Part shown: one piece after another, positions 1 to 64,000 of the stretch
Numbering within the stretch: position 1 is the first letter of the stretch
How the letters are laid out: each line of letters starts with the position of its first letter
From: Geobacter sp. AOG1
Lineage (GTDB): Bacteria; Desulfobacterota; Desulfuromonadia; Geobacterales; Geobacteraceae
Assembly (NCBI RefSeq): GCF_019972315.1
Contig: NZ_BLIZ01000001.1
Span: 2,179,487 to 2,243,486 of the forward strand
Direction of reading: 5' to 3'
DNA: 64,000 nt
Translations under genes and position numbers: made by a program
Notes under the pieces: generated by a model
Told to the model about the DNA's origin: nothing
Database searches by the model: none
Seen by the model: the letters and a program-made list of their open reading frames with translations, nothing else

Positions 1-318
1 TACGGCTCCACCTACGGTGCCACCCAGGCCATCCTTGGCTACTGGGATGCGCCGAGGTACAAGGATTACAGCACCTCCGGTGCCGAACAGCGCTATCCCT
101 TCAAGAAAAAGAACCCCGTGATGGGTGGCCACTTCGGCGCCTCGTCACCCCTGTCCAGCACCCCCATGGGGTCCATCGACGGGCTGTGCACCCCCTGCCA
201 TGACCCCCACGGAGTGAGCCCGACCCTGGGAGCCAACCAGCAGTATGCGGTGCCCCTGTTGAAGGGAACCTGGCTCACCTCCCCCTACAAGGAGGATACG
301 GCACCGGCGAACAATACC
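1..318 (+). repeat. Near-identical block shared with nt 10298-10615
   Basis: Aligned base by base at an offset of 10297, this stretch differs from nt 10298-10615 at only five positions (all after nt 144). Similarity drops sharply after nt 318. It lies inside the haem-bearing part of two tandem paralogues, which fits recent gene conversion or duplication. The left end of the block is outside the window. Confidence 0.9.
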
Positions 319-3300
319 CGTTTTACCGCCCGACCCGACCTGGGTGAGGGGCTGAAGTACAACATCGACCAGAATACCTTCGGTGCGAACATCAGGGATG
401 GGGTTGCCGGTATCGGGGAAACGGAAAGCCAGGCGGAAGGATTGTGCCTCGGATGTCACCCGAAGGAGAGCCTGACGGCGGCGGCAAGTCCGACCACTCC
501 CAATCCCTGGAAGAGCAAGAACCGGATCCACGAGACGGTGAAGGATTGGAAGACCTCCTCGGCCACGGTCAAACATTCCTATTCCTGTTCCAAGTGCCAC
601 TCCCCCCATGACAGTTCAGTCCTCCCCCGGCTCATGGTGACCAACTGCCTGGACGGCCAGCACAAGGGGCGTAGTGCATGGAGCAATGCCAAAATAGCTG
701 ATTCCGGGAACGGCGGGTACATGTGCTGCTCCCCCGTGTGTTCGGAAATCCCCTATTCCTTCCGCAGGGAAGGATACGCGACTTTCAACGGCGGCGCCGG
801 CTGGTGCACATCCAAGGGGTATAATAACGGGAATCCCACCGGATCAGGTGGTGGTCATATCCCGGGGAGCTGGCGCAGCGACGTGCCGGGGGTGGGCAAC
901 TATACCGTTGCCTGCCACGAAGGGCAGACCGGCGTGGGAACCGACCAGGCCTGGAACGAGGTGACCCCCTGGAAAATCTATCCGGCGATCGCCATAACCG
1001 CCGGCCCGACTGCGGCGGTCAGCAGCTTCCAGGCAACCATTACCTGGGCGACCACCATTCCGGGAAGTTCGATAGTCGATTATGGACTGACCGGATCGTA
1101 CGGCTCAACAGCGACCGGTTCAGCCTCCGTCCTGAGCCATAGCGTGGCGCTTCCGGGCCTGACAAACCATTCCACCTACCACTATAGGGTGAAGACGGTT
1201 GCCAGCGACGGTCAGCAGATTGCCTCTGCCGATACGACTGTCCCGTACATATCCGTTCCGCCATCCATCCCGAACACCACTTCCAAATCGTCGCCGGTGA
1301 CCTGTGCGACGAACTGCCCGCAAACAGTGAGCTGGTCCGCGTCGACCGATCCCGACGGCGGACCGATCGAGTATCAGGTGCAGATTGACACCTCGAGCAG
1401 TTTTACCAGCGGCAATCTGCAGACATCACCCTGGGTCTCTACCACCAACTGGACGACGACCCTTGCTCCCAACATAACCAATGAACAGTGGTACTACCGG
1501 ACGAGGGCACGGGATGCCAACCATACCCTGGCCGAGGACCTGCCGTCCAACTGGACTCCGGTGCCCAAGAACTTCATGATTCTGTCCGGTCCACCCGCGG
1601 CCCCTGTTCCAGGAATACCGGCGGCCCTTTCCACCACTTCCATCCGATGGAATTTTACCGATGCCGCGGACAATGAAACCGGTTTCAAACTGCATGACGC
1701 AGCCCAGACCGTCAAAGCCAGTGCGGCAACCCCGAATCTCACCTACTTCGATGAAACGGGGTTGACGGCCAATACCCAGTACACGCGCCATCTCCATGCC
1801 TATAACGTGCTGGGTGATGGCCCTGCAAGCGTGGATACTAGCAGGTACACCCTGCCGCTTTCTCCGAACGTCACGGCTGACAAGACCGTCGCGACCTGGT
1901 ACGGCACGGCCAACATAACCTTCACCAATGCGGCAGGTTTCGGTGCCGGCGGGGTGCAGTACTACCGCTATGCCTGGGACCAGAACAGCAAATACACCTT
2001 CACCGACACCGAGCCACAATGGAGTAGCGGTACCCTGGCCAGAACCGCCACGGCCGATGGGGGCTGGTACCTCCATGTGAAGTCGTACAACGGCGACAAC
2101 GTGGCCAACGGGACCAAGGATTACGGCCCCTATTACTATGATGCCACCGCTCCGACCGGGCTTGGCATGGTCTCCCCTCTGAATGGCGCCAGTAACCTGC
2201 CGATCCAGACGGCGGTCTATGCGGGCACTGCCACCGACAGCGGTGTCGGTTCGGTGCAGTACCAGTTCCAGGTAGCCCTTGACAGCGATTTTACCCAGAG
2301 TGTGCAGACCAGCGGCTGGCAGAGCACAACCACCGGTCTTTTCACGCTCACGGCCGACAAGACCTATTTCTGGCGAGTAAAGGCGCGGGACGGAGCGGGC
2401 AATGAGACGGCATACACCGTACCCTGGTCATTCACAACCACCGCCAATTCGGCGGTCTGGACCAACAAGGGGGATTTTGAAGCCAACCTCGCAACTACGG
2501 GAACTGCCACCACCAGGAACAAGGTGGTGGTGTCAGGCACCATCCCTACCGACAACGCAGCCGTTACGCTGGATTTTATAAGCATATCCGCCATTGCCGC
2601 TGGCAATGGCCACTCCCTGGCCCTGAAGTCAGACGGCTCGGTCTGGGGTTGGGGGAATAACTATTACGGACAGGTCGGAGTAGGGCTCTACAGCAGCTAT
2701 TACGAACCTGTAGCCATACCAGAGCTTGCCAGCGGGGTAGTAGCAGTGGCAGCAGGCGATCAATATTCCTTGGCAGTAAAGGATGACGGCTCGCTCTGGG
2801 GATTCGGCTATAACTCATATGGCCGGGCAGGGGGCGGCGGTGCGAATTACGTGAATCCTCCTGCCAAGGTAGCAGGGCTGGAAACCGGCGTGATCGGAGC
2901 AGCTGCCGGGAAATACCATTCCCTGGCGGTCAAATCCGACGGTTCGGTCTGGGCTTTTGGCGACAACTCCCGCGGCCAACTAGGGGACGGTACGACTACG
3001 CCAAGCTCAACCCCGCTGCAGATATTGCCTCCAGGCTCAGGTGTAATCGCGGTTGCAGCAGGGTCATACCACTCCCTGGCCCTCAAGGTGGATGGTACTG
3101 TGCTTGCCTGGGGAGATAACTGGGGCTATAAGCTCGGGGATGGCACGACCATACAGAGAAACTCTCCTGTGACACTTACAGGGATTTCTGGGGTGGTTGC
3201 ATTGGCAGCCGGCGATCTGCACTCCCTGGCGGTAAAGAACGACGGTTCTGTCTGGGCCTGGGGATACAATACCTATGGGCAGGTGGCAACTGCAAACACC

Positions 3301-6300
3301 ACTGTACCAAATCCTGTCACAACTCTGGGGGCAGGATCGGGTGTAGTTGCCGTGGCAGCCGGCTATAGTCACTCCCTGGCCGTAAAGGCCAACGGGGCTG
3401 TCTATGCTTGGGGAGCCAACTCCAATGGTCAGGTGGGCAACAACGCGACCCAGTACTCTGTAACCACTCCCACAGAGATTCTGGCAGCAGGTTCAGGTGT
3501 AGCCAAGGTGGCAGGAGGGATGAGCCAATCGCTCGCCATCAAGGATAATCGCTATCTGCTGGCCTGGGGGCTGAATGATGCCGGCCAACTCGGCATAGGG
3601 AATCCGAACAGGTCCGCACCGGTCCAGGTGTCTGGCCTCGGCATAGGCTCAGGTGCCACTTCGCTGGCAGCAGGGACCTATCACTCCCTGGTAGTAAAGA
3701 ACGACGCAGCAATCGCCTGGGGGCGTAACGACGCCAGCCAGCTGGGTGATAACACTTCGGTAACGAGAGGTACCCCGGTACAGGTCTCCGGTCTTGGCAG
3801 CGGTATCAGCATGCTGGCCGGTGGTCACAACTTCTCACTAGCCCTTAAGCAGGACGGCTCTCTATGGTCGTGGGGGAACAATTACTCCGGCCAATTGGGC
3901 ACTGGCAACAACAACTACTCGACAACCCCTGTTTCTTTGCCAAGCATGACTTCCGGGGTAATTGCCATTACTGCCGGATCAGGTTTTGCACAGGCCCTGA
4001 AGGCCGACGGTTCGGTCTGGGGGTGGGGAGATAACTGGAGCGGTCAGGTAGGAGACGGGACAAGCGGCAATGGAACCAACAGAAATACGCCGGTCCAGGT
4101 CGTTGGACTTGACTCAGGGGTTATCGCCATAGCTTCCGGAAGTAATCATACTCTGGCATTGAAGAGCGACGGCTCGATATGGGCCTGGGGGGCCAACAAC
4201 TCCGGCCAGTTGGGAGACGGCACCAGCAACAGCAGCGCAACACCGGTCATGGCACTAGCGGCAGGTTCGGGTGTGGTCAGCATAGCAGCAGGAGCCTCTA
4301 CGTCATTTGCCATAAAGGGGGATGGGTCGGTCCTTGCCTGGGGCTTCGACTATTACGGCCAGCTTGGCGACAACACCACCTATACTTACAAGTATTCTCC
4401 GATTGCAGCCACCGCCCTCGGTACAGGGGTGATTGCCATTGCCGCCGGCAGCGAGCATACCATTGCGCTGAAATCTGACGGCTCAGTCTGGGCCTTTGGC
4501 CGTAACAATTACGGACAGCTGGGTGACGGAACATCTGTTAACAAGGCTGTACCGGTACAGGTGTCGGGACCTGGCAGTGGCGTAATCAGGGTTGCAGCAG
4601 GACAGATTCATTCTCTCGCCCTCAAGTCTGATGGCACAGTGCTGGCGTGGGGAGACAACAGCGCCAGTCAATTGGGGAACGGTTATGTGTCGCCTGTCCT
4701 TGCACCGACGCAGAATTTACTCAAAGGGCTCTACAAGTCCCAGGGGATCGTATCCGGCCTCAAATTCGATGCCGGAAGCACCATGAACTGGGGGACGGTC
4801 GCCTGGAACGCTACGGTGCCAACCAATACCGCAGTGACGTTTAGGGCGAGGGGGGCTGACAACGAAGCAAACCTGGCCGGCGCAAGCTGGTCCGGCTACT
4901 ACACGACAACCGGGTCCGCTATCAGTATTCCGGCTTCCCGGTGGCTGGAACTGGAGATGAATCTTGCGACGAGCGACCGTGTCTTTACGCCGACCCTCGA
5001 CGACTGCACCATCACCTATGCGACCCATTATACTGACAACCAGGCGCCGGTCGGCCTTGGCAACGCGTCCCCGGCCGATGGGGCCAGAAATGTCCCGGTA
5101 GGAAGCACTCTGGATGCCACTGCCGCGGTAGACAGCGACAGCGGTTCGGTACAGTACTACTTCCAGATTGCGAAGGACAGCGGCTTTACCACGGGTGTCC
5201 AGACCAGCGGCTGGCAAGCCGCGACCAGCTACTCCCCGACGCTTGCCCTGAGTAATACTTATTTCTGGCGGGTCAAGGCACGCGATGCCGCCCAGAATGA
5301 GACCTCTTATACCCCGACCTGGTCATTCGGCACTACCTATCCACCAACGGCACCGACTGCCGGTACTCCCCAGGCACTCAGTACAACCTCCATACGCTGG
5401 AACTTCACCGATACGTCCGATAGCGAAGACGGCTTCCGTCTGCACGATGCGGCGCAGACGCTCAAAGCGAGCGCGGCAACCCCGAACCTCGCCTGGCTTG
5501 ACGAGACCGGGTTGTCGGCCAATACCCTCTATACGCGCCATCTGCATGCCTACAACAATGTAGCCGGGGACAGCGCCGCCAGCGCCGACATGAGCGCCTA
5601 CACGCTGGCGGTACCCCCCAATGTCACGACCCCCGCCATGACACCGGCGACATGGACCAATACGTTGAACACATCCTGCACCAACAGCGCCGGCTTCGGT
5701 AGCGGCGGGGTGCAGTATTACCGCTACGTCTGGAACCAGAATGCGACATACATCTTCAACGAAACCGAACCCACCTGGTCTAGCAGTTTTCTTCCCAGCA
5801 CGTCACTCGCCAATGGCAGCTGGTACCTCCATGTCAAAGCCTATAACGGTGGCGATGTTTCCAGTGGCACCCAGGATCTGGGCCCCTATTACATCGACAG
5901 TACCCCTCCCGCCGGTCTTGACATCCTGACCCCTGCAAATGGCGCCACCGGCCTGTCGACCACTACCACTCTGAGTGTCAAGGCCGCTGTCGACAACGAG
6001 TCGGGCGGTGTGCAGTACTACTTCCAGATTGCCACCAACAGCACTTTCACGGAAGGATTGCAGACCAGCTACTGGACCGCGTCGAACACGTATTCCCCCC
6101 CCCTGTCTGCCGGCACTACCTATTACTGGCGTGTCAGAACACGGGACTACCTCTCTAATACGACCCCGTTCACTGCTCCGGCATGGAGCTTTACCACCAC
6201 GGGGACAAAGATTACCTGGACCAGCAAAGGGGACTTCGAGAACAATGCCGTGACCGCAGCCGGTTCTGTGCCGGTGATGGCAATTCCGGCCACCAGCAGA

Positions 6301-7788
6301 AAACTGGTAATGGTTTCTGGGGCCAGCCAGTCTGACGATGCCAGCCTGTCGAACCTGTTCGGAGTATCCAATACCACATTGGCAGGTGGCGGTCAGCACT
6401 CCCTGGCCCTGAAAGGGGATGGTTCGGTCTGGGGTTGGGGATACAATTACTATGGTGAAGTCGGTGATAATACCACTATTGACAGGAATGCCCCGGTGGC
6501 TGCACGTACTCTTGTAGCGGGAACGGGAGTCGTCGGCATTGCCGCTGGCTCGTACCATTCCCTGGCGGTATTGTCGGACGGCAGTGTCTGGGCCTGGGGG
6601 CAAAACACCAATTATCAACTCGGCGACGGTTATACAACTACACGCACATCACCGGTCATGGTATCGGGTCTGATTGTGGGGTCAGGCACCGTCAAGGTGG
6701 CAGCCGGATCTCTCCATTCCCTTGCACTGAAATCCAACGGCTCGGTCTGGGCTTGGGGGTACGGCGGTCACGGTCAGCTCGGCACCAACGATACGGGGAC
6801 AAGGGCCACACCAGTTGCCATTCCGACCCTCGCTTCGGGCGTTGCCGGGATTGTGGCCGGCGAACTTCACTCCGTTGCCGTCAAAACTGACGGTTCGGCT
6901 TGGGCCTGGGGGTTCAATTCCAATGGGCAAGTAGGGGACAACAGTACCACCAATCGTCTCGCACCGACCCAGGTTAGCGGGCTGGGTGCCGGTGCCGGCG
7001 TAATAGCTGTGGCTGCGGGGAGCTATCATACGTTGGCCCTGAAAGATGACGGCTCGGTCTGGGCCTGGGGTTCCAATGCCAATGGTCAATTGGGGGACAA
7101 CAGTACCACTCAGCGGCTTGTCCCAGTTCAGGTTTATGGCCTTGGCCCCGGTGCTGGCGTGATAGCTGTGGCTGCAGGGGGCAATTTCTCGTTGGCCTTA
7201 AAATCTGACGGTTCGGTCTGGGCCTGGGGGCAGAACACACTTGGGCAGTTGGGGGACAATAGCAACACCCAGCGGATTACACCAGTCCAGGTCACCAACT
7301 TGGGGAGCAATTCTGGCGTTATAAAGGTGGCGGCAGGGAGCCTTCATTCCCTGGCTCTGAAAAACGACGGTTCGGTCTGGGCCTGGGGATACAACAGCAA
7401 TGGGCGGCTGGGGGACAACAGCACTACCGACCGGATTATCCCTGTCCAGTCCCTCATAACCGGCGTTAAAACACCGCTCGTTTACTATTCGCCCGGTACA
7501 GTTACCAATCTCAAGCTGAATGCCGGAGCAGTCGTAAACTGGTCGACAATTTCCTGGAACGGCACTACTCCTACCAATACGACGGTGAAGCTTAGGACCA
7601 GGGGGGCAAACACAGAAGCGGGGTTGGGGACTGCCAGCTGGTCTGCCATTTATTATCCTTATACCCCCATGACAACGACCATCACGAGCCCCGCATCCCA
7701 GTGGCTGGAGGTTGAACTTACCCTGCAATCGACTGACACTGCTGTTACACCGATTGTCAACGATGTTGCGGTGTCCTATCTCCCCTGA
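1..7788 (+). CDS. Giant multihaem c-type cytochrome with Fn3/Ig-like and RCC1 propeller domains (5' partial)
   Basis: The frame is open at the window edge, so the start, signal peptide and probably more haem sites lie upstream; about 2,595 residues are visible. Three haem-binding motifs are seen: CTPCH (nt 187-201), CLGCH (445-459) and CSKCH (586-600). A Cys-rich patch CCSPVC (724-741) and a lone ACH (910-918) follow. From about nt 970 come fibronectin-III/Ig-like modules, then fourteen RCC1-type units (about 2580-4730), more Fn3/Ig-like modules (about 5040-6200) and seven further RCC1 units (about 6370-7470). Each propeller block is followed by a similar beta-rich module of about 100 residues. 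By family knowledge CXXCH proteins of this kind are exported and carry electrons; a cell-surface or extracellular place is inferred from size and domain types. It is a paralogue of the next gene, sharing a nearly identical 318-bp stretch. Cytochrome identity is firm; partner and substrate are unknown. Confidence 0.85.
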   Translation, partial: YGSTYGATQAILGYWDAPRYKDYSTSGAEQRYPFKKKNPVMGGHFGASSPLSSTPMGSIDGLCTPCHDPHGVSPTLGANQQYAVPLLKGTWLTSPYKEDTAPANNTRFTARPDLGEGLKYNIDQNTFGANIRDGVAGIGETESQAEGLCLGCHPKESLTAAASPTTPNPWKSKNRIHETVKDWKTSSATVKHSYSCSKCHSPHDSSVLPRLMVTNCLDGQHKGRSAWSNAKIADSGNGGYMCCSPVCSEIPYSFRREGYATFNGGAGWCTSKGYNNGNPTGSGGGHIPGSWRSDVPGVGNYTVACHEGQTGVGTDQAWNEVTPWKIYPAIAITAGPTAAVSSFQATITWATTIPGSSIVDYGLTGSYGSTATGSASVLSHSVALPGLTNHSTYHYRVKTVASDGQQIASADTTVPYISVPPSIPNTTSKSSPVTCATNCPQTVSWSASTDPDGGPIEYQVQIDTSSSFTSGNLQTSPWVSTTNWTTTLAPNITNEQWYYRTRARDANHTLAEDLPSNWTPVPKNFMILSGPPAAPVPGIPAALSTTSIRWNFTDAADNETGFKLHDAAQTVKASAATPNLTYFDETGLTANTQYTRHLHAYNVLGDGPASVDTSRYTLPLSPNVTADKTVATWYGTANITFTNAAGFGAGGVQYYRYAWDQNSKYTFTDTEPQWSSGTLARTATADGGWYLHVKSYNGDNVANGTKDYGPYYYDATAPTGLGMVSPLNGASNLPIQTAVYAGTATDSGVGSVQYQFQVALDSDFTQSVQTSGWQSTTTGLFTLTADKTYFWRVKARDGAGNETAYTVPWSFTTTANSAVWTNKGDFEANLATTGTATTRNKVVVSGTIPTDNAAVTLDFISISAIAAGNGHSLALKSDGSVWGWGNNYYGQVGVGLYSSYYEPVAIPELASGVVAVAAGDQYSLAVKDDGSLWGFGYNSYGRAGGGGANYVNPPAKVAGLETGVIGAAAGKYHSLAVKSDGSVWAFGDNSRGQLGDGTTTPSSTPLQILPPGSGVIAVAAGSYHSLALKVDGTVLAWGDNWGYKLGDGTTIQRNSPVTLTGISGVVALAAGDLHSLAVKNDGSVWAWGYNTYGQVATANTTVPNPVTTLGAGSGVVAVAAGYSHSLAVKANGAVYAWGANSNGQVGNNATQYSVTTPTEILAAGSGVAKVAGGMSQSLAIKDNRYLLAWGLNDAGQLGIGNPNRSAPVQVSGLGIGSGATSLAAGTYHSLVVKNDAAIAWGRNDASQLGDNTSVTRGTPVQVSGLGSGISMLAGGHNFSLALKQDGSLWSWGNNYSGQLGTGNNNYSTTPVSLPSMTSGVIAITAGSGFAQALKADGSVWGWGDNWSGQVGDGTSGNGTNRNTPVQVVGLDSGVIAIASGSNHTLALKSDGSIWAWGANNSGQLGDGTSNSSATPVMALAAGSGVVSIAAGASTSFAIKGDGSVLAWGFDYYGQLGDNTTYTYKYSPIAATALGTGVIAIAAGSEHTIALKSDGSVWAFGRNNYGQLGDGTSVNKAVPVQVSGPGSGVIRVAAGQIHSLALKSDGTVLAWGDNSASQLGNGYVSPVLAPTQNLLKGLYKSQGIVSGLKFDAGSTMNWGTVAWNATVPTNTAVTFRARGADNEANLAGASWSGYYTTTGSAISIPASRWLELEMNLATSDRVFTPTLDDCTITYATHYTDNQAPVGLGNASPADGARNVPVGSTLDATAAVDSDSGSVQYYFQIAKDSGFTTGVQTSGWQAATSYSPTLALSNTYFWRVKARDAAQNETSYTPTWSFGTTYPPTAPTAGTPQALSTTSIRWNFTDTSDSEDGFRLHDAAQTLKASAATPNLAWLDETGLSANTLYTRHLHAYNNVAGDSAASADMSAYTLAVPPNVTTPAMTPATWTNTLNTSCTNSAGFGSGGVQYYRYVWNQNATYIFNETEPTWSSSFLPSTSLANGSWYLHVKAYNGGDVSSGTQDLGPYYIDSTPPAGLDILTPANGATGLSTTTTLSVKAAVDNESGGVQYYFQIATNSTFTEGLQTSYWTASNTYSPPLSAGTTYYWRVRTRDYLSNTTPFTAPAWSFTTTGTKITWTSKGDFENNAVTAAGSVPVMAIPATSRKLVMVSGASQSDDASLSNLFGVSNTTLAGGGQHSLALKGDGSVWGWGYNYYGEVGDNTTIDRNAPVAARTLVAGTGVVGIAAGSYHSLAVLSDGSVWAWGQNTNYQLGDGYTTTRTSPVMVSGLIVGSGTVKVAAGSLHSLALKSNGSVWAWGYGGHGQLGTNDTGTRATPVAIPTLASGVAGIVAGELHSVAVKTDGSAWAWGFNSNGQVGDNSTTNRLAPTQVSGLGAGAGVIAVAAGSYHTLALKDDGSVWAWGSNANGQLGDNSTTQRLVPVQVYGLGPGAGVIAVAAGGNFSLALKSDGSVWAWGQNTLGQLGDNSNTQRITPVQVTNLGSNSGVIKVAAGSLHSLALKNDGSVWAWGYNSNGRLGDNSTTDRIIPVQSLITGVKTPLVYYSPGTVTNLKLNAGAVVNWSTISWNGTTPTNTTVKLRTRGANTEAGLGTASWSAIYYPYTPMTTTITSPASQWLEVELTLQSTDTAVTPIVNDVAVSYLP
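2580..4730 (+). repeat. Fourteen RCC1-type protein repeats (two propellers' worth)
   Basis: In-frame repeats of about 50 residues with the core HSLALKSDGSVWAWG followed by N-x-x-GQLG. I count fourteen units, equal to two seven-bladed RCC1 propellers. The DNA copies are diverged, so they are old protein repeats and not a fresh tandem expansion. Confidence 0.85.
6370..7470 (+). repeat. Seven RCC1-type protein repeats (one propeller)
   Basis: Seven units with the same HSLALK...DGSVWAWG core, from GQHSLALKGDGSVWGWG to the unit ending NSNGRLG. Seven matches the blade number of the RCC1 fold. The block is followed by the same type of beta-rich module that ends the fourteen-unit block. Confidence 0.85.
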
Positions 7789-7806
7789 CAGCTGGTTTCA
7801 GCAACA

Positions 7807-7848
7807 ACAACGAGGCGCCTGACAATTCCATGTCAGGCGCCTCGTTGT
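7807..7848 (+). terminator. Strong hairpin after the first cytochrome gene
   Basis: A perfect 18-bp stem (ACAACGAGGCGCCTGACA and its reverse complement) with a 6-nt loop lies 19 nt after the stop codon. No T-run follows, so it may end transcription imperfectly or protect the mRNA 3' end. It separates the two cytochrome genes. Confidence 0.65.
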
Positions 7849-8005
7849 CAGTCTAGTACCGCCGTATGCCCTTTCGTCGTAGTGGTTCAGTCGGCTGTTG
7901 TTAACGGAAAATATTCCCTGTGCAAGAACAAAGGGTGTTTCCAGTTCTGCCTTCAGTCATAGGTATTGCAAGTACGTCAAATTCCACCACCACCTGGAGC
8001 CTGTT

Positions 8006-11000
8006 ATGAAGAAAACCGTGGGCTATATCGTAGCGCTACTCACCGCCTTAGTCCTGATGTCGACAGCAGTCTTTGCGGTCGACTTTCCCCATAACACGGC
8101 CAACGGTTACACCTGCAGCGGCTGCCATCAGAGCCACAGCACCCTGGGGACCCAGGGGTACACCAATCTCTGCCTCACCTGCCACAACCCTGCCGACGGC
8201 AAGGCGGGGAACAAATCCTTCGTGCCGGGCGACGCCTCCAACCCGTTCGGCAACGCCACCTCGGCGCGGCCAGGCATCCTCTACCAGAGCTCCCACAACT
8301 GGAGCGGCTCGGACAACGTCCCGCCGGCGGGAGCGCTTCCTCCCCTCAACCCGCAAATGACCAAGCCGAACATGGCGGGGAGCATCAGCTGCGTCCGCTG
8401 CCATAACGTCAAGAATCCCCGCTCCTCCGCCTTCAACTCCGCGCCGTTTCTGCGTGCGCTTAATGACAATGACGAGATGTGCCTCGACTGCCATCGTCTG
8501 CGTAACAGCACCAGCCACTTAAGTGGCAGCCACCCGGTCACCGTCAGCTACTCCGGTGCGGCCAAGGCGCGGCCGGCTGCTTTCCAGGCCGTACCGGTCA
8601 ACAGCAACCCCGGCAACCCCACCTCCGCCCTGAAACTGATCAGCGGGCAAGTTCTCTGCTCCACCTGCCACCGGGTCCACTTCGCCGACTCCAACAGTGC
8701 CACCTACGACAGCGCCACCAGTGCGCGGCAGGGTAACCTCAGCCCCTCCACGGGGAAACTGCTGCGGACCGACCTGCGGGGAGCCAGTGCCGCGGCGCCC
8801 AATATCTGCAGCGACTGCCACGGGGGTAAAGCGTCCCACAACAACAAGGGTCAGGATGTCCAGTGCGGCGACTGCCATAGCGGGCACGTGGCGTACGACG
8901 CCAACGCGGTGACCGAGCAGGAGAAGCTACCCAACGTCTTCCTGATCCGGCGGTACATGAACTTCTCCAGCAGTGCCGGAGCGGTACGCAACAAGCGGGT
9001 GTTCTTCCAGTACACCGGCAGCGCGCGAAACTACGTCGATTACCGGGGTACGGGAGTCTGCCAGGGGTGCCACGCCGTGCCGCAGGGAGCGGGCTATCCC
9101 ATCGAGCATACGAGCACCGATGCCAACGTCTGTGCCACCTGCCATGGCCACCAGAGCACGATCGGCTCCTTCTCCGCCAGCTGTTCCAGCTGCCACGGCT
9201 ATCCGCCGCCGGCAGCGGCAGCAGGGTATGCCGGGGTAGACGAGACCACCTCCCCCCACCGGCGCCATGCGGGAGGTGGCAGCAATTACCAGTACAGTTG
9301 CAACGAGTGCCACAAGGGGAATAGCCACAACACCGGCACCTTCCAGGACGTGTTCCGTGACCCGACCGGCATCCTCGCCGGCGCCAGCGCCAGCTATACT
9401 ACCTCTACCCGCACCTGCGCCAACATTGCCTGCCATGGTGGAACGGCGGCCGTTTGGGAGAAGGGTGCCTGCCTTGGCTGCCACTCCATAGCCCAGGGTA
9501 ACCGGGCGGCTGTCACCAGCCAGTTCGGCGGCAGCTCCCACCATGTCCAGGGAGAGCTTACCGATGCCAAATGCTACCAGTGCCACTGGGAGGCCAACAG
9601 CGACGGTACCATCAACCCTGCCTATCACGGCGGGGCGGCCGCTCCCGGCTCTCCGGTTGATCTCGTCGTCTACGGCGCCGCCGCCCGTCCGACTACCTTC
9701 ACCGCCGGGGCCACCGCCGTCCAGTACACCGCCGACGGGTCGCGGGGACAAATCGAGAAAGTGACCAGCCACTGCCTGGGATGCCACAGCGACCAGAACA
9801 ACAGCGCAACTCCCTTCGGTGACGGCAAGACCCCCAAACAGTACGCCTGGGACGGCACCAGCGTCGCCGCCCGCTATGCCCAGACCGGCACAACCACCTG
9901 GGGCAAATACTCGTCCGTCGCCAACGCAGCCCAGAAGCGGATCACCAAGTCCCTGTCGGCCCACGGCAACGCGGCGGGCAACCAGCGGGGCTGGAACACC
10001 ACCACCGGCGTCGACGGTGCCATAACGAACACCGGTGGGACCACCGGTGTCCAGTGCTACGACTGCCACAACTCCCACGGTTCCAGCGTGGCGGGGATCA
10101 CCAGCCGCTACTCCAGCGCCACGGGTAAGAAGCGGGGGGGGCTGCTGAAAGAGACGGTCACCGGAGTGGGTGGGTACGCCACCAGCTACAAGCCCCAGGC
10201 GGGGGGAAGCGCAGCGGACAAGAACGTGCGCAACCCCGGGGCCAGCATCTGCCTGGACTGCCACCTCAATCAGACGGCAACCAGCACCCCCTGGGGATAC
10301 GGCTCCACCTACGGTGCCACCCAGGCCATCCTTGGCTACTGGGATGCGCCGAGGTACAAGGATTACAGCACCTCCGGTGCCGAACAGCGCTATCCCTTCA
10401 AGAAAAAGAACCCCGTGATGGGTGGCCACTTCGGCGCCTCGGCCCCCCTGTCCAGCACCCCCATGGGGTCCATCGACGGGCTCTGCACCCCCTGCCATGA
10501 CCCCCACGGAGTGAGCCCGACCCTGGGTGCCAACCAGCAGTATGCGGTGCCCCTGTTGAAGGGAACCTGGCTCACCTCCCCCTATAAGGAGGATACGGCA
10601 CCGGCGAACAATACCAACTTCACCAACCGTAAGGATATTGGCCGCGAAGGGGTGCCGTACAACATCGACCAGAACACCTTCGGTGCAAGCATCAAGGATG
10701 CGGTAACCGGCATCAGTCAGACGGAAAACCAGTCCGAAGGGCTGTGTCTCGGTTGTCATTCGAAGGAGAACCTGACCGATGGCGTCACCCATGACTGGAA
10801 GAGCAAAAATCGTATCCATGAATCGGTCAAAGGGTGGAAGACGGCCAACGGGACGGTACAGCACAACTATTCCTGCTCCAAGTGCCATTCTCCCCATAAC
10901 AGTGCGTCCCTGCCGCGCCTGATGGTGACCAACTGCCTGGACAGGAAGCACAAGGGTCAGACCGGCAACAATCCTACACCAGTTCTGGCGGACAATGGCT

Positions 11001-14000
11001 GGGCAGGTTATAACGTCGCGTGTAGCGGTGCCGCAGCGGAATTCAGCGCCGGCGACACGCGCTGGTGTGTGAGTCGTGCGGGTTCGTTGGCATTCGGAGG
11101 TTCAGGTTCCGGCCACTTCCCAGGCAGCTGGGGGGGGGACAAACCGGGGTTCCAGGGGTACGGGGTAGCCTGTCACGAAAGCAACAGCAGTGACCAGCAA
11201 TGGAACGAACTCACCCCATGGGCTGTCAACCCGCCCGCTCCACCTGTTCCTCCGGTGCTTGGGCAACCTGTCCCACTTTCTTCGACCTCTGTGCGGTGGA
11301 GCTATACTGATACGGCGAATGACTACGACGGATACCATTTGCATGACAGCGGCAATACCCTCAAAGCGAGCAACACAAACGCTAAGAGCACCTACGTGGA
11401 TGAAAGCGGATTGGCCCCAAACACCAGGTACACACGCCATCTCCACGCCTATAACGCCCTGGGGGACAGTTTACCCAGTGGGGATGTCAGCATCTATACC
11501 TGGCCGCAATTCCCGTATGTGACATCCGACATTTACTTGCACAGTAGTACGCCGGATTTCACCTTTACCAATGCTGTCGGCTTCGGGCCAGGCGGTGTGG
11601 ACCATTATCGTTACGTCTGGACGCAGAACCCCTCTTACACGTTCACTGACAACGAAACTATCTGGGACAGCGGCACCCTGACCACTACAGCCACGGCCGA
11701 TGGCCTTTGGTATCTGTATCTCAAGTCGTACAACGCAGACAACGTCAGTGGCAATTATACTCTCTGGAGTGATTTTAAATATTATGACAGTACCGCGCCG
11801 ACGGTGTCTGCTCCAATTCCTGCAGACGGAGGGACCGGCGCGATCACCAATCCTCTGGTCTTCACCATTTCCGATGCGGTATCCGGTATCGACTGGGCTA
11901 CGATAACTGTTCAGATCAGTGGCAGCATGGGGTATGCGAAGAGCTATACAGCTGCCGATACAGCCATCGTCACCAAGACAGGTTCTGATGCAAGCTATGT
12001 TGTAACAGTAAAACCGGATGCTCCCTACGGCAGCGGCGAGGTCATAACCTGGAGTTTCACCGTAAAGGATCATGTCGGACATAAACTTGTTTCGCCGGCC
12101 TGGACCTTTACCGCGTTTGATACCGTCGTGGCCGCACCCACACTGGCGAGTGCTTCATCCACCTATTACAGTTCGATGCGGTGGTTCTTTGTCGACAATT
12201 CCGACAATGAAACCGGGTTCAGATTGCATGATCCGGACCACGTGGTAAAAGTCGATCCCGCAACCACGTCTTCCTACTTCGATGAATATGGGCTTGCAGC
12301 CAATACACAGTACACACGGCATGTGCACGCCTATAACGCCAATGGAGAGAGTGGTCCAAGCCAGTCTCTCAGCAGATACACCCTGGCTCTCCCTCCGGAC
12401 GTTACCTCTGACAAGCCAGCAAACACATGGGGGAATGCACCCATAACCTTTACCAACACTCTTGGCTTTGGCACGGGCAGAGTGGAGTATTACCGCTACC
12501 TTTGGAGCCAGGAAGCTTTCACATCCAATTATGGCAACCAGTCGACATGGGGGAGCGGTCAACTGACCATAACACCCGTCTCCGAAGGAAGCTGGTATCT
12601 GTATGTCTGGTCTTACAACAAGGATGATGTGACATCTGACTTTAACTGGCAAAAAATCTATGGCCCCTATCATTATGACGTCACCCCTCCAACTGGACTG
12701 ACATTTGCGTCTCCGGCGAATGGGGCAGCCGATCTGGCGGTCACTACAGTGCTCAATTCGACCGTTGCCACGGACTCCGTCAGCGGGTCGGTGCAGTATC
12801 TCTTCCAGATAGCCAAAGATATCGGATTCACCACAGGGCTAGAGAGCAGCGACTGGCAGACAGGCACGAGTTACACGCCTCTTCTCGAAACCGGAACAAC
12901 CTATTACTGGCGTGTCAAGGCCAGGGACATGGCGCTCAATGAAACCCCCTACACCGCACCTGCACGCTCGTTCACAACATCGAACGTTCCGGTCTCCAGG
13001 GCCACCTGGACGACCAAGGGGGATTTTGAAAACAATGCCTCGACAACAGGTACGCCAACCACCAGGAGCGAGGTCTTTGTATCAGGTACCAACCAGACAG
13101 ACGATGCCGGCATTACGCTGTCTCTGTCTTCAAATAAATGGAGAAACCCGACCGTTGCCGCCGGATATGATCATGCACTGGCGGTGAAACCGGACGGGTC
13201 TGTCTGGGCCTGGGGATATAACAACTATGGGCAACTGGGGGATGGGACAAGCGGTAATGGCTTATATAAAACGACACCAGTGCAGGTTTCGGGTCTGGGT
13301 ACCGGGGCTGGTGTGATAGCGGTAGCGGCGACATATGACAGTTCATTGGCACTAAAGTCTGATGGGTCTGTACTTGCCTGGGGACATAATAATTCCGGCC
13401 AACTTGGAGATGGCACCAAAGTGGACAAGCCAACTCCAGTGGCAGTAACGGGGTTGGGTGCCGGTTCGGGTGTTATTGCAATAGCGGCAGGGAGATATCA
13501 CTTTCTGGCCTTGAAATCAGATGGCACTGTCTGGGCTTGGGGAGATAATTGGTTAAATCAGCTCGGAGATGGTACAAGCACCCAAAGATCCGTGCCCGTA
13601 AGAGTGTCAGGACTGACGGGGGGGGTTGCCATAGTCGCCGGCGAACTCCATTCCTTTGCAGTAAAGGCCGATGGCTCTGTGTGGGCCTGGGGCTACAACG
13701 GCTACGGTGCGTTGGGTGATGGCTCCTACTCAACTCCATCTTCTCCCGTGCCGGTTTCAACCATGGGCCCGGGGTCAGGTGTTATTGCCCTTGCCGGTGG
13801 GGATTACCATAGCCTGGCAGTAAAGGTTGACGGCTCTGTGTGGGCGTGGGGATACAACTATTACGGCCAGCTTGGTGATGGTTCAGGTAATAGCACTATT
13901 TCTCCTGTCCAGGTAATGGCGCCTGGCTCCGGAGCGAGCGCTGTAGCTGCGGCAAAGAACAGTTCTTTGCTATTAAAAGACGATGGCTCTGTGTGGGCCT

Positions 14001-14572
14001 GGGGGGATAATAGTTCGGGGCAACTGGGGGACACTACGACAACCCGAAGGACAACCCCTGTGCCGGTATCAGGCCTGGGGGCAAATTCGGGTGTAATTGC
14101 GGTGAGTGCAGGAAAGACGATTTTCCAATCCTTAAATGCTGATGGAGCTCTGTCTGCCTGGGGAAGTAACCAGTGGGGTGCGATCGTCGGTGGTTCTTTC
14201 GGTACAAACAGTACTCCCGTACCAAACATATTGATCACCGGCATCCAGCTTCCGTTTGCATACAGTTCCCCGTACCTGCCCCTCGGAACGGTCACCGGGT
14301 TCAAGGTGGATGCCGGCTTCAGAGCCACCTGGGGCGGCGTGTACTGGAATGACAGTACGCTTCTCCCTGATACGTCGATCAAGTACAGAACAAGGGGGGC
14401 AGATACTGAAGCGGGCCTGGTCAGCGCCACATGGTCCGATTATTACCTCACTTCACGTTCCGGCATCACCACGCCGGCTTCACAATGGCTGGAGGTGGAA
14501 GTGACACTGCAAACCGGAAATCCGTATTTCGCGCCGGTGCTTGCCGACTTTGCGGTAACCTATACCCCCTGA
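8006..14572 (+). CDS. Giant secreted multihaem c-type cytochrome with Fn3/Ig-like modules and an RCC1 propeller
   Basis: 2,188 residues. The ATG at 8006 is preceded by GGAG six bases upstream and opens a clear signal peptide (MKKTVGYIVALL... to a VFA cleavage site near residue 24). Residues 37-961 carry nineteen CXXCH motifs plus one CX4CH (CANIACH, residues 471-477) followed by CLGCH, the paired CX4CH...CXXCH arrangement known from Geobacter cytochromes. About 1080-1710 are Fn3/Ig-like modules, then seven RCC1 units (about nt 13140-14240) and a final beta-rich module. Family knowledge says the haem part conducts electrons after export and haem attachment; the adhesive-looking C-terminal half suggests surface or extracellular binding, which is inference. 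An in-frame ATG at 7898 is rejected because it would bury the signal peptide. A bidirectional terminator follows the stop. Confidence 0.9.
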   Translation: MKKTVGYIVALLTALVLMSTAVFAVDFPHNTANGYTCSGCHQSHSTLGTQGYTNLCLTCHNPADGKAGNKSFVPGDASNPFGNATSARPGILYQSSHNWSGSDNVPPAGALPPLNPQMTKPNMAGSISCVRCHNVKNPRSSAFNSAPFLRALNDNDEMCLDCHRLRNSTSHLSGSHPVTVSYSGAAKARPAAFQAVPVNSNPGNPTSALKLISGQVLCSTCHRVHFADSNSATYDSATSARQGNLSPSTGKLLRTDLRGASAAAPNICSDCHGGKASHNNKGQDVQCGDCHSGHVAYDANAVTEQEKLPNVFLIRRYMNFSSSAGAVRNKRVFFQYTGSARNYVDYRGTGVCQGCHAVPQGAGYPIEHTSTDANVCATCHGHQSTIGSFSASCSSCHGYPPPAAAAGYAGVDETTSPHRRHAGGGSNYQYSCNECHKGNSHNTGTFQDVFRDPTGILAGASASYTTSTRTCANIACHGGTAAVWEKGACLGCHSIAQGNRAAVTSQFGGSSHHVQGELTDAKCYQCHWEANSDGTINPAYHGGAAAPGSPVDLVVYGAAARPTTFTAGATAVQYTADGSRGQIEKVTSHCLGCHSDQNNSATPFGDGKTPKQYAWDGTSVAARYAQTGTTTWGKYSSVANAAQKRITKSLSAHGNAAGNQRGWNTTTGVDGAITNTGGTTGVQCYDCHNSHGSSVAGITSRYSSATGKKRGGLLKETVTGVGGYATSYKPQAGGSAADKNVRNPGASICLDCHLNQTATSTPWGYGSTYGATQAILGYWDAPRYKDYSTSGAEQRYPFKKKNPVMGGHFGASAPLSSTPMGSIDGLCTPCHDPHGVSPTLGANQQYAVPLLKGTWLTSPYKEDTAPANNTNFTNRKDIGREGVPYNIDQNTFGASIKDAVTGISQTENQSEGLCLGCHSKENLTDGVTHDWKSKNRIHESVKGWKTANGTVQHNYSCSKCHSPHNSASLPRLMVTNCLDRKHKGQTGNNPTPVLADNGWAGYNVACSGAAAEFSAGDTRWCVSRAGSLAFGGSGSGHFPGSWGGDKPGFQGYGVACHESNSSDQQWNELTPWAVNPPAPPVPPVLGQPVPLSSTSVRWSYTDTANDYDGYHLHDSGNTLKASNTNAKSTYVDESGLAPNTRYTRHLHAYNALGDSLPSGDVSIYTWPQFPYVTSDIYLHSSTPDFTFTNAVGFGPGGVDHYRYVWTQNPSYTFTDNETIWDSGTLTTTATADGLWYLYLKSYNADNVSGNYTLWSDFKYYDSTAPTVSAPIPADGGTGAITNPLVFTISDAVSGIDWATITVQISGSMGYAKSYTAADTAIVTKTGSDASYVVTVKPDAPYGSGEVITWSFTVKDHVGHKLVSPAWTFTAFDTVVAAPTLASASSTYYSSMRWFFVDNSDNETGFRLHDPDHVVKVDPATTSSYFDEYGLAANTQYTRHVHAYNANGESGPSQSLSRYTLALPPDVTSDKPANTWGNAPITFTNTLGFGTGRVEYYRYLWSQEAFTSNYGNQSTWGSGQLTITPVSEGSWYLYVWSYNKDDVTSDFNWQKIYGPYHYDVTPPTGLTFASPANGAADLAVTTVLNSTVATDSVSGSVQYLFQIAKDIGFTTGLESSDWQTGTSYTPLLETGTTYYWRVKARDMALNETPYTAPARSFTTSNVPVSRATWTTKGDFENNASTTGTPTTRSEVFVSGTNQTDDAGITLSLSSNKWRNPTVAAGYDHALAVKPDGSVWAWGYNNYGQLGDGTSGNGLYKTTPVQVSGLGTGAGVIAVAATYDSSLALKSDGSVLAWGHNNSGQLGDGTKVDKPTPVAVTGLGAGSGVIAIAAGRYHFLALKSDGTVWAWGDNWLNQLGDGTSTQRSVPVRVSGLTGGVAIVAGELHSFAVKADGSVWAWGYNGYGALGDGSYSTPSSPVPVSTMGPGSGVIALAGGDYHSLAVKVDGSVWAWGYNYYGQLGDGSGNSTISPVQVMAPGSGASAVAAAKNSSLLLKDDGSVWAWGDNSSGQLGDTTTTRRTTPVPVSGLGANSGVIAVSAGKTIFQSLNADGALSAWGSNQWGAIVGGSFGTNSTPVPNILITGIQLPFAYSSPYLPLGTVTGFKVDAGFRATWGGVYWNDSTLLPDTSIKYRTRGADTEAGLVSATWSDYYLTSRSGITTPASQWLEVEVTLQTGNPYFAPVLADFAVTYTP
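10298..10615 (+). repeat. Near-identical block shared with nt 1-318
   Basis: The counterpart of the block at the window start: five substitutions in 318 bp, the first 144 bp identical. It encodes the stretch around the CTPCH haem site. Flanking sequence downstream is clearly more diverged. Confidence 0.9.
13140..14240 (+). repeat. Seven RCC1-type protein repeats (one propeller)
   Basis: Seven units from HALAVKPDGSVWAWG to a degenerate last unit (FQSLNADGALSAWG). The last unit lacks the usual GQLG ending and may be the blade that closes the ring. Confidence 0.85.
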
Positions 14573-14597
14573 TCGAGAACGGTAAACTTGAGGCCTT

Positions 14598-14641
14598 AAA
14601 ACAGAAAAGGCGACACCAAATGGTGCCGCCTTTTCTGTTTT
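14598..14641. terminator. Bidirectional terminator between cytochrome gene and wrbA
   Basis: A 20-bp stem with one mismatch and an AAAT loop. It has an A-tract on the left and a T-tract on the right (AAAACAGAAAAGGCG / CGCCTTTTCTGTTTT), so it can act for the rightward cytochrome gene and the leftward wrbA gene, which converge here. Confidence 0.85.
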
Positions 14642-14656
14642 CAACTACGGGCTGAT

Positions 14657-15274
14657 TTAGCCGACTAGTTTCTTAGCAATCTCCGCCACGTGCCTTCCCT
14701 GATAACGGGCGATGGCAAGTTCGTTCTCCGAAGGCTGGCGGGAGCCGTCTGCAGCGGCAAGGGTGGAGGCTCCGTAGGGTGTGCCGCCGGTGATCTCGGT
14801 CATGACGGTGAGCCGCGGCTCGGCATAGGGAACCCCCACGATGATCATCCCCTGGTGGAGGAGGGTGGAGTGGAAGCTGGTGATGGTCGTCTCCTGGCCA
14901 CCGTGCTGGGTGCCGGTGCTGGTGAAGACGCTCCCCACCTTGCCGACCAGTGCCCCTTGCACCCAGAGCCCTCCCGTCTGGTCGAGGAAGTTTCGCATCT
15001 GGGCGCACATGTTGCCGAACCGGGTCGGGGTGCCGAAAATAATGGCGTCCGCCTCGGCCATTTGTGCGGGAACCGCCACGGGGATATGGGCGAAGGTTGA
15101 CCGGGCCGCCTTGGCGCCGCTCTTTTCCAGAGCCTCACTGGACATCAGTTCTGGTACCTGGTAGATGCTTACGTCGGCACCGGAGACCTCACGTGCGCCG
15201 GCTGCAATCGCTTCTGCCATCTGATAGATGTGACCGTACATGCTGTAGAATATAACCTGAATCTTTGGTGCCAT
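14657..15274 (-). CDS. wrbA: NAD(P)H:quinone oxidoreductase, WrbA type
   Basis: 205 residues, the normal length for WrbA. The N-terminus holds the flavodoxin-type FMN loop ([15 protein letters not shown]), and the body carries the WrbA hallmarks [31 protein letters not shown] and the [11 protein letters not shown] stretch. WrbA proteins are FMN-dependent two-electron quinone reductases thought to limit redox cycling in the cytoplasm. The ATG at 15274 has AAGGAG just upstream. A promoter-like TTGACG-16-TATCAT lies upstream and the gene ends at a shared terminator, so it is probably monocistronic. It is the only minus-strand gene recognised in the window. Confidence 0.93.
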
Positions 15275-15329
15275 GGAGTTCTCCTTTGGTGGTGGGGTAC
15301 GACCAACTGGTCACTTGCGTCACTGTTAG

Positions 15330-15357
15330 ATGATACCGCCGCCTTGGGCTGCGTCAA
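15330..15357 (-). promoter_or_regulatory. Putative sigma-70 promoter for wrbA
   Basis: On the minus strand, TTGACG (15357-15352) and TATCAT (15335-15330) are separated by 16 bp. The -10 box lies about 55 bp upstream of the wrbA start. Seen by eye only. Confidence 0.5.
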
Positions 15358-15435
15358 GGTAGGGCAGGGATTACTTTGACATGGTGATTAAGGGTAACCT
15401 CTCAAAATCACGCAATTTGTTGGGGAATATAAGTG

Positions 15436-15464
15436 TTGATTAATGATGCCGGCGGCAGTATACT
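15436..15464 (+). promoter_or_regulatory. Putative sigma-70 promoter of an orphan transcript
   Basis: TTGATT (15436-15441), a 17-bp spacer and TATACT (15459-15464): a good match to the consensus. No convincing coding sequence follows; the next strong signal is the hairpin at 15871-15898. Confidence 0.5.
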
Positions 15465-15470
15465 AAAGGC

Positions 15471-15905
15471 GTAAGAAGATGTTCTTTGACAAGTGCTCTG
15501 GGGTGCAGGTACCCATCGTATGAGCCGCTGTCGATAATCACGGCAAAGGGTGCCGGGTCCGGGCGTGGTGAGCAAGCCCTCTGCGGAGAAGGAAGCCTGA
15601 AGCGCCTTCCCGGTCAATACTGCACACAGGTCAGGAGTTCAAGGATTTGTACGGCATCCTGGAGCATATTGAGTTGAGATTGGCGCTGCAAGGGACAACG
15701 CGGATTGCGTAGTGTGACATCCGCCAGGCGCGTCACAACCGCTTGAAAAAGGGGCAACAGCTGGTAACCCGTTTTATGCGGCCCGCATGGGGCGTATACG
15801 ATGGAGCCGGACAGATTGCCACCGACGGATTGGCATAAAGAGCCCCTGGTCAGCGCCAAGCTATAATGAAAGAGCCCCGGAATTCGTTCCGGGGCTCTCG
15901 TCGTT
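15471..15905 (+). ncRNA. Candidate small RNA of about 0.4 kb, unidentified
   Basis: The spacer 15275-16002 holds no open frame resembling a known protein. From the promoter-like pair at 15436-15464 to the hairpin at 15871-15898 there are about 430 nt that could form one transcript. I looked for marks of tmRNA, RNase P RNA, SRP RNA and common riboswitches and saw none. The alternative is a decayed gene or plain spacer. The call rests only on the bracketing signals. Confidence 0.3.
15871..15898 (+). terminator. Hairpin upstream of lysS
   Basis: A perfect 12-bp stem, AGAGCCCCGGAA / TTCCGGGGCTCT, with loop TTCG. The following sequence contains short T-runs (GTTTT and CTTTTT). It can end transcription from upstream before the lysS promoter. 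Confidence 0.65.
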
Positions 15906-15919
15906 TTCCGCCTTTTTAC

Positions 15920-15949
15920 TTGACTTAACGCCCCTATTTACGCTAATTT
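15920..15949 (+). promoter_or_regulatory. Putative promoter for lysS and the envelope operon
   Basis: TTGACT (15920-15925), an 18-bp spacer and TAATTT (15944-15949), about 50 bp before the lysS ATG and just after a hairpin. Plausible sigma-70 site, not tested. Confidence 0.45.
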
Positions 15950-16002
15950 GCCAGTTTGTTAAACCGGCGGAAAAGCGCCGAGACAAGGGGTAGAAACAGT
16001 CG

Positions 16003-17478
16003 ATGGAAGAGCTCAGTGAACTGCTGTTGCAGCGGAGACGCAAACTGGATGCCATGTGGGAGGCGGGGATCAACCCGTTCCCCAATGATTTTAAACCTGC
16101 ACATACCTCGCGGAACCTGGCTGACGCCTATGGCCATGTGACGGACATAGAGGATAACCCCGCGACTTTCACGGTGGCCGGCCGGATTATCGCCCGTCGT
16201 TCCTTCGGCAAGGCGGCCTTCGTTCAGCTCCAGGATCGCAAGGGGAGAATGCAACTCTACGTGAAGAAGGACTCTGTTGGTGAAGAGGCCTTCGAGCGGT
16301 TCGAGACCTTCGACATCGGCGATATCATCGGCGCCGTAGGGAAGCCGTTTCGCACAAAGACCGGCGAACTCTCCCTCCATGCAAGCGAAATACGCCTCCT
16401 GACCAAGTCCCTCCTTCCCCTGCCGGAGAAGTTCCATGGCCTCACCGACGTGGAGACCCGCTACCGGCAGCGTTACGTTGACCTGATTGTTAACCCTGAG
16501 GTGCGGGAGGTCTTCATCAAGCGCTCCCGCGTCATCAACCTGATCCGCGAGTTCATGACCGGCCGGGATTTTCTCGAAGTCGAGACGCCGATGATGCAGC
16601 AGATTCCCGGCGGCGCCACGGCCCGTCCCTTTGTCACCCATCACAATGCCCTCGACATGGAGCTGTTTCTCCGCATCGCCCCCGAGCTCTACCTGAAACG
16701 GCTGGTGGTGGGGGGCTTCGAGCGGGTGTTCGAGATCAACCGCAACTTCCGCAACGAGGGGATATCCGTCCGTCACAACCCGGAATTCACCATGATGGAG
16801 TTCTACCAGGCCTACGCGACCTTCGAGGACCTGATGGACCTGACCGAGGAACTCCTCTGCCATGTGGCCCAGGAACTTCTCGGTACCCTCGACTTTACGT
16901 ACCAGGGGCTCGACATCAGCTTCAAGCGCCCCTGGAAACGGCTGACGGTCAAGGAGGCGATCCTGGAGTATGGCGACATCGACGCCAAATCCCTGGAGGA
17001 CCGTGACCTGGCCTACGCCTATGCGCGCCAGATCGGCCTCGACCTTCCGCAGGACATCGGCTATGGCAAGCTCATCACCGAGATTTTCGAAGAAGTGGCG
17101 GAGACCAAGCTGATCCAGCCGACCTTCATCACTGCCTATCCGACCGAGGTCTCTCCCCTGTCGCGCAAGAGCGACCAGGACCCGGAAATCGTCGATCGGT
17201 TCGAGTTCTTCTGCGCCGGTCGGGAGATGGCCAATGCCTTCTCCGAGCTGAACGACCCCATCGACCAGAAGGAGCGGTTCCTTGCCCAGGTGGCGGCCAA
17301 GGACAAGGGTGACGAGGAGGCCCACTACATGGACGAGGATTACATCCGGGCTCTCGAATACGGCCTTCCCCCTACGGCGGGGGAGGGGATTGGGATCGAC
17401 CGGCTGGTGATGCTTCTGACCGATTCCCCCTCCATCCGGGACGTCATCCTCTTCCCCCAACTCAAGAAGGAAAAATAA
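16003..17478 (+). CDS. lysS: Lysyl-tRNA synthetase, class II
   Basis: 491 residues, close to bacterial LysS. The N-terminal OB-fold tRNA anticodon-binding domain (about 50-140, with [20 protein letters not shown]) precedes the class II catalytic core. Motif 2 is seen as [11 protein letters not shown] and motif 3 as [14 protein letters not shown] near the C-terminus. It charges tRNA-Lys in the cytoplasm. It stands before lolC, separated by a 78-bp spacer filled with a GGGACC-rich repeat, and probably starts the long rightward operon. The ATG at 16003 is the first in frame after the putative promoter and fits the family N-terminus. Confidence 0.97.
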
Positions 17479-17480
17479 TT

Positions 17481-17555
17481 CAGGGACCAGTAAACGGGGA
17501 CCGGGGACCTGTAACCAACCCCGATCTCCGATCCCCGGTCCCGGATCCCGGTTTC
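17481..17555 (+). repeat. GGGACC-rich repeat between lysS and lolC
   Basis: The spacer consists of copies and inverted copies of a GGGACC-type unit (CAGGGACCAG, GGGGACCGGGGACCTG, then CCCCGGTCCCGGATCCCGG), so it can fold back. A similar unit (CCCGGGACCAGGGACCTG) occurs at the 3' end of lpxD. It looks like a small dispersed intergenic repeat. Confidence 0.55.
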
Positions 17556-17556
17556 T

Positions 17557-18831
17557 ATGCCCTACGAACTTTTTATCGGCCTGCGCTACCTGAAGGCCAA
17601 GCGCAAGTCGGCATTCATATCGATCATTACCGTCATCTCGACGGCCGGCGTGGCACTCGGAGTGATGGCTTTGATCATCGTCCTGGCGGTCATGACCGGT
17701 TTCGAGGAAGACCTGAAAGAGAAGATCCTCGGGACCAACGCCCATATCGTGGTGCTGAAGACCGGCGGCGGCATCGACGAGTACCCCCCCGTCATGGAGC
17801 GCCTCAAGAAGTTCCCCGGCGTGGTGGCGGCGACCCCCTTCATCTATAATCAGGTCATGCTCTCCACCGGCAAGAACGTCTCCGGAGTGGTGCTGCGCGG
17901 CATCGATACCCATACCGACGCGCAGGTGACGAATCTCCATAAGACGGTGGTGGAGGGGAAACTGTCCAATCTGGACAGCCCCGTTCCCTCCCCCTACGCC
18001 AAAAGCGAGCCGCCCTTACCGGGGGTGGTCATCGGCAAAGAGCTGGCGAGGAACCTCAACCTCTACCTGGGAGACAAGGTCAACGTTATTTCTCCCCTCG
18101 GCAATATTACCCCCCTCGGCATGGTCCCGAAGCTGAAGCCGTTCCGGGTGGTGGGAATATTCAACACCGGCATGTACGAATACGACACCACCCTGGCCTA
18201 TGTCTCTCTGTCCGAGGCCCAGAACTTCCTCGGCCTGGGGAGTGCGGTGACCGGCATCCAGCTCAAGGTTGCCGATGTCTACAAGACCGGTGAACTGGCC
18301 CGCACCATCAACCGGGAACTCGGGTTTCCCTTCTATGCGCGGGACTGGATGCAGATGAACAAGAACATCCTGTTTGCTCTCAAGACCGAAAAGATGGTCA
18401 TGTTCATCATCCTGACTCTCATCGTCCTGGTGGCGGCCTTCGGCATCGCCTCCACCCTGTTCATGATCGTGATGGAGAAGACCAGGGATATCGCGATCCT
18501 CAAGTCCATGGGGGCGACCGGTCGGAGCATCATGCGGATATTCGTCTTCGAGGGGTTGGTGATCGGAGTTTTCGGCACGGCCATTGGTGTGCTCGGAGGG
18601 CTCGTGGTGGCCCTCAACCTGCAGCCGATTGTCGATGTCATCCAAAGGCTGACGGGCTTCGAACTGTTCAGCAAGGACGTCTACTATCTGGACCACTTTC
18701 CGTCCCAGGTGGTGCCGTCCGATGTGCTCCTCATATCGGTGACGGCGGTAGCGATATCGTTCGTGGCGACCCTTTATCCGTCGTGGCAGGCGGCACGGAT
18801 GGCACCGGCAGAGGCGCTCCGCTATGAATAA
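17557..18831 (+). CDS. lolC: Lipoprotein-releasing ABC transporter permease, LolC/LolE type
   Basis: 424 residues. The layout matches LolC/E: an N-terminal transmembrane segment (about 22-48), a large periplasmic domain (about 50-270) and three C-terminal membrane segments in the FtsX-like domain (about 280-420). The start MPYELFIGLRYLKAKRK is typical of the family. With LolD it extracts outer-membrane lipoproteins from the inner membrane. Only one permease gene is present, so it probably forms a homodimer (LolF-like use of one permease) unless a second lies elsewhere. The position just before lolD, although separated by a palindromic repeat, supports the call. Confidence 0.93.
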   Translation: MPYELFIGLRYLKAKRKSAFISIITVISTAGVALGVMALIIVLAVMTGFEEDLKEKILGTNAHIVVLKTGGGIDEYPPVMERLKKFPGVVAATPFIYNQVMLSTGKNVSGVVLRGIDTHTDAQVTNLHKTVVEGKLSNLDSPVPSPYAKSEPPLPGVVIGKELARNLNLYLGDKVNVISPLGNITPLGMVPKLKPFRVVGIFNTGMYEYDTTLAYVSLSEAQNFLGLGSAVTGIQLKVADVYKTGELARTINRELGFPFYARDWMQMNKNILFALKTEKMVMFIILTLIVLVAAFGIASTLFMIVMEKTRDIAILKSMGATGRSIMRIFVFEGLVIGVFGTAIGVLGGLVVALNLQPIVDVIQRLTGFELFSKDVYYLDHFPSQVVPSDVLLISVTAVAISFVATLYPSWQAARMAPAEALRYE

Positions 18832-18952
18832 CGAATCCGGCAAAAGTCCATCTGCGGCGTTGCACCGCACCTTCCTTCACTGCGACGTAGCGCTGCTACG
18901 CCTCGTTCGGATGGCACGTCGCGCCTTGCATCTGAAGCTTTTTCCGAATTCG
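18832..18952 (+). repeat. Imperfect palindromic repeat between lolC and lolD
   Basis: The two ends are imperfect reverse complements (CGAATCCGGCAAAAGTCC at the left, AAGCTTTTTCCGAATTCG at the right), and the middle contains a small hairpin, CGTAGC-GCT-GCTACG. This looks like a REP/BIME-type intergenic element of about 120 bp. It splits lolC from lolD and may affect mRNA stability. Confidence 0.5.
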
Positions 18953-18980
18953 TTGCGTTGTGCCGTGACGGGGTGCTCCC

Positions 18981-19652
18981 ATGCCTAGTCTTGTGCAGGT
19001 GAAGGGGTTGTACAAGTCCTTCGGGAGCGGCGTAACGGCTGTGGAGGTGCTGAAGGGGATCGATCTGGAGGTAGCGGCGGGAGAGACCATTGCCCTGGTC
19101 GGGGCCTCCGGGGCGGGGAAGAGCACCCTGCTCCAGGTCCTGGGAACCCTTGACCACCCCACGTCGGGAGAGGTCCTGTTCAACGGTGAGAACGTCTTCA
19201 ACCGGGGGGAGAGCTCCCTGGCCTCTTTCCGCAATCGTTCCCTCGGGTTCGTGTTCCAGTTTCACCACTTGCTGCGTGAGTTCACCGCCCTGGAGAACGT
19301 GATGATGCCGCTTCTCATGGGGAGGATGAAGCGGGAGGAAGCAGCAGGGATTGCAACGAAGCTGCTTACCGATGTGGGACTCGCCCATCGCCTGACCCAC
19401 AAGCCGGGGGAACTGTCCGGTGGCGAACAGCAACGGGTGGCCATTGCTCGCGCCCTGGTGCTCGCACCGCCCCTTCTTCTGGCGGACGAACCGACCGGTA
19501 ATCTGGACATGAAGACCAGCGAGGGGGTCCACGAACTGCTCATGGAACTCCACGCCCGCACGGGGATCACCCTTATCATCGTGACCCATAATGAAAACCT
19601 GGCTGCCCGGATGGGAAAGACCATCCGTATGGTAGACGGACGAATAGAGTAG
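18981..19652 (+). CDS. lolD: Lipoprotein-releasing ABC transporter ATPase LolD
   Basis: 223 residues, standard LolD size. The Walker A motif GASGAGKST sits at 41-49, the ABC signature [15 protein letters not shown] at about 137-151 and Walker [13 protein letters not shown] directly after. The family marker of the MacB/LolD group, QFHHLL...LTALENV-like (here [18 protein letters not shown]), is present. It powers the LolC-type permease encoded upstream. The ATG at 18981 lies 10 bp before bamA's Shine-Dalgarno-coupled partner is reached at the other end, so lolD and bamA are close neighbours in one operon. Confidence 0.95.
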
Positions 19653-19662
19653 GGGAGGCCGA

Positions 19663-21981
19663 TTGCGCCGTCTAGCCTGTTACACAGCAGTTGTTCTGAT
19701 GATGGTCGCCCTGCCGGCTGGCTTTGCCCGGGCCGAAGGGGAGAAGATCACCGATATCCAGGTCAAGGGGAACCGGCGCATTGAAGCGGCCGCCATTCTC
19801 AACGCGGTCAGGCTGAAGGCGGGGGATCTGCTCTATGCCGACAAGGTGGATGCAGATATCCGAGCCATTTACAAGCTCGGACAGTTCCAGAACATCACCG
19901 CGGAAACCGTTCCTGCCGACAAGGGGGTGATACTCGTCTACCGGGTCGTGGAGAAGGGGATCGTCCGGGATGTGAAGATCGAGGGAACCAAGGAACTGAC
20001 CACGGAGAAGGTCCGGGAAGTGCTCGAGGTGAAGCCGAACACCGTCTATTCACCACGGGACGTGGCCAAGAGCGTGAAGAAGGTCAAGAAGCTCTACGCC
20101 GACGAGGGGTATTACCTGGCTGAGGTGGAGACGCAGACGGACAAACGGGGAGAAACCGACGTCCGGGTCGTGTTCAAGATTACGGAAGGTAAAAAGGTCC
20201 TCATCAAAAAAATCGAGTTCGAGGGAAACCGTGCCTTTACCCCCCGTCAACTCAGAAAGGCAATGGAAACCGGGGAAAAGTGGATGCTCTCCTGGCTGAC
20301 CGGCGCCGGTACGTACAAGGAAGAGGTGCTCAAGAACGACGTCAACCTGATTGCCGACCTCTATTTCAATATCGGGTATGTCAACGTCAAGGTGGGTGAA
20401 CCGAAAGTGGAACTCCTTCCCGACAAGAGCGCCCTGGTGGTGACCATCGGCATCACCGAGGGTGAGCAGTTCAGGACAGGGACCATCGGCTTCAAGGGGG
20501 ACCTCCTGGAGAAAGAGGGGGAACTGGCCGCCATAATGAAACTGAAGACGGGGGATGTGTTCAGTCGGGGACTGCTGCGGAATGACGTCTTTGCCCTGAC
20601 CGATGTCTATGCCGACAAGGGTTACGCCTTCGCCAATGTCACTCCCCAGACCCGGGTGAACCCGGAGAAGAAGACCATAGATCTCGTGTTCGACATGGAA
20701 AAGGGTGAGAAGGTCTATATCGACCGTATCAATATCAGCGGGAACACCAAGAGCCGCGACAAGGTCGTGCGCCGGGAGCTGAGGGTGACGGAAGGGGAGC
20801 TCTACAGCAGCACCGGCATCAAGCGGAGCAAGACAAACCTGATGAACCTCGGCTACTTCGAGGAGGCCAACATCTCCACTGCGAAGGGGAGTGCGGATAA
20901 CAAGCTGAACGTGAACGTGGAGGTGAAGGAGAAGGCTACGGGAACCTTCAGCGTCGGTGCCGGCTACAGCTCCCTGGACGGTTTGATCGGGCAGGGCTCG
21001 GTGCAGCAGGCGAACTTCCTCGGCCTTGGCCTCAAGGCCAACCTGTCGGCTTCCCTCGGCGGTAAATCCCAGACCTATAACGTGGGGGTCACCGACCCCT
21101 ATTTCCTGGACAGCAAATGGACCTTCGGTGGTGACGTCTACCGGTCCGAGCGTGACTACATTGACTTCAGCCGAAGGGTGACCGGTTTCGACCTCAAGGG
21201 AGGATATCCCCTGTCGGATAACGTCAGCACGTTCCTGCTCTATAAGTACGAGGACAAGAAAGTCTACAATGAGTCGGCGGCCCTGAAGGAAAGTATCGCC
21301 CTTGGGATGACTACCGCACCCGAAACGACGTCCACCACGAGTTCCGTTACGGCCAGCATTACCCGTAACACCACCGACTACCGTCTCGACCCTTCTCGCG
21401 GCATGGTCAACACCCTTTCCGCCGAATTTGCCGGCCTTGGGGGGACCAACCGGTATGCACGCTACGTGACGGAAAACTCACTCTTCATTCCTGCCATGTG
21501 GGGAACGGTCCTTTCCCTGCGGGGTACCGTCGGTCACATCCAGTCGGTGGGGGGGAAAAGGATTTCCATCGACGAACTGTTCTACCTGGGGGGGATAAAC
21601 ACTATTCGCGGCTATAATGGCCGGACGGTGAGCCCCCATGTTTCCAACAATGTCGTGAATACCGACATAAATGGCATTAGCTCCATTACGCCCATCACCA
21701 CCTATGTGGGTGGCAATACGGAATCGTACTTCAATATCGATTATAGTTTCCCCCTTCTCAAGGATGCCGGGTTGAAAGGGGTGCTGTTCTTTGATGCCGG
21801 CAATGCCTACGACGGGCTCGACAAGCTGTTCAGCCGGTTCCAGACCAGTTACGGCCTTGGCGTCCGCTGGTTTTCCCCTCTTGGACCGCTTCGCCTGGAA
21901 TACGGCATACCGTTCAACCCCCGCACGGGGATCGACAAGGCCAGCGGCAGGCTGGAGTTTTCCATCGGAAGTTTCTTCTAA
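19663..21981 (+). CDS. bamA: Outer-membrane protein assembly factor BamA
   Basis: 772 residues. A signal peptide (to about residue 24, ending FARAEG) is followed by five POTRA domains (about 28-420) and a C-terminal 16-strand barrel ending in Phe-Phe. The conserved barrel loop motif appears as IRGYNGR. BamA inserts beta-barrel proteins into the outer membrane. The chosen start is TTG at 19663: GGGGAGG lies just upstream, and it gives the whole signal peptide, whereas the first ATG would cut into it. lolD ends 10 bp earlier and skp begins 25 bp later, which fits one operon of outer-membrane biogenesis. Confidence 0.96.
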   Translation: MRRLACYTAVVLMMVALPAGFARAEGEKITDIQVKGNRRIEAAAILNAVRLKAGDLLYADKVDADIRAIYKLGQFQNITAETVPADKGVILVYRVVEKGIVRDVKIEGTKELTTEKVREVLEVKPNTVYSPRDVAKSVKKVKKLYADEGYYLAEVETQTDKRGETDVRVVFKITEGKKVLIKKIEFEGNRAFTPRQLRKAMETGEKWMLSWLTGAGTYKEEVLKNDVNLIADLYFNIGYVNVKVGEPKVELLPDKSALVVTIGITEGEQFRTGTIGFKGDLLEKEGELAAIMKLKTGDVFSRGLLRNDVFALTDVYADKGYAFANVTPQTRVNPEKKTIDLVFDMEKGEKVYIDRINISGNTKSRDKVVRRELRVTEGELYSSTGIKRSKTNLMNLGYFEEANISTAKGSADNKLNVNVEVKEKATGTFSVGAGYSSLDGLIGQGSVQQANFLGLGLKANLSASLGGKSQTYNVGVTDPYFLDSKWTFGGDVYRSERDYIDFSRRVTGFDLKGGYPLSDNVSTFLLYKYEDKKVYNESAALKESIALGMTTAPETTSTTSSVTASITRNTTDYRLDPSRGMVNTLSAEFAGLGGTNRYARYVTENSLFIPAMWGTVLSLRGTVGHIQSVGGKRISIDELFYLGGINTIRGYNGRTVSPHVSNNVVNTDINGISSITPITTYVGGNTESYFNIDYSFPLLKDAGLKGVLFFDAGNAYDGLDKLFSRFQTSYGLGVRWFSPLGPLRLEYGIPFNPRTGIDKASGRLEFSIGSFF

Positions 21982-22006
21982 TTTATATCTGAAAAAGGAG
22001 ATGTAC

Positions 22007-22525
22007 ATGCGCACGATCATCACTACCGTATTCTTCACCCTGATAATGGCAATGGCGGCCGTTGCCGGGGCAGCCGACGTGAAACTCGCGTCGGTCGATG
22101 TGCAGAAGGTCCTGGTCCTTTCCAATGCCGGCAAGGAGGCAAAGGAGCAACTTGCCCTCAAGGCCGGCAAATACGAGAACGAAAAGAACGCCAAGGAAGA
22201 GGAACTGAAAAAACTCAAGGCCGACCTTGAAAAACAGAGTGTTCTCCTTTCCGAAACCGCGCGTAATGCGAAGGAGAAGGATTATCAGCAGAAGCTCAAG
22301 GAGTATCAGCGATTCCTCAAGGATGCCCAGGACGATCTGCAGGCAAAGAACGACGAATACACCAATAAAATCGTGGAGGATATCGTCAAGGTGATCCAGG
22401 AGTACGGCCGGAAGAACAGCTACTCGTTCATTTTCGTCAAGAACGACAGCATGATCTACACCGATGACAAGTCTGATCTGACTGACGAAATTCTCAAGAT
22501 CTTCAACGAAGCGAAGAAAAAGTAG
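22007..22525 (+). CDS. skp: Periplasmic OmpH/Skp-family chaperone
   Basis: 172 residues. A signal peptide (MRTIITTVFFTLIMAM, cut near AGA-AD) precedes a Lys/Glu-rich segment (about 45-125) of long helical coiled coil, the tentacles of Skp, with the usual short beta core at both ends (VKLASVDVQKVL and YSFIFVKNDSMIY). Skp holds unfolded outer-membrane proteins in the periplasm for BamA. The ATG at 22007 is six bases after AAGGAG; another ATG at 22001 touches that site and is less likely. It sits between bamA and lpxD as in many Gram-negatives. Confidence 0.93.
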   Translation: MRTIITTVFFTLIMAMAAVAGAADVKLASVDVQKVLVLSNAGKEAKEQLALKAGKYENEKNAKEEELKKLKADLEKQSVLLSETARNAKEKDYQQKLKEYQRFLKDAQDDLQAKNDEYTNKIVEDIVKVIQEYGRKNSYSFIFVKNDSMIYTDDKSDLTDEILKIFNEAKKK

Positions 22526-22546
22526 GGGCACTCCCCGTGGGTGCCC
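22526..22546 (+). terminator. Short hairpin between skp and lpxD
   Basis: GGGCACTC pairs with GGGTGCCC (8 bp with one G-T pair) directly after the skp stop. There is no T-run, so it more likely tunes mRNA stability or attenuates than ends transcription. Confidence 0.3.
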
Positions 22547-22594
22547 AGGTCGGGCGGGCCACTACACATGTTCTGATTATTGTCAGGAGTTGAC

Positions 22595-23644
22595 ATGGGA
22601 AAACACCTTAAAGAACTTGCTGTCTACCTTGGCGGCAGGGTGATCGGCGACGAGACGGCGCTGGTGCATGGCTTGGCCGGTCTGGATGACGCCGGTGAAG
22701 GACAGATAACGTTTCTTGCCAACCCCAGGTATGCGTCGAAGGTCGCCACTACCCGTGCCACTGCGGTCATACTCCCCCCCGGTGCCGATGGCCATGGCAG
22801 AAATGTCATAGAGGTCGCCAACCCCTATCTTGCGTTTGCCAAGTTGTTGACCCTCTTCCATGTGCATCCTCCCCAATTCCAGGGAGTTATGGAGGGGGCC
22901 AGTCTCGGCAGGGATGTCATCATGGGGAGCGACGTTACCATCTATCCGGGAGTCTGGGTTGCGGACGGTGTCCGGCTCGGGAACAGGGTCACCCTCTACC
23001 CCGGTGTAGCACTGTATCCGGGGGTGGAACTGGGTGACGACGTTACCCTCCATGCCAACGTCAGCATCCGGGAGCGTTGCCGTATCGGCAACCGTGTGAT
23101 TATCCACGACGGGACGGTCATCGGTTCCGACGGTTTCGGGTATGCCCCGGACGGTGCCGGATATTACAAGATTCCCCAGATCGGTATCGTGGTGGTGGAA
23201 GATGACGTGGAGATCGGTGCCAACGTGGTCATTGACCGGGCGGCTCTCGAAGTGACCCGTATCGGGAGGGGTACCAAGATCGATAACCTGGTGCAAATCG
23301 CCCACAACTGTGTCATTGGTGAGAACTGCATGATTGTTTCGCAGGTCGGCATCTCGGGAAGCACCAAGCTTGGCAATCATGTTACCCTGGCCGGTCAGGT
23401 CGGGGTGGCGGGCCACCTGGAGATCGGCGACAATGTCATGATCGGCGCTAAATCCGGCGTGCCGGGAAATATGCCGGCCAATGGCATTTACAGTGGTATT
23501 CCGGCCATCCCCCACAAGGAATGGCTTCGGTCCATGGGGGTTATCCCCCGACTCCCCGAACTGCGGAAAACGGTAAGCGCCCTCGAAAAGAAGGTCGAAG
23601 AGCTGGAGGCCAAACTCGGGACCCGGGACCAGGGACCTGTGTAA
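22595..23644 (+). CDS. lpxD: UDP-3-O-acyl-glucosamine N-acyltransferase LpxD
   Basis: 349 residues. An N-terminal uridine-binding domain (about 1-100) is followed by hexapeptide-repeat left-handed beta-helix turns (about 105-310) and a C-terminal helix. The catalytic His stands in [10 protein letters not shown]. LpxD adds the second acyl chain, at nitrogen 2 of the UDP-sugar, in lipid A synthesis. The ATG at 22595 has AGGAG five bases upstream. Oddity: the last residues (GTRDQGPV) are encoded by a GGGACC-rich repeat like the one after lysS, so the extreme C-terminus may be a repeat-derived extension. Confidence 0.96.
23617..23644 (+). repeat. GGGACC-type repeat forming the lpxD 3' end
   Basis: CGGGACCCGGGACCAGGGAC and the following bases resemble the lysS-lolC spacer repeat (17481-17555). 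Here the unit is translated as the last residues of LpxD and supplies its stop region. Confidence 0.5.
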
Positions 23645-23715
23645 GGGGGTACTCCCTCGGCCCTCTATGTTACTTTGTTGATGCGTAACGAAAAATCCAT
23701 GTAACGGAGTTTGTC

Positions 23716-24150
23716 ATGCTCGATGTTAATGAAATCATGAAAATCCTTCCCCATCGCTATCCCTTCCTGCTGGTCGACCGGATAGTGGAGGTTGAGGAGG
23801 GGAAGAAGATCGTTGGAATCAAGAATGTCAGCGTGAACGAACCGTTCTTTCAGGGGCATTTCCCCGGGCATCCCGTCATGCCGGGGGTTCTCATCATCGA
23901 GGCCATGGCCCAGGTGGGGGGAATCCTTGCCTACCTTGCTTCCGATGATGAGATCCGCAAAAAGATTTCCTATTTTGCCGCCATCGACAAGGTCAAATTC
24001 CGGCGGCCGGTGGTCCCGGGGGACCAGCTGCGCATCGAGATGGAAATGACCGCCTGCCGCCGTGGCATCTGGTGTTTCGTCGGCAAGGTCTATGTGGATG
24101 GCAAGGTGGTTACCGAAGCAGAACTGAAGGCGACATTCGCCGATAAATAG
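23716..24150 (+). CDS. fabZ: 3-hydroxyacyl-[ACP] dehydratase FabZ
   Basis: 144 residues, the typical FabZ length, a single hot-dog fold. The active-site His and Glu are seen in GHFPGHPVMPGVLIIEAMAQ, and the N-terminal LPHRYPFLLVDR is a family mark. It dehydrates 3-hydroxyacyl-ACP in fatty acid synthesis and so competes with LpxA and LpxD for the same acyl donors, which explains its place between lpxD and lpxA. The ATG at 23716 follows ACGGAG. Confidence 0.97.
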   Translation: MLDVNEIMKILPHRYPFLLVDRIVEVEEGKKIVGIKNVSVNEPFFQGHFPGHPVMPGVLIIEAMAQVGGILAYLASDDEIRKKISYFAAIDKVKFRRPVVPGDQLRIEMEMTACRRGIWCFVGKVYVDGKVVTEAELKATFADK

Positions 24151-24211
24151 AGCGGAAGGCGCAAGGTGGCGTTCCATCTTTTCTCGCGCTTCCGTGCACA
24201 TGGGAGTTTTC

Positions 24212-24988
24212 ATGATTCATCCATCAGCCGCAATCCAGCAAGGTGCGGAGCTCGACAACGATGTGGAAATAGGCCCGGGAGTCTTTATCGGCCCCCATGT
24301 CAGGATTGGAAAGGGCACGCGGGTCGGTCCCAATGCGGTAATCGACGGTTGGACGGAGATCGGCCAGGACAACCAGATATTCCATCTCGCCTCGGTGGGT
24401 GGTATCCCCCAGGACCTCAAGTACAAGGGAGAGGAAACCTGGCTGAAAATCGGGGATCGCAACATCATCCGGGAGTTTGCCACCCTTCATCCCGGCACCG
24501 TCACCGGCGACAACGAAACCACGGTGGGTAACGGCAACCTTTTCATGGCCTATTCCCATGTGGCCCATGACTGCCATGTGGGCAACGGTGTGGTTATGGC
24601 CAATGGTGCCACCCTTGCAGGGCACGTGCGAGTCGACGATTTCGCCATCCTTGGCGGCTTGTGTGCGATCCACCAGTTCGTCAGGATCGGTGCACATGCC
24701 ATGATCGGCGGGGGAACCATGGTGGGCCAGGACATTCCTCCCTTTACCATCGTTACCGGAGACCGGAAGGACGTCAAGCTACGTGGCCTTAACCAGGTCG
24801 GCCTGACGCGGAGGGGGTTCAGCGAAGATAAGATAGCCACCCTGAAAAAGGCCTATCGCATCCTCGTGCTGTCCAAGCTGCGGCTGGTGGACGCCCTGGA
24901 CCGTATCCGACAGGAGCTCCCCCAGACTGAGGAAGTGAAGCAACTTGTGTCGTTTATCGAACAATCGCAAAGGGGAATTTGCCGCTGA
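24212..24988 (+). CDS. lpxA: Acyl-ACP--UDP-amino-sugar acyltransferase LpxA
   Basis: 258 residues: hexapeptide beta-helix (about 1-190) and a helical C-terminal domain. The catalytic His is in the [12 protein letters not shown] motif. LpxA starts lipid A synthesis by adding a 3-hydroxyacyl chain at position 3 of the UDP-sugar. Because gnnA and gnnB follow, the acceptor here is probably UDP-GlcNAc3N, giving an amide in place of an ester; this is inference from context. The start MIHPSAAI at 24212 is preceded by GGGAG; earlier in-frame codons add residues not found in the family. The stop overlaps the gnnA start (TGATG). Confidence 0.95.
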
Positions 24989-25917
24989 TGAAAAAAATCA
25001 GAGCAGCCGTCATTGGGGTCGGATACCTGGGGCAGTTCCACGCGGAGAAATTCGCGGCACTCCCCGACGCCGAACTTGTGGGCGTAGTGGATACGGACAG
25101 GGGGCGGGCCGAAGAGGTGGCTGCCAAGGTGGGGTGCCCTGCCTTTACCGATTATCGTGAACTGGTGGGACAGGTGGATGCCGTCAGCGTGGTGGTGCCG
25201 ACCCAGTATCATTTCGAGGTGGCCCGGGCCTTCCTGGAGGGTGGTGCCCATGTCCTGCTGGAGAAACCGATCACCACGACCCTGGAGGAGGCAGCGGAAC
25301 TGATCCGGATTGCCGCCGAGCGTCGGCTGGTCTTCCAGGTGGGACATCTTGAGCGGTTCAACCCGGTGGTGGTTGCCCTCAGTAACCATCTTACCAATCC
25401 CCGCTTCATCGAATCGGTCCGGATTGCCCCCTTTAAGCCGCGAGGGACCGATGTCAACGTGGTGCTCGACCTGATGATACATGATATCGATATCATCCAG
25501 CACATTGTCAATTCCCGGGTGAAGCAGGTCAACTCCGTGGGCGCGCCCGTCTTCACCGACGAGGAGGATATCGCCAACGCCCGTATCCAGTTCGAAAATG
25601 GCTGCGTGGCCAATGTCACGGCGAGCCGGATAAGCCTCAAGAGCGAGCGGCGGATGCGGATTTTTCAGGCCGACGCCTACATAACCGTCGACTTCCAGAG
25701 CAAGAAACTGTCGGTGTTCCGGAAAGGGGAGGGGGAAATGATGCCCGGCATCCCCGCCATCCAGATCCACGAAGAGAATTTTGAACAGGGTGACGCGCTC
25801 AAGAGCGAGATTGCGGCATTCCTCGATGCCATAGCCACGGGCAAACCTCCCGTAGTCAGCGGCGAGGACGGGATGCGCGCTCTGGAAACGGCACTGCTGA
25901 TCAGTAAAAAACTGTGA
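24988..25917 (+). CDS. gnnA: Gfo/Idh/MocA-family dehydrogenase, probable GnnA (UDP-GlcNAc 3-oxidation)
   Basis: 309 residues. An N-terminal Rossmann fold ([18 protein letters not shown]) is followed by the family EKP motif ([13 protein letters not shown]) and the C-terminal alpha/beta domain. In Acidithiobacillus ferrooxidans GnnA oxidises UDP-GlcNAc at C3 and GnnB transaminates the product; those genes also lie between lpxA and lpxB, exactly as here. That synteny, not the sequence alone, supports the symbol. The ATG overlaps the lpxA stop by one base, so translation is probably coupled. A general sugar dehydrogenase is the alternative. Confidence 0.82.
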
Positions 25918-25941
25918 AACGTAGAGAGACGAGGTGAGACA

Positions 25942-27036
25942 ATGATCCCCATGGTAGACTTGAAAATCCAGTATGAGCAGATCAAGGAAGAAATCGACAA
26001 CGGACTTCTGGAGGCGCTGGGAAAGACCCAGTTCATACTCGGTCCCAATGTTACCGCATTCGAACAGGAGACGGCCGCCTATCTCGGTGTTCCCCATGCG
26101 GTCGGCGTCGCATCGGGGACCGATGCTCTCCATCTGGCGCTGGCGGCGGCGGGCATCGGCCCGGGTGACGAGGTGATCACCTCCCCCTTTACCTTCATCG
26201 CCACGGCCGAGGCCATCTGCTATGTCGGGGCCACCCCGGTGTTCGTCGACGTAGAACCGGGCTCCTTCAACATCGACCCGGCACTGGTGGCCAAAGCCAT
26301 CACCCCCCGGACTAAGGCGCTCCTGCCGGTGCACCTGTTCGGCCAGCCGGCCAACATCGGGGCGTTGCAGGAACTTTGCGATAAACACAACCTGCTCCTC
26401 ATAGAAGACTGTGCCCAGTCCTTCGGCGCGGCCATCGGCGGCAAGATGACCGGCTCCTTCGGCTTGGCCGGCTGTTTCAGCTTTTTCCCGAGCAAGAACC
26501 TAGGGGGGTACGGGGACGGCGGCCTGGTGACCACCACCTGTGACGAGACGGCCGAACGGCTCCGGATGCTGCGCAACCACGGCAGCAAGGTCCGTTACCA
26601 TCATGACGCCATCGGCTACAACAGCAGGCTGGATGAGTTGCAGGCGGTGATCCTCCGGGTGAAGTTGAAGCGGATCGACACCTACAACCGGGAGCGGCGT
26701 CGTGTTGCCCACCGCTATTCGGCCGCCCTGGCCCCGCTGGGAATCACACCACCGATGGAAGACGGCATCGGCAATCACGTGTACCACCAGTACACGCTGC
26801 TGAGCGACCGCCGCGATGCCATCATGGCCAAACTCGGTGAGCGGCAGATCGCCTCCGCCATCTACTACCCGATTCCGCTCCACAAGCAGAACGTCTTTGC
26901 TGCCGCCTGTGCAGGCCTGTCGCTGCCGGTCAGCGAGGGGATTGCTGCCCGCTGTCTCTCCCTCCCCATTTTCCCTGAAATGACTGACGCCCAGGTGGAC
27001 GAAGTGCTGGCCGCTGTCCGGGACGCCCTTGCCTGA
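25942..27036 (+). CDS. gnnB: DegT/DnrJ/EryC1 aminotransferase, probable GnnB (UDP-3-keto-GlcNAc transaminase)
   Basis: 364 residues, normal for PLP-dependent nucleotide-sugar aminotransferases. The PLP lysine is K185 in FFPSKNLGGYGDGG, with EDCAQSFGA upstream as the cofactor-binding segment. It would convert the GnnA ketone to UDP-GlcNAc3N, the precursor of 2,3-diamino-glucose lipid A. It follows gnnA by 24 bp and its 3' end overlaps the assigned lpxB start. The specific product is inferred from the lpxA-gnnA-gnnB-lpxB order. Confidence 0.83.
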   Translation: MIPMVDLKIQYEQIKEEIDNGLLEALGKTQFILGPNVTAFEQETAAYLGVPHAVGVASGTDALHLALAAAGIGPGDEVITSPFTFIATAEAICYVGATPVFVDVEPGSFNIDPALVAKAITPRTKALLPVHLFGQPANIGALQELCDKHNLLLIEDCAQSFGAAIGGKMTGSFGLAGCFSFFPSKNLGGYGDGGLVTTTCDETAERLRMLRNHGSKVRYHHDAIGYNSRLDELQAVILRVKLKRIDTYNRERRRVAHRYSAALAPLGITPPMEDGIGNHVYHQYTLLSDRRDAIMAKLGERQIASAIYYPIPLHKQNVFAAACAGLSLPVSEGIAARCLSLPIFPEMTDAQVDEVLAAVRDALA

Positions 27037-28192
27037 TTCCCGCGTGCAGAGAATCATGATGGTTGCCGGCGAGGCTTCCGGTGATCACCATGGTGCCGCC
27101 GTAGCAACAGCCCTGCGCGAGCGGCTTGGCGACGTGGATATCTTCGGCATCGGCGGGGTCCGGATGCGCGAGGCGGGCGTGCGGACCCTGGTGGATGCGG
27201 CCGAGATGGCTGTGGTGGGACTGGTGGAGGTAGTCGCCCACTTCCCGACCATCTACCGGGCCTTTTCTCTCCTGGCCGGTATCCTCAAGCGACAACCACC
27301 TGACCTGTTGATCCTTATCGACTACCCCGACTTCAACCTGCGGCTGGCCAAGGTTGCCAAAAAGCACGGCATCAAGGTGCTCTACTACATCAGCCCCCAG
27401 GTCTGGGCCTGGCGTGCGGGAAGGGTGCATACTATCGGCCGGCGCGTCGATCACATGGCGGTGGTATTCCCCTTCGAAGTGCCGTTCTACGAGCGTGCCG
27501 GCGTACCGGTCACCTTTGTCGGTCATCCTCTGCTGGATTCGGTGCGTCCTACGGCCGAGCGCTCTCCCTTGCAACGGGAGTTCGGTCTCGATCCCAACCG
27601 GCAAACGGTCGGGCTTTTCCCCGGCAGCCGGCGGAGCGAAATCCGCAGCTTGTTCCCGACCATTCTGGCAACTGCCCGCCTGTTGCGGGAACGGCATCCC
27701 GACTTGCAGTTCGTGCTCCCCCTGGCCACCAGCCTGACCCGTGCCGACCTGGAGCCGCACCTGTCCGAATCCGGTCTGCCGGTTACGATTATCCCCGCCC
27801 GTTCCCACGATGCCATGGAACTCTGCGATGCCATCGTTACCGTGTCGGGGACCGTCACCCTGGAGATCGCCCTAATGGGGGTTCCCATGGTTATCATCTA
27901 CAAGGTATCCCCCATGACCTATGAAATCGGCAGACGTCTCATCCGGGTCGATCACATCGGTCTGTGCAACATAGTTGCCGGTGAGCGGGTGGTGCCGGAA
28001 CTGATCCAGCACGACGCGGAACCTGCCAGGATTGCCGTGGAGATTGAAAAAATTCTGGGGGACCGGGAATATGCGGCAGCCATGACCGAAAAGTTGAAAG
28101 GGGTGCGGGGTATGCTCGGGACGGGCGGCTGCTCCCGGCGCGTGGCCCAGCTGGCAGCCGAGATGCTTGCTCCCGGAGTTGAGGGCCCATGA
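27029..28192 (+). CDS. lpxB: Lipid-A-disaccharide synthase LpxB
   Basis: 387 residues from the TTG at 27029, which overlaps gnnB by 8 bp. GTG at 27044 or ATG at 27056 are possible and none has a clear Shine-Dalgarno, so the N-terminus is unsure. The core begins MVAGEASGDHHGA, the GT19 signature, and the C-terminal half has VSGTVTLEIALMGVPMVIIYK, the UDP-binding region. LpxB joins UDP-diacyl sugar and lipid X at the inner membrane surface to form the lipid A disaccharide. The 3' end overlaps msbA as ATGA. Confidence 0.95.
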   Translation: MPDSRVQRIMMVAGEASGDHHGAAVATALRERLGDVDIFGIGGVRMREAGVRTLVDAAEMAVVGLVEVVAHFPTIYRAFSLLAGILKRQPPDLLILIDYPDFNLRLAKVAKKHGIKVLYYISPQVWAWRAGRVHTIGRRVDHMAVVFPFEVPFYERAGVPVTFVGHPLLDSVRPTAERSPLQREFGLDPNRQTVGLFPGSRRSEIRSLFPTILATARLLRERHPDLQFVLPLATSLTRADLEPHLSESGLPVTIIPARSHDAMELCDAIVTVSGTVTLEIALMGVPMVIIYKVSPMTYEIGRRLIRVDHIGLCNIVAGERVVPELIQHDAEPARIAVEIEKILGDREYAAAMTEKLKGVRGMLGTGGCSRRVAQLAAEMLAPGVEGP

Positions 28193-29907
28193 ACACATAC
28201 AAGCGCCTTTTGCAGTTCAGTCGGCCCTATTGGTTGCGCATTGTCATCGCTGCAGTCGGTTCCTCCGTCGTCGGAGGGATGGATGCCCTTTTTGCGTATC
28301 TGTCGGGACCTATCGTCAAGAAGCTCTTTGCCACAAAGGACTGGTCGCTCCTCCAGCTTCTTCCCGTGGCCATTATCGCCATTTTTCTGGTGCGCGGGCT
28401 TGCGCGTTATGTAAACGACTATTTCATTCGCACTTCCGGCCAGCTGGCCATTCAGGACATCCGCAACGAGCTCTATCGGAAAAACATGGGGCTTGGTCTC
28501 GGCTACTTCAGCCGCAACCAGACCGGCGCACTCATGTCACGCGTGCTTAATGACGTCAGCCTGATGCAGGAAGGGGTAGCGAATGTCATCACCGGCCTCT
28601 TCCGGGACGGTCTCGGGGCCGTGTTCCTCCTCGGCACCATTTTTTATCTCAACTGGAAACTTGCCCTCATCGCCTTTCTTGTCCTCCCTGCCACGGTCTA
28701 TCCCGCCCAGAAGATCGGGCGGCGCATCAAGAATGCCGTACGGCAAAGCCAGGAGAAGGTGGGTGACCTGGCGAGCATACTTCAGGAGAGTTACGCCGGC
28801 ATCAAGGTCGTCAAGGCCTTCAGCATGGAAGAACGCGAAATCGACAAGTTTAGCGAGGCCAACAGGGGATTCTACCATTTTTTGCGCAAATCCATAAAAT
28901 ACGAAGGGATGGCAGTTCCTATCATGGAGCTTCTCACCTCCCTGGGGATTGCCGCCGTGGTCTGGGCCAGCATCGCCATGATCCGCAACGGGACATTGAC
29001 TCCCGAGGCGTTCCTCTCCTTTATCGCGGCCATGATCTTCCTCTACAATCCCATAAAAAAATTAAACTCAACCTACAACACCCTCCAGCGCGCTCTTGCC
29101 GCTGCCGGCCGGGTTTTCGAGTCAATGGACCTGGAGCCGGATATCATAGATCCACCCTCGCCACTCCCCCTGACCCGGGCCGAGGGGAGGGTGGAGCTGG
29201 TTAACGTATCGTTCCGCTATGAAGACGAGAATGTCCTGACCGACGTTTCCCTCCGGGCCGACCGGGGAGAGGTCGTGGCACTGGTGGGGCCTTCGGGAGG
29301 GGGAAAAAGCACACTTGTCTCCCTCATTACCAGGTTTTACGACGTCAGTCAGGGTGCGGTGCTGATCGACGGCATCGATATCCGTTCTCTGCGGTTGGGG
29401 GATCTGCTCAACCAGGTTGCCCTCGTCGACCAGGAAACCATCCTGTTCAACGACACCATTGCCAACAATATCCGCTACGGCAGGCAGGATGCCACCGATA
29501 CCGATGTTGAGGCTGCTGCCCGAGCCGCCTTTGCCCATGACTTCATTATGGAGATGCCCGAAGGGTACCGGACAAGTATCGGCGACCGCGGCGTGCGCCT
29601 GTCGGGCGGCCAGCGGCAGCGTATCTGCATTGCCCGCGCACTGCTGAAGAATGCGCCGATTCTTATCCTGGACGAGGCGACGAGTGCCCTGGACACGGAA
29701 AGCGAGCAGATGGTGCAAAAGGCCCTCAATAACCTGATGAAGAACCGCACAACCTTTGTCATTGCCCACCGGCTGTCGACCATCGTCAATGCCGACAAGA
29801 TCGTGGTGCTAGAAAAGGGGAGAATCGCCGAATCGGGTTCTCACCGTGAACTGCTGGCCCATGACGGAGTCTACAATAAGCTGTACCAGATGCAGTTCAA
29901 GGACTGA
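28189..29907 (+). CDS. msbA: Lipid A export ABC transporter MsbA
   Basis: 572 residues, the size of MsbA-type half transporters. Six membrane helices (about 15-310) precede an ATPase domain with Walker A GPSGGGKST (367-375), signature LSGGQRQRICIARAL and Walker B ILILDEATSALD. It flips core-lipid A across the inner membrane, working as a homodimer. The place between lpxB and waaA makes lipid A the likely cargo among the many similar exporters. It overlaps lpxB (ATGA) and the next gene (TGATG), so translation is coupled through this stretch. Confidence 0.93.
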   Translation: MNTYKRLLQFSRPYWLRIVIAAVGSSVVGGMDALFAYLSGPIVKKLFATKDWSLLQLLPVAIIAIFLVRGLARYVNDYFIRTSGQLAIQDIRNELYRKNMGLGLGYFSRNQTGALMSRVLNDVSLMQEGVANVITGLFRDGLGAVFLLGTIFYLNWKLALIAFLVLPATVYPAQKIGRRIKNAVRQSQEKVGDLASILQESYAGIKVVKAFSMEEREIDKFSEANRGFYHFLRKSIKYEGMAVPIMELLTSLGIAAVVWASIAMIRNGTLTPEAFLSFIAAMIFLYNPIKKLNSTYNTLQRALAAAGRVFESMDLEPDIIDPPSPLPLTRAEGRVELVNVSFRYEDENVLTDVSLRADRGEVVALVGPSGGGKSTLVSLITRFYDVSQGAVLIDGIDIRSLRLGDLLNQVALVDQETILFNDTIANNIRYGRQDATDTDVEAAARAAFAHDFIMEMPEGYRTSIGDRGVRLSGGQRQRICIARALLKNAPILILDEATSALDTESEQMVQKALNNLMKNRTTFVIAHRLSTIVNADKIVVLEKGRIAESGSHRELLAHDGVYNKLYQMQFKD

Positions 29908-30566
29908 TGAGAGAACTTCGCCGCAAAATAGCACGTTCACTTTCCGGTAGACCGTTGACGCTCCTCATGTATGGCATCATCCGGTTGCTCCGTGCCACCA
30001 TGCGGATTTGCATCGTAGGAGATGCCATTGACAACGCTGTCCGTACCAGGGAAGGTTTTGTCGGTGTTTTCTGGCATGGCCGGATGCTCATGCTTCCCTT
30101 CCTCTATCCCGGGAATACCTTGTATGTGCTGATAAGCGTTCACCGGGACGGTGAGATCATTGCCAACATCATGAAGTGCTTCGGCTTCAGGCTGGTGCGG
30201 GGATCGTCGTCTAAGGGGGGGAAGGCCGCCTTGCAGGAAATGGTCCGGCTTCTGCGAGCGGGCAATGACGTGGCTGTCACTCCCGATGGCCCACGCGGAC
30301 CATCGGAAGAACTCAAGCCTGGCGTGGCGCAGGTTGCCCGGTTGAGCGGCCGGCCAGTGATACCCATTGCCTTCTCAGCCTCGTCCGTCTGGCGGATGAA
30401 GAGCTGGGACCGCTTTCTCATCCCCCGCCCTTTTTCCCGGGGGGTATTCGTGGTGGGGGAACCGCTCCATTACCGGGAGGGGGAGGATATGGAGGTGTTT
30501 CGTCTCCGTATCGAGCATGCCCTCAAGGAGGCAACCGGGCGGGCGGACGGTTATTTCCGGACATGA
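29907..30566 (+). CDS. DUF374 lysophospholipid-acyltransferase-family protein, LpxJ-like lipid A acyltransferase candidate
   Basis: 219 residues. The DUF374 motifs are present: FWHGRMLMLPFL near residue 55, SVHRDGEIIA near 77 and TPDGPRGP near 130. DUF374 includes LpxJ of epsilonproteobacteria, a secondary lipid A acyltransferase unrelated to LpxL/LpxM. The neighbours msbA and waaA, with stop-start overlaps on both sides, strongly suggest a role in lipid A acylation at the inner membrane. No lpxL-like gene is visible in the window. The precise acyl position is unknown. Confidence 0.75.
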   Translation: MRELRRKIARSLSGRPLTLLMYGIIRLLRATMRICIVGDAIDNAVRTREGFVGVFWHGRMLMLPFLYPGNTLYVLISVHRDGEIIANIMKCFGFRLVRGSSSKGGKAALQEMVRLLRAGNDVAVTPDGPRGPSEELKPGVAQVARLSGRPVIPIAFSASSVWRMKSWDRFLIPRPFSRGVFVVGEPLHYREGEDMEVFRLRIEHALKEATGRADGYFRT

Positions 30567-31852
30567 TCTACTTCTTCTATGACATCCTGCTCTGGGTGGC
30601 CCTCATCGGCATCATCCCTTACCACCTCTATCGCTCCGCGAGCCGCGGGAGGCGTGCTGCATTTGCCGAACGGTTCGGTTCCATCCCGCCGGAGCGTGTT
30701 GCCACTCTCGGTGGTAAGGAAATAATCTGGGTTCATGCGGTTTCCGTCGGCGAAACCATGGCTGCAAAGCCGCTTCTGACAGCCCTCCGTCAGCGTTTCC
30801 CTGACAAAAGGATCGTTCTGTCCAATGTGACCGAAACCGGTCGGAGCATCGGGGAAAAGCTGCCGGAAGTTGATCTCTGCATCTACCTTCCCTTTGACTA
30901 CCGGTTTGCCGTTCGGCGGGTGCTGCAATCACTCAGGCCGTCTCTCGTCGTCATCGTGGAAACCGAAATCTGGCCGAATTTTCTCCGCACGGCAGCAGGG
31001 CTGGGTATTCCCACCGTCATGGTTAACGGCCGCATCTCCGACCGCTCCTTTGGCCGCTACCTCAAGCTTGACTGGTTTTTCCGCCCCGTTCTCGCCCATT
31101 TCACGGCGCTCTGCATGCAGACCGACGAGGATGCCCGAAGGATTATCGCCATCGGCGCCGATTCGGGCCGCGTCCATGTGACGAAAAATCTCAAGTATGA
31201 TATCCCTTCAGTCGTCCTTTCACCGGAGCGGAAATCCCTGCTTAAGAAGGAATACCGTGTTCCTGCGTCCCTGATTGTTCTGACTGCGGGGAGCACCCAT
31301 GCCGGAGAAGATGAGCTGGTGCTCGCTGCTTACCGGACAATCCTGGCCGCCGGGCATGCCTGCCTGCTTGTCCTTGTCCCTCGTCACCCCGAACGGGCCG
31401 GCCAGGTTGGGGAATTGCTGAAAAAGGAAAGCATCCCCTTCTCCCTCCGCTCGGAACTTAAGGACAAAACATCTGATTTCCGAACAGGGGAAGCCCTGCT
31501 GGTCGATACGGTCGGTGAACTGATGACGATTTATTCCCTCTCGGACCTGGTTTTTGTCGGAGGGAGCCTTGTGCCGACCGGCGGACATAACGTGCTGGAG
31601 CCCGCCTCCCTCGGCGTGCCGGTGGTGTTCGGGCCGCACATGAGCAATTTCCGCGAGATTGCCGCCATGGTCCTGGCAGCGGGCGGGGGGGTACAGGTGC
31701 ATGACGGTGCGGAGCTGGCTTCTGTACTGAAAGAGCTCCTGGCGGACGACGAGCGTCGTACCTCCATGGGGCGCCACGGGGTTGCTCTTCTGGATGAAAA
31801 CAGGGGGGCGACGGACCGGCACATGGAGATTATCGCTTCACTGTTGAAATGA
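30563..31852 (+). CDS. waaA: 3-deoxy-D-manno-octulosonic acid (Kdo) transferase
   Basis: 429 residues. One N-terminal membrane anchor (about 1-22) is followed by a GT30 domain with the hallmarks WVHAVSVGE, SNVTETG and ETEIWPN, then the nucleotide-binding C-terminal part with GGSLVPTGGHNVLEP. It moves Kdo from CMP-Kdo to the lipid A precursor. The ATG overlaps the preceding stop (ATGA). Whether it adds one or two Kdo units cannot be read from the sequence. Confidence 0.95.
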   Translation: MIYFFYDILLWVALIGIIPYHLYRSASRGRRAAFAERFGSIPPERVATLGGKEIIWVHAVSVGETMAAKPLLTALRQRFPDKRIVLSNVTETGRSIGEKLPEVDLCIYLPFDYRFAVRRVLQSLRPSLVVIVETEIWPNFLRTAAGLGIPTVMVNGRISDRSFGRYLKLDWFFRPVLAHFTALCMQTDEDARRIIAIGADSGRVHVTKNLKYDIPSVVLSPERKSLLKKEYRVPASLIVLTAGSTHAGEDELVLAAYRTILAAGHACLLVLVPRHPERAGQVGELLKKESIPFSLRSELKDKTSDFRTGEALLVDTVGELMTIYSLSDLVFVGGSLVPTGGHNVLEPASLGVPVVFGPHMSNFREIAAMVLAAGGGVQVHDGAELASVLKELLADDERRTSMGRHGVALLDENRGATDRHMEIIASLLK

Positions 31853-31987
31853 ACGTGCGAGGGGTAAAGATTCTGATCTGCCCAGAGTCCCCTCGGTTCG
31901 TTGCTATACGGCTCATATCGCCTCTACCTGGAACTCGGGCATATTTCCACAGAACACTTACCCCTCACGAATTCAGGGGAAAAATGC

Positions 31988-33061
31988 ATGGCCGGATATG
32001 AACAGTATTTTCGCGAGTTGGTGGACGGAAAACGGGAAAATCCCCAGGACCGGCTGTTGCTTGGGTGCCTGAAGTTTCTCTCCCTGTTCTACTCCCTTGC
32101 GCTCCGATTGCGGGCCTTTGCCTATGGGGCGGGGCTGCTGCGCACTCGCAGGCTACCCCGGCCGGTCATCTCCGTCGGCAACCTGACGGTGGGGGGGACG
32201 GGGAAGACCCCCATGGTCGGCTGGCTCGCCCGATATCTCATGGGGAAGGGGAAGCGGGTCGTCGTCCTTTCCCGCGGCTACGGGGGGAGCGCCCACGGTG
32301 AAATACGGATGGTCTCCGACGGGGAACGCATCCTCCTTCCCCCCGAAGACGCGGGGGACGAACCGGTCCTGCTGGCGAAAACCGTTCCCGGCCTTGCGGT
32401 CGTCATCGGAGCCGACCGTTACCGGGCGGGGGTGTATGCCCTCGAAACGCTCAAGCCGGATATCTTCATCCTCGACGACGGCTTTCAGCATATCCGGCTG
32501 CAGAGAGATCTGAACGTCCTGCTCGTTGACAGTCGGCGCCCCTTCGGCAACGGGTTTACCCTCCCGGCCGGCCTGTTGCGGGAACCGGTGGCCGCGGCCG
32601 GCCGGGCTGATATTGTCGTTGCCACCCGCTCTAAAGACGGCGTTGGGCTGGTAAATCCGGTCCCTGGCAAACCATTTCTCATGGCTGCCCACACCCTCGA
32701 AGGGATGATTCCCCTTGAGGGGGGGGCGCTGGCTCCCTTTTCCCGACTGAAGGGGGTGCGGATCATGGCCTTTTCGGGAATTGCCGATCCGGGTTGCTTT
32801 TTCGATGAACTTGAGCGGGCGGGTGTTCCACTCGTGGCCACGCTTGCCTTTCCCGACCATTCGGTGTACGGAGATGAGGAACTGGCAGCAATTTGCAAAC
32901 TCCGTGATACGTCTCAGAGTGCCATACTCATCACCACAGGGAAAGATGCCGTCAAGCTCACTCAATTCAAAGACCGGCTCGGCCCCTGTGTCGTCGCGTC
33001 GCTCCAGATAACCTTTGCCGATGCACTGCCGCTGGAACGAGAGATCGAGAAATTGCTTTAA
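31988..33061 (+). CDS. lpxK: Tetraacyldisaccharide 4'-kinase LpxK
   Basis: 357 residues. The P-loop region VGNLTVGGTGKTP (about residue 60-72) and LDDGFQHIRLQRDLN are characteristic of LpxK, a membrane-bound kinase that phosphorylates the 4' position of the lipid A disaccharide. The start at 31988 is chosen because AGGGGA lies just upstream and family members begin near here; an upstream in-frame ATG at 31901 would add 29 residues without family support. A 135-bp spacer separates it from waaA. Confidence 0.94.
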   Translation: MAGYEQYFRELVDGKRENPQDRLLLGCLKFLSLFYSLALRLRAFAYGAGLLRTRRLPRPVISVGNLTVGGTGKTPMVGWLARYLMGKGKRVVVLSRGYGGSAHGEIRMVSDGERILLPPEDAGDEPVLLAKTVPGLAVVIGADRYRAGVYALETLKPDIFILDDGFQHIRLQRDLNVLLVDSRRPFGNGFTLPAGLLREPVAAAGRADIVVATRSKDGVGLVNPVPGKPFLMAAHTLEGMIPLEGGALAPFSRLKGVRIMAFSGIADPGCFFDELERAGVPLVATLAFPDHSVYGDEELAAICKLRDTSQSAILITTGKDAVKLTQFKDRLGPCVVASLQITFADALPLEREIEKLL

Positions 33062-33124
33062 GTTGCCTGCGTTGTTGTGGCATCATAAAAATCCAATCAC
33101 ACGACGAGTCGGGAGAAATAGATC

Positions 33125-33298
33125 ATGGTATTATCCCAGGAACTTCTCGCTATTCTCGCCTGTCCCGCCTGCAGGGGAGAGGTCCGGTTGCTTGAGGACG
33201 GCTCGGGGCTGGTCTGTCCGGTCTGCCGGTTGAAATATCCGGTGCGTGACGATATTCCGGTGATGCTGGCGGATGAGGCGGAGGAAATCAGTGAATAG
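33125..33298 (+). CDS. Trm112-like small zinc-ribbon protein (YcaR family)
   Basis: 57 residues: MVLSQELLAILACPACRGEV at the N-terminus and LVCPVCRLKYPVRDDIPVML later. Two CPXC pairs form the expected zinc ribbon, and the DDIPVML ending is typical of the YcaR/UPF0434 group. In many Gram-negatives this gene also follows lpxK. Eukaryotic and archaeal Trm112 activates methyltransferases; the bacterial role is not settled. It is followed 6 bp later by a GT9 gene. Confidence 0.88.
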   Translation: MVLSQELLAILACPACRGEVRLLEDGSGLVCPVCRLKYPVRDDIPVMLADEAEEISE

Positions 33299-33304
33299 TA
33301 AAAA

Positions 33305-34366
33305 ATGAAAAGTGAAAAGCAGAAAAAAATACTGGTGTTGCGGTACCGCTTTATCGGCGACACGATTCTGACGGTCCCCTTTCTGCGCAACCTGCGCAGA
33401 GCGGAGCCGGACGCGTATATCGCCTGGGTGGTGGCGCCCGGTTCCGCCGAGGTCATTACAGGCATCCCCTATGTGGATGAGCTGATCTACTGGGATCCGG
33501 TTACCATCCATGCCGACAGCCGGGGGGCGCACCGGACCTTGGCCGCCAAGATAGCCTTTATCCGGGAACTGCGGGAGAAGAGGTTCGACAAGGTATACGT
33601 ACTCAAACGCTCCCTCTCCAGTGCCGTCATCTCCTGGCTGACCGGTGCGCCGGAACGGGTCGGTTTCGATACGGAGGGGCGCGGGGTTCTCCTCACCAAG
33701 CAGGTTCCCTACCGCCACGACAGGCATGAAGTGCAGAACTTTCTCGATGTCCTGCGGGCGGATGGGGTGAAAGTAGAGGACGACCAACTGGATGCGTGGC
33801 TTTCCCCGGAAGAGGAGCGGTTTGCGGAGGAGTACCTGGCTGCTCGGGGTGTTTCCCCCGACGTGCCCCTCATGGCGATCCATCCCTTTGCCGCCAATCA
33901 GACCCGGGCGTGGCACGAGGACAACTTCATTGAGGTTGCCAATCGGCTCCAGGGCATCCACGGTGGGCGGATCGTCCTCTTCGGCGGGGGAAGGGACGGG
34001 GAACTCGCCGACTACATGCGGGAGAGGATATCCCCCGAACCGGTTATGGCGGTGGGAAGCACCACGCTCCGCCAGACCATGGCACTCCTTGCCCGTTGTC
34101 GGCTTCTCGTCTGCAACGACAGCGGGATCATGCATCTGGGGGCGGCCCTCGGGGTACCGCTCGTGGCGGTTTTCGGGCCCCAGTCACCGGTAAAGTTCGG
34201 TCCGTGGGGCAAGAGCTGCCGCGTTGTCTACAGCGAGTTCTCCTGTTCCCCCTGTCGGCAGAAATTTTTTACCGAATGCAAGCCGTCACTCCGGGGAAAG
34301 CCGGAATGCGTCGAGAGTATCACCGTTCAGCGGGTGCTGGATGAGATCGAGACTTTTTTCACGTGA
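33305..34366 (+). CDS. Glycosyltransferase family 9, heptosyltransferase-like
   Basis: 353 residues. The N-terminal KKILVLRYRFIGDTILTVPFLRNL and C-terminal CNDSGIMHLGAALGVPLVAVFGP segments are the two GT9 signatures. GT9 enzymes add heptose from ADP-heptose to the LPS inner core in the cytoplasm. A Cys-rich stretch (CSPCRQKFFTEC) near residue 315 is common in this group. Placement just after Kdo and lipid A genes fits an inner-core role, possibly like WaaF. Which sugar and linkage cannot be told. Confidence 0.85.
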   Translation: MKSEKQKKILVLRYRFIGDTILTVPFLRNLRRAEPDAYIAWVVAPGSAEVITGIPYVDELIYWDPVTIHADSRGAHRTLAAKIAFIRELREKRFDKVYVLKRSLSSAVISWLTGAPERVGFDTEGRGVLLTKQVPYRHDRHEVQNFLDVLRADGVKVEDDQLDAWLSPEEERFAEEYLAARGVSPDVPLMAIHPFAANQTRAWHEDNFIEVANRLQGIHGGRIVLFGGGRDGELADYMRERISPEPVMAVGSTTLRQTMALLARCRLLVCNDSGIMHLGAALGVPLVAVFGPQSPVKFGPWGKSCRVVYSEFSCSPCRQKFFTECKPSLRGKPECVESITVQRVLDEIETFFT

Positions 34367-34383
34367 ACAGACAGGATAACCAC

Positions 34384-35457
34384 ATGCGACGGCTCCTGGT
34401 CATCGAACCGAACTTGAGAAACCCGAGCGGTCATTATGCCGAGTTCGTCCGCGCCCTGGGGATGCGTGCCGACGGGATGACGATCGACGTATTTGCCCAT
34501 CCCGATGCGGACGAGCTGCTGGCGTCCATGCCGGCTGTCAGTCCCTGCATGGACGAGCCGAGAGTCGGGCGAGCGTGTGCGGAGTGGCGGACTATCATGC
34601 GCGCCACGCGCGAAGGGATACCTTTTCTCGTGCTGACTTCCGACGGAAGGCATGGGGCCGTGGTTTCTCTGGCGGCCGCCCTGTCGGGGAGAACGCCTGA
34701 CCACGCGTGCCTCTATTTCCACTGGATACCGACGGGGCTCCAGGACGCGGTCTTCCACCGGCTCTCAGCGCCGGCGAGACTGCACGCCCTTGCCATTGTC
34801 CCGACCGAAGCCATCGCCCGAGCCCTCCGCGAGGGGGGATGGCGGCGGGTGGCGTGCATGCCCTATCCGGCCATTGGCCCCGAAAAACTCCCGGAGCCCG
34901 CACCGTTTTCCCGCCTGCTCATGGCGGGGGCCGCCCGCATGAACAAGGGGCTCGATCTCATCGCCAGGCTTGCCAACCAGTGGGCGCGGGAAGGGAGGTC
35001 GATCCCCCTGTTTGTCCAGGTGTCGACCAAGCATGCCTTACGGCATGGACGGCGCGAGGTAGAGCTCGTCGAATCCCTGCTTGCTTCGGGGTATGAGGGA
35101 CTCGTGACTGACGACCATGCGCCTGACCGGGATGGCTATACAGCGCGCTTCCGTGGCGCTCTCGTGCTCGCACCGTACGAACGGGAGCGTTTTGCCGACG
35201 CGGTGAGCGGAGTTGTCCTCGATGCGCTGCTGCACGGCGCCCCCGTCATCGCCACTCGCGGTACCTGGCCCGGCGTGCAGGTGGAGCGGTTCGGAGCTGG
35301 AGTCACCATAGAGGAGCGCACCCCTGAAGCACTCTCTGACGCCATCGACAAGGTGCTAGGGGATTGGGAAACCTACGCTGCGCGGGCCTGTGACGCTGCA
35401 CGGGTGCTTGCCGAGGAGCATGATCCGCGGCGGATCCTCGAACTTGTATCTGCTTGA
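34384..35457 (+). CDS. Glycosyltransferase, GT4-like
   Basis: 357 residues from ATG 34384; a GTG at 34363 would overlap the previous stop. The N-terminal half reads as a Rossmann fold (RRLLVIEPNLRNPSGHYAEF), and the C-terminal half has AGAARMNKGLDLIARLANQW and a donor-binding stretch with GVVLDALLHGAPVIATRGTW. This is the GT-B, GT4-type architecture but strongly diverged. It is presumably an LPS core transferase from its neighbours. Local GC is high. Substrate unknown. Confidence 0.7.
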   Translation: MRRLLVIEPNLRNPSGHYAEFVRALGMRADGMTIDVFAHPDADELLASMPAVSPCMDEPRVGRACAEWRTIMRATREGIPFLVLTSDGRHGAVVSLAAALSGRTPDHACLYFHWIPTGLQDAVFHRLSAPARLHALAIVPTEAIARALREGGWRRVACMPYPAIGPEKLPEPAPFSRLLMAGAARMNKGLDLIARLANQWAREGRSIPLFVQVSTKHALRHGRREVELVESLLASGYEGLVTDDHAPDRDGYTARFRGALVLAPYERERFADAVSGVVLDALLHGAPVIATRGTWPGVQVERFGAGVTIEERTPEALSDAIDKVLGDWETYAARACDAARVLAEEHDPRRILELVSA

Positions 35458-35492
35458 ATTCGGCAGGTGGAGACAGACTCCAACTGCCGAAT
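35458..35492 (+). terminator. Hairpin after a core glycosyltransferase gene
   Basis: ATTCGGCAGGTGGA and TCCAACTGCCGAAT form a 14-bp stem with one mismatch and a 7-nt loop, starting at the base after the stop codon. No T-run follows, so termination is uncertain. Confidence 0.45.
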
Positions 35493-35536
35493 GTATTCCA
35501 GGGCGACAAAAAACACCCTGAATGAGCGAAGGAATC

Positions 35537-36472
35537 ATGAAATCAGTTTCAGTTGTCATCCCTACCTATAACGGTCGTCACCTCCTGGAACGGAACCTGC
35601 CTCCCCTCTTGCGGGCAGCGGCCCGGCATGGCGCCCCGGTGGAAGTCATCGTGGTCGACGATGCCAGTAGCGACGATACGGTCAGTTTCCTTGCCGAGCG
35701 GTTTCCCGAGGTGAGGGTGCTCGTCAACGAGCGCAACGTGGGGTTCGGCGAGACCATGAACCGGGGGATAGATGCCGCTCGTCACGATGTGGTGCTCTCA
35801 CTCAACAACGACATCCTTGTGGAGGACGATCTATTTGACCGGCCGCTTCGCTGGTTCGACGACCCGACAGTGTTCAGCGCCACGCCAGACATCATCGATC
35901 CCCGCCGCCGGGAGAGCCAGGCCATCCCGCGCTTGCGCCCCGGTGTCTGCTGGTTCCAGACCCGTTACCTGCAGCGTGCCGATCTTCCCTCCCTGGAGGG
36001 GGAAGTCCCCATTTTCTACGGTTCCGGCGGGGCGAGCTTCTATGACCGGGGAAAGCTCCGTATTCTCGGCGGCTTCGATTCGATCTACCACCCGTTCTAT
36101 ATCGAGGATATCGATCTCTCTTACCGCGCCTGGAAAGCGGGATGGAAGAGCCTCCTGGAGCCGGGGACGACGGTCTACCACGAGACGAGCTCTACTATCC
36201 TCAGCCTGCACAAAAAGAGGAAAATCAAGTTCATCGGTGACCGTAACCGGACACTCTTCCTCTGGCTCAACATCACGGACCGGGCGCTCATCCTTCGATA
36301 TTTTATCTGTCTGCCGTTTTCCCTGCTTTACGATGTGGTGGCCTTTCGCAAATATAAATTCGTCGGCTTTTTCCGGGCGCTTCGCTACCTCCCCCGGGTG
36401 CCCGCCCTACGGCGGCAGCGGCAGAAGTATTTCCGGGTGACCGACCGTGAGGTGTTCCGGTGCATATGTTGA
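35537..36472 (+). CDS. Glycosyltransferase family 2
   Basis: 311 residues from ATG 35537, chosen for the GAAGGA just before it, although the spacing is short; ATG 35522 is the alternative. The GT-A domain shows VVIPTYNGRHLLERNLPPLL, VVDDASSDDT and the metal-binding LNNDILVEDD. The middle YIEDIDLSYRAWKAGW is a rhamnosyltransferase-like acceptor motif, and a hydrophobic patch near residue 255-275 may touch the membrane. It probably builds core or O-chain in the cytoplasm. The sugar is not known. Confidence 0.82.
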   Translation: MKSVSVVIPTYNGRHLLERNLPPLLRAAARHGAPVEVIVVDDASSDDTVSFLAERFPEVRVLVNERNVGFGETMNRGIDAARHDVVLSLNNDILVEDDLFDRPLRWFDDPTVFSATPDIIDPRRRESQAIPRLRPGVCWFQTRYLQRADLPSLEGEVPIFYGSGGASFYDRGKLRILGGFDSIYHPFYIEDIDLSYRAWKAGWKSLLEPGTTVYHETSSTILSLHKKRKIKFIGDRNRTLFLWLNITDRALILRYFICLPFSLLYDVVAFRKYKFVGFFRALRYLPRVPALRRQRQKYFRVTDREVFRCIC

Positions 36473-36485
36473 AGGGAGAGTGGCC

Positions 36486-37580
36486 ATGAAGGTCCTGCTG
36501 ATCAATAACGACAAGGGGTGGAGTGGCGGTCAGGAGCACCTCAAGGATCTGGCGAGCGAACTTGGACGGCTCGGAACGGAAGTGCAGTTCGTGGTACGGT
36601 CCGGCGCCCGGTCCGACGCCCGGTTTCGGGAGCTGGGGATGCCGGTGCACGCTCTTCCCGGCCATGGCCTCGGTGACGTCAAGGCACTCTTCCAACTGGT
36701 ACGGCTTCTTCGCCGGGAGCGTTTCGATATCGTTTCCGTGAATCGGGAGCACGATCTTTTCATGACCGCCCTGGCCTGGCATCTGGCCTTCCCGTTGCGC
36801 AAGCCGGGCAAGCTCATGATGAGCTACCATACCGCCACTGCCCGCCGTCAGCTCCTTCTTGGCAGCGCCGACGCCATTCTCTGCATCTCCGAGCATGTGC
36901 GGACCAAGCTTCTCCAGGGGAACCCGACAATGGCCGGCAAGGTGAGCGTGGTCTATTACGGTATCGCCCTCGGTGAGCCCCCCGCTGACGGGAAGTTTGA
37001 CCGCAGCCGTCCGCGCCGCTATTTTACGGGGGAAGGATTTCCCCTCATCGGCATGATCGGGGAGTTCTGGAAGAACCAGGGGGAACTGATCGAGATGATC
37101 CCCACCCTGCGGCAGGCCTTTCCGGGGATCAAGGTCGCCTTCGTCGGCGACAACACCGACGAATGGCTCATCACTCCCATCATGGCGCAGATCAGCAGCC
37201 TCGGGGTGGAGGACGCGGTGATCTTCACCGGTCGGGTGCCCCGGGAGCGGATTCCTGACATCTTTTACGACTTCGACCTGTCGGTGACCACCCACCGCAA
37301 CGAAGGATTCGGTATCGTCCACCTGGAAAGCCTGGCTGCCGGGACGCCGGTGGTGACCTACGACGAGGGGGGGATGGTCGATATCTTCCGCGGCGAGGAT
37401 GTAGGAAGGGTGGTGACGGGAGGGCCTGCCGAGTTCTCCGCCGCTGTGGTCGGCCTGTTACAGGATGACGAGCAACGCTTTTCCCTTGGCCGCAACGGCT
37501 ATGACCTGGTGAAACGGCAGTACTCCCTGGCAGCCATGGGCCGCCGGTACCTGGAATATTACCAGCATCTTCTGAAATGA
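36486..37580 (+). CDS. Glycosyltransferase family 4
   Basis: 364 residues. ATG 36486 follows GGGAGAG. The N-terminal part begins MKVLLINNDKGWSGGQEHLK, the GT4 acceptor domain, and the C-terminal part holds HRNEGFGIVHLESLAAGTPV, the EX7E donor-binding motif of retaining GT4 enzymes. It lies 13 bp after the GT2 gene in the same direction. It probably adds a hexose or similar sugar to the LPS core. The next gene is of quite different base composition, so this may mark the edge of the conserved part. Confidence 0.85.
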   Translation: MKVLLINNDKGWSGGQEHLKDLASELGRLGTEVQFVVRSGARSDARFRELGMPVHALPGHGLGDVKALFQLVRLLRRERFDIVSVNREHDLFMTALAWHLAFPLRKPGKLMMSYHTATARRQLLLGSADAILCISEHVRTKLLQGNPTMAGKVSVVYYGIALGEPPADGKFDRSRPRRYFTGEGFPLIGMIGEFWKNQGELIEMIPTLRQAFPGIKVAFVGDNTDEWLITPIMAQISSLGVEDAVIFTGRVPRERIPDIFYDFDLSVTTHRNEGFGIVHLESLAAGTPVVTYDEGGMVDIFRGEDVGRVVTGGPAEFSAAVVGLLQDDEQRFSLGRNGYDLVKRQYSLAAMGRRYLEYYQHLLK

Positions 37581-37618
37581 CCCGCCACAGGCAGGAATAG
37601 CAGTCTACTGGAGCTCAT

Positions 37619-38629
37619 GTGAAACTATTTACAATTGCAATCCCTACATTTAACCGGGCAAAATGTTTAGATTTGTGTCTAAGCCAATTTTCACCACAAC
37701 TACATGAGTGTGAGACTGAAGTAGACCTTATTATATCGGACAATTGTTCAACAGACGAGACACAAGACATCGTTTCAAAATACCTGAAAATACATCCTAA
37801 TATCAGATATATAAGGAACAGTTGCAATATTGGTCCCGATGAGAATTTTATACAGTGTTACAAGGAAGCTGACAGTAAATATGTGTTGATTTTTGGAGAC
37901 GACGATGTAATTCATGATCATGCTTTGAAATATTTATTGGATGTTATCAGGAGCGATGACTTTGGATCTGTTTTCTTAAGTGTAACTGCATTCTCGGGAG
38001 AATTTAATAAGAAAGATCATAATACACGACCTGACAAAGGTTATGTTGTATATAACGACAATCAGGAATATATTTACAGAGTATATATTGATTCTACCTT
38101 TATCAGTAGCAACATTATAAATAAGTCACTGATGCCAAGCAGCATTAACATAGGTGCATACAGTGGTACAAATCTGGTGCAGTTGGGATGGACCCTCCCC
38201 GCCTATATTTATAATCAAAAACACGCATACATCGAACGGCCGATACTGGCTGCAAAAACCTTTAACTCAGGAGGGTTCAGGTTCTTCCATGTATTCGTTA
38301 CGAACTTCATGGCAATATTGTCAACGTATAAGAATAATGGATTGAGTTTACAGTTATATAATAGAATAATCAATAAGTTGTTAGCACAATTCTACCCTGG
38401 CAGAATATTGAATATAAGATTAAACAAAGAAGTTTACGATGATAGTAATGAAAACATATTTCAGATCTTCCATGATAAATTCAGTAAAAATATTTTGTTT
38501 TGGTTGTACATAGTGCCGGCAATATATTTACCACCTGGCATTGCTAAATTCACACTGAAATGGGGAAAATCCATTCACAAACGTTACACTAAAGTTCAGG
38601 GACTTCTACAAAGAAAGCTTTCTTTCTGA
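37619..38629 (+). CDS. Glycosyltransferase family 2, low GC, probably acquired
   Basis: 336 residues from GTG 37619, with GGAG eight bases upstream. GT-A motifs are clear: FTIAIPTFNRAKCLDLCLSQ, IISDNCSTDET and FGDDDVI. The C-terminal half is not recognised. The gene is much richer in A and T than those on both sides, a sign of transfer. It is followed by 150 bp with no clear gene. Likely an O-antigen glycosyltransferase, substrate unknown. Confidence 0.8.
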   Translation: MKLFTIAIPTFNRAKCLDLCLSQFSPQLHECETEVDLIISDNCSTDETQDIVSKYLKIHPNIRYIRNSCNIGPDENFIQCYKEADSKYVLIFGDDDVIHDHALKYLLDVIRSDDFGSVFLSVTAFSGEFNKKDHNTRPDKGYVVYNDNQEYIYRVYIDSTFISSNIINKSLMPSSINIGAYSGTNLVQLGWTLPAYIYNQKHAYIERPILAAKTFNSGGFRFFHVFVTNFMAILSTYKNNGLSLQLYNRIINKLLAQFYPGRILNIRLNKEVYDDSNENIFQIFHDKFSKNILFWLYIVPAIYLPPGIAKFTLKWGKSIHKRYTKVQGLLQRKLSF

Positions 38630-38782
38630 GGCCTTGACTGGTATGATGCTGAATTTGGAATCTTACGGTACATCTCTGCTGCACGTTCTCTACGGCCGTA
38701 CGTTATGGCCCACTGTCGCAACTGATCTAATTCTGCTACCAGCTTGTGGGGCGCGCACCCCAGCTGGATAATGATATTATTC

Positions 38783-39796
38783 ATGGACTATGGGAATATC
38801 CTCATAATAAAGCCGGGTGCCATCGGCGACCTCCTCCAGCTCACTCCGGCAATCCGTGCCCTTCATGGGAAGTATCCCGAGGCCCGCATTTCCATCCTGG
38901 TGAGCTCGGCAGCGACTGCGGCCCTGTTCCAGCACAATCCCCATGTCCACGAGGCGATCGTGTTCGACAAGCGGGGCGTACACCGCTCCCTCTCCTCCCT
39001 GGCCAGGCTCTGGTTGCGGTTGTACCGTGCCCGTTACGATCTCGTAGTCAATTTCCAACGCAGCAACCTCAAGGCGTGGTTCCTGGTTTCGGCCGCACTC
39101 CCCTGTCGGGTGCTCGTGTATCACAAGGCCCGTGGACGAACTATCCATGCGGTTCTGAACCATATTGAAACGCTGGCTCCTTTGGGAATTGACCCCTTGA
39201 AGGTGGACCAGCATCTGGAGTTCGAGCCGGGTGCTGATGCCGCACAATTTGCGGCTGATCTCTTCAATTCGTCAGACTTTACAGGAAAGCCGGTCATTGC
39301 CCTCAATCCGGGGGCCAGCAACCGGATCAAGTGCTGGAGTCCCCAGCGATTTGCCCGGCTGGGGGACCGGTTAGTGACGGAACGGGGAGCCGGCGTGGTG
39401 ATCGTGGGGGGAGCGGACGAGCGGGACCTTGCCGAGGCGATTGTCTCCAGCATGAAGAGCCCGGTTCTGGACCTGGTGGGGCGGACTACGCTCCTTCAGT
39501 TGGGAGCGGTACTGCAGCGCTGCACGACCATTGTCACTGGGGATACCGGTCCCCTCCATATGGCGACTGCGGTGGGAACCACCGCAGTCGCCCTGTTTGG
39601 TGCCATCAATCCGGAGAGGACCGGACCGGTTGGAGAAGGGCACAGTGTGATCCGTCATCCTGAGGTGCCGTGTGTCCCCTGCGTGACCGATAGGTGCGTC
39701 AACCCTGTTGTCATGGAGTGTATGAAGAATATTAGCGTTGAGGAAGTGTTGAGAGTGGTCGAACGTGTGATCGAAACGGGATGCGGGAAGAAGTAG
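38783..39796 (+). CDS. Glycosyltransferase family 9, heptosyltransferase-like
   Basis: 337 residues from the ATG at 38783, the position that best fits GT9 N-termini (NILIIKPGAIGDLLQLTPAI); ATG 38771 is also possible and neither has a strong ribosome site. The C-terminal signature TGDTGPLHMATAVGTTAVAL is present, with a CVPCVTDRC stretch near residue 295. It is a second GT9 member, in a normal-GC context after the AT-rich gene. Probable inner- or outer-core heptosyltransferase. Confidence 0.84.
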   Translation: MDYGNILIIKPGAIGDLLQLTPAIRALHGKYPEARISILVSSAATAALFQHNPHVHEAIVFDKRGVHRSLSSLARLWLRLYRARYDLVVNFQRSNLKAWFLVSAALPCRVLVYHKARGRTIHAVLNHIETLAPLGIDPLKVDQHLEFEPGADAAQFAADLFNSSDFTGKPVIALNPGASNRIKCWSPQRFARLGDRLVTERGAGVVIVGGADERDLAEAIVSSMKSPVLDLVGRTTLLQLGAVLQRCTTIVTGDTGPLHMATAVGTTAVALFGAINPERTGPVGEGHSVIRHPEVPCVPCVTDRCVNPVVMECMKNISVEEVLRVVERVIETGCGKK

Positions 39797-39836
39797 GACG
39801 TTCTGCACCATTCACGATGAAAGGCGTGCCATTCGT

Positions 39837-42122
39837 ATGAGCCCCAAGGATAGGAAACCCTTCAAAACTATCTTCAGAAGGATGATGTTCAATGTGAATG
39901 TCGTACTTTCCGGATGTGCAGTCGGTTTTTTTGCCTGGAATGCGACCTCGTACATAAAATCAAGATTGCTTGATCATTACACTCTCTCCCTCAATGCATG
40001 GGCGAGTTATTATTACCATCCCCATGATGCTTCCCTCTTCAATTATGTAGTCCTCTGCGTCGCCATGGCGCTGTATGGCCTGGTCTTTTACGTCAAGACC
40101 CAGCGAAACAGTGTGCGTTACGTGCGAAAAAAGTCGAGGACGCTCGGCAATCGTTATCCTCTACTGCTGCTCCTTTCGTCAGCCCTGTTCTTTGTCCTGC
40201 TGAACCGGCACTGGGAAATGTCCCAACGTTTGTTGATGTCCCTGTACCTTCTGTTCATCCTGTTTGTTCCCCTAAAGTTTATTCCCCTAAAGCGCTACCG
40301 GTTCAGACATCTCTGTGATGTCAAAGTGTCGATGTGTTGGAGAGACATCCTGGCGCGTCACAAGGGGAACGTCCTGTTGCTGTTGACGTTTCTGTTGCTC
40401 TGTGTCGTCTCGGTTGAGCCTCTCAAGGTGATAAAGGGGCCCATCTATGTCATGAATGAATTCAAGAACATCTATAGTGACACGAAGATAAATGGTACCT
40501 ATGTCAACAACAGAACCTTCCTCGATTCCATAGAGAAGGGTACGACAGGCAAGGCTGAAATCAGTGAATTTTTTGCCGCAAACGACAAGGAATATTTTCA
40601 TCAGAACGCGTCATGGGGGCCGTTCAACCATATTGGACATATCCTGAACCCCCTGAACGAGTATATAAGCGGCAAGGCCCCTGCGGATGTGTACATGCAG
40701 TACGGGCAGGGGAATACCCTGCTGTATAAGTGGACCATGGAGCTGTTCGGCGGCATGTCGCTGGATAACTTCTATAAATGCTACATTTTCTACATAATCT
40801 ACTCTATGCTGTATATTTTGTTGCTTCTCTATCTGTTTCGGGATAAGTTGTATGTTTTTAATGCATTTGCTGTATATTCGATTGCGTTCTTCAGTGCAGG
40901 GTATTGGGTTTTTATACATGCTCCCGGCGTCATTCCGACAATTCACTTATTTGATACGACGGTTTTCCTGTTTTTGCTGCTCTATTTCAGGCGCAACAAC
41001 CTGGTATTCCTGGTGTCTGCAATCGTTCTGGCTGCGCTGAGCATCTACATGAACCGGCAATTCGGATTGGTGCTGCTGATCTCGCTGGGTGCGGCGTGTC
41101 TGCCGTACCTCTGGGAGACCAAGCAGGGGAAAGAAAGATACACCCTGTTGGCAATGTTGGTGCTGCTGCCGCTGGTCATGCTGGCCGCGCCATTCTTCAA
41201 GACCACCGCGAATGCAAGCAGCACGCTCTTCTACTTTCTGAGGGGGTATCTTTCCTGGCGCCCGGATCCAGACGTAGTATTTCTGACAATTGTGTATCTT
41301 GTGGTTTCTTACCACTTCCTGTTTTTAATCAGGAGACAGACACATTACCTGAAGTATGCCTTCATATTTGTGTTCATCTATTCCCAGGGACTCCTGACGT
41401 ACTTTTTCTGGAGCGGGCTCAGCAACCACCTGATGCCGGTGATACCGTTCATCGGGCTTGAACTGCTACTGATGCTTTACATAAGCAAGGAGTTGATAGT
41501 AAAAACCGGGGGGGCACGCATAGCTCTTACGACAGGTATGGTGCTGGGAACGGCATGGCTTGCATTCACCTGTAACAACGCCATTGGTGAGTTTTACAAA
41601 AGCAAAAGAATCTACACCAGGAATTTTACCCAGCACCGGATATACCAGTGGGATTTCGACCGGGCGAAAATAGCGACAACCATCAACCCCGAGCCGTTTC
41701 GCGAGAGTATTGCGCTGATACAGAAATACCGCCCGCAAGAAAATTCCGGGATACACCTACTATCGGTGTATGACAATGTACTCCCCTTTCTCGCCAAGAG
41801 ATATTCGATGATGCCATTTTTCGAGATGCAGTGGTTTGTGTTTACTTCGAAGGAGCGGGCAGAGGCCATAAACAGACTGAAGAGCCAGAAACCGGAGTAT
41901 CTGTTCGTGGAAAACGGAATCTCCGAAGAGCATCCCGACCCATGGGCACCTTATTTCAATGCCCCTGAGATTAACGCCTTTAGAAAGGCCAATCAGGAGC
42001 GACGCCTCGAACTTGGGAAAATATTCACTGCCGTTGAAGATGGTTATGAAAAAGTAGAAGAAGGTGTTTTGCTCTCGGTATACAAAAGGAAGTCTCTGTA
42101 TGCGGCATCTGCTCGACATTAA
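39837..42122 (+). CDS. Large polytopic membrane protein, probable GT-C-type glycosyltransferase
   Basis: 761 residues with about a dozen hydrophobic helices (from about 18 to 560) and a soluble C-terminal domain of about 200 residues. No family is named with certainty. The topology, and the gtrA and gtrB genes directly after it, fit a GT-C enzyme that uses a polyprenyl-phosphate sugar to decorate O-antigen outside the inner membrane. The C-terminus contains HRIYQWDFDRAKIAT and PEYLFVENGI, which match equivalent places in the AT-rich gene at 49446-51734, so the two are paralogues. The 3' end overlaps gtrA by 23 bp. Confidence 0.65.
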   Translation: MSPKDRKPFKTIFRRMMFNVNVVLSGCAVGFFAWNATSYIKSRLLDHYTLSLNAWASYYYHPHDASLFNYVVLCVAMALYGLVFYVKTQRNSVRYVRKKSRTLGNRYPLLLLLSSALFFVLLNRHWEMSQRLLMSLYLLFILFVPLKFIPLKRYRFRHLCDVKVSMCWRDILARHKGNVLLLLTFLLLCVVSVEPLKVIKGPIYVMNEFKNIYSDTKINGTYVNNRTFLDSIEKGTTGKAEISEFFAANDKEYFHQNASWGPFNHIGHILNPLNEYISGKAPADVYMQYGQGNTLLYKWTMELFGGMSLDNFYKCYIFYIIYSMLYILLLLYLFRDKLYVFNAFAVYSIAFFSAGYWVFIHAPGVIPTIHLFDTTVFLFLLLYFRRNNLVFLVSAIVLAALSIYMNRQFGLVLLISLGAACLPYLWETKQGKERYTLLAMLVLLPLVMLAAPFFKTTANASSTLFYFLRGYLSWRPDPDVVFLTIVYLVVSYHFLFLIRRQTHYLKYAFIFVFIYSQGLLTYFFWSGLSNHLMPVIPFIGLELLLMLYISKELIVKTGGARIALTTGMVLGTAWLAFTCNNAIGEFYKSKRIYTRNFTQHRIYQWDFDRAKIATTINPEPFRESIALIQKYRPQENSGIHLLSVYDNVLPFLAKRYSMMPFFEMQWFVFTSKERAEAINRLKSQKPEYLFVENGISEEHPDPWAPYFNAPEINAFRKANQERRLELGKIFTAVEDGYEKVEEGVLLSVYKRKSLYAASARH

Positions 42123-42492
42123 GCTTATCAGGTACCTGTTGGTTGGTATGATGAACACCGTCTTCGGCTATTCACTGTTTGCTTTCTTCATATACCTGAA
42201 TGTGCATTATTCAATGGCGGTTCTGTTATCGACCGTACTTGGCGTACTGTTCAATTTCAAGTCGATCGGCAGGCTTGTTTTCAAGAACAAGAACAATGCC
42301 TTGATTTACAAATTCATAGGCGTTTACATCCTGACGTACCTGTTGAATGTGGCAGCATTGCGTCTGTTCAATAATTACCATGTCAACATGTATCTGGCCG
42401 GTGCGTTACTGCTTGTCCCAATTACCCTGATATCGTTCACGTTACACAACAACGTGGTGTTCAAGGAGCGTGTGTCGCATGCCTGTGATTAG
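42100..42492 (+). CDS. gtrA: GtrA-family membrane protein
   Basis: 130 residues with four hydrophobic segments, the size and layout of GtrA. The FLVG-like start (LIRYLLVGMMNTVFGYSLFA) is typical. GtrA is believed to flip polyprenyl-phosphate-bound sugar across the inner membrane. ATG 42100 follows AAAAGGAAG with good spacing and lies inside the end of the preceding gene. It overlaps gtrB by 14 bp. All three genes thus appear translationally coupled and act as one O-antigen modification unit. Confidence 0.85.
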   Translation: MRHLLDIKLIRYLLVGMMNTVFGYSLFAFFIYLNVHYSMAVLLSTVLGVLFNFKSIGRLVFKNKNNALIYKFIGVYILTYLLNVAALRLFNNYHVNMYLAGALLLVPITLISFTLHNNVVFKERVSHACD

Positions 42493-43411
42493 TGTCGTAT
42501 CTCCCTGTTACAACGAAGAGGAAAATGTCGAAGAACTGTACCGCCAGGTTCGGCAGGTATTTGCCGACCTGCCGGGGTATACGTACGAGCATATTTTCAT
42601 CGATAACGCTTCGAGGGACAGAACGGTAGAAATCCTGAAGCGACTGGCCGCAGAAGACAAACAGGTGAAGGTCATAGTAAACAACAGAAATTACGGCCAT
42701 ATCCGCTCACCGTTTCACGGCCTTCTCCAGGCCAATGGTGACGCGGCGGTGTTGCTCGTCTCCGATCTCCAAGATCCGCCTGCCATGATTCGGGATTTTG
42801 TTGCACAATGGGAAGCGGGTTACAAGATAGTTCTCGGCGTCAAAACCCAAAGTCATGAAACACCCGCCATGTTTCTGGTTCGCAAGCTGTACTACGAATT
42901 CATCAGCAGGCTTTCGGAGATCGAGTTGACCAAGAACAACACCGGCTTCGGCCTCTATGACAAAATGGTGGTGGACACGCTCCGGGGCATCGATGATCCC
43001 TACCCCTACTTTCGCGGGTTGATTTCCGATATTGGTTTTGCCAGTGCGAAAATTGAATACACCCAACCGGTGCGGAAAAGGGGAATAACGAAGAATAATT
43101 TCTATACACTGTATGATATGGCCATGCTGGGGATTACGAACCACTCGAAGGTTCCTCTCCGCTTGGCGACAATGATCGGATTCTGCATGTCGGCCGTCAG
43201 TCTCCTGGTCGCCGTAGGATATTTTGTCGCGAAACTGATAGCCTGGAACACGTTCAGCATGGGGATGGCGCCGCTTATCATCGGCCTGTTTCTCTTTTCG
43301 TCGGTGCAACTGTTTTTTATCGGCATTATCGGCGAATATGTGGGAGCAATACATACGCAGGTTTTAAAGAGACCGCTTGTCATTGAAAAGGAAAGAATAA
43401 ATTTCGACTGA
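42479..43411 (+). CDS. gtrB: GtrB-like polyprenyl-phosphate glycosyltransferase
   Basis: 310 residues. The GT2 domain has ISVVSPCYNEEENVEELYRQ, FIDNASRDRT and LVSDLQDPPAMI, the DPM/GtrB donor motif, and two C-terminal membrane helices (about 230-295). GtrB moves a sugar from its nucleotide onto undecaprenyl phosphate. ATG 42479 is ten bases after AAGGAG. It follows gtrA directly, and the GT-C-like protein upstream would use its product. The donor sugar is unknown. Confidence 0.87.
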   Translation: MPVISVVSPCYNEEENVEELYRQVRQVFADLPGYTYEHIFIDNASRDRTVEILKRLAAEDKQVKVIVNNRNYGHIRSPFHGLLQANGDAAVLLVSDLQDPPAMIRDFVAQWEAGYKIVLGVKTQSHETPAMFLVRKLYYEFISRLSEIELTKNNTGFGLYDKMVVDTLRGIDDPYPYFRGLISDIGFASAKIEYTQPVRKRGITKNNFYTLYDMAMLGITNHSKVPLRLATMIGFCMSAVSLLVAVGYFVAKLIAWNTFSMGMAPLIIGLFLFSSVQLFFIGIIGEYVGAIHTQVLKRPLVIEKERINFD

Positions 43412-43508
43412 AACTGTCATTGTGTAAGCATGCCCTGTTTGTATTACAGCGAGTAGTGATTGTGTGGAAGTCACAGAAAATGTGCGGACAGATGAAAAAG
43501 GAGGCTCT

Positions 43509-44288
43509 ATGAAAGTAGTCATTCTTGCAGGGGGGTTCGGAACACGGATCAGTGAAGAATCGTATCTGAAACCCAAACCAATGATAGAGATCGGGGAGCG
43601 CCCGATTCTTTGGCACATAATGAAGATATATTCAAGCTATGGTTTTAATGACTTTATCGTGTGCCTGGGGTACAAAGCCTACTGCATCAAGGAGTATTTT
43701 GCCCATTACTTTCTGCATGAATCGGACGTGACGTTCGATTTTCGTAACAATAACGAGCGGGTTATCCATCACCATTCTGCGGAACCCTGGACCGTGACGC
43801 TTGTCAACACGGGGCTTGAAACGATGACCGGGGGGAGGGTTAAGAGGATTCAGCAGTATGTCGGCGATGAACCCTTCATGCTGACCTATGGTGATGGCGT
43901 TGGCAATGTGAATCTCCACGAACTTCTTGCATTCCACAAATCCCATGGCAGGGTTGCCACCGTTACGTCCACCCAGCCAAGTGGTCGTTTCGGCGCTTTG
44001 GAATTGTCAGAGGAAGGCCGGGTTCTGGGGTTTCAGGAAAAACCGAAGGGGGATGGCAACTGGATTAATGCCGGTTTCTTCGTGATGGAGCCCAAGGTAT
44101 TCGACTTTATCGATGGTGATGCGACTGTCCTGGAGAATGAGCCACTGGAGAATCTGGCCCATACTGGTGAATTGATGACGTTCAAGCACAATGGTTTCTG
44201 GCAGCCAATGGACAGCCTGAGGGACAAAAACCAACTTGAAAAACTCTGGAAATCGGGTAAGGCTCCCTGGAAGATATGGGAAGAGTGA
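43509..44288 (+). CDS. rfbF: Glucose-1-phosphate cytidylyltransferase
   Basis: 259 residues, standard for RfbF/DdhA. The N-terminus MKVVILAGGFGTRISEES is the sugar-nucleotidyltransferase motif, and GFQEKPKGDGNWINAGFFV is distinctive of the cytidylyl group. It makes CDP-glucose from CTP and glucose-1-phosphate, the first step to 3,6-dideoxyhexoses. ATG 43509 is preceded by a perfect AAGGAGG. It opens the rfbF-G-H-S-E block. Confidence 0.96.
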   Translation: MKVVILAGGFGTRISEESYLKPKPMIEIGERPILWHIMKIYSSYGFNDFIVCLGYKAYCIKEYFAHYFLHESDVTFDFRNNNERVIHHHSAEPWTVTLVNTGLETMTGGRVKRIQQYVGDEPFMLTYGDGVGNVNLHELLAFHKSHGRVATVTSTQPSGRFGALELSEEGRVLGFQEKPKGDGNWINAGFFVMEPKVFDFIDGDATVLENEPLENLAHTGELMTFKHNGFWQPMDSLRDKNQLEKLWKSGKAPWKIWEE

Positions 44289-44311
44289 CGAAATAGGGGA
44301 AGGAGAAAGGC

Positions 44312-45379
44312 ATGGAGAGCACATTCTGGAAAGGCAAGAGGGTTTTTCTCACGGGGCATACCGGCTTCAAGGGGTCCTGGCTTGTCCTCTGGCTGAACGC
44401 CCTGGGGGCCAAGGTAACCGGCTATGCGCTGGTCCCCCCCACTGACCCGAGCCTCTTTGAACTCTGCCGGCTCGATGAATTAGTCCACTCCCTTGTCGCA
44501 GATATCCGCGACGGGGATACTCTTTCACGGGCGATGGCCGATGCAGACCCCGAAATCGTCATTCATATGGCCGCCCAGCCGCTGGTTCGCGATTCCTACA
44601 AAATTCCCGTCGAGACCTACGCCACCAACGTCATGGGGACCGTGAATCTGCTGGAGTCGGTGCGAAACTGCAACAGCGTTAAGGCCGTAGTCAATGTCAC
44701 GACCGACAAATGCTACGAAAACAGAGAATGGGTCTGGGGGTACCGGGAAAATGAGGCGATGGGGGGGCACGACCCCTATTCCAGCAGCAAGGCCTGTTCG
44801 GAACTGGTCACTGCTGCCTACCGGAGCTCCTATTTCAATCCGAAGAGCTACGAAGACCATGGCGTTGCTCTTGCAACGGCCAGGGCGGGGAATGTCATCG
44901 GGGGGGGGGACTGGGCGACGGACCGGCTTATTCCCGACTGCCTGAGGGCGCTTCTCATGGGGAACAAGATTTCCATCAGGAACCCCCATGCCATCAGGCC
45001 CTGGCAGCACGTTCTGGAACCCTTGAGCGGATATATGCTTCTGGCCCAAAAACTGTATGAGGAAGGACCCCGCTTTGCAACGGGATGGAACTTCGGTCCT
45101 GACGATAACGATGCCAAGCCGGTTGAGTGGATCGTGCGGAGAATGTGCGCAGACTGGGGGGAGAGGGCATCCTATGAAATCGATAAGGGAGAGCACCCCC
45201 ACGAAGCCCATTACCTGAAGCTGGACTGCTCGAAGGTAAAGGCGGAGCTTGGCTGGCATCCCCGGTGGAACCTGAACAAGGCGATCGATAGCAGTATCGA
45301 GTGGGCGAGGGCTTTCCAGCAGAATCGGGACATGCGGGATGTCTGTTTCCAACAGATAGAAGAGTACTCAAAATCATAA
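44312..45379 (+). CDS. rfbG: CDP-glucose 4,6-dehydratase
   Basis: 355 residues. An extended SDR: the NAD-binding motif is TGHTGFKGSWLVLWL and the catalytic YxxxK is in DPYSSSKACSELV. The segment GYRENEAMGGHDPYS is specific to CDP-glucose dehydratases. It forms CDP-4-keto-6-deoxy-glucose. ATG 44312 follows AAGGAG; 23 bp separate it from rfbF. Confidence 0.96.
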   Translation: MESTFWKGKRVFLTGHTGFKGSWLVLWLNALGAKVTGYALVPPTDPSLFELCRLDELVHSLVADIRDGDTLSRAMADADPEIVIHMAAQPLVRDSYKIPVETYATNVMGTVNLLESVRNCNSVKAVVNVTTDKCYENREWVWGYRENEAMGGHDPYSSSKACSELVTAAYRSSYFNPKSYEDHGVALATARAGNVIGGGDWATDRLIPDCLRALLMGNKISIRNPHAIRPWQHVLEPLSGYMLLAQKLYEEGPRFATGWNFGPDDNDAKPVEWIVRRMCADWGERASYEIDKGEHPHEAHYLKLDCSKVKAELGWHPRWNLNKAIDSSIEWARAFQQNRDMRDVCFQQIEEYSKS

Positions 45380-45393
45380 TACCGAGGTACGAG

Positions 45394-46746
45394 ATGGCTA
45401 CACCAGACGATCGCGAACACACATTGCGGGAGCGGGCAATACAGGCGGCTGTGGAGTATTACAACGTCAAGCACAAGGAGAAAAAGCCGTTTGTTGCGGG
45501 GGATCGTATCTCCTATGCGGCCCGGGTTTTCGACGAGAAGGAAATAGCAGCCCTTATCGATTCATCGCTGGATTTCTGGCTGACTACCGGCAGGTACGCG
45601 GCACGGTTTGAAAAGGAGTTCGCCGAGTTCCTGGGGACTAAGGAGTGTTCCCTCACCAATTCCGGCTCTTCGGCAAACCTCCTTGCCTTCATGGCACTGA
45701 CGTCGCCGAAGCTGGGGGAGAGGAAGATCGGGCGGGGAGACGAAGTCATTACCGTCGCCGCCGGCTTCCCGACGACGGTTGCTCCCATCATCCAGTATGG
45801 CGCCGTTCCGGTATTTGTGGACGTGGAACTTCCCACGTACAACGTTGACGTCTCCCAGCTGGAAAAGGCCCTTTCGGACAAGACCAAGGCGGTCATGCTG
45901 GCCCACACGCTGGGAAACCCCTTCGATCTCAAGGCGGTCAAGGAGTTTTGCGACCGAAACAACCTCTGGCTGATAGAGGACAATTGCGATGCATTGGGTT
46001 CCCGCTATCTCTACAATGGTGAATGGCGTTACACCGGCACCATTGGCCATCTGGGGACCTCGAGCTTCTATCCCCCCCATCACATGACGATGGGAGAGGG
46101 AGGGGCGGTGTATACCGGCGACACGCGGCTCAAGCGGCTGGTCGAGTCGTTCCGGGACTGGGGGCGTGACTGCTGGTGCCCTTCCGGGCGGGACGATACC
46201 TGTGGCAACAGGTTCACCCAGCAGTTCGGCGAGCTCCCCTATGGGTACGACCACAAGTACGTCTATTCCCATTTCGGGTATAACCTCAAGGTGACCGATA
46301 TGCAGGCGGCCATCGGCTGTGCCCAGCTAGAAAAGCTCCCCGGGTTCATCGCGGCACGTAAAAAGAACTGGCAGATGCTCCGCGACGGACTTGACGGCCT
46401 GGCCCACAAATTCGTTCTCCCCGAGCCAACGGTGGATGCCGACCCCTCCTGGTTCGGTTTTCTGCTGACCGTGAGGGACGGTGCCGGCTTCAAGCGGGAA
46501 GAGGTCGTGGACCATCTGGAGTCGAAAGGGGTACAAACGCGCATGCTCTTTGCCGGCAACCTCATTAAGCACCCCTGCTTCGACGAGATGCGCCGCTCCG
46601 CACAGGGATACCGGGTTGCCGGCAACCTTGCCACGACCGACAGGATCATGCTTGACACCTTCTGGGTCGGCGTCTACCCGGGGATGACCCCGGAGATGAT
46701 CGGCTTCATGATTGATACGCTGGCGGGATTTGTCCGTGGGAAATGA
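45394..46746 (+). CDS. rfbH: CDP-4-keto-6-deoxy-glucose 3-dehydrase (E1)
   Basis: 450 residues. A PMP-dependent member of the DegT fold in which the usual PLP lysine is replaced by His (FYPPHHMTMGEGG, H229/H230), the defining change of E1. Cysteines C260, C262 and C270 (RDCWCPSGRDDTC) belong to the [2Fe-2S] site of this enzyme. It removes the C3 hydroxyl of CDP-4-keto-6-deoxy-glucose, with electrons from an E3 reductase (RfbI/DdhD) that is not seen in this window. ATG 45394 fits the family start; spacing from rfbG is 14 bp. Confidence 0.96.
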   Translation: MATPDDREHTLRERAIQAAVEYYNVKHKEKKPFVAGDRISYAARVFDEKEIAALIDSSLDFWLTTGRYAARFEKEFAEFLGTKECSLTNSGSSANLLAFMALTSPKLGERKIGRGDEVITVAAGFPTTVAPIIQYGAVPVFVDVELPTYNVDVSQLEKALSDKTKAVMLAHTLGNPFDLKAVKEFCDRNNLWLIEDNCDALGSRYLYNGEWRYTGTIGHLGTSSFYPPHHMTMGEGGAVYTGDTRLKRLVESFRDWGRDCWCPSGRDDTCGNRFTQQFGELPYGYDHKYVYSHFGYNLKVTDMQAAIGCAQLEKLPGFIAARKKNWQMLRDGLDGLAHKFVLPEPTVDADPSWFGFLLTVRDGAGFKREEVVDHLESKGVQTRMLFAGNLIKHPCFDEMRRSAQGYRVAGNLATTDRIMLDTFWVGVYPGMTPEMIGFMIDTLAGFVRGK

Positions 46747-46792
46747 ACCCTGGAGTGAAAGCAGTACGTGCGTTGCAAGGAGCCTGGACGGC

Positions 46793-47683
46793 ATGACCGA
46801 AACAAAGACGGTGTTGCTTACCGGCGGGACCGGGTTTCTGGGCAGCAATTTGCTGATGAAACTGGTTGACCGGGGTTATCGGCTCATCCTCCTGGCACGA
46901 TCCCATTCTGACATGACACGGTTGAAAAGCGTGCTGGACAGGATAGTCGTGCACCGTATCGGTCACTGTTCCCTGGATGACATCTTCGCCAATGAAAAAA
47001 TAGATATAATCATTCACTGCGCAACAAATTACGGGAGGAACCAGAAGGACCCCACCGATCTTCTGGAGGTCAACCTCATGCTTCCGCTGGGTCTTTTGCA
47101 GCTGGGGATAAAGCATAAGGTACCCTGTTTCATCAATACCGATACCATTCTCGATAAAAGGGTAAATTTTTATTCCCTGTCGAAAAATCAGATGAAAGAA
47201 TGGCTCAAGGTGTTTTCAGGGGAAATAACAAGTATCAATGTGGCGTTGGAGCATTTTTACGGACCCGGGGACGATGACTCCAAGTTCGTCACCAACGTTA
47301 TCCACCGGATAGCGGATAACGAAGCCGAAATCGACCTGACACCGGGGAGACAGAAACGGGACTTTATCTACATCGACGATGTGGTGGAGGCCTTCCTCTG
47401 TATAATCGAGCACTGCGGGACCTTGGGGAAAGGGTTTCACCCTTTTGAGATAGGCTCCGGTGACTCCATTGAAATACGGGAGTTTGTGGCGCTCGTGAAA
47501 AAGCTTGCGGGGAATGAGTGCAGCCATTTGAATTTCGGGGCGCTTGATTATCGTAAGAACGAGGTGATGGTTTCTGAGGTGGACCTTTCGGCAATTCATC
47601 GGCTTGGCTGGAGCCCCCGGTTTTCTCTGGAGGAAGGGTTACTGATAACAATCAAACGGGAAAAGGAGAACAGACGCAGGTGA
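46793..47683 (+). CDS. rfbS: CDP-paratose synthase (NAD-dependent sugar reductase)
   Basis: 296 residues, an extended SDR with [17 protein letters not shown] as the cofactor loop and a YSLSK catalytic pair near residue 155. It reduces CDP-3,6-dideoxy-4-keto-glucose. RfbJ (abequose) and RfbS (paratose) are similar reductases; paratose is preferred because the next gene is a clear CDP-paratose 2-epimerase. The order F-G-H-S-E equals that of tyvelose clusters in Salmonella group D and Yersinia. ATG 46793 has AAGGAG ten bases before it. Confidence 0.85.
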
Positions 47684-48702
47684 AAATTCTTATAACTGGC
47701 GGCAGCGGTTTCCTGGGGAGCAATCTGGCGGCACATGCCCTGGGAGAAGGTGACGACCTTCTGGTATTTGACAATCTTTCCCGGAAAGGTTCCGTGGAGA
47801 ATCTCAAGTGGCTCGAGTCCCGGGGCGAATTCCGGTTTGTCCATGGCGACATCCGTAACCAGAACGATGTGGTGCGGGCGGTGTCGGAATTCAGGCCCGA
47901 TGTGGTTTTTCATCTTGCCGGCCAGGTTGCCATGACGACGTCCATTGCCAATCCGCGGCTTGATTTCGAGACGAATGTCATGGGATCCCATAACCTTCTC
48001 GAAGCAGTTCGCCTGCACGTACCCGAAGCGGCGGTCGTCTATTCATCTACCAATAAGGTTTATGGAGACCTGGAACAGTTTTCGTACCGTGAAACCGAAA
48101 CCCGTTATGTCTGCACCGAAAAACCGCATGGGTTCGACGAGACCACCCCCCTGGAGTTCCATTCCCCCTACGGCTGCTCGAAGGGGGCTGCCGACCAGTA
48201 CATGCTCGACTATGCACGCATTTTCGGCCTGAAGACCGCCGTCTTCAGGCACTCTTCCATGTATGGAGGTCGCCAGTATGCCACTTACGACCAGGGGTGG
48301 ATCGGCTGGTTCTGCCAGAAAGCGGTGGAGGCTAAAAGAGGGACGGCAGGTGAGCCGTTTACTATTTCCGGTAACGGCAAGCAGGTACGGGACGTGCTGC
48401 ATGCCGAGGACATGGTGCGGCTCTATTTTGCCGCTGCAGAGAGGATCGATTCCGTAAAAGGAGAAGCGTTCAATATCGGCGGGGGGATGGACAACAGCCT
48501 TTCCCTTCTGGAACTTTTCGCTATCCTCCAGGATATATCCGGCGCGCCTCTCAACTATATACAACTACCCCCCCGGGAGAGTGACCAGCGGGTTTTTGTG
48601 GCGGATATCGTCAAGGCGGAGCGGTTCCTGGGGTGGAAGCCGAACGTGGATGCTGTTACGGGGATTGGGAAAATGGTGGACTGGATCGAACATGGCAAAT
48701 AA
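47680..48702 (+). CDS. rfbE: CDP-paratose 2-epimerase (CDP-tyvelose synthesis)
   Basis: 340 residues. The sequence follows the known tyvelose epimerase closely, for example [60 protein letters not shown] and [19 protein letters not shown]. It turns CDP-paratose into CDP-tyvelose using tightly bound NAD. The GTG at 47680 overlaps the rfbS stop by 4 bp. AAGGAG lies 12 bp upstream, a wide spacing. With rfbF-G-H-S it completes the CDP-tyvelose route except for the E3 reductase. Confidence 0.94.
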
Positions 48703-49390
48703 CATCACCCTGAGCGTCGTGCTCCCGTCCTATCTTGAAGAAGAAAATCTCCGATTGATCCTCCCCCGTCTCCATGATGTGCTGGAAAAACTGACCGATG
48801 CCTATGAGATCCTCGTGGTCGATACGATGACCCCCCTCGACAACACGGTGGACGTCTGTCTGCAGAACAGCGTCAGGTACATCAACAGGGAAGGCGGCAA
48901 TTCCTTTGGCGATGCGGTCAGGACAGGAATCGCGCAGGCACGTGGGAAGTATCTCCTCTTCATGGATGCCGACGGTTCACACCCTCCAGAGTTCATCCCT
49001 AACCTTTATCGCCATGTCGGAGATCACGATGTCGTGATCGCGTCCCGTTACGTAAAGGGTGGGTATACCGAAAACCCCTGGGTCCTTGTTTACATGAGCA
49101 GGGTGCTCAACTTGATCTATTCGGTGGTGCTCAATCTCAAATGCAAGGACGTATCCAACAGTTTCAAGATATACCGGGGTGAACTGCTCAGACCACTCAA
49201 ACTTTATTGCGATAATTTCGACATCGTTGAAGAACTGCTGTACAAACTGAGTAAGCAGAACAAAGGTATCTCTATCAGAGAAGTCCCATTCTCCTTCAAA
49301 AAAAGGATGTTCGGAAAAACCAAGAGAAGTCTGTTTGTTTTTATAGTTTCATACCTGTTTACTCTGCTGAAGCTGCGGTTTGGTAAATAG
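48692..49390 (+). CDS. GT2 glycosyltransferase, dolichyl/polyprenyl-phosphate mannose synthase-like
   Basis: 232 residues. Motifs [32 protein letters not shown] and IASRYVKGG mark the DPM1 subgroup. Only the catalytic domain and one weak C-terminal hydrophobic end are present, as in short DPM1 enzymes. It should load a sugar onto polyprenyl phosphate for the GT-C-like protein encoded next. The ATG overlaps the rfbE stop. The sugar is not known, though mannose or a dideoxyhexose are candidates. Confidence 0.83.
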
Positions 49391-49445
49391 GGCAATATAT
49401 CTTTATACGTCACTCCTATCCCATAACCAAATGTTGAGATTTGCA

Positions 49446-51734
49446 ATGAACAGCTTATATACAAAAATTAGGTTTTACCTTATCTTGTTCATTTTCCCAC
49501 TATTAGGCTTATGTTTTGTAGGTATAATATCTTCTTATATTGCAAAATATTGTTTTGTGCTCTATCGCAACAAGGTCTCTTATCATTATCTGGATTGGGT
49601 ATATCTTTTTCCGTATTATAATGCCAAGTTGTACGATTTAGTATTATTTATAACATTCTTTACATTATCATTCCTCTTTATAATATTATGTACCGTTATA
49701 TTGAACATATTTAGAAAAGAAGCCTCAAAAGATTTTCATGATAATCCTTTAGACCTAAAATTATCACTTCCTTCGTTTATTGGTAGAAATATATGCGAGA
49801 TGTATAATGTATTTTGTTCTCAAAAATATATTAAATCTACAATATCATTATTTAACAACAAGTATTTATCGTTTAATAACGCATGTGTTTTAATTATTAT
49901 ACTGCTCAGTTGTTTGTTTTTTAGCGATATATCTCCATTTATTAAAGGCGATGTAAAAGTATTCAATGAATATATCGATTTTAGTGAGACTGTATTTGTT
50001 CAAAACCAATCCTTAGATAGTATAAAATACATAAAGAATAATTTATTATACCCTCGTTACCAGAATATAGATGAATTCCTAGCGGATAATTCTTCCCAAT
50101 CTGAAACCCAGAATGATCCAAATATTACTAACTGGATGAAAAAAATTGAAAGTAATAGAACAAACGAAGAGTTTATAGCGAAATCTCTTTATGAATATCA
50201 ATTCCAAACGTCATATTCCAGTTATGAATTAATACAGTTTCAAACGATAAATCCAATCAATATGTGGATGAAAGGTGTTCCATACAACAAAACTGGTGGT
50301 TTGTATGGCTTTGCAACCTTAGGAGCAATGAAAACATATTTTGATACTGTAGGATTCAATTTTAAAAAATGGTTCACTTTAATATATTCAATCTATCCGC
50401 TATATATATTTGGACTCGCAATAGCTGCCTTAGTATATTTTAGATCATTACTTGTTGGAACATTTGTATTAATTACTACACTTTTGTTCACTTTTTATAA
50501 TGTCCCTTTGGGATATTTCATAATTGTAACTGGACAGATGCCCGTTAATCCTATTAGGCATTTGTTTGAAATACCTATAATAATATTCATTGGACTATAC
50601 ATTGATAATAAAAAATACTACAACTTACTTTTAGTAAATATTGTTTCTGCAGCAGCTGTTTGGAGTTCTCCTAATTTCGGATTGATTTTGGCTCTATCTG
50701 TGAATTGTACATTGCTAATTGTTGTTTTAGTGGATAAAAATTATAAGCATCTACTTCTGCTAACGTTAACCGGAATATCTGTTTTAATATCGTTTTTGTT
50801 TATACCAAATGTTGACCACGGAGGAATCAAATATTTTCTCGATGGGCATTTTGGCAATCCTATCCCAATAAAATTCTCTATAATTATTTTTACTGTTTAT
50901 TCAATGCTTGCTCTACTATTGATGTTAGTGTCAGTAGTTGGACAGAAAAACAAAGTTTATTACTTGGCTCTTTTTCTAACACCATATACATATTTGATGC
51001 TGTATCATTTCATTTGGCATGGAGATTTACACAGCTTAATTCACGTTTGGCCCACATTTTGTTTATTAGTTCTTTCGTCTTTAATAATGATTAAAGGGTT
51101 GTTTCTAACTGACAAATACGATAATAGCGTCATTTCAATCCTAATACTTATTTCTTTAGTATATTTTGTCCAAACATATAAAGCCTTTAACAAGACCGAA
51201 TCAGATTACTTGGATACATTTAAGAATCATCAATTATACGAATGGAATTTGGGAGCAGTAAATTATTCGACGACAGGATCACCTCGTTATTTAGAAAACG
51301 CAGTTCATCTCATTCATAAATACTCAAAGGAAGAAGGCGGAATTTATCTCATTTCAAGATATGATTTTATATTACCCGTAGTATCTAACACATACAGCAA
51401 AATGTTCTATCCTTGTTTGCAATGGTGGCTTTTTTTACCAGAAGAGAAAATGAATGTGTATAAAGATTTAATGCAAGCCAAACCAGAAATCATCTATATT
51501 GATTCTGATATTTTACTAAATGACCAATTATGGACTGTCAATAATTATATGTCGATAAAATATCCTCATTTCAATAAAGATAATAAGACTCGTTTGTCAA
51601 GATTTAAGGAACTTCGCGATATTTATTTTATGATTGCACCTTATTATGAACTAATAGAAAAAGGAGATATTATCTCTGTTTATAAAAGAAAAAAGATGTC
51701 AAGTATCACTACTGCACCGACACTCCAAAATTGA
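49446..51734 (+). CDS. Low-GC polytopic membrane protein, paralogue of the gene at 39837-42122
   Basis: 762 residues from ATG 49446, chosen because the length then equals its paralogue (761); in-frame starts at 49431 and 49380 are possible. About a dozen membrane helices precede a soluble C-terminal domain. Shared features with 39837-42122 include HQLYEWNLG (HRIYQWDFD there), an IYLISRYDFILPV segment matching IHLLSVYDNVLPF, and QWWLFLPEEKM matching QWFVFTSKERA. The gene is very A+T-rich, unlike its neighbours. A GT-C transferase using the polyprenyl-linked sugar made by the preceding GT2 is likely but not proven. Confidence 0.6.
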   Translation: MNSLYTKIRFYLILFIFPLLGLCFVGIISSYIAKYCFVLYRNKVSYHYLDWVYLFPYYNAKLYDLVLFITFFTLSFLFIILCTVILNIFRKEASKDFHDNPLDLKLSLPSFIGRNICEMYNVFCSQKYIKSTISLFNNKYLSFNNACVLIIILLSCLFFSDISPFIKGDVKVFNEYIDFSETVFVQNQSLDSIKYIKNNLLYPRYQNIDEFLADNSSQSETQNDPNITNWMKKIESNRTNEEFIAKSLYEYQFQTSYSSYELIQFQTINPINMWMKGVPYNKTGGLYGFATLGAMKTYFDTVGFNFKKWFTLIYSIYPLYIFGLAIAALVYFRSLLVGTFVLITTLLFTFYNVPLGYFIIVTGQMPVNPIRHLFEIPIIIFIGLYIDNKKYYNLLLVNIVSAAAVWSSPNFGLILALSVNCTLLIVVLVDKNYKHLLLLTLTGISVLISFLFIPNVDHGGIKYFLDGHFGNPIPIKFSIIIFTVYSMLALLLMLVSVVGQKNKVYYLALFLTPYTYLMLYHFIWHGDLHSLIHVWPTFCLLVLSSLIMIKGLFLTDKYDNSVISILILISLVYFVQTYKAFNKTESDYLDTFKNHQLYEWNLGAVNYSTTGSPRYLENAVHLIHKYSKEEGGIYLISRYDFILPVVSNTYSKMFYPCLQWWLFLPEEKMNVYKDLMQAKPEIIYIDSDILLNDQLWTVNNYMSIKYPHFNKDNKTRLSRFKELRDIYFMIAPYYELIEKGDIISVYKRKKMSSITTAPTLQN

Positions 51735-51941
51735 ATGAGCGAAACTTGTGTCCAAAACAATGCTTATGCGCGAAGGATCCACATCTATGTCTCTTGAAAT
51801 AACTGGCAACATGTCTAAATCGCTTCACAATGGCAACATCCCAGATATCATTGTTGACAATTGCCGTTTTGGTGAGCTCAATATGTCAGTAGCGCTCAAA
51901 ACTCTCCTTATGGCAGCAGTGATTTTGCGGGGATTCCGGTT

Positions 51942-53120
51942 ATGAGCGAACCTGTGTGCCCGAACGGTGCTAACAAACTGAAAACAATCAGTACGATAGT
52001 GATAATCGGTTTTACTCTCTCGGTTATCTTTCATTATATTTTGGCAAATTACTGTGGGCTTGAGCGTTACTTCTACCGGACGTTTCTTTTTGACCCCGCG
52101 GATAGATTCAACGATTTCTACAATATTTATCGGGCTACGGGGAATCTCGATCCCTACTCCGCACCGGTGAGCGTCTATTTCCCGCTCACCTTCATCGTGA
52201 TGTACCTCTTTACCTTGTTTAACGAGCATTTTGCCTTTGCCTTGTTTCTAGCACTGTTCGGTGGGTATTTTGTTTGGTACATCTTTCGGAATATGCCGAC
52301 GGTCCCCATTTCGGACAGATGGATGAGCGTGTTTGTCCTCACGTTCATGTCCTATCCCGTATTATTTAACTTTGACCGCGGCAATGTGGAAGCATTCGTG
52401 TTCATCTGCATAACCCTGTTCATATACTTCCACCGGAAAGGTCAGGACCTGCCGGGTGTGCTCTTCCTGTCCCTGGCAATTGCCATGAAGCTGTACCCCG
52501 GCGTGTTTGTCGTCCTCTACTTGGCAGAGAGAAAATACCGGAACATTATTGTTACTGCCTGCACGACTGCCGTCATCTCCCTGGCAAGTGCCGCCATGCT
52601 CAATGGGGGGATTCTTCACTCTCTCGAAGGGCTGCGGAGAAATCTGGCGGGCTTTAACACCACCTACCTGATTACAAAAGAAGGGCTCCAGCACAACTCC
52701 TCCCTCTACGGAGTCATCCGGATGATTGCCAAGCCTCTTCCCCAAGTGCAGCCGTTTATCGACCATTACACGGTCATTGCCCTGGCTTTTTTCGTGCTGG
52801 TAGCAGCGTATATTGTGCTAAAAGAGGATATACTCTGGAAAAAGGTGGCCCTTCTGGTATTCTCCATGATACTTCTTCCCCAGGTCTCTTTCGATTACAA
52901 ACTGATACATCTTTTTGTGCCGACGATGCTGTTTATCAACACGGGTCACTCTTCCCGGTTTACCAGGGTATTCGCAGTCATGTTCGGCCTGATGCTCATC
53001 CCGAAGGATTATATCCAGTTGGGACACGCTATCAGCATAGCCGTTCTTCTCAACCCCCTTTTGATGGTTGGGATTGCCGTACTCATCCTGCTCGAGCGGT
53101 TTGAACGGAGCCCCCGATGA
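51942..53120 (+). CDS. GT87 (DUF2029)-like membrane glycosyltransferase
   Basis: 392 residues with around ten hydrophobic helices. The first loop has FLFDPADRFNDFYNIYRA, with the acidic residues expected of a GT-C catalytic loop, and the middle shows NFDRGNVEAFVFICITLFIY and KLYPGVFVVLYL, both typical of the GT87 family. Members such as PimE use polyprenyl-phosphate mannose outside the inner membrane. ATG 51942 follows GGGGATTCC. A 207-bp gap before it shows no convincing gene. It overlaps the next gene as ATGA. Confidence 0.75.
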   Translation: MSEPVCPNGANKLKTISTIVIIGFTLSVIFHYILANYCGLERYFYRTFLFDPADRFNDFYNIYRATGNLDPYSAPVSVYFPLTFIVMYLFTLFNEHFAFALFLALFGGYFVWYIFRNMPTVPISDRWMSVFVLTFMSYPVLFNFDRGNVEAFVFICITLFIYFHRKGQDLPGVLFLSLAIAMKLYPGVFVVLYLAERKYRNIIVTACTTAVISLASAAMLNGGILHSLEGLRRNLAGFNTTYLITKEGLQHNSSLYGVIRMIAKPLPQVQPFIDHYTVIALAFFVLVAAYIVLKEDILWKKVALLVFSMILLPQVSFDYKLIHLFVPTMLFINTGHSSRFTRVFAVMFGLMLIPKDYIQLGHAISIAVLLNPLLMVGIAVLILLERFERSPR

Positions 53121-53995
53121 ACATACTCCTTACCGGTGGCAGTGGCTTTATCGGCCGAAACATCCGAGAACAGTTGTCCGGCAGGTACACGGTCATCTCC
53201 CCCGGTCACCGGGAACTCGACCTGACGGATGAAGTGCACGTGCGGGAATTTTTTCTCCGCAATGACATCGACGTGGTCATCCACGGTGCCGTCAAGCCGG
53301 GGCATCGCAATGCGGCAGACCAGTCGGGGCTGCTCGATGCCAATACGCGGATGTTTTTCAACCTCATGGCCAACGCGGACAGATTCCGGAAGATGATCTT
53401 TCTCGGGTCGGGCGCGGTGTACGACATGCGCCACTACAAGGCCAAGATGGAGGAAGGGTACTTCGGTACCCATATCCCTGTCGATCCCCACGGATTCTCA
53501 AAGTATATAATCGCCAAGTATCTGGAGCACCGTCAGAATGTGGTGAAACTCCGCCTGTTCGGCGTCTTCGGCAAGTATGAGGACTACGCTATCAGGTTCA
53601 TCTCCAACGCGATCTGCAAGGCGCTGTTCGATCTTCCCATCACCATCAAGCAGAACAGGCACTTCGATTACCTCTACATCGACGATCTCATGCCGGTCCT
53701 GGAGCACTTTATCGAGAACCGGGCTGAACATGTCGCCTACAACGTCACCCCCGATGCGGCGGTCGACCTCTATTCCCTTGCGGAAATGGTGCGGTGCAGG
53801 TCAGGGAAGGATCTGCCTATTGTCGTCGGCGAACCGGGACTCGGACCGGAGTACAGCGGTGACAACAGGCGACTACGTGCAGAAATTCCGGGACTGACGT
53901 TCACACCGCTCGTCGAGGCTATTGACCGGTTGTATGGATGGTATGAGAATCGTAAAGACTCTCTCAACAGAGAGCTGTTGCTCACGGACAAATAG
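53117..53995 (+). CDS. NAD-dependent epimerase/dehydratase family protein
   Basis: 292 residues, extended SDR. It has the NAD-binding motif ILLTGGSGFIGRNIREQL and the catalytic YIIAK (within HGFSKYIIAKYLEHR). The substrate-binding half shows RHFDYLYIDDLMPVLEHF. It probably reduces or epimerises a nucleotide sugar for the O-chain. If the ThDP enzyme downstream acts like YerE of yersiniose synthesis, this could be the following ketone reductase (YerF-like); that is speculation from gene order. ATGA overlap with the previous gene. Confidence 0.75.
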   Translation: MNILLTGGSGFIGRNIREQLSGRYTVISPGHRELDLTDEVHVREFFLRNDIDVVIHGAVKPGHRNAADQSGLLDANTRMFFNLMANADRFRKMIFLGSGAVYDMRHYKAKMEEGYFGTHIPVDPHGFSKYIIAKYLEHRQNVVKLRLFGVFGKYEDYAIRFISNAICKALFDLPITIKQNRHFDYLYIDDLMPVLEHFIENRAEHVAYNVTPDAAVDLYSLAEMVRCRSGKDLPIVVGEPGLGPEYSGDNRRLRAEIPGLTFTPLVEAIDRLYGWYENRKDSLNRELLLTDK

Positions 53996-54055
53996 GCGGA
54001 CATGCCGTGAGTCGGAATCTTCAGGAAAGTCACTAACAATTGAGAGCTCATTAAC

Positions 54056-55855
54056 ATGAAAATTAAGGTTTCGGACTATATAGCCAGTTTTATGGTTGAA
54101 AACGCCATTACCGATCTGTTTACCGTGACCGGCGGCGGGGCCATGCATCTGAACGACTCGTTCGGTAACCACCCAAAGCTGCATTCCATCTATAATCATC
54201 ACGAGCAGGCCTGTGCCATTGCCGCCGAAGCTTATGCGCGTTTGACCGGAAAGATTGCGCTGGTCTGTGTGACCAGCGGGCCGGGCGGAACAAATGCCCT
54301 TACCGGTGTTATGGGGGGATGGGTTGATTCGATTCCCATGTTTGTCGTATCGGGACAGGTAAAATTCTCCACAACGATTGCCTCAACCTCTGTCCCCTTG
54401 AGACAATTGGGGGATCAGGAGTTCAATATCGTGGATGCCGTGAGGTGCATGACGAAGTATTCCGTCATGGTTACTGACCCGGAGTCGATAGCGTACCACC
54501 TTGAGCGTGCACTCTTCCTTGCTACCCATGGCAGACCTGGGCCGGTCTGGCTCGATATCCCGTTAAATGTGCAGGGAGCTACAGTTGAAACAGATTCTCT
54601 CAAGCACTACGACCCCAAGGAGGATGCGGGAGAGATCCTTCCCCCCCCCTCGAACAGTGTGTATGAAGAACTGCTTGACAGAATAAGAGCCGCAAAAAAA
54701 CCGGTAATTCTTGCCGGCAGCGGGATTCGTCTTTCCGGCGCATACGAATCATTCGTTGAGCTCCTCGACTATCTCCATGTCCCCGTTGTCACCGCATGGA
54801 ACTCCCACGACGAACTTTGGGACGATCATCCGTTGTATGGCGGGCGTCCTGGAACAATTGGCACGCGTGGCGGTAACTTTGTAACTCAGAACGGTGACCT
54901 GCTTCTTTCGCTTGGCTGCAGGATGAATATCCGCCAGATAAGCTATAATTGGGAAAATTTCGCTAAAAATGCGTATCTTGCGGCCGTTGACATCGATGAA
55001 GGCGAGCTTAAAAAGCCGACCCTGTCGGTAGATATGCCGATTCATGCCGATCTTGCCGATTTTTTGCCGGGGCTTCTTGCTGCGGCAAAAAGAACCCCGA
55101 TACGGTGCAATGACAAGTGGCTGATGTGGTGCAGAGAGATGCATCAAAAATATCCTGCGGTGTTGCCCGAATATTATACGACTAATTCACCGGTTAACCC
55201 GTACGTCTTCATGGACAAACTTTCCCGGCATCTGGAAGAAGGGGATGTTACCGTTACCGGTAACGGTAGTGCCTGCGTCTGCTCATTCCAGGCCATGATC
55301 GTGAAAAAGAACCAGCGCCTTTTCACCAATTCCGGTTGCGCAAGCATGGGATACGGACTCCCTGCGGCACTTGGTGCTGCGGTAGCCAGAAGAGGTGAGC
55401 GTGTAATTTGCCTTGACGGCGATGGAAGTATTCAGATGAACATTCAGGAATTGCAGACGATCATCCATAACTGGCTGAATTTGAAAATCTTCTGGTTGAA
55501 CAACGATGGGTACCACTCTATTCGTCAGACTCAGACCAATCTCTTTGCTGCGAGGTTCTGCGGTGTCAATGCATCAAGCGGTATCAGCTTTCCCGATGCT
55601 GAAAAGATTGCGTCTGCATATGGGTTTGAATTTATCAGAATTGATGCTATAGACACCATAGATGAAAAAATTGGGAAAGTCCTTTCGTCGAGGAACCCGG
55701 TACTCTGTGAAGTGCTGCTTGATCCGGCACAGGGGTTTGCGCCGAAGCTCTCCGCTCGTTCGCTGCCTGATGGAACGATGGTTTCGCCTTCGCTGGAAGA
55801 TATGTTCCCGTTTTTATCAGAAGAAGAAATGAAAACAGATGTATACAAGGGGTAG
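54056..55855 (+). CDS. Thiamine-diphosphate-dependent enzyme, acetolactate synthase-like
   Basis: 599 residues with the three-domain layout of the acetohydroxyacid synthase family. The catalytic Glu is in HHEQACAIAAEAYARLTG, and the ThDP motif GDGSIQMN...WLNNDGY is seen around residue 458-490. It should decarboxylate a 2-keto acid such as pyruvate and pass the two-carbon unit to an acceptor. Setting in a sugar cluster argues against amino-acid synthesis; YerE of Yersinia, which adds an acetyl branch to CDP-3,6-dideoxy-4-keto-glucose, is an attractive model since rfbF-G-H make that type of substrate. The next gene begins 3 bp later. Confidence 0.82.
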   Translation: MKIKVSDYIASFMVENAITDLFTVTGGGAMHLNDSFGNHPKLHSIYNHHEQACAIAAEAYARLTGKIALVCVTSGPGGTNALTGVMGGWVDSIPMFVVSGQVKFSTTIASTSVPLRQLGDQEFNIVDAVRCMTKYSVMVTDPESIAYHLERALFLATHGRPGPVWLDIPLNVQGATVETDSLKHYDPKEDAGEILPPPSNSVYEELLDRIRAAKKPVILAGSGIRLSGAYESFVELLDYLHVPVVTAWNSHDELWDDHPLYGGRPGTIGTRGGNFVTQNGDLLLSLGCRMNIRQISYNWENFAKNAYLAAVDIDEGELKKPTLSVDMPIHADLADFLPGLLAAAKRTPIRCNDKWLMWCREMHQKYPAVLPEYYTTNSPVNPYVFMDKLSRHLEEGDVTVTGNGSACVCSFQAMIVKKNQRLFTNSGCASMGYGLPAALGAAVARRGERVICLDGDGSIQMNIQELQTIIHNWLNLKIFWLNNDGYHSIRQTQTNLFAARFCGVNASSGISFPDAEKIASAYGFEFIRIDAIDTIDEKIGKVLSSRNPVLCEVLLDPAQGFAPKLSARSLPDGTMVSPSLEDMFPFLSEEEMKTDVYKG

Positions 55856-55858
55856 AAT

Positions 55859-57454
55859 ATGAGATCCATACGTATTCTTGATTGTACTCTTCGCGACGGC
55901 GGCTTTGTCAATGACTGGAATTTTGGTCTGGGGAGCATGAAAAGCATTATCAGTCGTCTTGACAAAGCCGGCATTGATATGATCGAAATCGGTTTTATCG
56001 ATGAACGTCGTCCCTATGACCCCGACAGGTCTATTCTGCCCGATAGCGGTTCGATTTCTCCCCTGCTGCGAGGACTCGATATCGATAACGCGATGATCCT
56101 CGCGATGATCGATTATGGTACCTGTGATATCAGCAGAATATCGTTGCAGAAGGATTCGTGTATCGACGGTATCCGGGTAATATTCAAGAAAAAAGATCAG
56201 GACGCGGCCCTTGAGTATCTGGCTCAACTACAGGAAAAGGGCTACAAAACATTTGTGAATCCCGTTTCGATTACCGGGTATTCAGACGGCGATGTCATCA
56301 GTCTTATCGAAAAAATCAACAAACTCGACCCCTATGCTGTTGCCATCGTTGACACGTACGGCCTTATGCATAGCAAGGAGCTCCTGCATTATTACCAGCT
56401 TTTTGATACCTATCTGAACAAGTCGATAACCATTGGCTATCATGCCCATAACAACTTTCAGCTGGTATACGCCAGTTCCATTGAGTTATGCGAACTTGAA
56501 AGTGACCGTAACCTCGTCATTGACAGTTCCCTTTACGGCATGGGGAAAGGGGCTGGAAACGCAAACACTGAACTGATCGCAATGTTCTTCAATGAAAATT
56601 TTTCCAAAAACTATGCGATAGAACACCTGCTTGAAGCGATTGATGTTGACATACTGAAAGAGTACGCAAAAGCCCCTTGGGGATACTCTCTCTTATACTA
56701 TCTCGCTGCATCGAACGATTGCCATCCAGAATATGTAAAATACCTCCTTGCCAAGAAAACTCTGGCAGTAAAATCGGTAAACGATTTGCTTGAAACGTTA
56801 CCGGAAGGAAACAAGCTGTCATTCAACAAAGAGCTTATTGAAAAAAAATATCAGGAACATCAAAATGTCTCGTGCAATGATGAAACCTCGTACCTTCGTC
56901 TTGCAAAAGATATAGAAAATAGAAATATTTTGCTTCTTGGCCCTGGAGCATCCATCATAAATGAGTCTGACAGTATTGTGTCGTATATTGATAAATATAA
57001 ACCTGTAGTAATATCTATCAATTTTATTAACGATCTATACCCTATTGATTATGTATTTATGGGGAATTCGAAAAGGTATAGCCAGTTTTTTCATAGGATT
57101 TACGGTGATGGTATAAATGTCAAAGTAATTTGTACATCCAATGTATCACCATCAAGCAAGCAAATAGATTATATTTTCAACTATGGGGCATTAACTAATG
57201 ATACAGAATCAGTACGTGACAATCCGTTGCTTATGGTCATGAAGATTTTGAAAAAATGCGCTGTACAGGAAATAGTGCTTGCGGGATTTGACGGGTATAC
57301 TGACAATAATGAACAGAATTATTACAGCGATTATATCCCTTTGTTGTATTGCCAGGATGACGTATTGAAGAGGAATAGTGCAATGACTGAATGCATCAAG
57401 GCTATCGGTAAAGACATGAGCATTTCCAGCCTTACAAAAACCATGTATTTGTGA
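55859..57454 (+). CDS. HMGL-like (DRE-TIM) aldolase fused to a C-terminal Rossmann-like domain
   Basis: 531 residues. The N-terminal TIM barrel (about 1-270) begins ILDCTLRDGGFVNDWNF, the DRE-TIM signature with the metal-binding Asp and a catalytic Arg, and has YHAHNNFQL with the metal-binding His pair. This is the 4-hydroxy-2-oxovalerate aldolase type that joins or splits pyruvate-like units. From about residue 350 a second domain starts (ILLLGPGASIINESDSIVSY), resembling DUF115-like sugar-cluster domains; the DNA there is clearly richer in A+T, which suggests a fusion. It almost abuts the ThDP gene and probably works with it. Function in LPS sugar synthesis is inferred. Confidence 0.72.
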   Translation: MRSIRILDCTLRDGGFVNDWNFGLGSMKSIISRLDKAGIDMIEIGFIDERRPYDPDRSILPDSGSISPLLRGLDIDNAMILAMIDYGTCDISRISLQKDSCIDGIRVIFKKKDQDAALEYLAQLQEKGYKTFVNPVSITGYSDGDVISLIEKINKLDPYAVAIVDTYGLMHSKELLHYYQLFDTYLNKSITIGYHAHNNFQLVYASSIELCELESDRNLVIDSSLYGMGKGAGNANTELIAMFFNENFSKNYAIEHLLEAIDVDILKEYAKAPWGYSLLYYLAASNDCHPEYVKYLLAKKTLAVKSVNDLLETLPEGNKLSFNKELIEKKYQEHQNVSCNDETSYLRLAKDIENRNILLLGPGASIINESDSIVSYIDKYKPVVISINFINDLYPIDYVFMGNSKRYSQFFHRIYGDGINVKVICTSNVSPSSKQIDYIFNYGALTNDTESVRDNPLLMVMKILKKCAVQEIVLAGFDGYTDNNEQNYYSDYIPLLYCQDDVLKRNSAMTECIKAIGKDMSISSLTKTMYL

Positions 57455-57603
57455 GTCGATACCCTGTCTGAGCTGTTCTGTCAAAATAGCCCAACCACCT
57501 TGTGGCTCGTTGTATCCGTTATATTTCTGGACAAATAATGAACTGAAAGATAGTTACGACGACGCTGATACATTAAGTAGCTATAAGTCGGAGGTAAATA
57601 GTA

Positions 57604-58272
57604 ATGTTAGGTCGAACGGCCTTGATAACGGGTGCATCCAGAGGGATCGGCAGAGCTATTGCTGATCTCTTCAGATCCCAGGGGGCGACTGTACTGGTAC
57701 CAAACCGGCAGGAGATGGATCTCGCATCGACCGAATCGATCGAACGGTATTGCGCGGGCTTGGGGGAGAGGGTCGATATTCTGGTGAACAATGCGGGGAT
57801 CAACCCCCTGGCTGCGGCCGGTGAGTTCAGTGACGCCGACCTGGCCGGGACCCTGCAGGTCAACCTGATCGCTCCCATGGTTCTGCTCCGGGCACTTTCT
57901 CCCGGCATGGCAGAGCGGGGGTACGGCCGTATCGTCAACATAAGCTCCATCTGGAGCGGAGTCTGTAAGCCCCGCCGGTTTGTCTACGCAACCACCAAGT
58001 CGGGGATCAACGGCATGACTCGCGCGGCAGCCGTGGAACTGGCCGGATCGGGGGTGATGGTCAATGCGGTGGCGCCGGGCTTCGTGGCTACCGAGTTGAC
58101 GCGCCAGAATAATTCGGAGGATGAGCTGCGCAAGATAACCGAGAACATCCCCGCTGGCCGCCTTGCGGAACCCAAGGAGATTGCCGAGGTCGTGGCGTTT
58201 CTCTGTTCGTCCCGCAACAGCTTTATCGTCGGCCAGACCATATTTGTGGACGGGGGGTTCACGTGTCAGTAA
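57604..58272 (+). CDS. Short-chain dehydrogenase/reductase
   Basis: 222 residues, classical SDR. The cofactor loop is TGASRGIGRAIADLF, NNAG is at about residue 62, and the catalytic Ser and YxxxK are in NISSIWSG and YATTK. A good GGAGGT precedes ATG 57604. The stop overlaps the cyclase-like gene by 10 bp, so the two are coupled and probably act in one pathway, reducing or oxidising a keto-cyclitol or keto-sugar. A fatty-acid role (FabG-like) is less likely in this place. Confidence 0.8.
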   Translation: MLGRTALITGASRGIGRAIADLFRSQGATVLVPNRQEMDLASTESIERYCAGLGERVDILVNNAGINPLAAAGEFSDADLAGTLQVNLIAPMVLLRALSPGMAERGYGRIVNISSIWSGVCKPRRFVYATTKSGINGMTRAAAVELAGSGVMVNAVAPGFVATELTRQNNSEDELRKITENIPAGRLAEPKEIAEVVAFLCSSRNSFIVGQTIFVDGGFTCQ

Positions 58273-59339
58273 TCACCATTCATTCCAATGTACGGGACTA
58301 CTCGGTCCATTTTCAGGACAGCGCGCGATTTATCCAGGAGTTTTCGCGGTTTCCCGAGCGTCTGTTTGTCATTGATGAAAATGTCTGGCGGCATTACGGT
58401 GGCGGTTGCCTCAGCTGTATTCCCGAAGGTGAGCGGATGGTGTTTTCGGTTAGCGAGGAGCGGAAGGGGCTGGACAGCGTCATGGAGATCTACGATCGGC
58501 TGATGGACCGGGCTGCCAAGAAAAACATGACGCTCATCTCTCTCGGGGGGGGAATCGTCCAGGACGTGACAGGATTCGTCGCTTCCACCCTGTATCGCGG
58601 CCTCAACTGGGTATTCGTCCCTACAACCCTGCTGGCCCAGGCCGATAGCTGTATCGGCAGCAAAACATCGCTTAACTACAAGCGGTTCAAGAATCTGATC
58701 GGCACCTTCTATCCTCCTGCCGAAGTGCACATCCATTCACCCTTTCTCCAGACCCTCGAAGAAGCCGATTTTCTCAGTGGTCTGGGGGAGGTGGTCAAAC
58801 TCCACCTGATGGGGGGAGAGAAGACGGCCGCGGCTCTCGCAGGGAGCCTGCCGGCGGTGCTGGAACGGAACCCGGACGCCCTGCTGCAGGCCACACGGAC
58901 ATCCCTCTCCATCAAGCTCAGCTACATGGAGGGGGACGAATTCGACACCGGTCGGCGCAATCTCCTCAACTTCGGGCACTGTTTCGGCCATGCCCTGGAG
59001 ACGGTCAGCAGTTACGCCATCCCCCACGGACAGGCGGTGGTCATCGGCATGCTGTTCGCGAATATCGCCGCGGTGCAGCGCGGTCTGCTCGCCCCGTCAC
59101 TCGCCAGCCACCTGGCCGATGTTCTCCTCAGGAAGAGTCTGTCGATTCCGCTTCGCAAGGAGTATTTCGGGAGCGATGCCATCCTGGCAGCGATGAAGCA
59201 GGACAAGAAACGAACCGGCGACGGGTTGGTGGTCGTCATGATGAGGAGCGATTATACGTTCGAGAAACTGACGGATTATTCCCCCGATGAACTGGTCGCG
59301 ACAACGGCCGAATTGATGGAATCGCTACGGGTGTCGTAA
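58263..59339 (+). CDS. Sugar-phosphate-cyclase-family protein (3-dehydroquinate synthase-like)
   Basis: 358 residues from GTG 58263, which has a G-run just upstream and overlaps the SDR. The NAD-binding GGGIVQDVTGF, VPTTLLAQADSCIGSKTSLN and metal-binding NFGHCFGHALE motifs identify the dehydroquinate synthase superfamily. Two places differ from ordinary AroB: GGKTGVN is GSKTSLN, and HGEAV is HGQAV. Such changes occur in cyclases with other substrates (sedoheptulose- or glucose-phosphate type). In this gene setting a carbocyclic or related sugar is more likely than shikimate, though AroB activity is not excluded. Confidence 0.78.
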   Translation: MSVITIHSNVRDYSVHFQDSARFIQEFSRFPERLFVIDENVWRHYGGGCLSCIPEGERMVFSVSEERKGLDSVMEIYDRLMDRAAKKNMTLISLGGGIVQDVTGFVASTLYRGLNWVFVPTTLLAQADSCIGSKTSLNYKRFKNLIGTFYPPAEVHIHSPFLQTLEEADFLSGLGEVVKLHLMGGEKTAAALAGSLPAVLERNPDALLQATRTSLSIKLSYMEGDEFDTGRRNLLNFGHCFGHALETVSSYAIPHGQAVVIGMLFANIAAVQRGLLAPSLASHLADVLLRKSLSIPLRKEYFGSDAILAAMKQDKKRTGDGLVVVMMRSDYTFEKLTDYSPDELVATTAELMESLRVS

Positions 59340-59383
59340 CGGCGGTTCCCGCACGAAATTGAACCACTGGATAGAATATTCCC

Positions 59384-60445
59384 ATGCGTGTCCTGATTAT
59401 AAAAATGAGCGCCTTGGGCGACATTATCCATGCCCTGCCGGTCCTTGACTACCTGCACCGGGTGTCGCCCGGGATTGAGATTGACTGGGTGGTGGAGGAG
59501 CAGTTCCAGGAGATACTCGCCGACAACCCGCTCATTGCCCGGCTGCATCCTGTCCGGACCAAGGTCTGGCGCAAGCAGCCGCTGGCGAAACAGACGCGGC
59601 ACGAGATCGGCCAACTCAGAGCCGCTCTGCGAGAGAGAGCGTACGACCTGGTGTTCGACATCCAGGGGAACCTGAAGAGCGGTCTGATAGACTGGTTGAG
59701 TGGCGCGGAGAACATTATCGGTTTCTCCTCCGATGTTCTCCAGGAAAGGGTCAATCTCTTCTTCACGACGCGCCAAGTGCCGATCCGGCCCACGGACCAC
59801 CATGTGACCGACCAGTACCTGCGGCTGGTCAGCATCCCCTTCGCCAAGGATTTCGCCGGCTTGGCGCTGACGACTGACATCGTCACCTCCCCCGAGGATG
59901 ACGGTGCGGCGGATGCGCTCCTTGCAACCCTGGATGACGGGCTAGTGCTCCTATTCCATTACGGGACCACGTGGCAGACCAAGTTCTGGACGGAAAGCGG
60001 CTGGATCGAGTTGGGGCGGGCGGTCCTCGAAAAATTCCCCGCCTCCTCGATCCTCTTTTCCTGGGGAAACGAGGAGGAGCGGCAGGTAGTGACTCGACTG
60101 GCCGCGGCGATCGGGAATGGCGCGCGCGTCATCGAGCGCTATTCCCTGAAAGGGCTGGTTGCCCTGCTGAAGAAAGTGGACCTGGTGGTCGGAGGGGATA
60201 CGGGGCCGGTGCACCTGGCTGCCGCGGTCGGAACGCCGACAGTTTCCTTCTACCGGGCTTCGGACGGCAGGAGGAGCGGGCCGAGGGGAAAGGGGCACGG
60301 AATCGTGCAGGCGCCCCGCCACTGCACCAAATGTTTCCGCACGAAATGCGACGACGACCAGTCCTGCCGGGAAAGCATCCGGGTTGCCGCACTGCTGAAG
60401 GAAATCGAACGACTGCTGACCGCCACGCCCGCCCAATCCCCCTGA
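59384..60445 (+). CDS. waaC: LPS heptosyltransferase I (GT9)
   Basis: 353 residues. The start MRVLIIKMSALGDIIHALPV and the GGDTGPVHLAAAVGTPTVSF signature are those of WaaC-type GT9 enzymes; the KTKVWRKQ-like stretch near residue 58 (here RTKVWRKQPLAK) is also a WaaC feature. It adds the first heptose to Kdo of the inner core. A Cys-rich patch (CTKCFRTKC) is near the C-terminus. It closes the glycosyltransferase region before a new promoter. Confidence 0.88.
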   Translation: MRVLIIKMSALGDIIHALPVLDYLHRVSPGIEIDWVVEEQFQEILADNPLIARLHPVRTKVWRKQPLAKQTRHEIGQLRAALRERAYDLVFDIQGNLKSGLIDWLSGAENIIGFSSDVLQERVNLFFTTRQVPIRPTDHHVTDQYLRLVSIPFAKDFAGLALTTDIVTSPEDDGAADALLATLDDGLVLLFHYGTTWQTKFWTESGWIELGRAVLEKFPASSILFSWGNEEERQVVTRLAAAIGNGARVIERYSLKGLVALLKKVDLVVGGDTGPVHLAAAVGTPTVSFYRASDGRRSGPRGKGHGIVQAPRHCTKCFRTKCDDDQSCRESIRVAALLKEIERLLTATPAQSP

Positions 60446-60540
60446 TCCTTTTTTCGACTATCCGATTCGTTTTCGCATTAATCCTGATATAATCTATTGT
60501 CTGAAGACGTATGGTTAGTGTCTGTATGGGCTGAATTGCG

Positions 60541-60569
60541 TTGAATAAATGGAGCTCATGGGGTATAGT
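60541..60569 (+). promoter_or_regulatory. Putative sigma-70 promoter for gmd-fcl
   Basis: TTGAAT (60541-60546), a 17-bp spacer and TATAGT (60564-60569), 75 bp before the gmd ATG, in a 198-bp AT-rich gap. A TATAAT at 60488-60493 is also present but lacks a good -35. Confidence 0.5.
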
Positions 60570-60643
60570 ACACCACTTAAAAATAGCTGCGGCCCTGCCT
60601 GCACGAGCGCTATGGAAATGAACCGGCACAGAAGGGATTGAGC

Positions 60644-61693
60644 ATGAAAAAAGCACTGATCACCGGCATTACCGGCCAGGACGGTTCGTACCTGGCGGAA
60701 CTGCTTATCCAGAAAGGGTACGAGGTGCACGGCATCATCCGCCGCTCGTCCTCCTTCAATACCGGCCGGATCAACCACATCTATCACGACCCCCATGAGG
60801 CGGGTGTCCGGCTGTTTCTCCACTACGGCGACCTGAACGACGCCAGCTCCCTCAACAAAATCCTACGGGACGTGCGGCCGGACGAGATCTACAACCTGGG
60901 GGCCCAGAGCCACGTGCGGGTCTCCTTTGATGTCCCCGAGTACACGGGGGAGGTGGATGCCCTCGGTGCGGTGCGGATACTGGAGGCGATCAGAGAGACC
61001 GAGATCAATACGAAATTCTATCAGGCCTCCTCCTCCGAACTCTACGGCAAGGTGGTGGAAACCCCCCAGAGAGAAACTACCCCGTTCTACCCCCGTTCCC
61101 CTTACGCCTGTGCCAAGGCGTACGCCTTCTACATCACCATGAACTACCGGGAAAGTTACAACATGTTTGCCTGCAACGGCATCCTCTTCAATCACGAGTC
61201 GCCGCGACGTGGGGAGACCTTTGTCACCCGCAAGATCACCCGTGCGGCTGGCCGGATCAAGGTAGGTCTGCAGGACCGGCTGTATCTGGGGAACCTGGAC
61301 GCCAAGCGGGACTGGGGGTTTGCCGGTGATTACGTGGAGGCGATGTGGCTCATGCTGCAGCAGCCTGAGCCGGACGACTACGTGGTGGCGACCGGCGAGA
61401 CTTGGTCGGTCCGCGAGTTCGCCGAGCGCGTTTTTGCCCGGCTCGACATGCCCATCGAGTGGCAGGGGCATGGTGTCCAGGAGAAGGGGGTGGACGCGAG
61501 GACAGGCCGGGTGCTCATCGAGATCGACCCGAAATACTTCCGCCCCGCCGAAGTGGATCTCCTCCTGGGAGACCCGACCAAGGCGAAAACAAAGCTTGGC
61601 TGGGAGCCGAAGGTCGACTTCGGCGCCCTGGTGAATATGATGGTGGATGCGGACCTCTCCCTGGCGGAAAGGGACAAGAGGGCAAATGGATAA
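60644..61693 (+). CDS. gmd: GDP-mannose 4,6-dehydratase
   Basis: 349 residues, normal Gmd size. NADP-binding [15 protein letters not shown], the [13 protein letters not shown] loop and the catalytic [12 protein letters not shown] (YxxxK) are family marks, as is [17 protein letters not shown]. It forms GDP-4-keto-6-deoxy-mannose. ATG 60644 follows AAGGGA. Its 3' end overlaps fcl by 8 bp, so both act in GDP-L-fucose synthesis. Confidence 0.97.
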
Positions 61694-62651
61694 GTCTGCG
61701 CGCATCTACGTGGCAGGTCATCGCGGCCTTGTTGGCTCTGCGATAGTACAGAGGCTGCAACGGGACGGCTTTACCAATCTCATTCTCCGGACGAGCAGCG
61801 AACTCGACCTGAGGGACCAGGGGGGTGTGGCCCGGTTTTTTGAGGACGAGCGGCCGGAGTATGTCTTCCTCGCTGCCGCCAAGGTGGGAGGGATCGTTGC
61901 CAACAACAGCTACCCGGCGGAGTTCATCTACGACAACCTGATGATCCAGACGAATGTCATCCACCAGGCCTGGCGAAACAGTGCCAGGAAGCTCCTCTTT
62001 CTCGGCAGCACCTGCATCTATCCAAAGCTTGCCCCCCAGCCGATCAAGGAGGAGTATCTCCTCACCGGCCCCCTGGAGCCGACCAACGACGCCTATGCCG
62101 TCGCCAAGATCGCCGGCATCACCATGTGCAAGTCATACAATCGTCAGTACGGTACCTCTTTCATCTCCGCCATGCCGACCAACCTCTATGGCCCCCGCGA
62201 CAATTTCGACCTGGAAACCTCCCATGTTCTTCCGGCCCTCTTGCGGAAGTTTCACGATGCCAAGGTCGCCGGCGCGGACAGGGTGGTGGTCTGGGGGACC
62301 GGGGCACCGCTGCGGGAATTCGTGCACGTTGACGACGTGGCCGACGCCTGCGTCTTCCTCATGACTCGCCCCGACGAGGTAATCGCTTCACTCCTTGCCC
62401 CGCATACCTCACCCGGGTTCGTCAACATCGGCAGTGGCGAAGAAATCAGCATCGGGGATCTGGCGCTCCTGATCAAGGAGATCGTCGGTTTCAGCGGCGA
62501 CCTGGCCTTCGATGCGAGCAAGCCGGATGGCACTCCCCGCAAACTGTCGGACGTTTCTCGTCTGCACGATCTCGGCTGGCGTCATCGACTGGAACTCCGT
62601 GAAGGGATACGCGCCACCTACGAGTGGTACCTCAGCGAGGCGGGCAGATAG
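61686..62651 (+). CDS. fcl: GDP-L-fucose synthase
   Basis: 321 residues. The cofactor motif is [16 protein letters not shown], followed by [19 protein letters not shown], and the catalytic [11 protein letters not shown] has YxxxK; GSTCIYP and [10 protein letters not shown] are specific to the family. It epimerises and reduces the Gmd product to GDP-L-fucose. ATG 61686 lies inside the end of gmd, preceded by AGAGGG. The next gene starts one base after its stop. Confidence 0.97.
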
Positions 62652-62652
62652 A

Positions 62653-63684
62653 ATGGGAAAGGTCCTGGTCACCGGCGCAGCAGGTTTTATCGGCTTCCAC
62701 CTGGCGAAGCAGTTACTGGCGCATGGCCATGACGTGGCCGGCCTGGACAACCTCAACGACTATTACGACGTGACGCTCAAGACCGCCCGGCTGCGGCTGT
62801 TGGAAGAGAACCCCCGTTTTCGGTTCATCATGGCCGACCTCGTGGACCGCGCAGCCATGGAGCGCCTCTTCGCAGAGGGAGGTTTCCAGGTGGTCGTTCA
62901 TCTTGCCGCCCAGGCCGGGGTCCGGCATTCCCTCACCAATCCCCATGCCTACGTCGACAGCAACCTGGTAGGCTTTCTCAACGTCTTGGAAGGATGCCGT
63001 AACCACCAGGTCCGGCACCTCGTCTTTGCTTCCTCCAGCTCTGTCTATGGCGCCAACACCAGCACTCCCTTCTCCGTCCATCATAATGTGGACCACCCCG
63101 TCTCCCTCTATGCCGCCACCAAAAAGGCCAACGAACTGATGGCCCACTCCTACGCGAGCCTCTATGGCCTGCCGACCACCGGGCTTCGCTTCTTCACCGT
63201 TTATGGACCTTGGGGGCGGCCGGACATGGCCTACTTCTCCTTCACCAAGGCGATCCTGGCCGGTCAGCCGATCGATGTCTTCAACAACGGCAGGATGCAG
63301 CGGGATTTTACCTATATCGACGATGTTGTCGAGGGTGTGGTGCGGGTCATGGACAGGATTCCCTCTCCCGATCCGTCCTGGAACGGCGCCCGGCCCGATC
63401 CCGGGACGAGCTATGCCCCGTACCGGATTTACAACATCGGCAACAACCGGCCTGTGGAACTCCTGTATTTCATCGAGGTACTTGAGGAATGTCTCGGGAA
63501 AAAAGCGGTGAAAAATCTGCTTCCCATGCAGGCGGGGGATGTCCCTGCCACCTGTGCCGACGTTGACGACCTGATGCGGGATGTTGGGTTCAAGCCGGCA
63601 ACCGGCATCGAAGAGGGGGTTGGACAGTTTGTGGCGTGGTATCGGGCCTATTATGGCGTGAAAATGGCCCCTGCGGCTGGATAA
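62653..63684 (+). CDS. Nucleotide-sugar 4-epimerase, probable UDP-glucuronate 4-epimerase
   Basis: 343 residues, extended [22 protein letters not shown] is the NAD loop, [12 protein letters not shown] and [15 protein letters not shown] are strong markers of the UDP-glucuronate 4-epimerase group, and [11 protein letters not shown] carries YxxxK. It would make UDP-galacturonate for LPS. ATG 62653 is nearly adjacent to the fcl stop. UDP-glucose epimerase is a less likely reading. Confidence 0.88.
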
Positions 63685-63729
63685 TCGATGTCGTAGGCTG
63701 GTATGTCCAGAATTTCGATGGGAGGAACC

Positions 63730-64000
63730 ATGATAAAGAGCATGACCGGTTACGGCAAGGGGGAGGTCATTGCACCCCACGGCCGGATAAGCGTGGAGAT
63801 CCGGTCGGTCAATCACCGGTACGGAGAGATATCCGTCAAGCTGCCGCGGGGGCTTATGCCCTTCGAGAACGAGGTGAAGAAATGCATCGGCGAGCGGCTC
63901 AAGCGGGGGAAGATCGAGGTATTCGTGCAGCGGGAAGGGGTGCTGGATGCCGCGGCCCGGCCGACGGCCAACCTGCCCCTGGCCCTGGCCTATTTCGAGG
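63730..64000 (+). CDS. YicC/YloC-family protein (3' partial)
   Basis: The first 90 residues are visible; the gene runs off the window. MIKSMTGYGKGE and VEIRSVNHRYGEISVKLPR are the conserved N-terminal blocks of the YicC family, which in some bacteria acts on RNA as an endoribonuclease. GGAGGAACC precedes ATG 63730 and gives an excellent ribosome site. In many bacteria yicC is followed by gmk, so guanylate kinase may lie beyond the edge. Confidence 0.92.
   Translation, partial: MIKSMTGYGKGEVIAPHGRISVEIRSVNHRYGEISVKLPRGLMPFENEVKKCIGERLKRGKIEVFVQREGVLDAAARPTANLPLALAYFE

Follow-up and report, generated by a model that had tools for sequence, protein, structure and literature searches.

A ThDP enzyme, aldolase and AroB-like gene cassette in Geobacter sp. 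AOG1 predicted to build a long-branched 3,6-dideoxyhexose

Geobacter sp. AOG1 carries in an O-antigen cluster five adjacent genes for an extended SDR, a YerE-like ThDP enzyme, a DRE-TIM aldolase fusion, a classical SDR and an AroB-like protein (positions 53117-59339 of the window, the 64,000-nucleotide stretch of DNA analysed here). The same kinds of genes recur together in other genomes, including the caryophyllose locus of Mycobacterium marinum, with unrelated C3-adding enzymes exchanging in one pathway slot. We lean towards the view that its product is a 3,6-dideoxyhexose of the caryophyllose type with a long branch at C-4; on this route the aldolase, the AroB-like protein, the SDR and the ThDP enzyme would act in that order. 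If so, it would explain, in a testable way, how caryophyllose and related sugars come by their methyl-ended side chains.

Results

Gene content of the locus

The five open reading frames (53117-53995, 54056-55855, 55859-57454, 57604-58272 and 58263-59339) are all on the plus strand, almost touching, and lie downstream of rfbFGH. Frames and domains agree with the adjacent ThDP, aldolase fusion, SDR and cyclase-like genes of the initial annotation. The first gene encodes the extended SDR (PF01370, Epimerase, 3.5e-24), a candidate for reducing the ketone of the new branch in a YerF-like role; relatives of this gene stand beside the ThDP gene at many cassette loci. The fourth encodes the classical SDR (PF13561, 2.4e-50), the proposed 6-keto reductase. 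Upstream on the plus strand are rfbF (glucose-1-phosphate cytidylyltransferase, 43464-44288; TIGR02623, 430 bits, cut-off 300), rfbG (CDP-glucose 4,6-dehydratase, 44312-45379; TIGR02622, 519 bits, cut-off 278) and rfbH (CDP-4-keto-6-deoxyglucose 3-dehydrase, 45301-46746; NF011936, 735 bits, cut-off 423). The rfbH frame as listed overlaps rfbG, and its real start is probably further in. All three exceed their curated cut-offs, so that the YerE-like enzyme shares its cluster with the genes that provide CDP-4-keto-3,6-dideoxyglucose, which bears out the suggested link to this keto-sugar.

The ThDP enzyme and the aldolase fusion

The ThDP protein (54056-55855) has all three TPP domains, and its top solved relative is the YerE-like JanthE (8rph, 418 bits, versus 258.5 for the best acetolactate synthase). 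It thus resembles a characterised YerE-like enzyme more than it does acetolactate synthase, and the YerE-like step envisaged earlier holds. The two-carbon transfer envisaged with it probably does not: YerE's own donor is pyruvate, whereas ErwE favours 4-hydroxy-2-oxo acids and MMAR_2332 is described as similar (PMC12247030), so that by analogy the donor here is probably a longer 4-hydroxy-2-oxo acid from the aldolase and not a two-carbon unit.

The aldolase fusion (55859-57454; 531 residues) matches HMGL-like (7.1e-19) within its first half and the HOA-like structure 3dxi (4.3e-24). The aldolase part spans residues 1 to about 330, and for residues 334-531 Pfam gives no match at E 1. An AlphaFold2 model of the fusion has a mean pLDDT of 44 and was set aside. 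With 71 bits against the 4-hydroxy-2-oxovalerate aldolase model TIGR03217 (cut-off 286), the protein is by sequence a relative of that family, not a member. The same aldolase and C-terminal fusion, 58% identical, occurs in one other cassette locus (L072), and no HpcH-like gene was found in the window's genome. Among 12 stretches around DRE-TIM aldolase relatives in the phylum, none has a cassette-type AroB-like gene and only one (L043) has a YerE-like gene; on its own, a DRE-TIM aldolase is no marker of the cassette.

The AroB-like protein

The AroB-like protein (58263-59339), the proposed non-cyclising phospholyase, contains the DHQ_synthase and DHQS_C domains. Against TIGR04425 (AroB-related putative sugar phosphate phospholyase; curated cut-off 400) it reaches 403.0 bits, whereas its 259.6 bits against the aroB model TIGR01357 fall short of the cut-off of 305. 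In the tree, a single branch parts it from 32 canonical aroB proteins with support of 100/99 and 0.999. A second, lower-scoring aroB elsewhere in the genome groups with the canonical proteins.

Every checked DHQ synthase catalytic position is retained in the window protein. Residue numbers and roles, including those of the carboxylate-binding Arg and Lys, follow DHQ synthase. Among 62 cassette AroB-like proteins, K179 is changed in four and K315/K316 is gapped in one, while the carboxylate-binding Arg and Lys are retained in all. Q100 and C130 are also present in 62/62, unlike in canonical aroB. A preserved DHQ synthase active site is equally expected of a cyclising enzyme.

Recurrence of the cassette

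A scan of named genomes gave 24 cassette-type AroB-like loci, whose genome titles span 12 phylum-level groups, together with 37 other aroB loci for comparison. A C3-adding enzyme accompanies the AroB-like gene in 24/24 cassette loci, an SDR in 23/24 and a ThDP gene in 20/24. In contrast, ThDP, HpcH-like, DRE-TIM or NeuB-like genes are found in 0/37 of the other loci, which indicates that the grouping is not due to chance. The genes proposed to form one cassette therefore clearly co-occur elsewhere.

The C3 slot is occupied by an HpcH-like protein in 22 loci, by a DRE-TIM aldolase in L072 and by a NeuB-like protein in L077. These enzymes are unrelated, and known members of their families produce 2-keto-3-deoxy acids. 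The HpcH-like family reaches 27.6 bits against HpcH_HpaI, barely over the threshold of 25, with solved relatives at E 0.001. From its position and from L072, we take the window's DRE-TIM aldolase to be the equivalent of the HpcH-like protein. rfb genes are present in 12 of the 24 loci; the 12 stretches without them comprise nine under 16 kb and three of 19 to 21 kb (L085, L087, L090). Two genomes (G1135 and G544) have the HpcH-like and ThDP genes and lack the AroB-like gene. A plasmid search at E 1e-40 with the AroB-like protein of genome G541 returned no match.

Viral loci

IMG/VR viral contigs also carry the cassette. A related SDR is present in all 27 viral loci and the ThDP gene together with the rest of the cassette in 24; L212 and L213 have the SDR and AroB-like genes without a ThDP or C3-adding gene. 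Viral sequences scanned with the DRE-TIM aldolase gave no match. In 50,697 records of isolated phages, the AroB-like protein of L197 matches 15, none above 36% identity and those with an annotation labelled 3-dehydroquinate synthase, and the HpcH-like protein of L208 matches none. The ThDP protein matches 52; among the 25 matches listed, identity is about 31% or less and the annotated ones are labelled acetolactate synthase. The viral cassette genes might change the host surface.

Mycobacterial loci and caryophyllose

A YerE-like match is present in 15 of 297 Mycobacterium-genus genomes. Eight of the 15 have an HpcH-like gene, and in seven of these eight an AroB-like gene scores over 300 bits as well. 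The seven NeuB-type genomes yielded neither; the product of their loci, which lack the AroB-like gene, would be gastriose. An FGGY sugar kinase gene adjoins the AroB-like gene in all six stretches that show the latter; whole-genome searches place the AroB-like gene of L165 and the HpcH-like gene of L171 just beyond the 20 kb stretches.

One of these genomes (G1123) is M. marinum, as recognised by 13 published primers. Its locus reads AroB-like, SDR, HpcH-like, ThDP, GT2, rfbF, rfbH, rfbG, and the cassette set surrounds MMAR_2332 (the numbers MMAR_2329-2331 are given by adjacency). Trinickia caryophylli is another caryophyllose maker. Mutants in MMAR_2331, 2332 and 2333 build up LOS-II*, which is without caryophyllose, and MMAR_2331 is described as serving either the synthesis or the transfer of this sugar (PMC5706390). 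The 3,6-dideoxyhexose caryophyllose bears a six-carbon branch, 1,3,4,5-tetrahydroxyhexyl, that is acyclic and ends in a methyl group (PMC5706390); PMC7821131 also describes the branch as acyclic. Since M. marinum has the gene set where the caryophyllose-less mutants map, the initial guess of a yersiniose-like branched sugar is right in kind, whereas the branch would be long, of the caryophyllose type, and not of two carbons. Among the matches listed in a literature search, no paper ties caryophyllose or erwiniose to a dehydroquinate-synthase-like gene.

Discussion

In the proposed pathway, RfbFGH would provide CDP-4-keto-3,6-dideoxyglucose. A DAHP-like 3-deoxy-2-ulosonate phosphate would come from the DRE-TIM aldolase, which would condense pyruvate with an aldose phosphate; the simplest candidate for the latter is erythrose 4-phosphate. 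The AroB-like protein would then carry out oxidation, phosphate elimination and re-reduction as in dehydroquinate synthase, with its product protonated to a 7-deoxy-6-keto-2-ulosonate instead of cyclised. Reduction of the 6-keto group by the classical SDR would yield 4,5,6-trihydroxy-2-oxoheptanoate, which the YerE-like enzyme would decarboxylate, attaching the resulting C6 unit at C4 of the CDP-keto-sugar. The new branch ketone would finally be reduced by the extended SDR. The tetrahydroxyhexyl branch of caryophyllose corresponds to this proposed C6 unit once reduced. We infer a non-cyclising AroB-like step because the downstream partners, the ThDP enzyme and, in one genome, a KdsB-like protein, need an intact 2-keto acid.

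The same long-branched sugar might arise in another order if the AroB-like protein and SDR acted either ahead of the aldol step, on a C4 aldose phosphate, or later than the ThDP step, on a phosphorylated branch already linked to CDP. The gene set leaves the order unfixed, and the mycobacterial FGGY kinase could work at either stage. We nevertheless consider this order unlikely, as the carboxylate-binding Arg and Lys retained in all 62 proteins point to a free ulosonate substrate. Moreover, in G541 the AroB-like and SDR genes are found beside those for an HpcH/HpaI aldolase and for a KdsB-like cytidylyltransferase, a CMP-ulosonate enzyme, and its 19.9 kb stretch yielded no ThDP gene.

Ring closure by the AroB-like protein would place a carbocyclic residue or quinate-like acid on the dideoxyhexose, or fuse it to the sugar. 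Closure of the DHQ synthase intermediate is regarded as facile, the active site is retained and NCBI's family name contains 'cyclizing'. A Planctomycetota MAG (G206, L089) has HpcH-like, HAD and AroB-like genes without ThDP or SDR genes on a 7.8 kb contig; this genome encodes chorismate synthase and yielded no second AroB, so the AroB-like protein might serve the shikimate pathway there. Cyclisation within the cassette is still rather improbable: the 2-keto group required by the YerE-like and KdsB-like partners would be lost, Q100 and C130 set the cassette proteins apart from canonical aroB, and the branch made in M. marinum with the same gene kinds is acyclic (PMC5706390, PMC7821131). The carbocyclic, bradyrhizose-like residue first considered is accordingly unsupported; bradyrhizose is described with an 11-gene cluster that includes a dTDP-glucose 4,6-dehydratase (PMC4743980), which speaks neither for nor against a link.

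Alternatively, the ThDP and rfbFGH genes could make ordinary two-carbon-branch yersiniose, pyruvate being the donor of YerE (PMC12247030), and the aldolase, SDR and AroB-like genes a second, separate residue. Other genes do lie between the ThDP gene and the HpcH-SDR-AroB-like trio in L076, L078 and L081. The chance of two residues is slim given that both parts occur together in 20/24 genome and 24/27 viral loci, and that the neighbour of MMAR_2332, HpcH-like by adjacency, shares its mutant phenotype (PMC5706390). That ordinary amino-acid and shikimate genes lie in the O-antigen cluster by chance is barely credible and was rejected: every protein has a housekeeping relative, yet the co-occurrence is conserved, the genome has a separate canonical aroB, the ThDP protein is nearest to JanthE and the AroB-like protein falls outside canonical aroB.

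Beyond this locus, we give an even chance to the wider proposal that TIGR04425-type proteins are a non-cyclising DHQ synthase branch, found in many phyla and phages, which with an SDR strips the terminal oxygen of phosphorylated 3-deoxy-2-ulosonates and supplies both YerE-like and CMP-ulosonate pathways. If true, this would be deoxygenation without radical or nucleotide-sugar chemistry, giving methyl-ended chains for long-branched sugars and for CMP-ulosonates alike, and would assign a role to a so far unassigned family labelled 'cyclizing' by NCBI. The signature of a YerE-like ThDP gene with an HpcH-like, DRE-TIM or NeuB-like gene, an SDR and an AroB-like gene would predict long-branched surface sugars in bacteria and viral contigs.

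Comparison with known systems

The M. marinum caryophyllose locus likewise unites rfbF/G/H, a YerE-like ThDP gene, a C3-adding aldolase-type enzyme, an SDR and an AroB relative. It differs from the window in having an HpcH-like protein in place of the DRE-TIM aldolase, which is from another family, and an adjoining FGGY kinase, and in serving a mycobacterial LOS rather than lying in an O-antigen cluster. Its AroB relative, from a different subgroup than the window's, fits TIGR04425 better than aroB, yet scores below the TIGR04425 cut-off.

YerF is the reductase counterpart in the yersiniose A pathway. That pathway shares the CDP-4-keto-3,6-dideoxyglucose acceptor, the YerE-like enzyme and, with our candidate, an extended-SDR reductase, but uses pyruvate for a two-carbon branch; section 2.1 of PMC12247030 describes it without an aldolase, a classical SDR or an AroB-like step. 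In the erwiniose pathway, 4-hydroxy-2-oxo acids also feed a YerE-like enzyme (ErwE), without an AroB-like step as described in the same section (PMC12247030). L043, which contains rfbFGH, ThDP, acetaldehyde dehydrogenase and DmpG-like aldolase genes, looks like an erwiniose-type locus.

The window protein shares sequence family and catalytic residues with 3-dehydroquinate synthase and the sugar phosphate cyclases, but differs in its separate clade, in Q100 and C130 and in a context calling for an uncyclised 2-keto acid. The aldolase domain is similar in sequence to DRE_TIM HOA-like aldolases (3dxi, putative, and a Leisingera protein, L046); the Leisingera aldolase has a long C-terminal extension too, with KdsB-like and HAD genes alongside.

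Organization of the cassette

The cassette at window 53117-59339 comprises five ORFs, found where the initial annotation had placed them, which lie on the same strand and are almost contiguous. In profile searches, the first two ORFs encode an extended SDR and a ThDP enzyme, the third a 531-aa HMGL-like aldolase-domain protein, and the last two a classical SDR and a DHQ synthase-family protein, hereafter referred to as AroB-like. This last protein scores above the curated TIGR04425 cut-off (403.0 bits versus 400) and below that of the aroB model (259.6 bits versus 305). The rfbF, rfbG and rfbH genes, which are the genes for CDP-4-keto-3,6-dideoxyglucose, are located upstream of the cassette, every one above its own cut-off. 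The genome (3.68 Mb, single contig) has one additional aroB outside the cassette, which groups with canonical aroB in the tree. Because the TIGR04425 cut-off is passed in two of 58 relatives (the window genome and G188, with G162 near at 396.7 bits), a gene of this type is rare in the family.

Other features of the window include two very long ORFs at its start (118-7788 and 7898-14572; 2556 and 2224 codons) and two NAD-dependent epimerase genes (46712-48702), whose relatives are likewise adjacent in three cassette loci (L078, L080 and L083) and which perhaps serve a second shared sugar. A 784-aa protein without a Pfam match is encoded at 49380-51734; the surrounding stretch has ~32% G+C versus ~60% at the window ends, and this region looks like a recent acquisition.

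Recurrence of the cassette in genomes and viral contigs

The cassette recurs in named genomes. A scan that used three aligned AroB-like proteins as the query yielded 61 loci, 24 of which (L070-L092 and L121) were assigned to the cassette type by score, context and tree. The other 37 were counted as canonical aroB; a subset of 20 was included in the tree, where every member fell on the canonical side. Every cassette-type locus carries a C3-adding enzyme, which is HpcH-like in 22, DRE-TIM in one (L072) and NeuB-like in one (L077). A related SDR is present in 23 (the exception is L089) and a ThDP gene in 20, and the four loci without the latter (L070, L071, L080 and L089) all lie on contigs 3-12 kb long. 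rfbF, rfbG or rfbH is present in 12/24. At E 1e-4, ThDP, HpcH-like, DRE-TIM and NeuB-like genes were found in none of the 37 other aroB loci; some SDR (~100 bits) occurs within the stretch in 10 of them. The 24 cassette-type loci span 12 phylum-level groups, as assigned from record titles. The cultivable Sulfuriferula multivorans is among the organisms that carry the cassette.

An independent sample consisted of 399 genomes from the order that includes Sulfuriferula. Four of them match the HpcH-like profile (G202, G289, G311 and G544), all with YerE-like and rfbF-like neighbours and three with an SDR and an AroB-like gene too. TIGR04425 (E 3e-77) matches nine, with an SDR alongside in five (G202, G289, G311, G541 and G543); the remaining four have no SDR neighbour and look like canonical aroB. 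G543 contains ThDP, NeuB-like, SDR, AroB-like and FGGY kinase genes together. The AroB-like protein of G541 has the top TIGR04425 score seen (473) and is encoded with an SDR, an HpcH/HpaI aldolase that scores 182 bits against the HpaI model (cut-off 369), and a KdsB-like cytidylyltransferase (272 bits over 255); no ThDP gene was found within 19.9 kb. A single cluster in G544 (L151, locus positions 10530-16578) holds two YerE-like ThDP genes and one HpcH-like gene, and a cassette-type AroB-like gene was not found in this genome. L089, from the Planctomycetota MAG G206, has HpcH-like, HAD and AroB-like genes, and neither a ThDP nor an SDR gene is present there. Chorismate synthase is present in this MAG, which may be incomplete, and a second AroB was not found in it; its AroB-like protein might have a shikimate role.

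Two scans of IMG/VR identified 27 viral loci with an AroB-like gene, among which L202/L203, L205/L206 and L215/L216 are apparent near-duplicates. An SDR is present in all 27 and a ThDP gene in 24, accompanied by an HpcH-like gene in 23 (one truncated by the contig end) and by a NeuB-like gene in one (L214). In place of the ThDP gene, L211 carries a split transketolase; neither is present in L212 and L213. When 10 flanking proteins from five viral loci were compared with PHROGs, nine matched, and replication genes were found in four of the five loci: a clamp loader (L201), a polymerase processivity factor (L208), a DnaB-like helicase, a UvsX-like recombinase and a primase (L214), and a DnaB-like helicase (L219). 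The single flanking protein tested from L215 has no PHROGs match. We read these loci as belonging to T4-like phages. In viral contigs the cassette perhaps alters the host surface or the virion. The HpcH-like protein has no match among 50,697 isolated phage records.

The ThDP enzyme and the C3-adding slot

By far the best solved relative of the window ThDP enzyme is 8rph (418 bits, versus 258.5 for the best acetolactate synthase), which is the YerE-like enzyme JanthE (PMC12188165); judged by sequence, the window enzyme is YerE-like. As described in PMC12247030, YerE and ErwE join decarboxylated 2-oxo acids to CDP-4-keto-3,6-dideoxyglucose. The same source describes ErwE, of erwiniose, as preferring donors such as 4-hydroxy-2-oxobutanoate and not using pyruvate, and gives the ThDP enzyme of the caryophyllose locus, MMAR_2332, a donor preference that resembles that of ErwE, shown so far with an aldehyde acceptor. 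The acids preferred by ErwE and MMAR_2332 are produced by pyruvate aldolases.

In contrast to the usual cassette, which contains the common HpcH-like enzyme, the window has a DRE-TIM aldolase (55859-57454), the C-terminal domain of which (residues 334-531) matched no Pfam family. This domain is kept in L072, a Geobacteraceae MAG locus that encodes the same fusion with 58% identity. Twelve stretches that surround remoter DRE-TIM relatives from the phylum lack any cassette-type AroB-like gene, and a YerE-like gene occurs in just one of them (L043), which indicates that the DRE-TIM family as such is not bound to the cassette. The HpcH-like family fits the HpcH/HpaI model modestly (27.6 bits over 25), and its solved relatives reach only E 0.001.

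L043 (G042, locus positions 2767-10439) has the order rfbF-rfbG-rfbH-ThDP-acetaldehyde dehydrogenase-DmpG-type aldolase, with no AroB-like gene found within 10.9 kb, and looks like an erwiniose-type locus supplied by 4-hydroxy-2-oxovalerate. On a Desulfobaculum bizertense plasmid (L045; NZ_CP090010.1, locus positions 3980-10014), genes for a split transketolase and for a DRE-TIM aldolase with 34.6% identity to the window aldolase come after rfbF, rfbG and rfbH. Here the transketolase occupies the place of the YerE-like enzyme, and viral L211 may represent a similar swap. On a Leisingera caerulea plasmid (L046; NZ_CP081095.1, locus positions 9001-12003), an aldolase with a long C-terminal extension adjoins a 3-deoxy-manno-octulosonate cytidylyltransferase and a HAD hydrolase, which suggests that aldolases of this type are ulosonic acid makers.

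A putative non-cyclising AroB-like step

In a tree of 65 proteins, one branch (100/99) parts 32 canonical aroB from all 33 cassette proteins, including that of Mycobacterium marinum; long-branch warnings affect positions within the cassette side. An enlarged FastTree with viral and other additions has a single branch (0.999) that splits 62 cassette proteins, four of them identical to others, from the 32 aroB. The 62 proteins keep the DHQ synthase catalytic residues, except that K179 is changed in four and K315/K316 are gapped in one, and the carboxylate-binding Arg and Lys are also retained. Gln100 and Cys130 are present in 62/62, compared with 0/32 and 1/32 of canonical aroB, respectively; the canonical residues at these positions are Gly and Ser.

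DHQ synthase chemistry comprises C5 oxidation, phosphate elimination and reduction. Halted ahead of ring closure and followed by a single ketone reduction, it would yield 4,5,6-trihydroxy-2-oxoheptanoate, equivalent to DAHP (pyruvate plus erythrose 4-phosphate) with CH3 in place of CH2OP. After decarboxylation, transfer and reduction, the remainder of this acid would be CHOH-CH2-CHOH-CHOH-CHOH-CH3, the branch of caryophyllose, which is described as 3,6-dideoxy-4-C-[D-altro-1,3,4,5-tetrahydroxyhexyl]-D-xylo-hexopyranose (PMC5706390). Two types of downstream partner were seen, one a ThDP decarboxylase and the other a CMP-ulosonate synthetase, and a carboxylate substrate that retains its 2-keto group would suit both. 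The initial annotation had offered a carbocyclic, bradyrhizose-like residue beside a yersiniose-like branched sugar; since ring closure would use up the 2-keto group, a non-cyclising step is favoured. We infer that the AroB-like protein is probably a phosphate eliminator that acts without ring closure.

The caryophyllose locus of Mycobacterium marinum

M. marinum was examined because the proposed chemistry pointed to caryophyllose as the cassette product. Among 297 genomes of the genus Mycobacterium, located through PE-protein matches, 15 have a YerE-like match (E 1e-72) and one, G1123, matches a published mmar_2318 primer. Its neighbourhood contains exact matches for 7/7 mmar_2318/2319 primers and 6/6 mmpL12 primers, and G1123 is taken as M. 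marinum. Its locus (L167) has AroB-like, SDR, HpcH-like, ThDP, GT2 and rfbF genes on one strand and rfbH and rfbG on the opposite strand, with all three rfb products above their own cut-offs. The AroB-like protein scores higher with TIGR04425 than with aroB (310.9 versus 244.5), yet under the TIGR04425 cut-off, and the organism's own aroB is located elsewhere in the genome. By adjacency to MMAR_2332 and the GT-A glycosyltransferase MMAR_2333 (PMC4403928), MMAR_2331 is the number expected for the HpcH-like gene. LOS-II*, which is without terminal caryophyllose, is described as piling up in MMAR_2331, 2332 and 2333 mutants, in an account that leaves the role of MMAR_2331 undecided between caryophyllose synthesis and transfer (PMC5706390).

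Genome-wide, eight of the 15 YerE-like mycobacteria have an HpcH-like gene, and seven of these eight have an AroB-like gene (>300 bits); G1135 is an HpcH genome without one. HpcH-like and AroB-like genes (>300 bits) were both not found in the seven NeuB-type genomes. In the stretches of 20 kb, the ThDP and C3-adding genes are adjoined by a HAD phosphatase gene in six (five NeuB-type and G1135), and such a gene is present in none of the six stretches showing an AroB-like gene, which an FGGY kinase gene adjoins in all six. From this pattern, the terminal phosphate may meet one of two fates, namely hydrolysis to give CH2OH, or elimination and reduction to give CH3. The rule is not absolute, since L087 and L089, outside mycobacteria, hold both a HAD and an AroB-like gene. 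Long-branched sugars are also known from Trinickia caryophylli, Mycobacterium gastri and Spirochaeta aurantia, for which the rule would predict AroB-like and SDR genes with a CH3-ended chain and no such genes with a CH2OH-ended one.

Comparison with known systems

YerE-like branching of a CDP-keto-sugar, with donors from aldolases, is already known in kind. As far as a limited literature search extends, what is new is the step carried out by the AroB-like protein and the SDR, the interchangeability of the C3 enzymes, the connection with mutants of M. marinum, and the presence of cassette copies in viral contigs.
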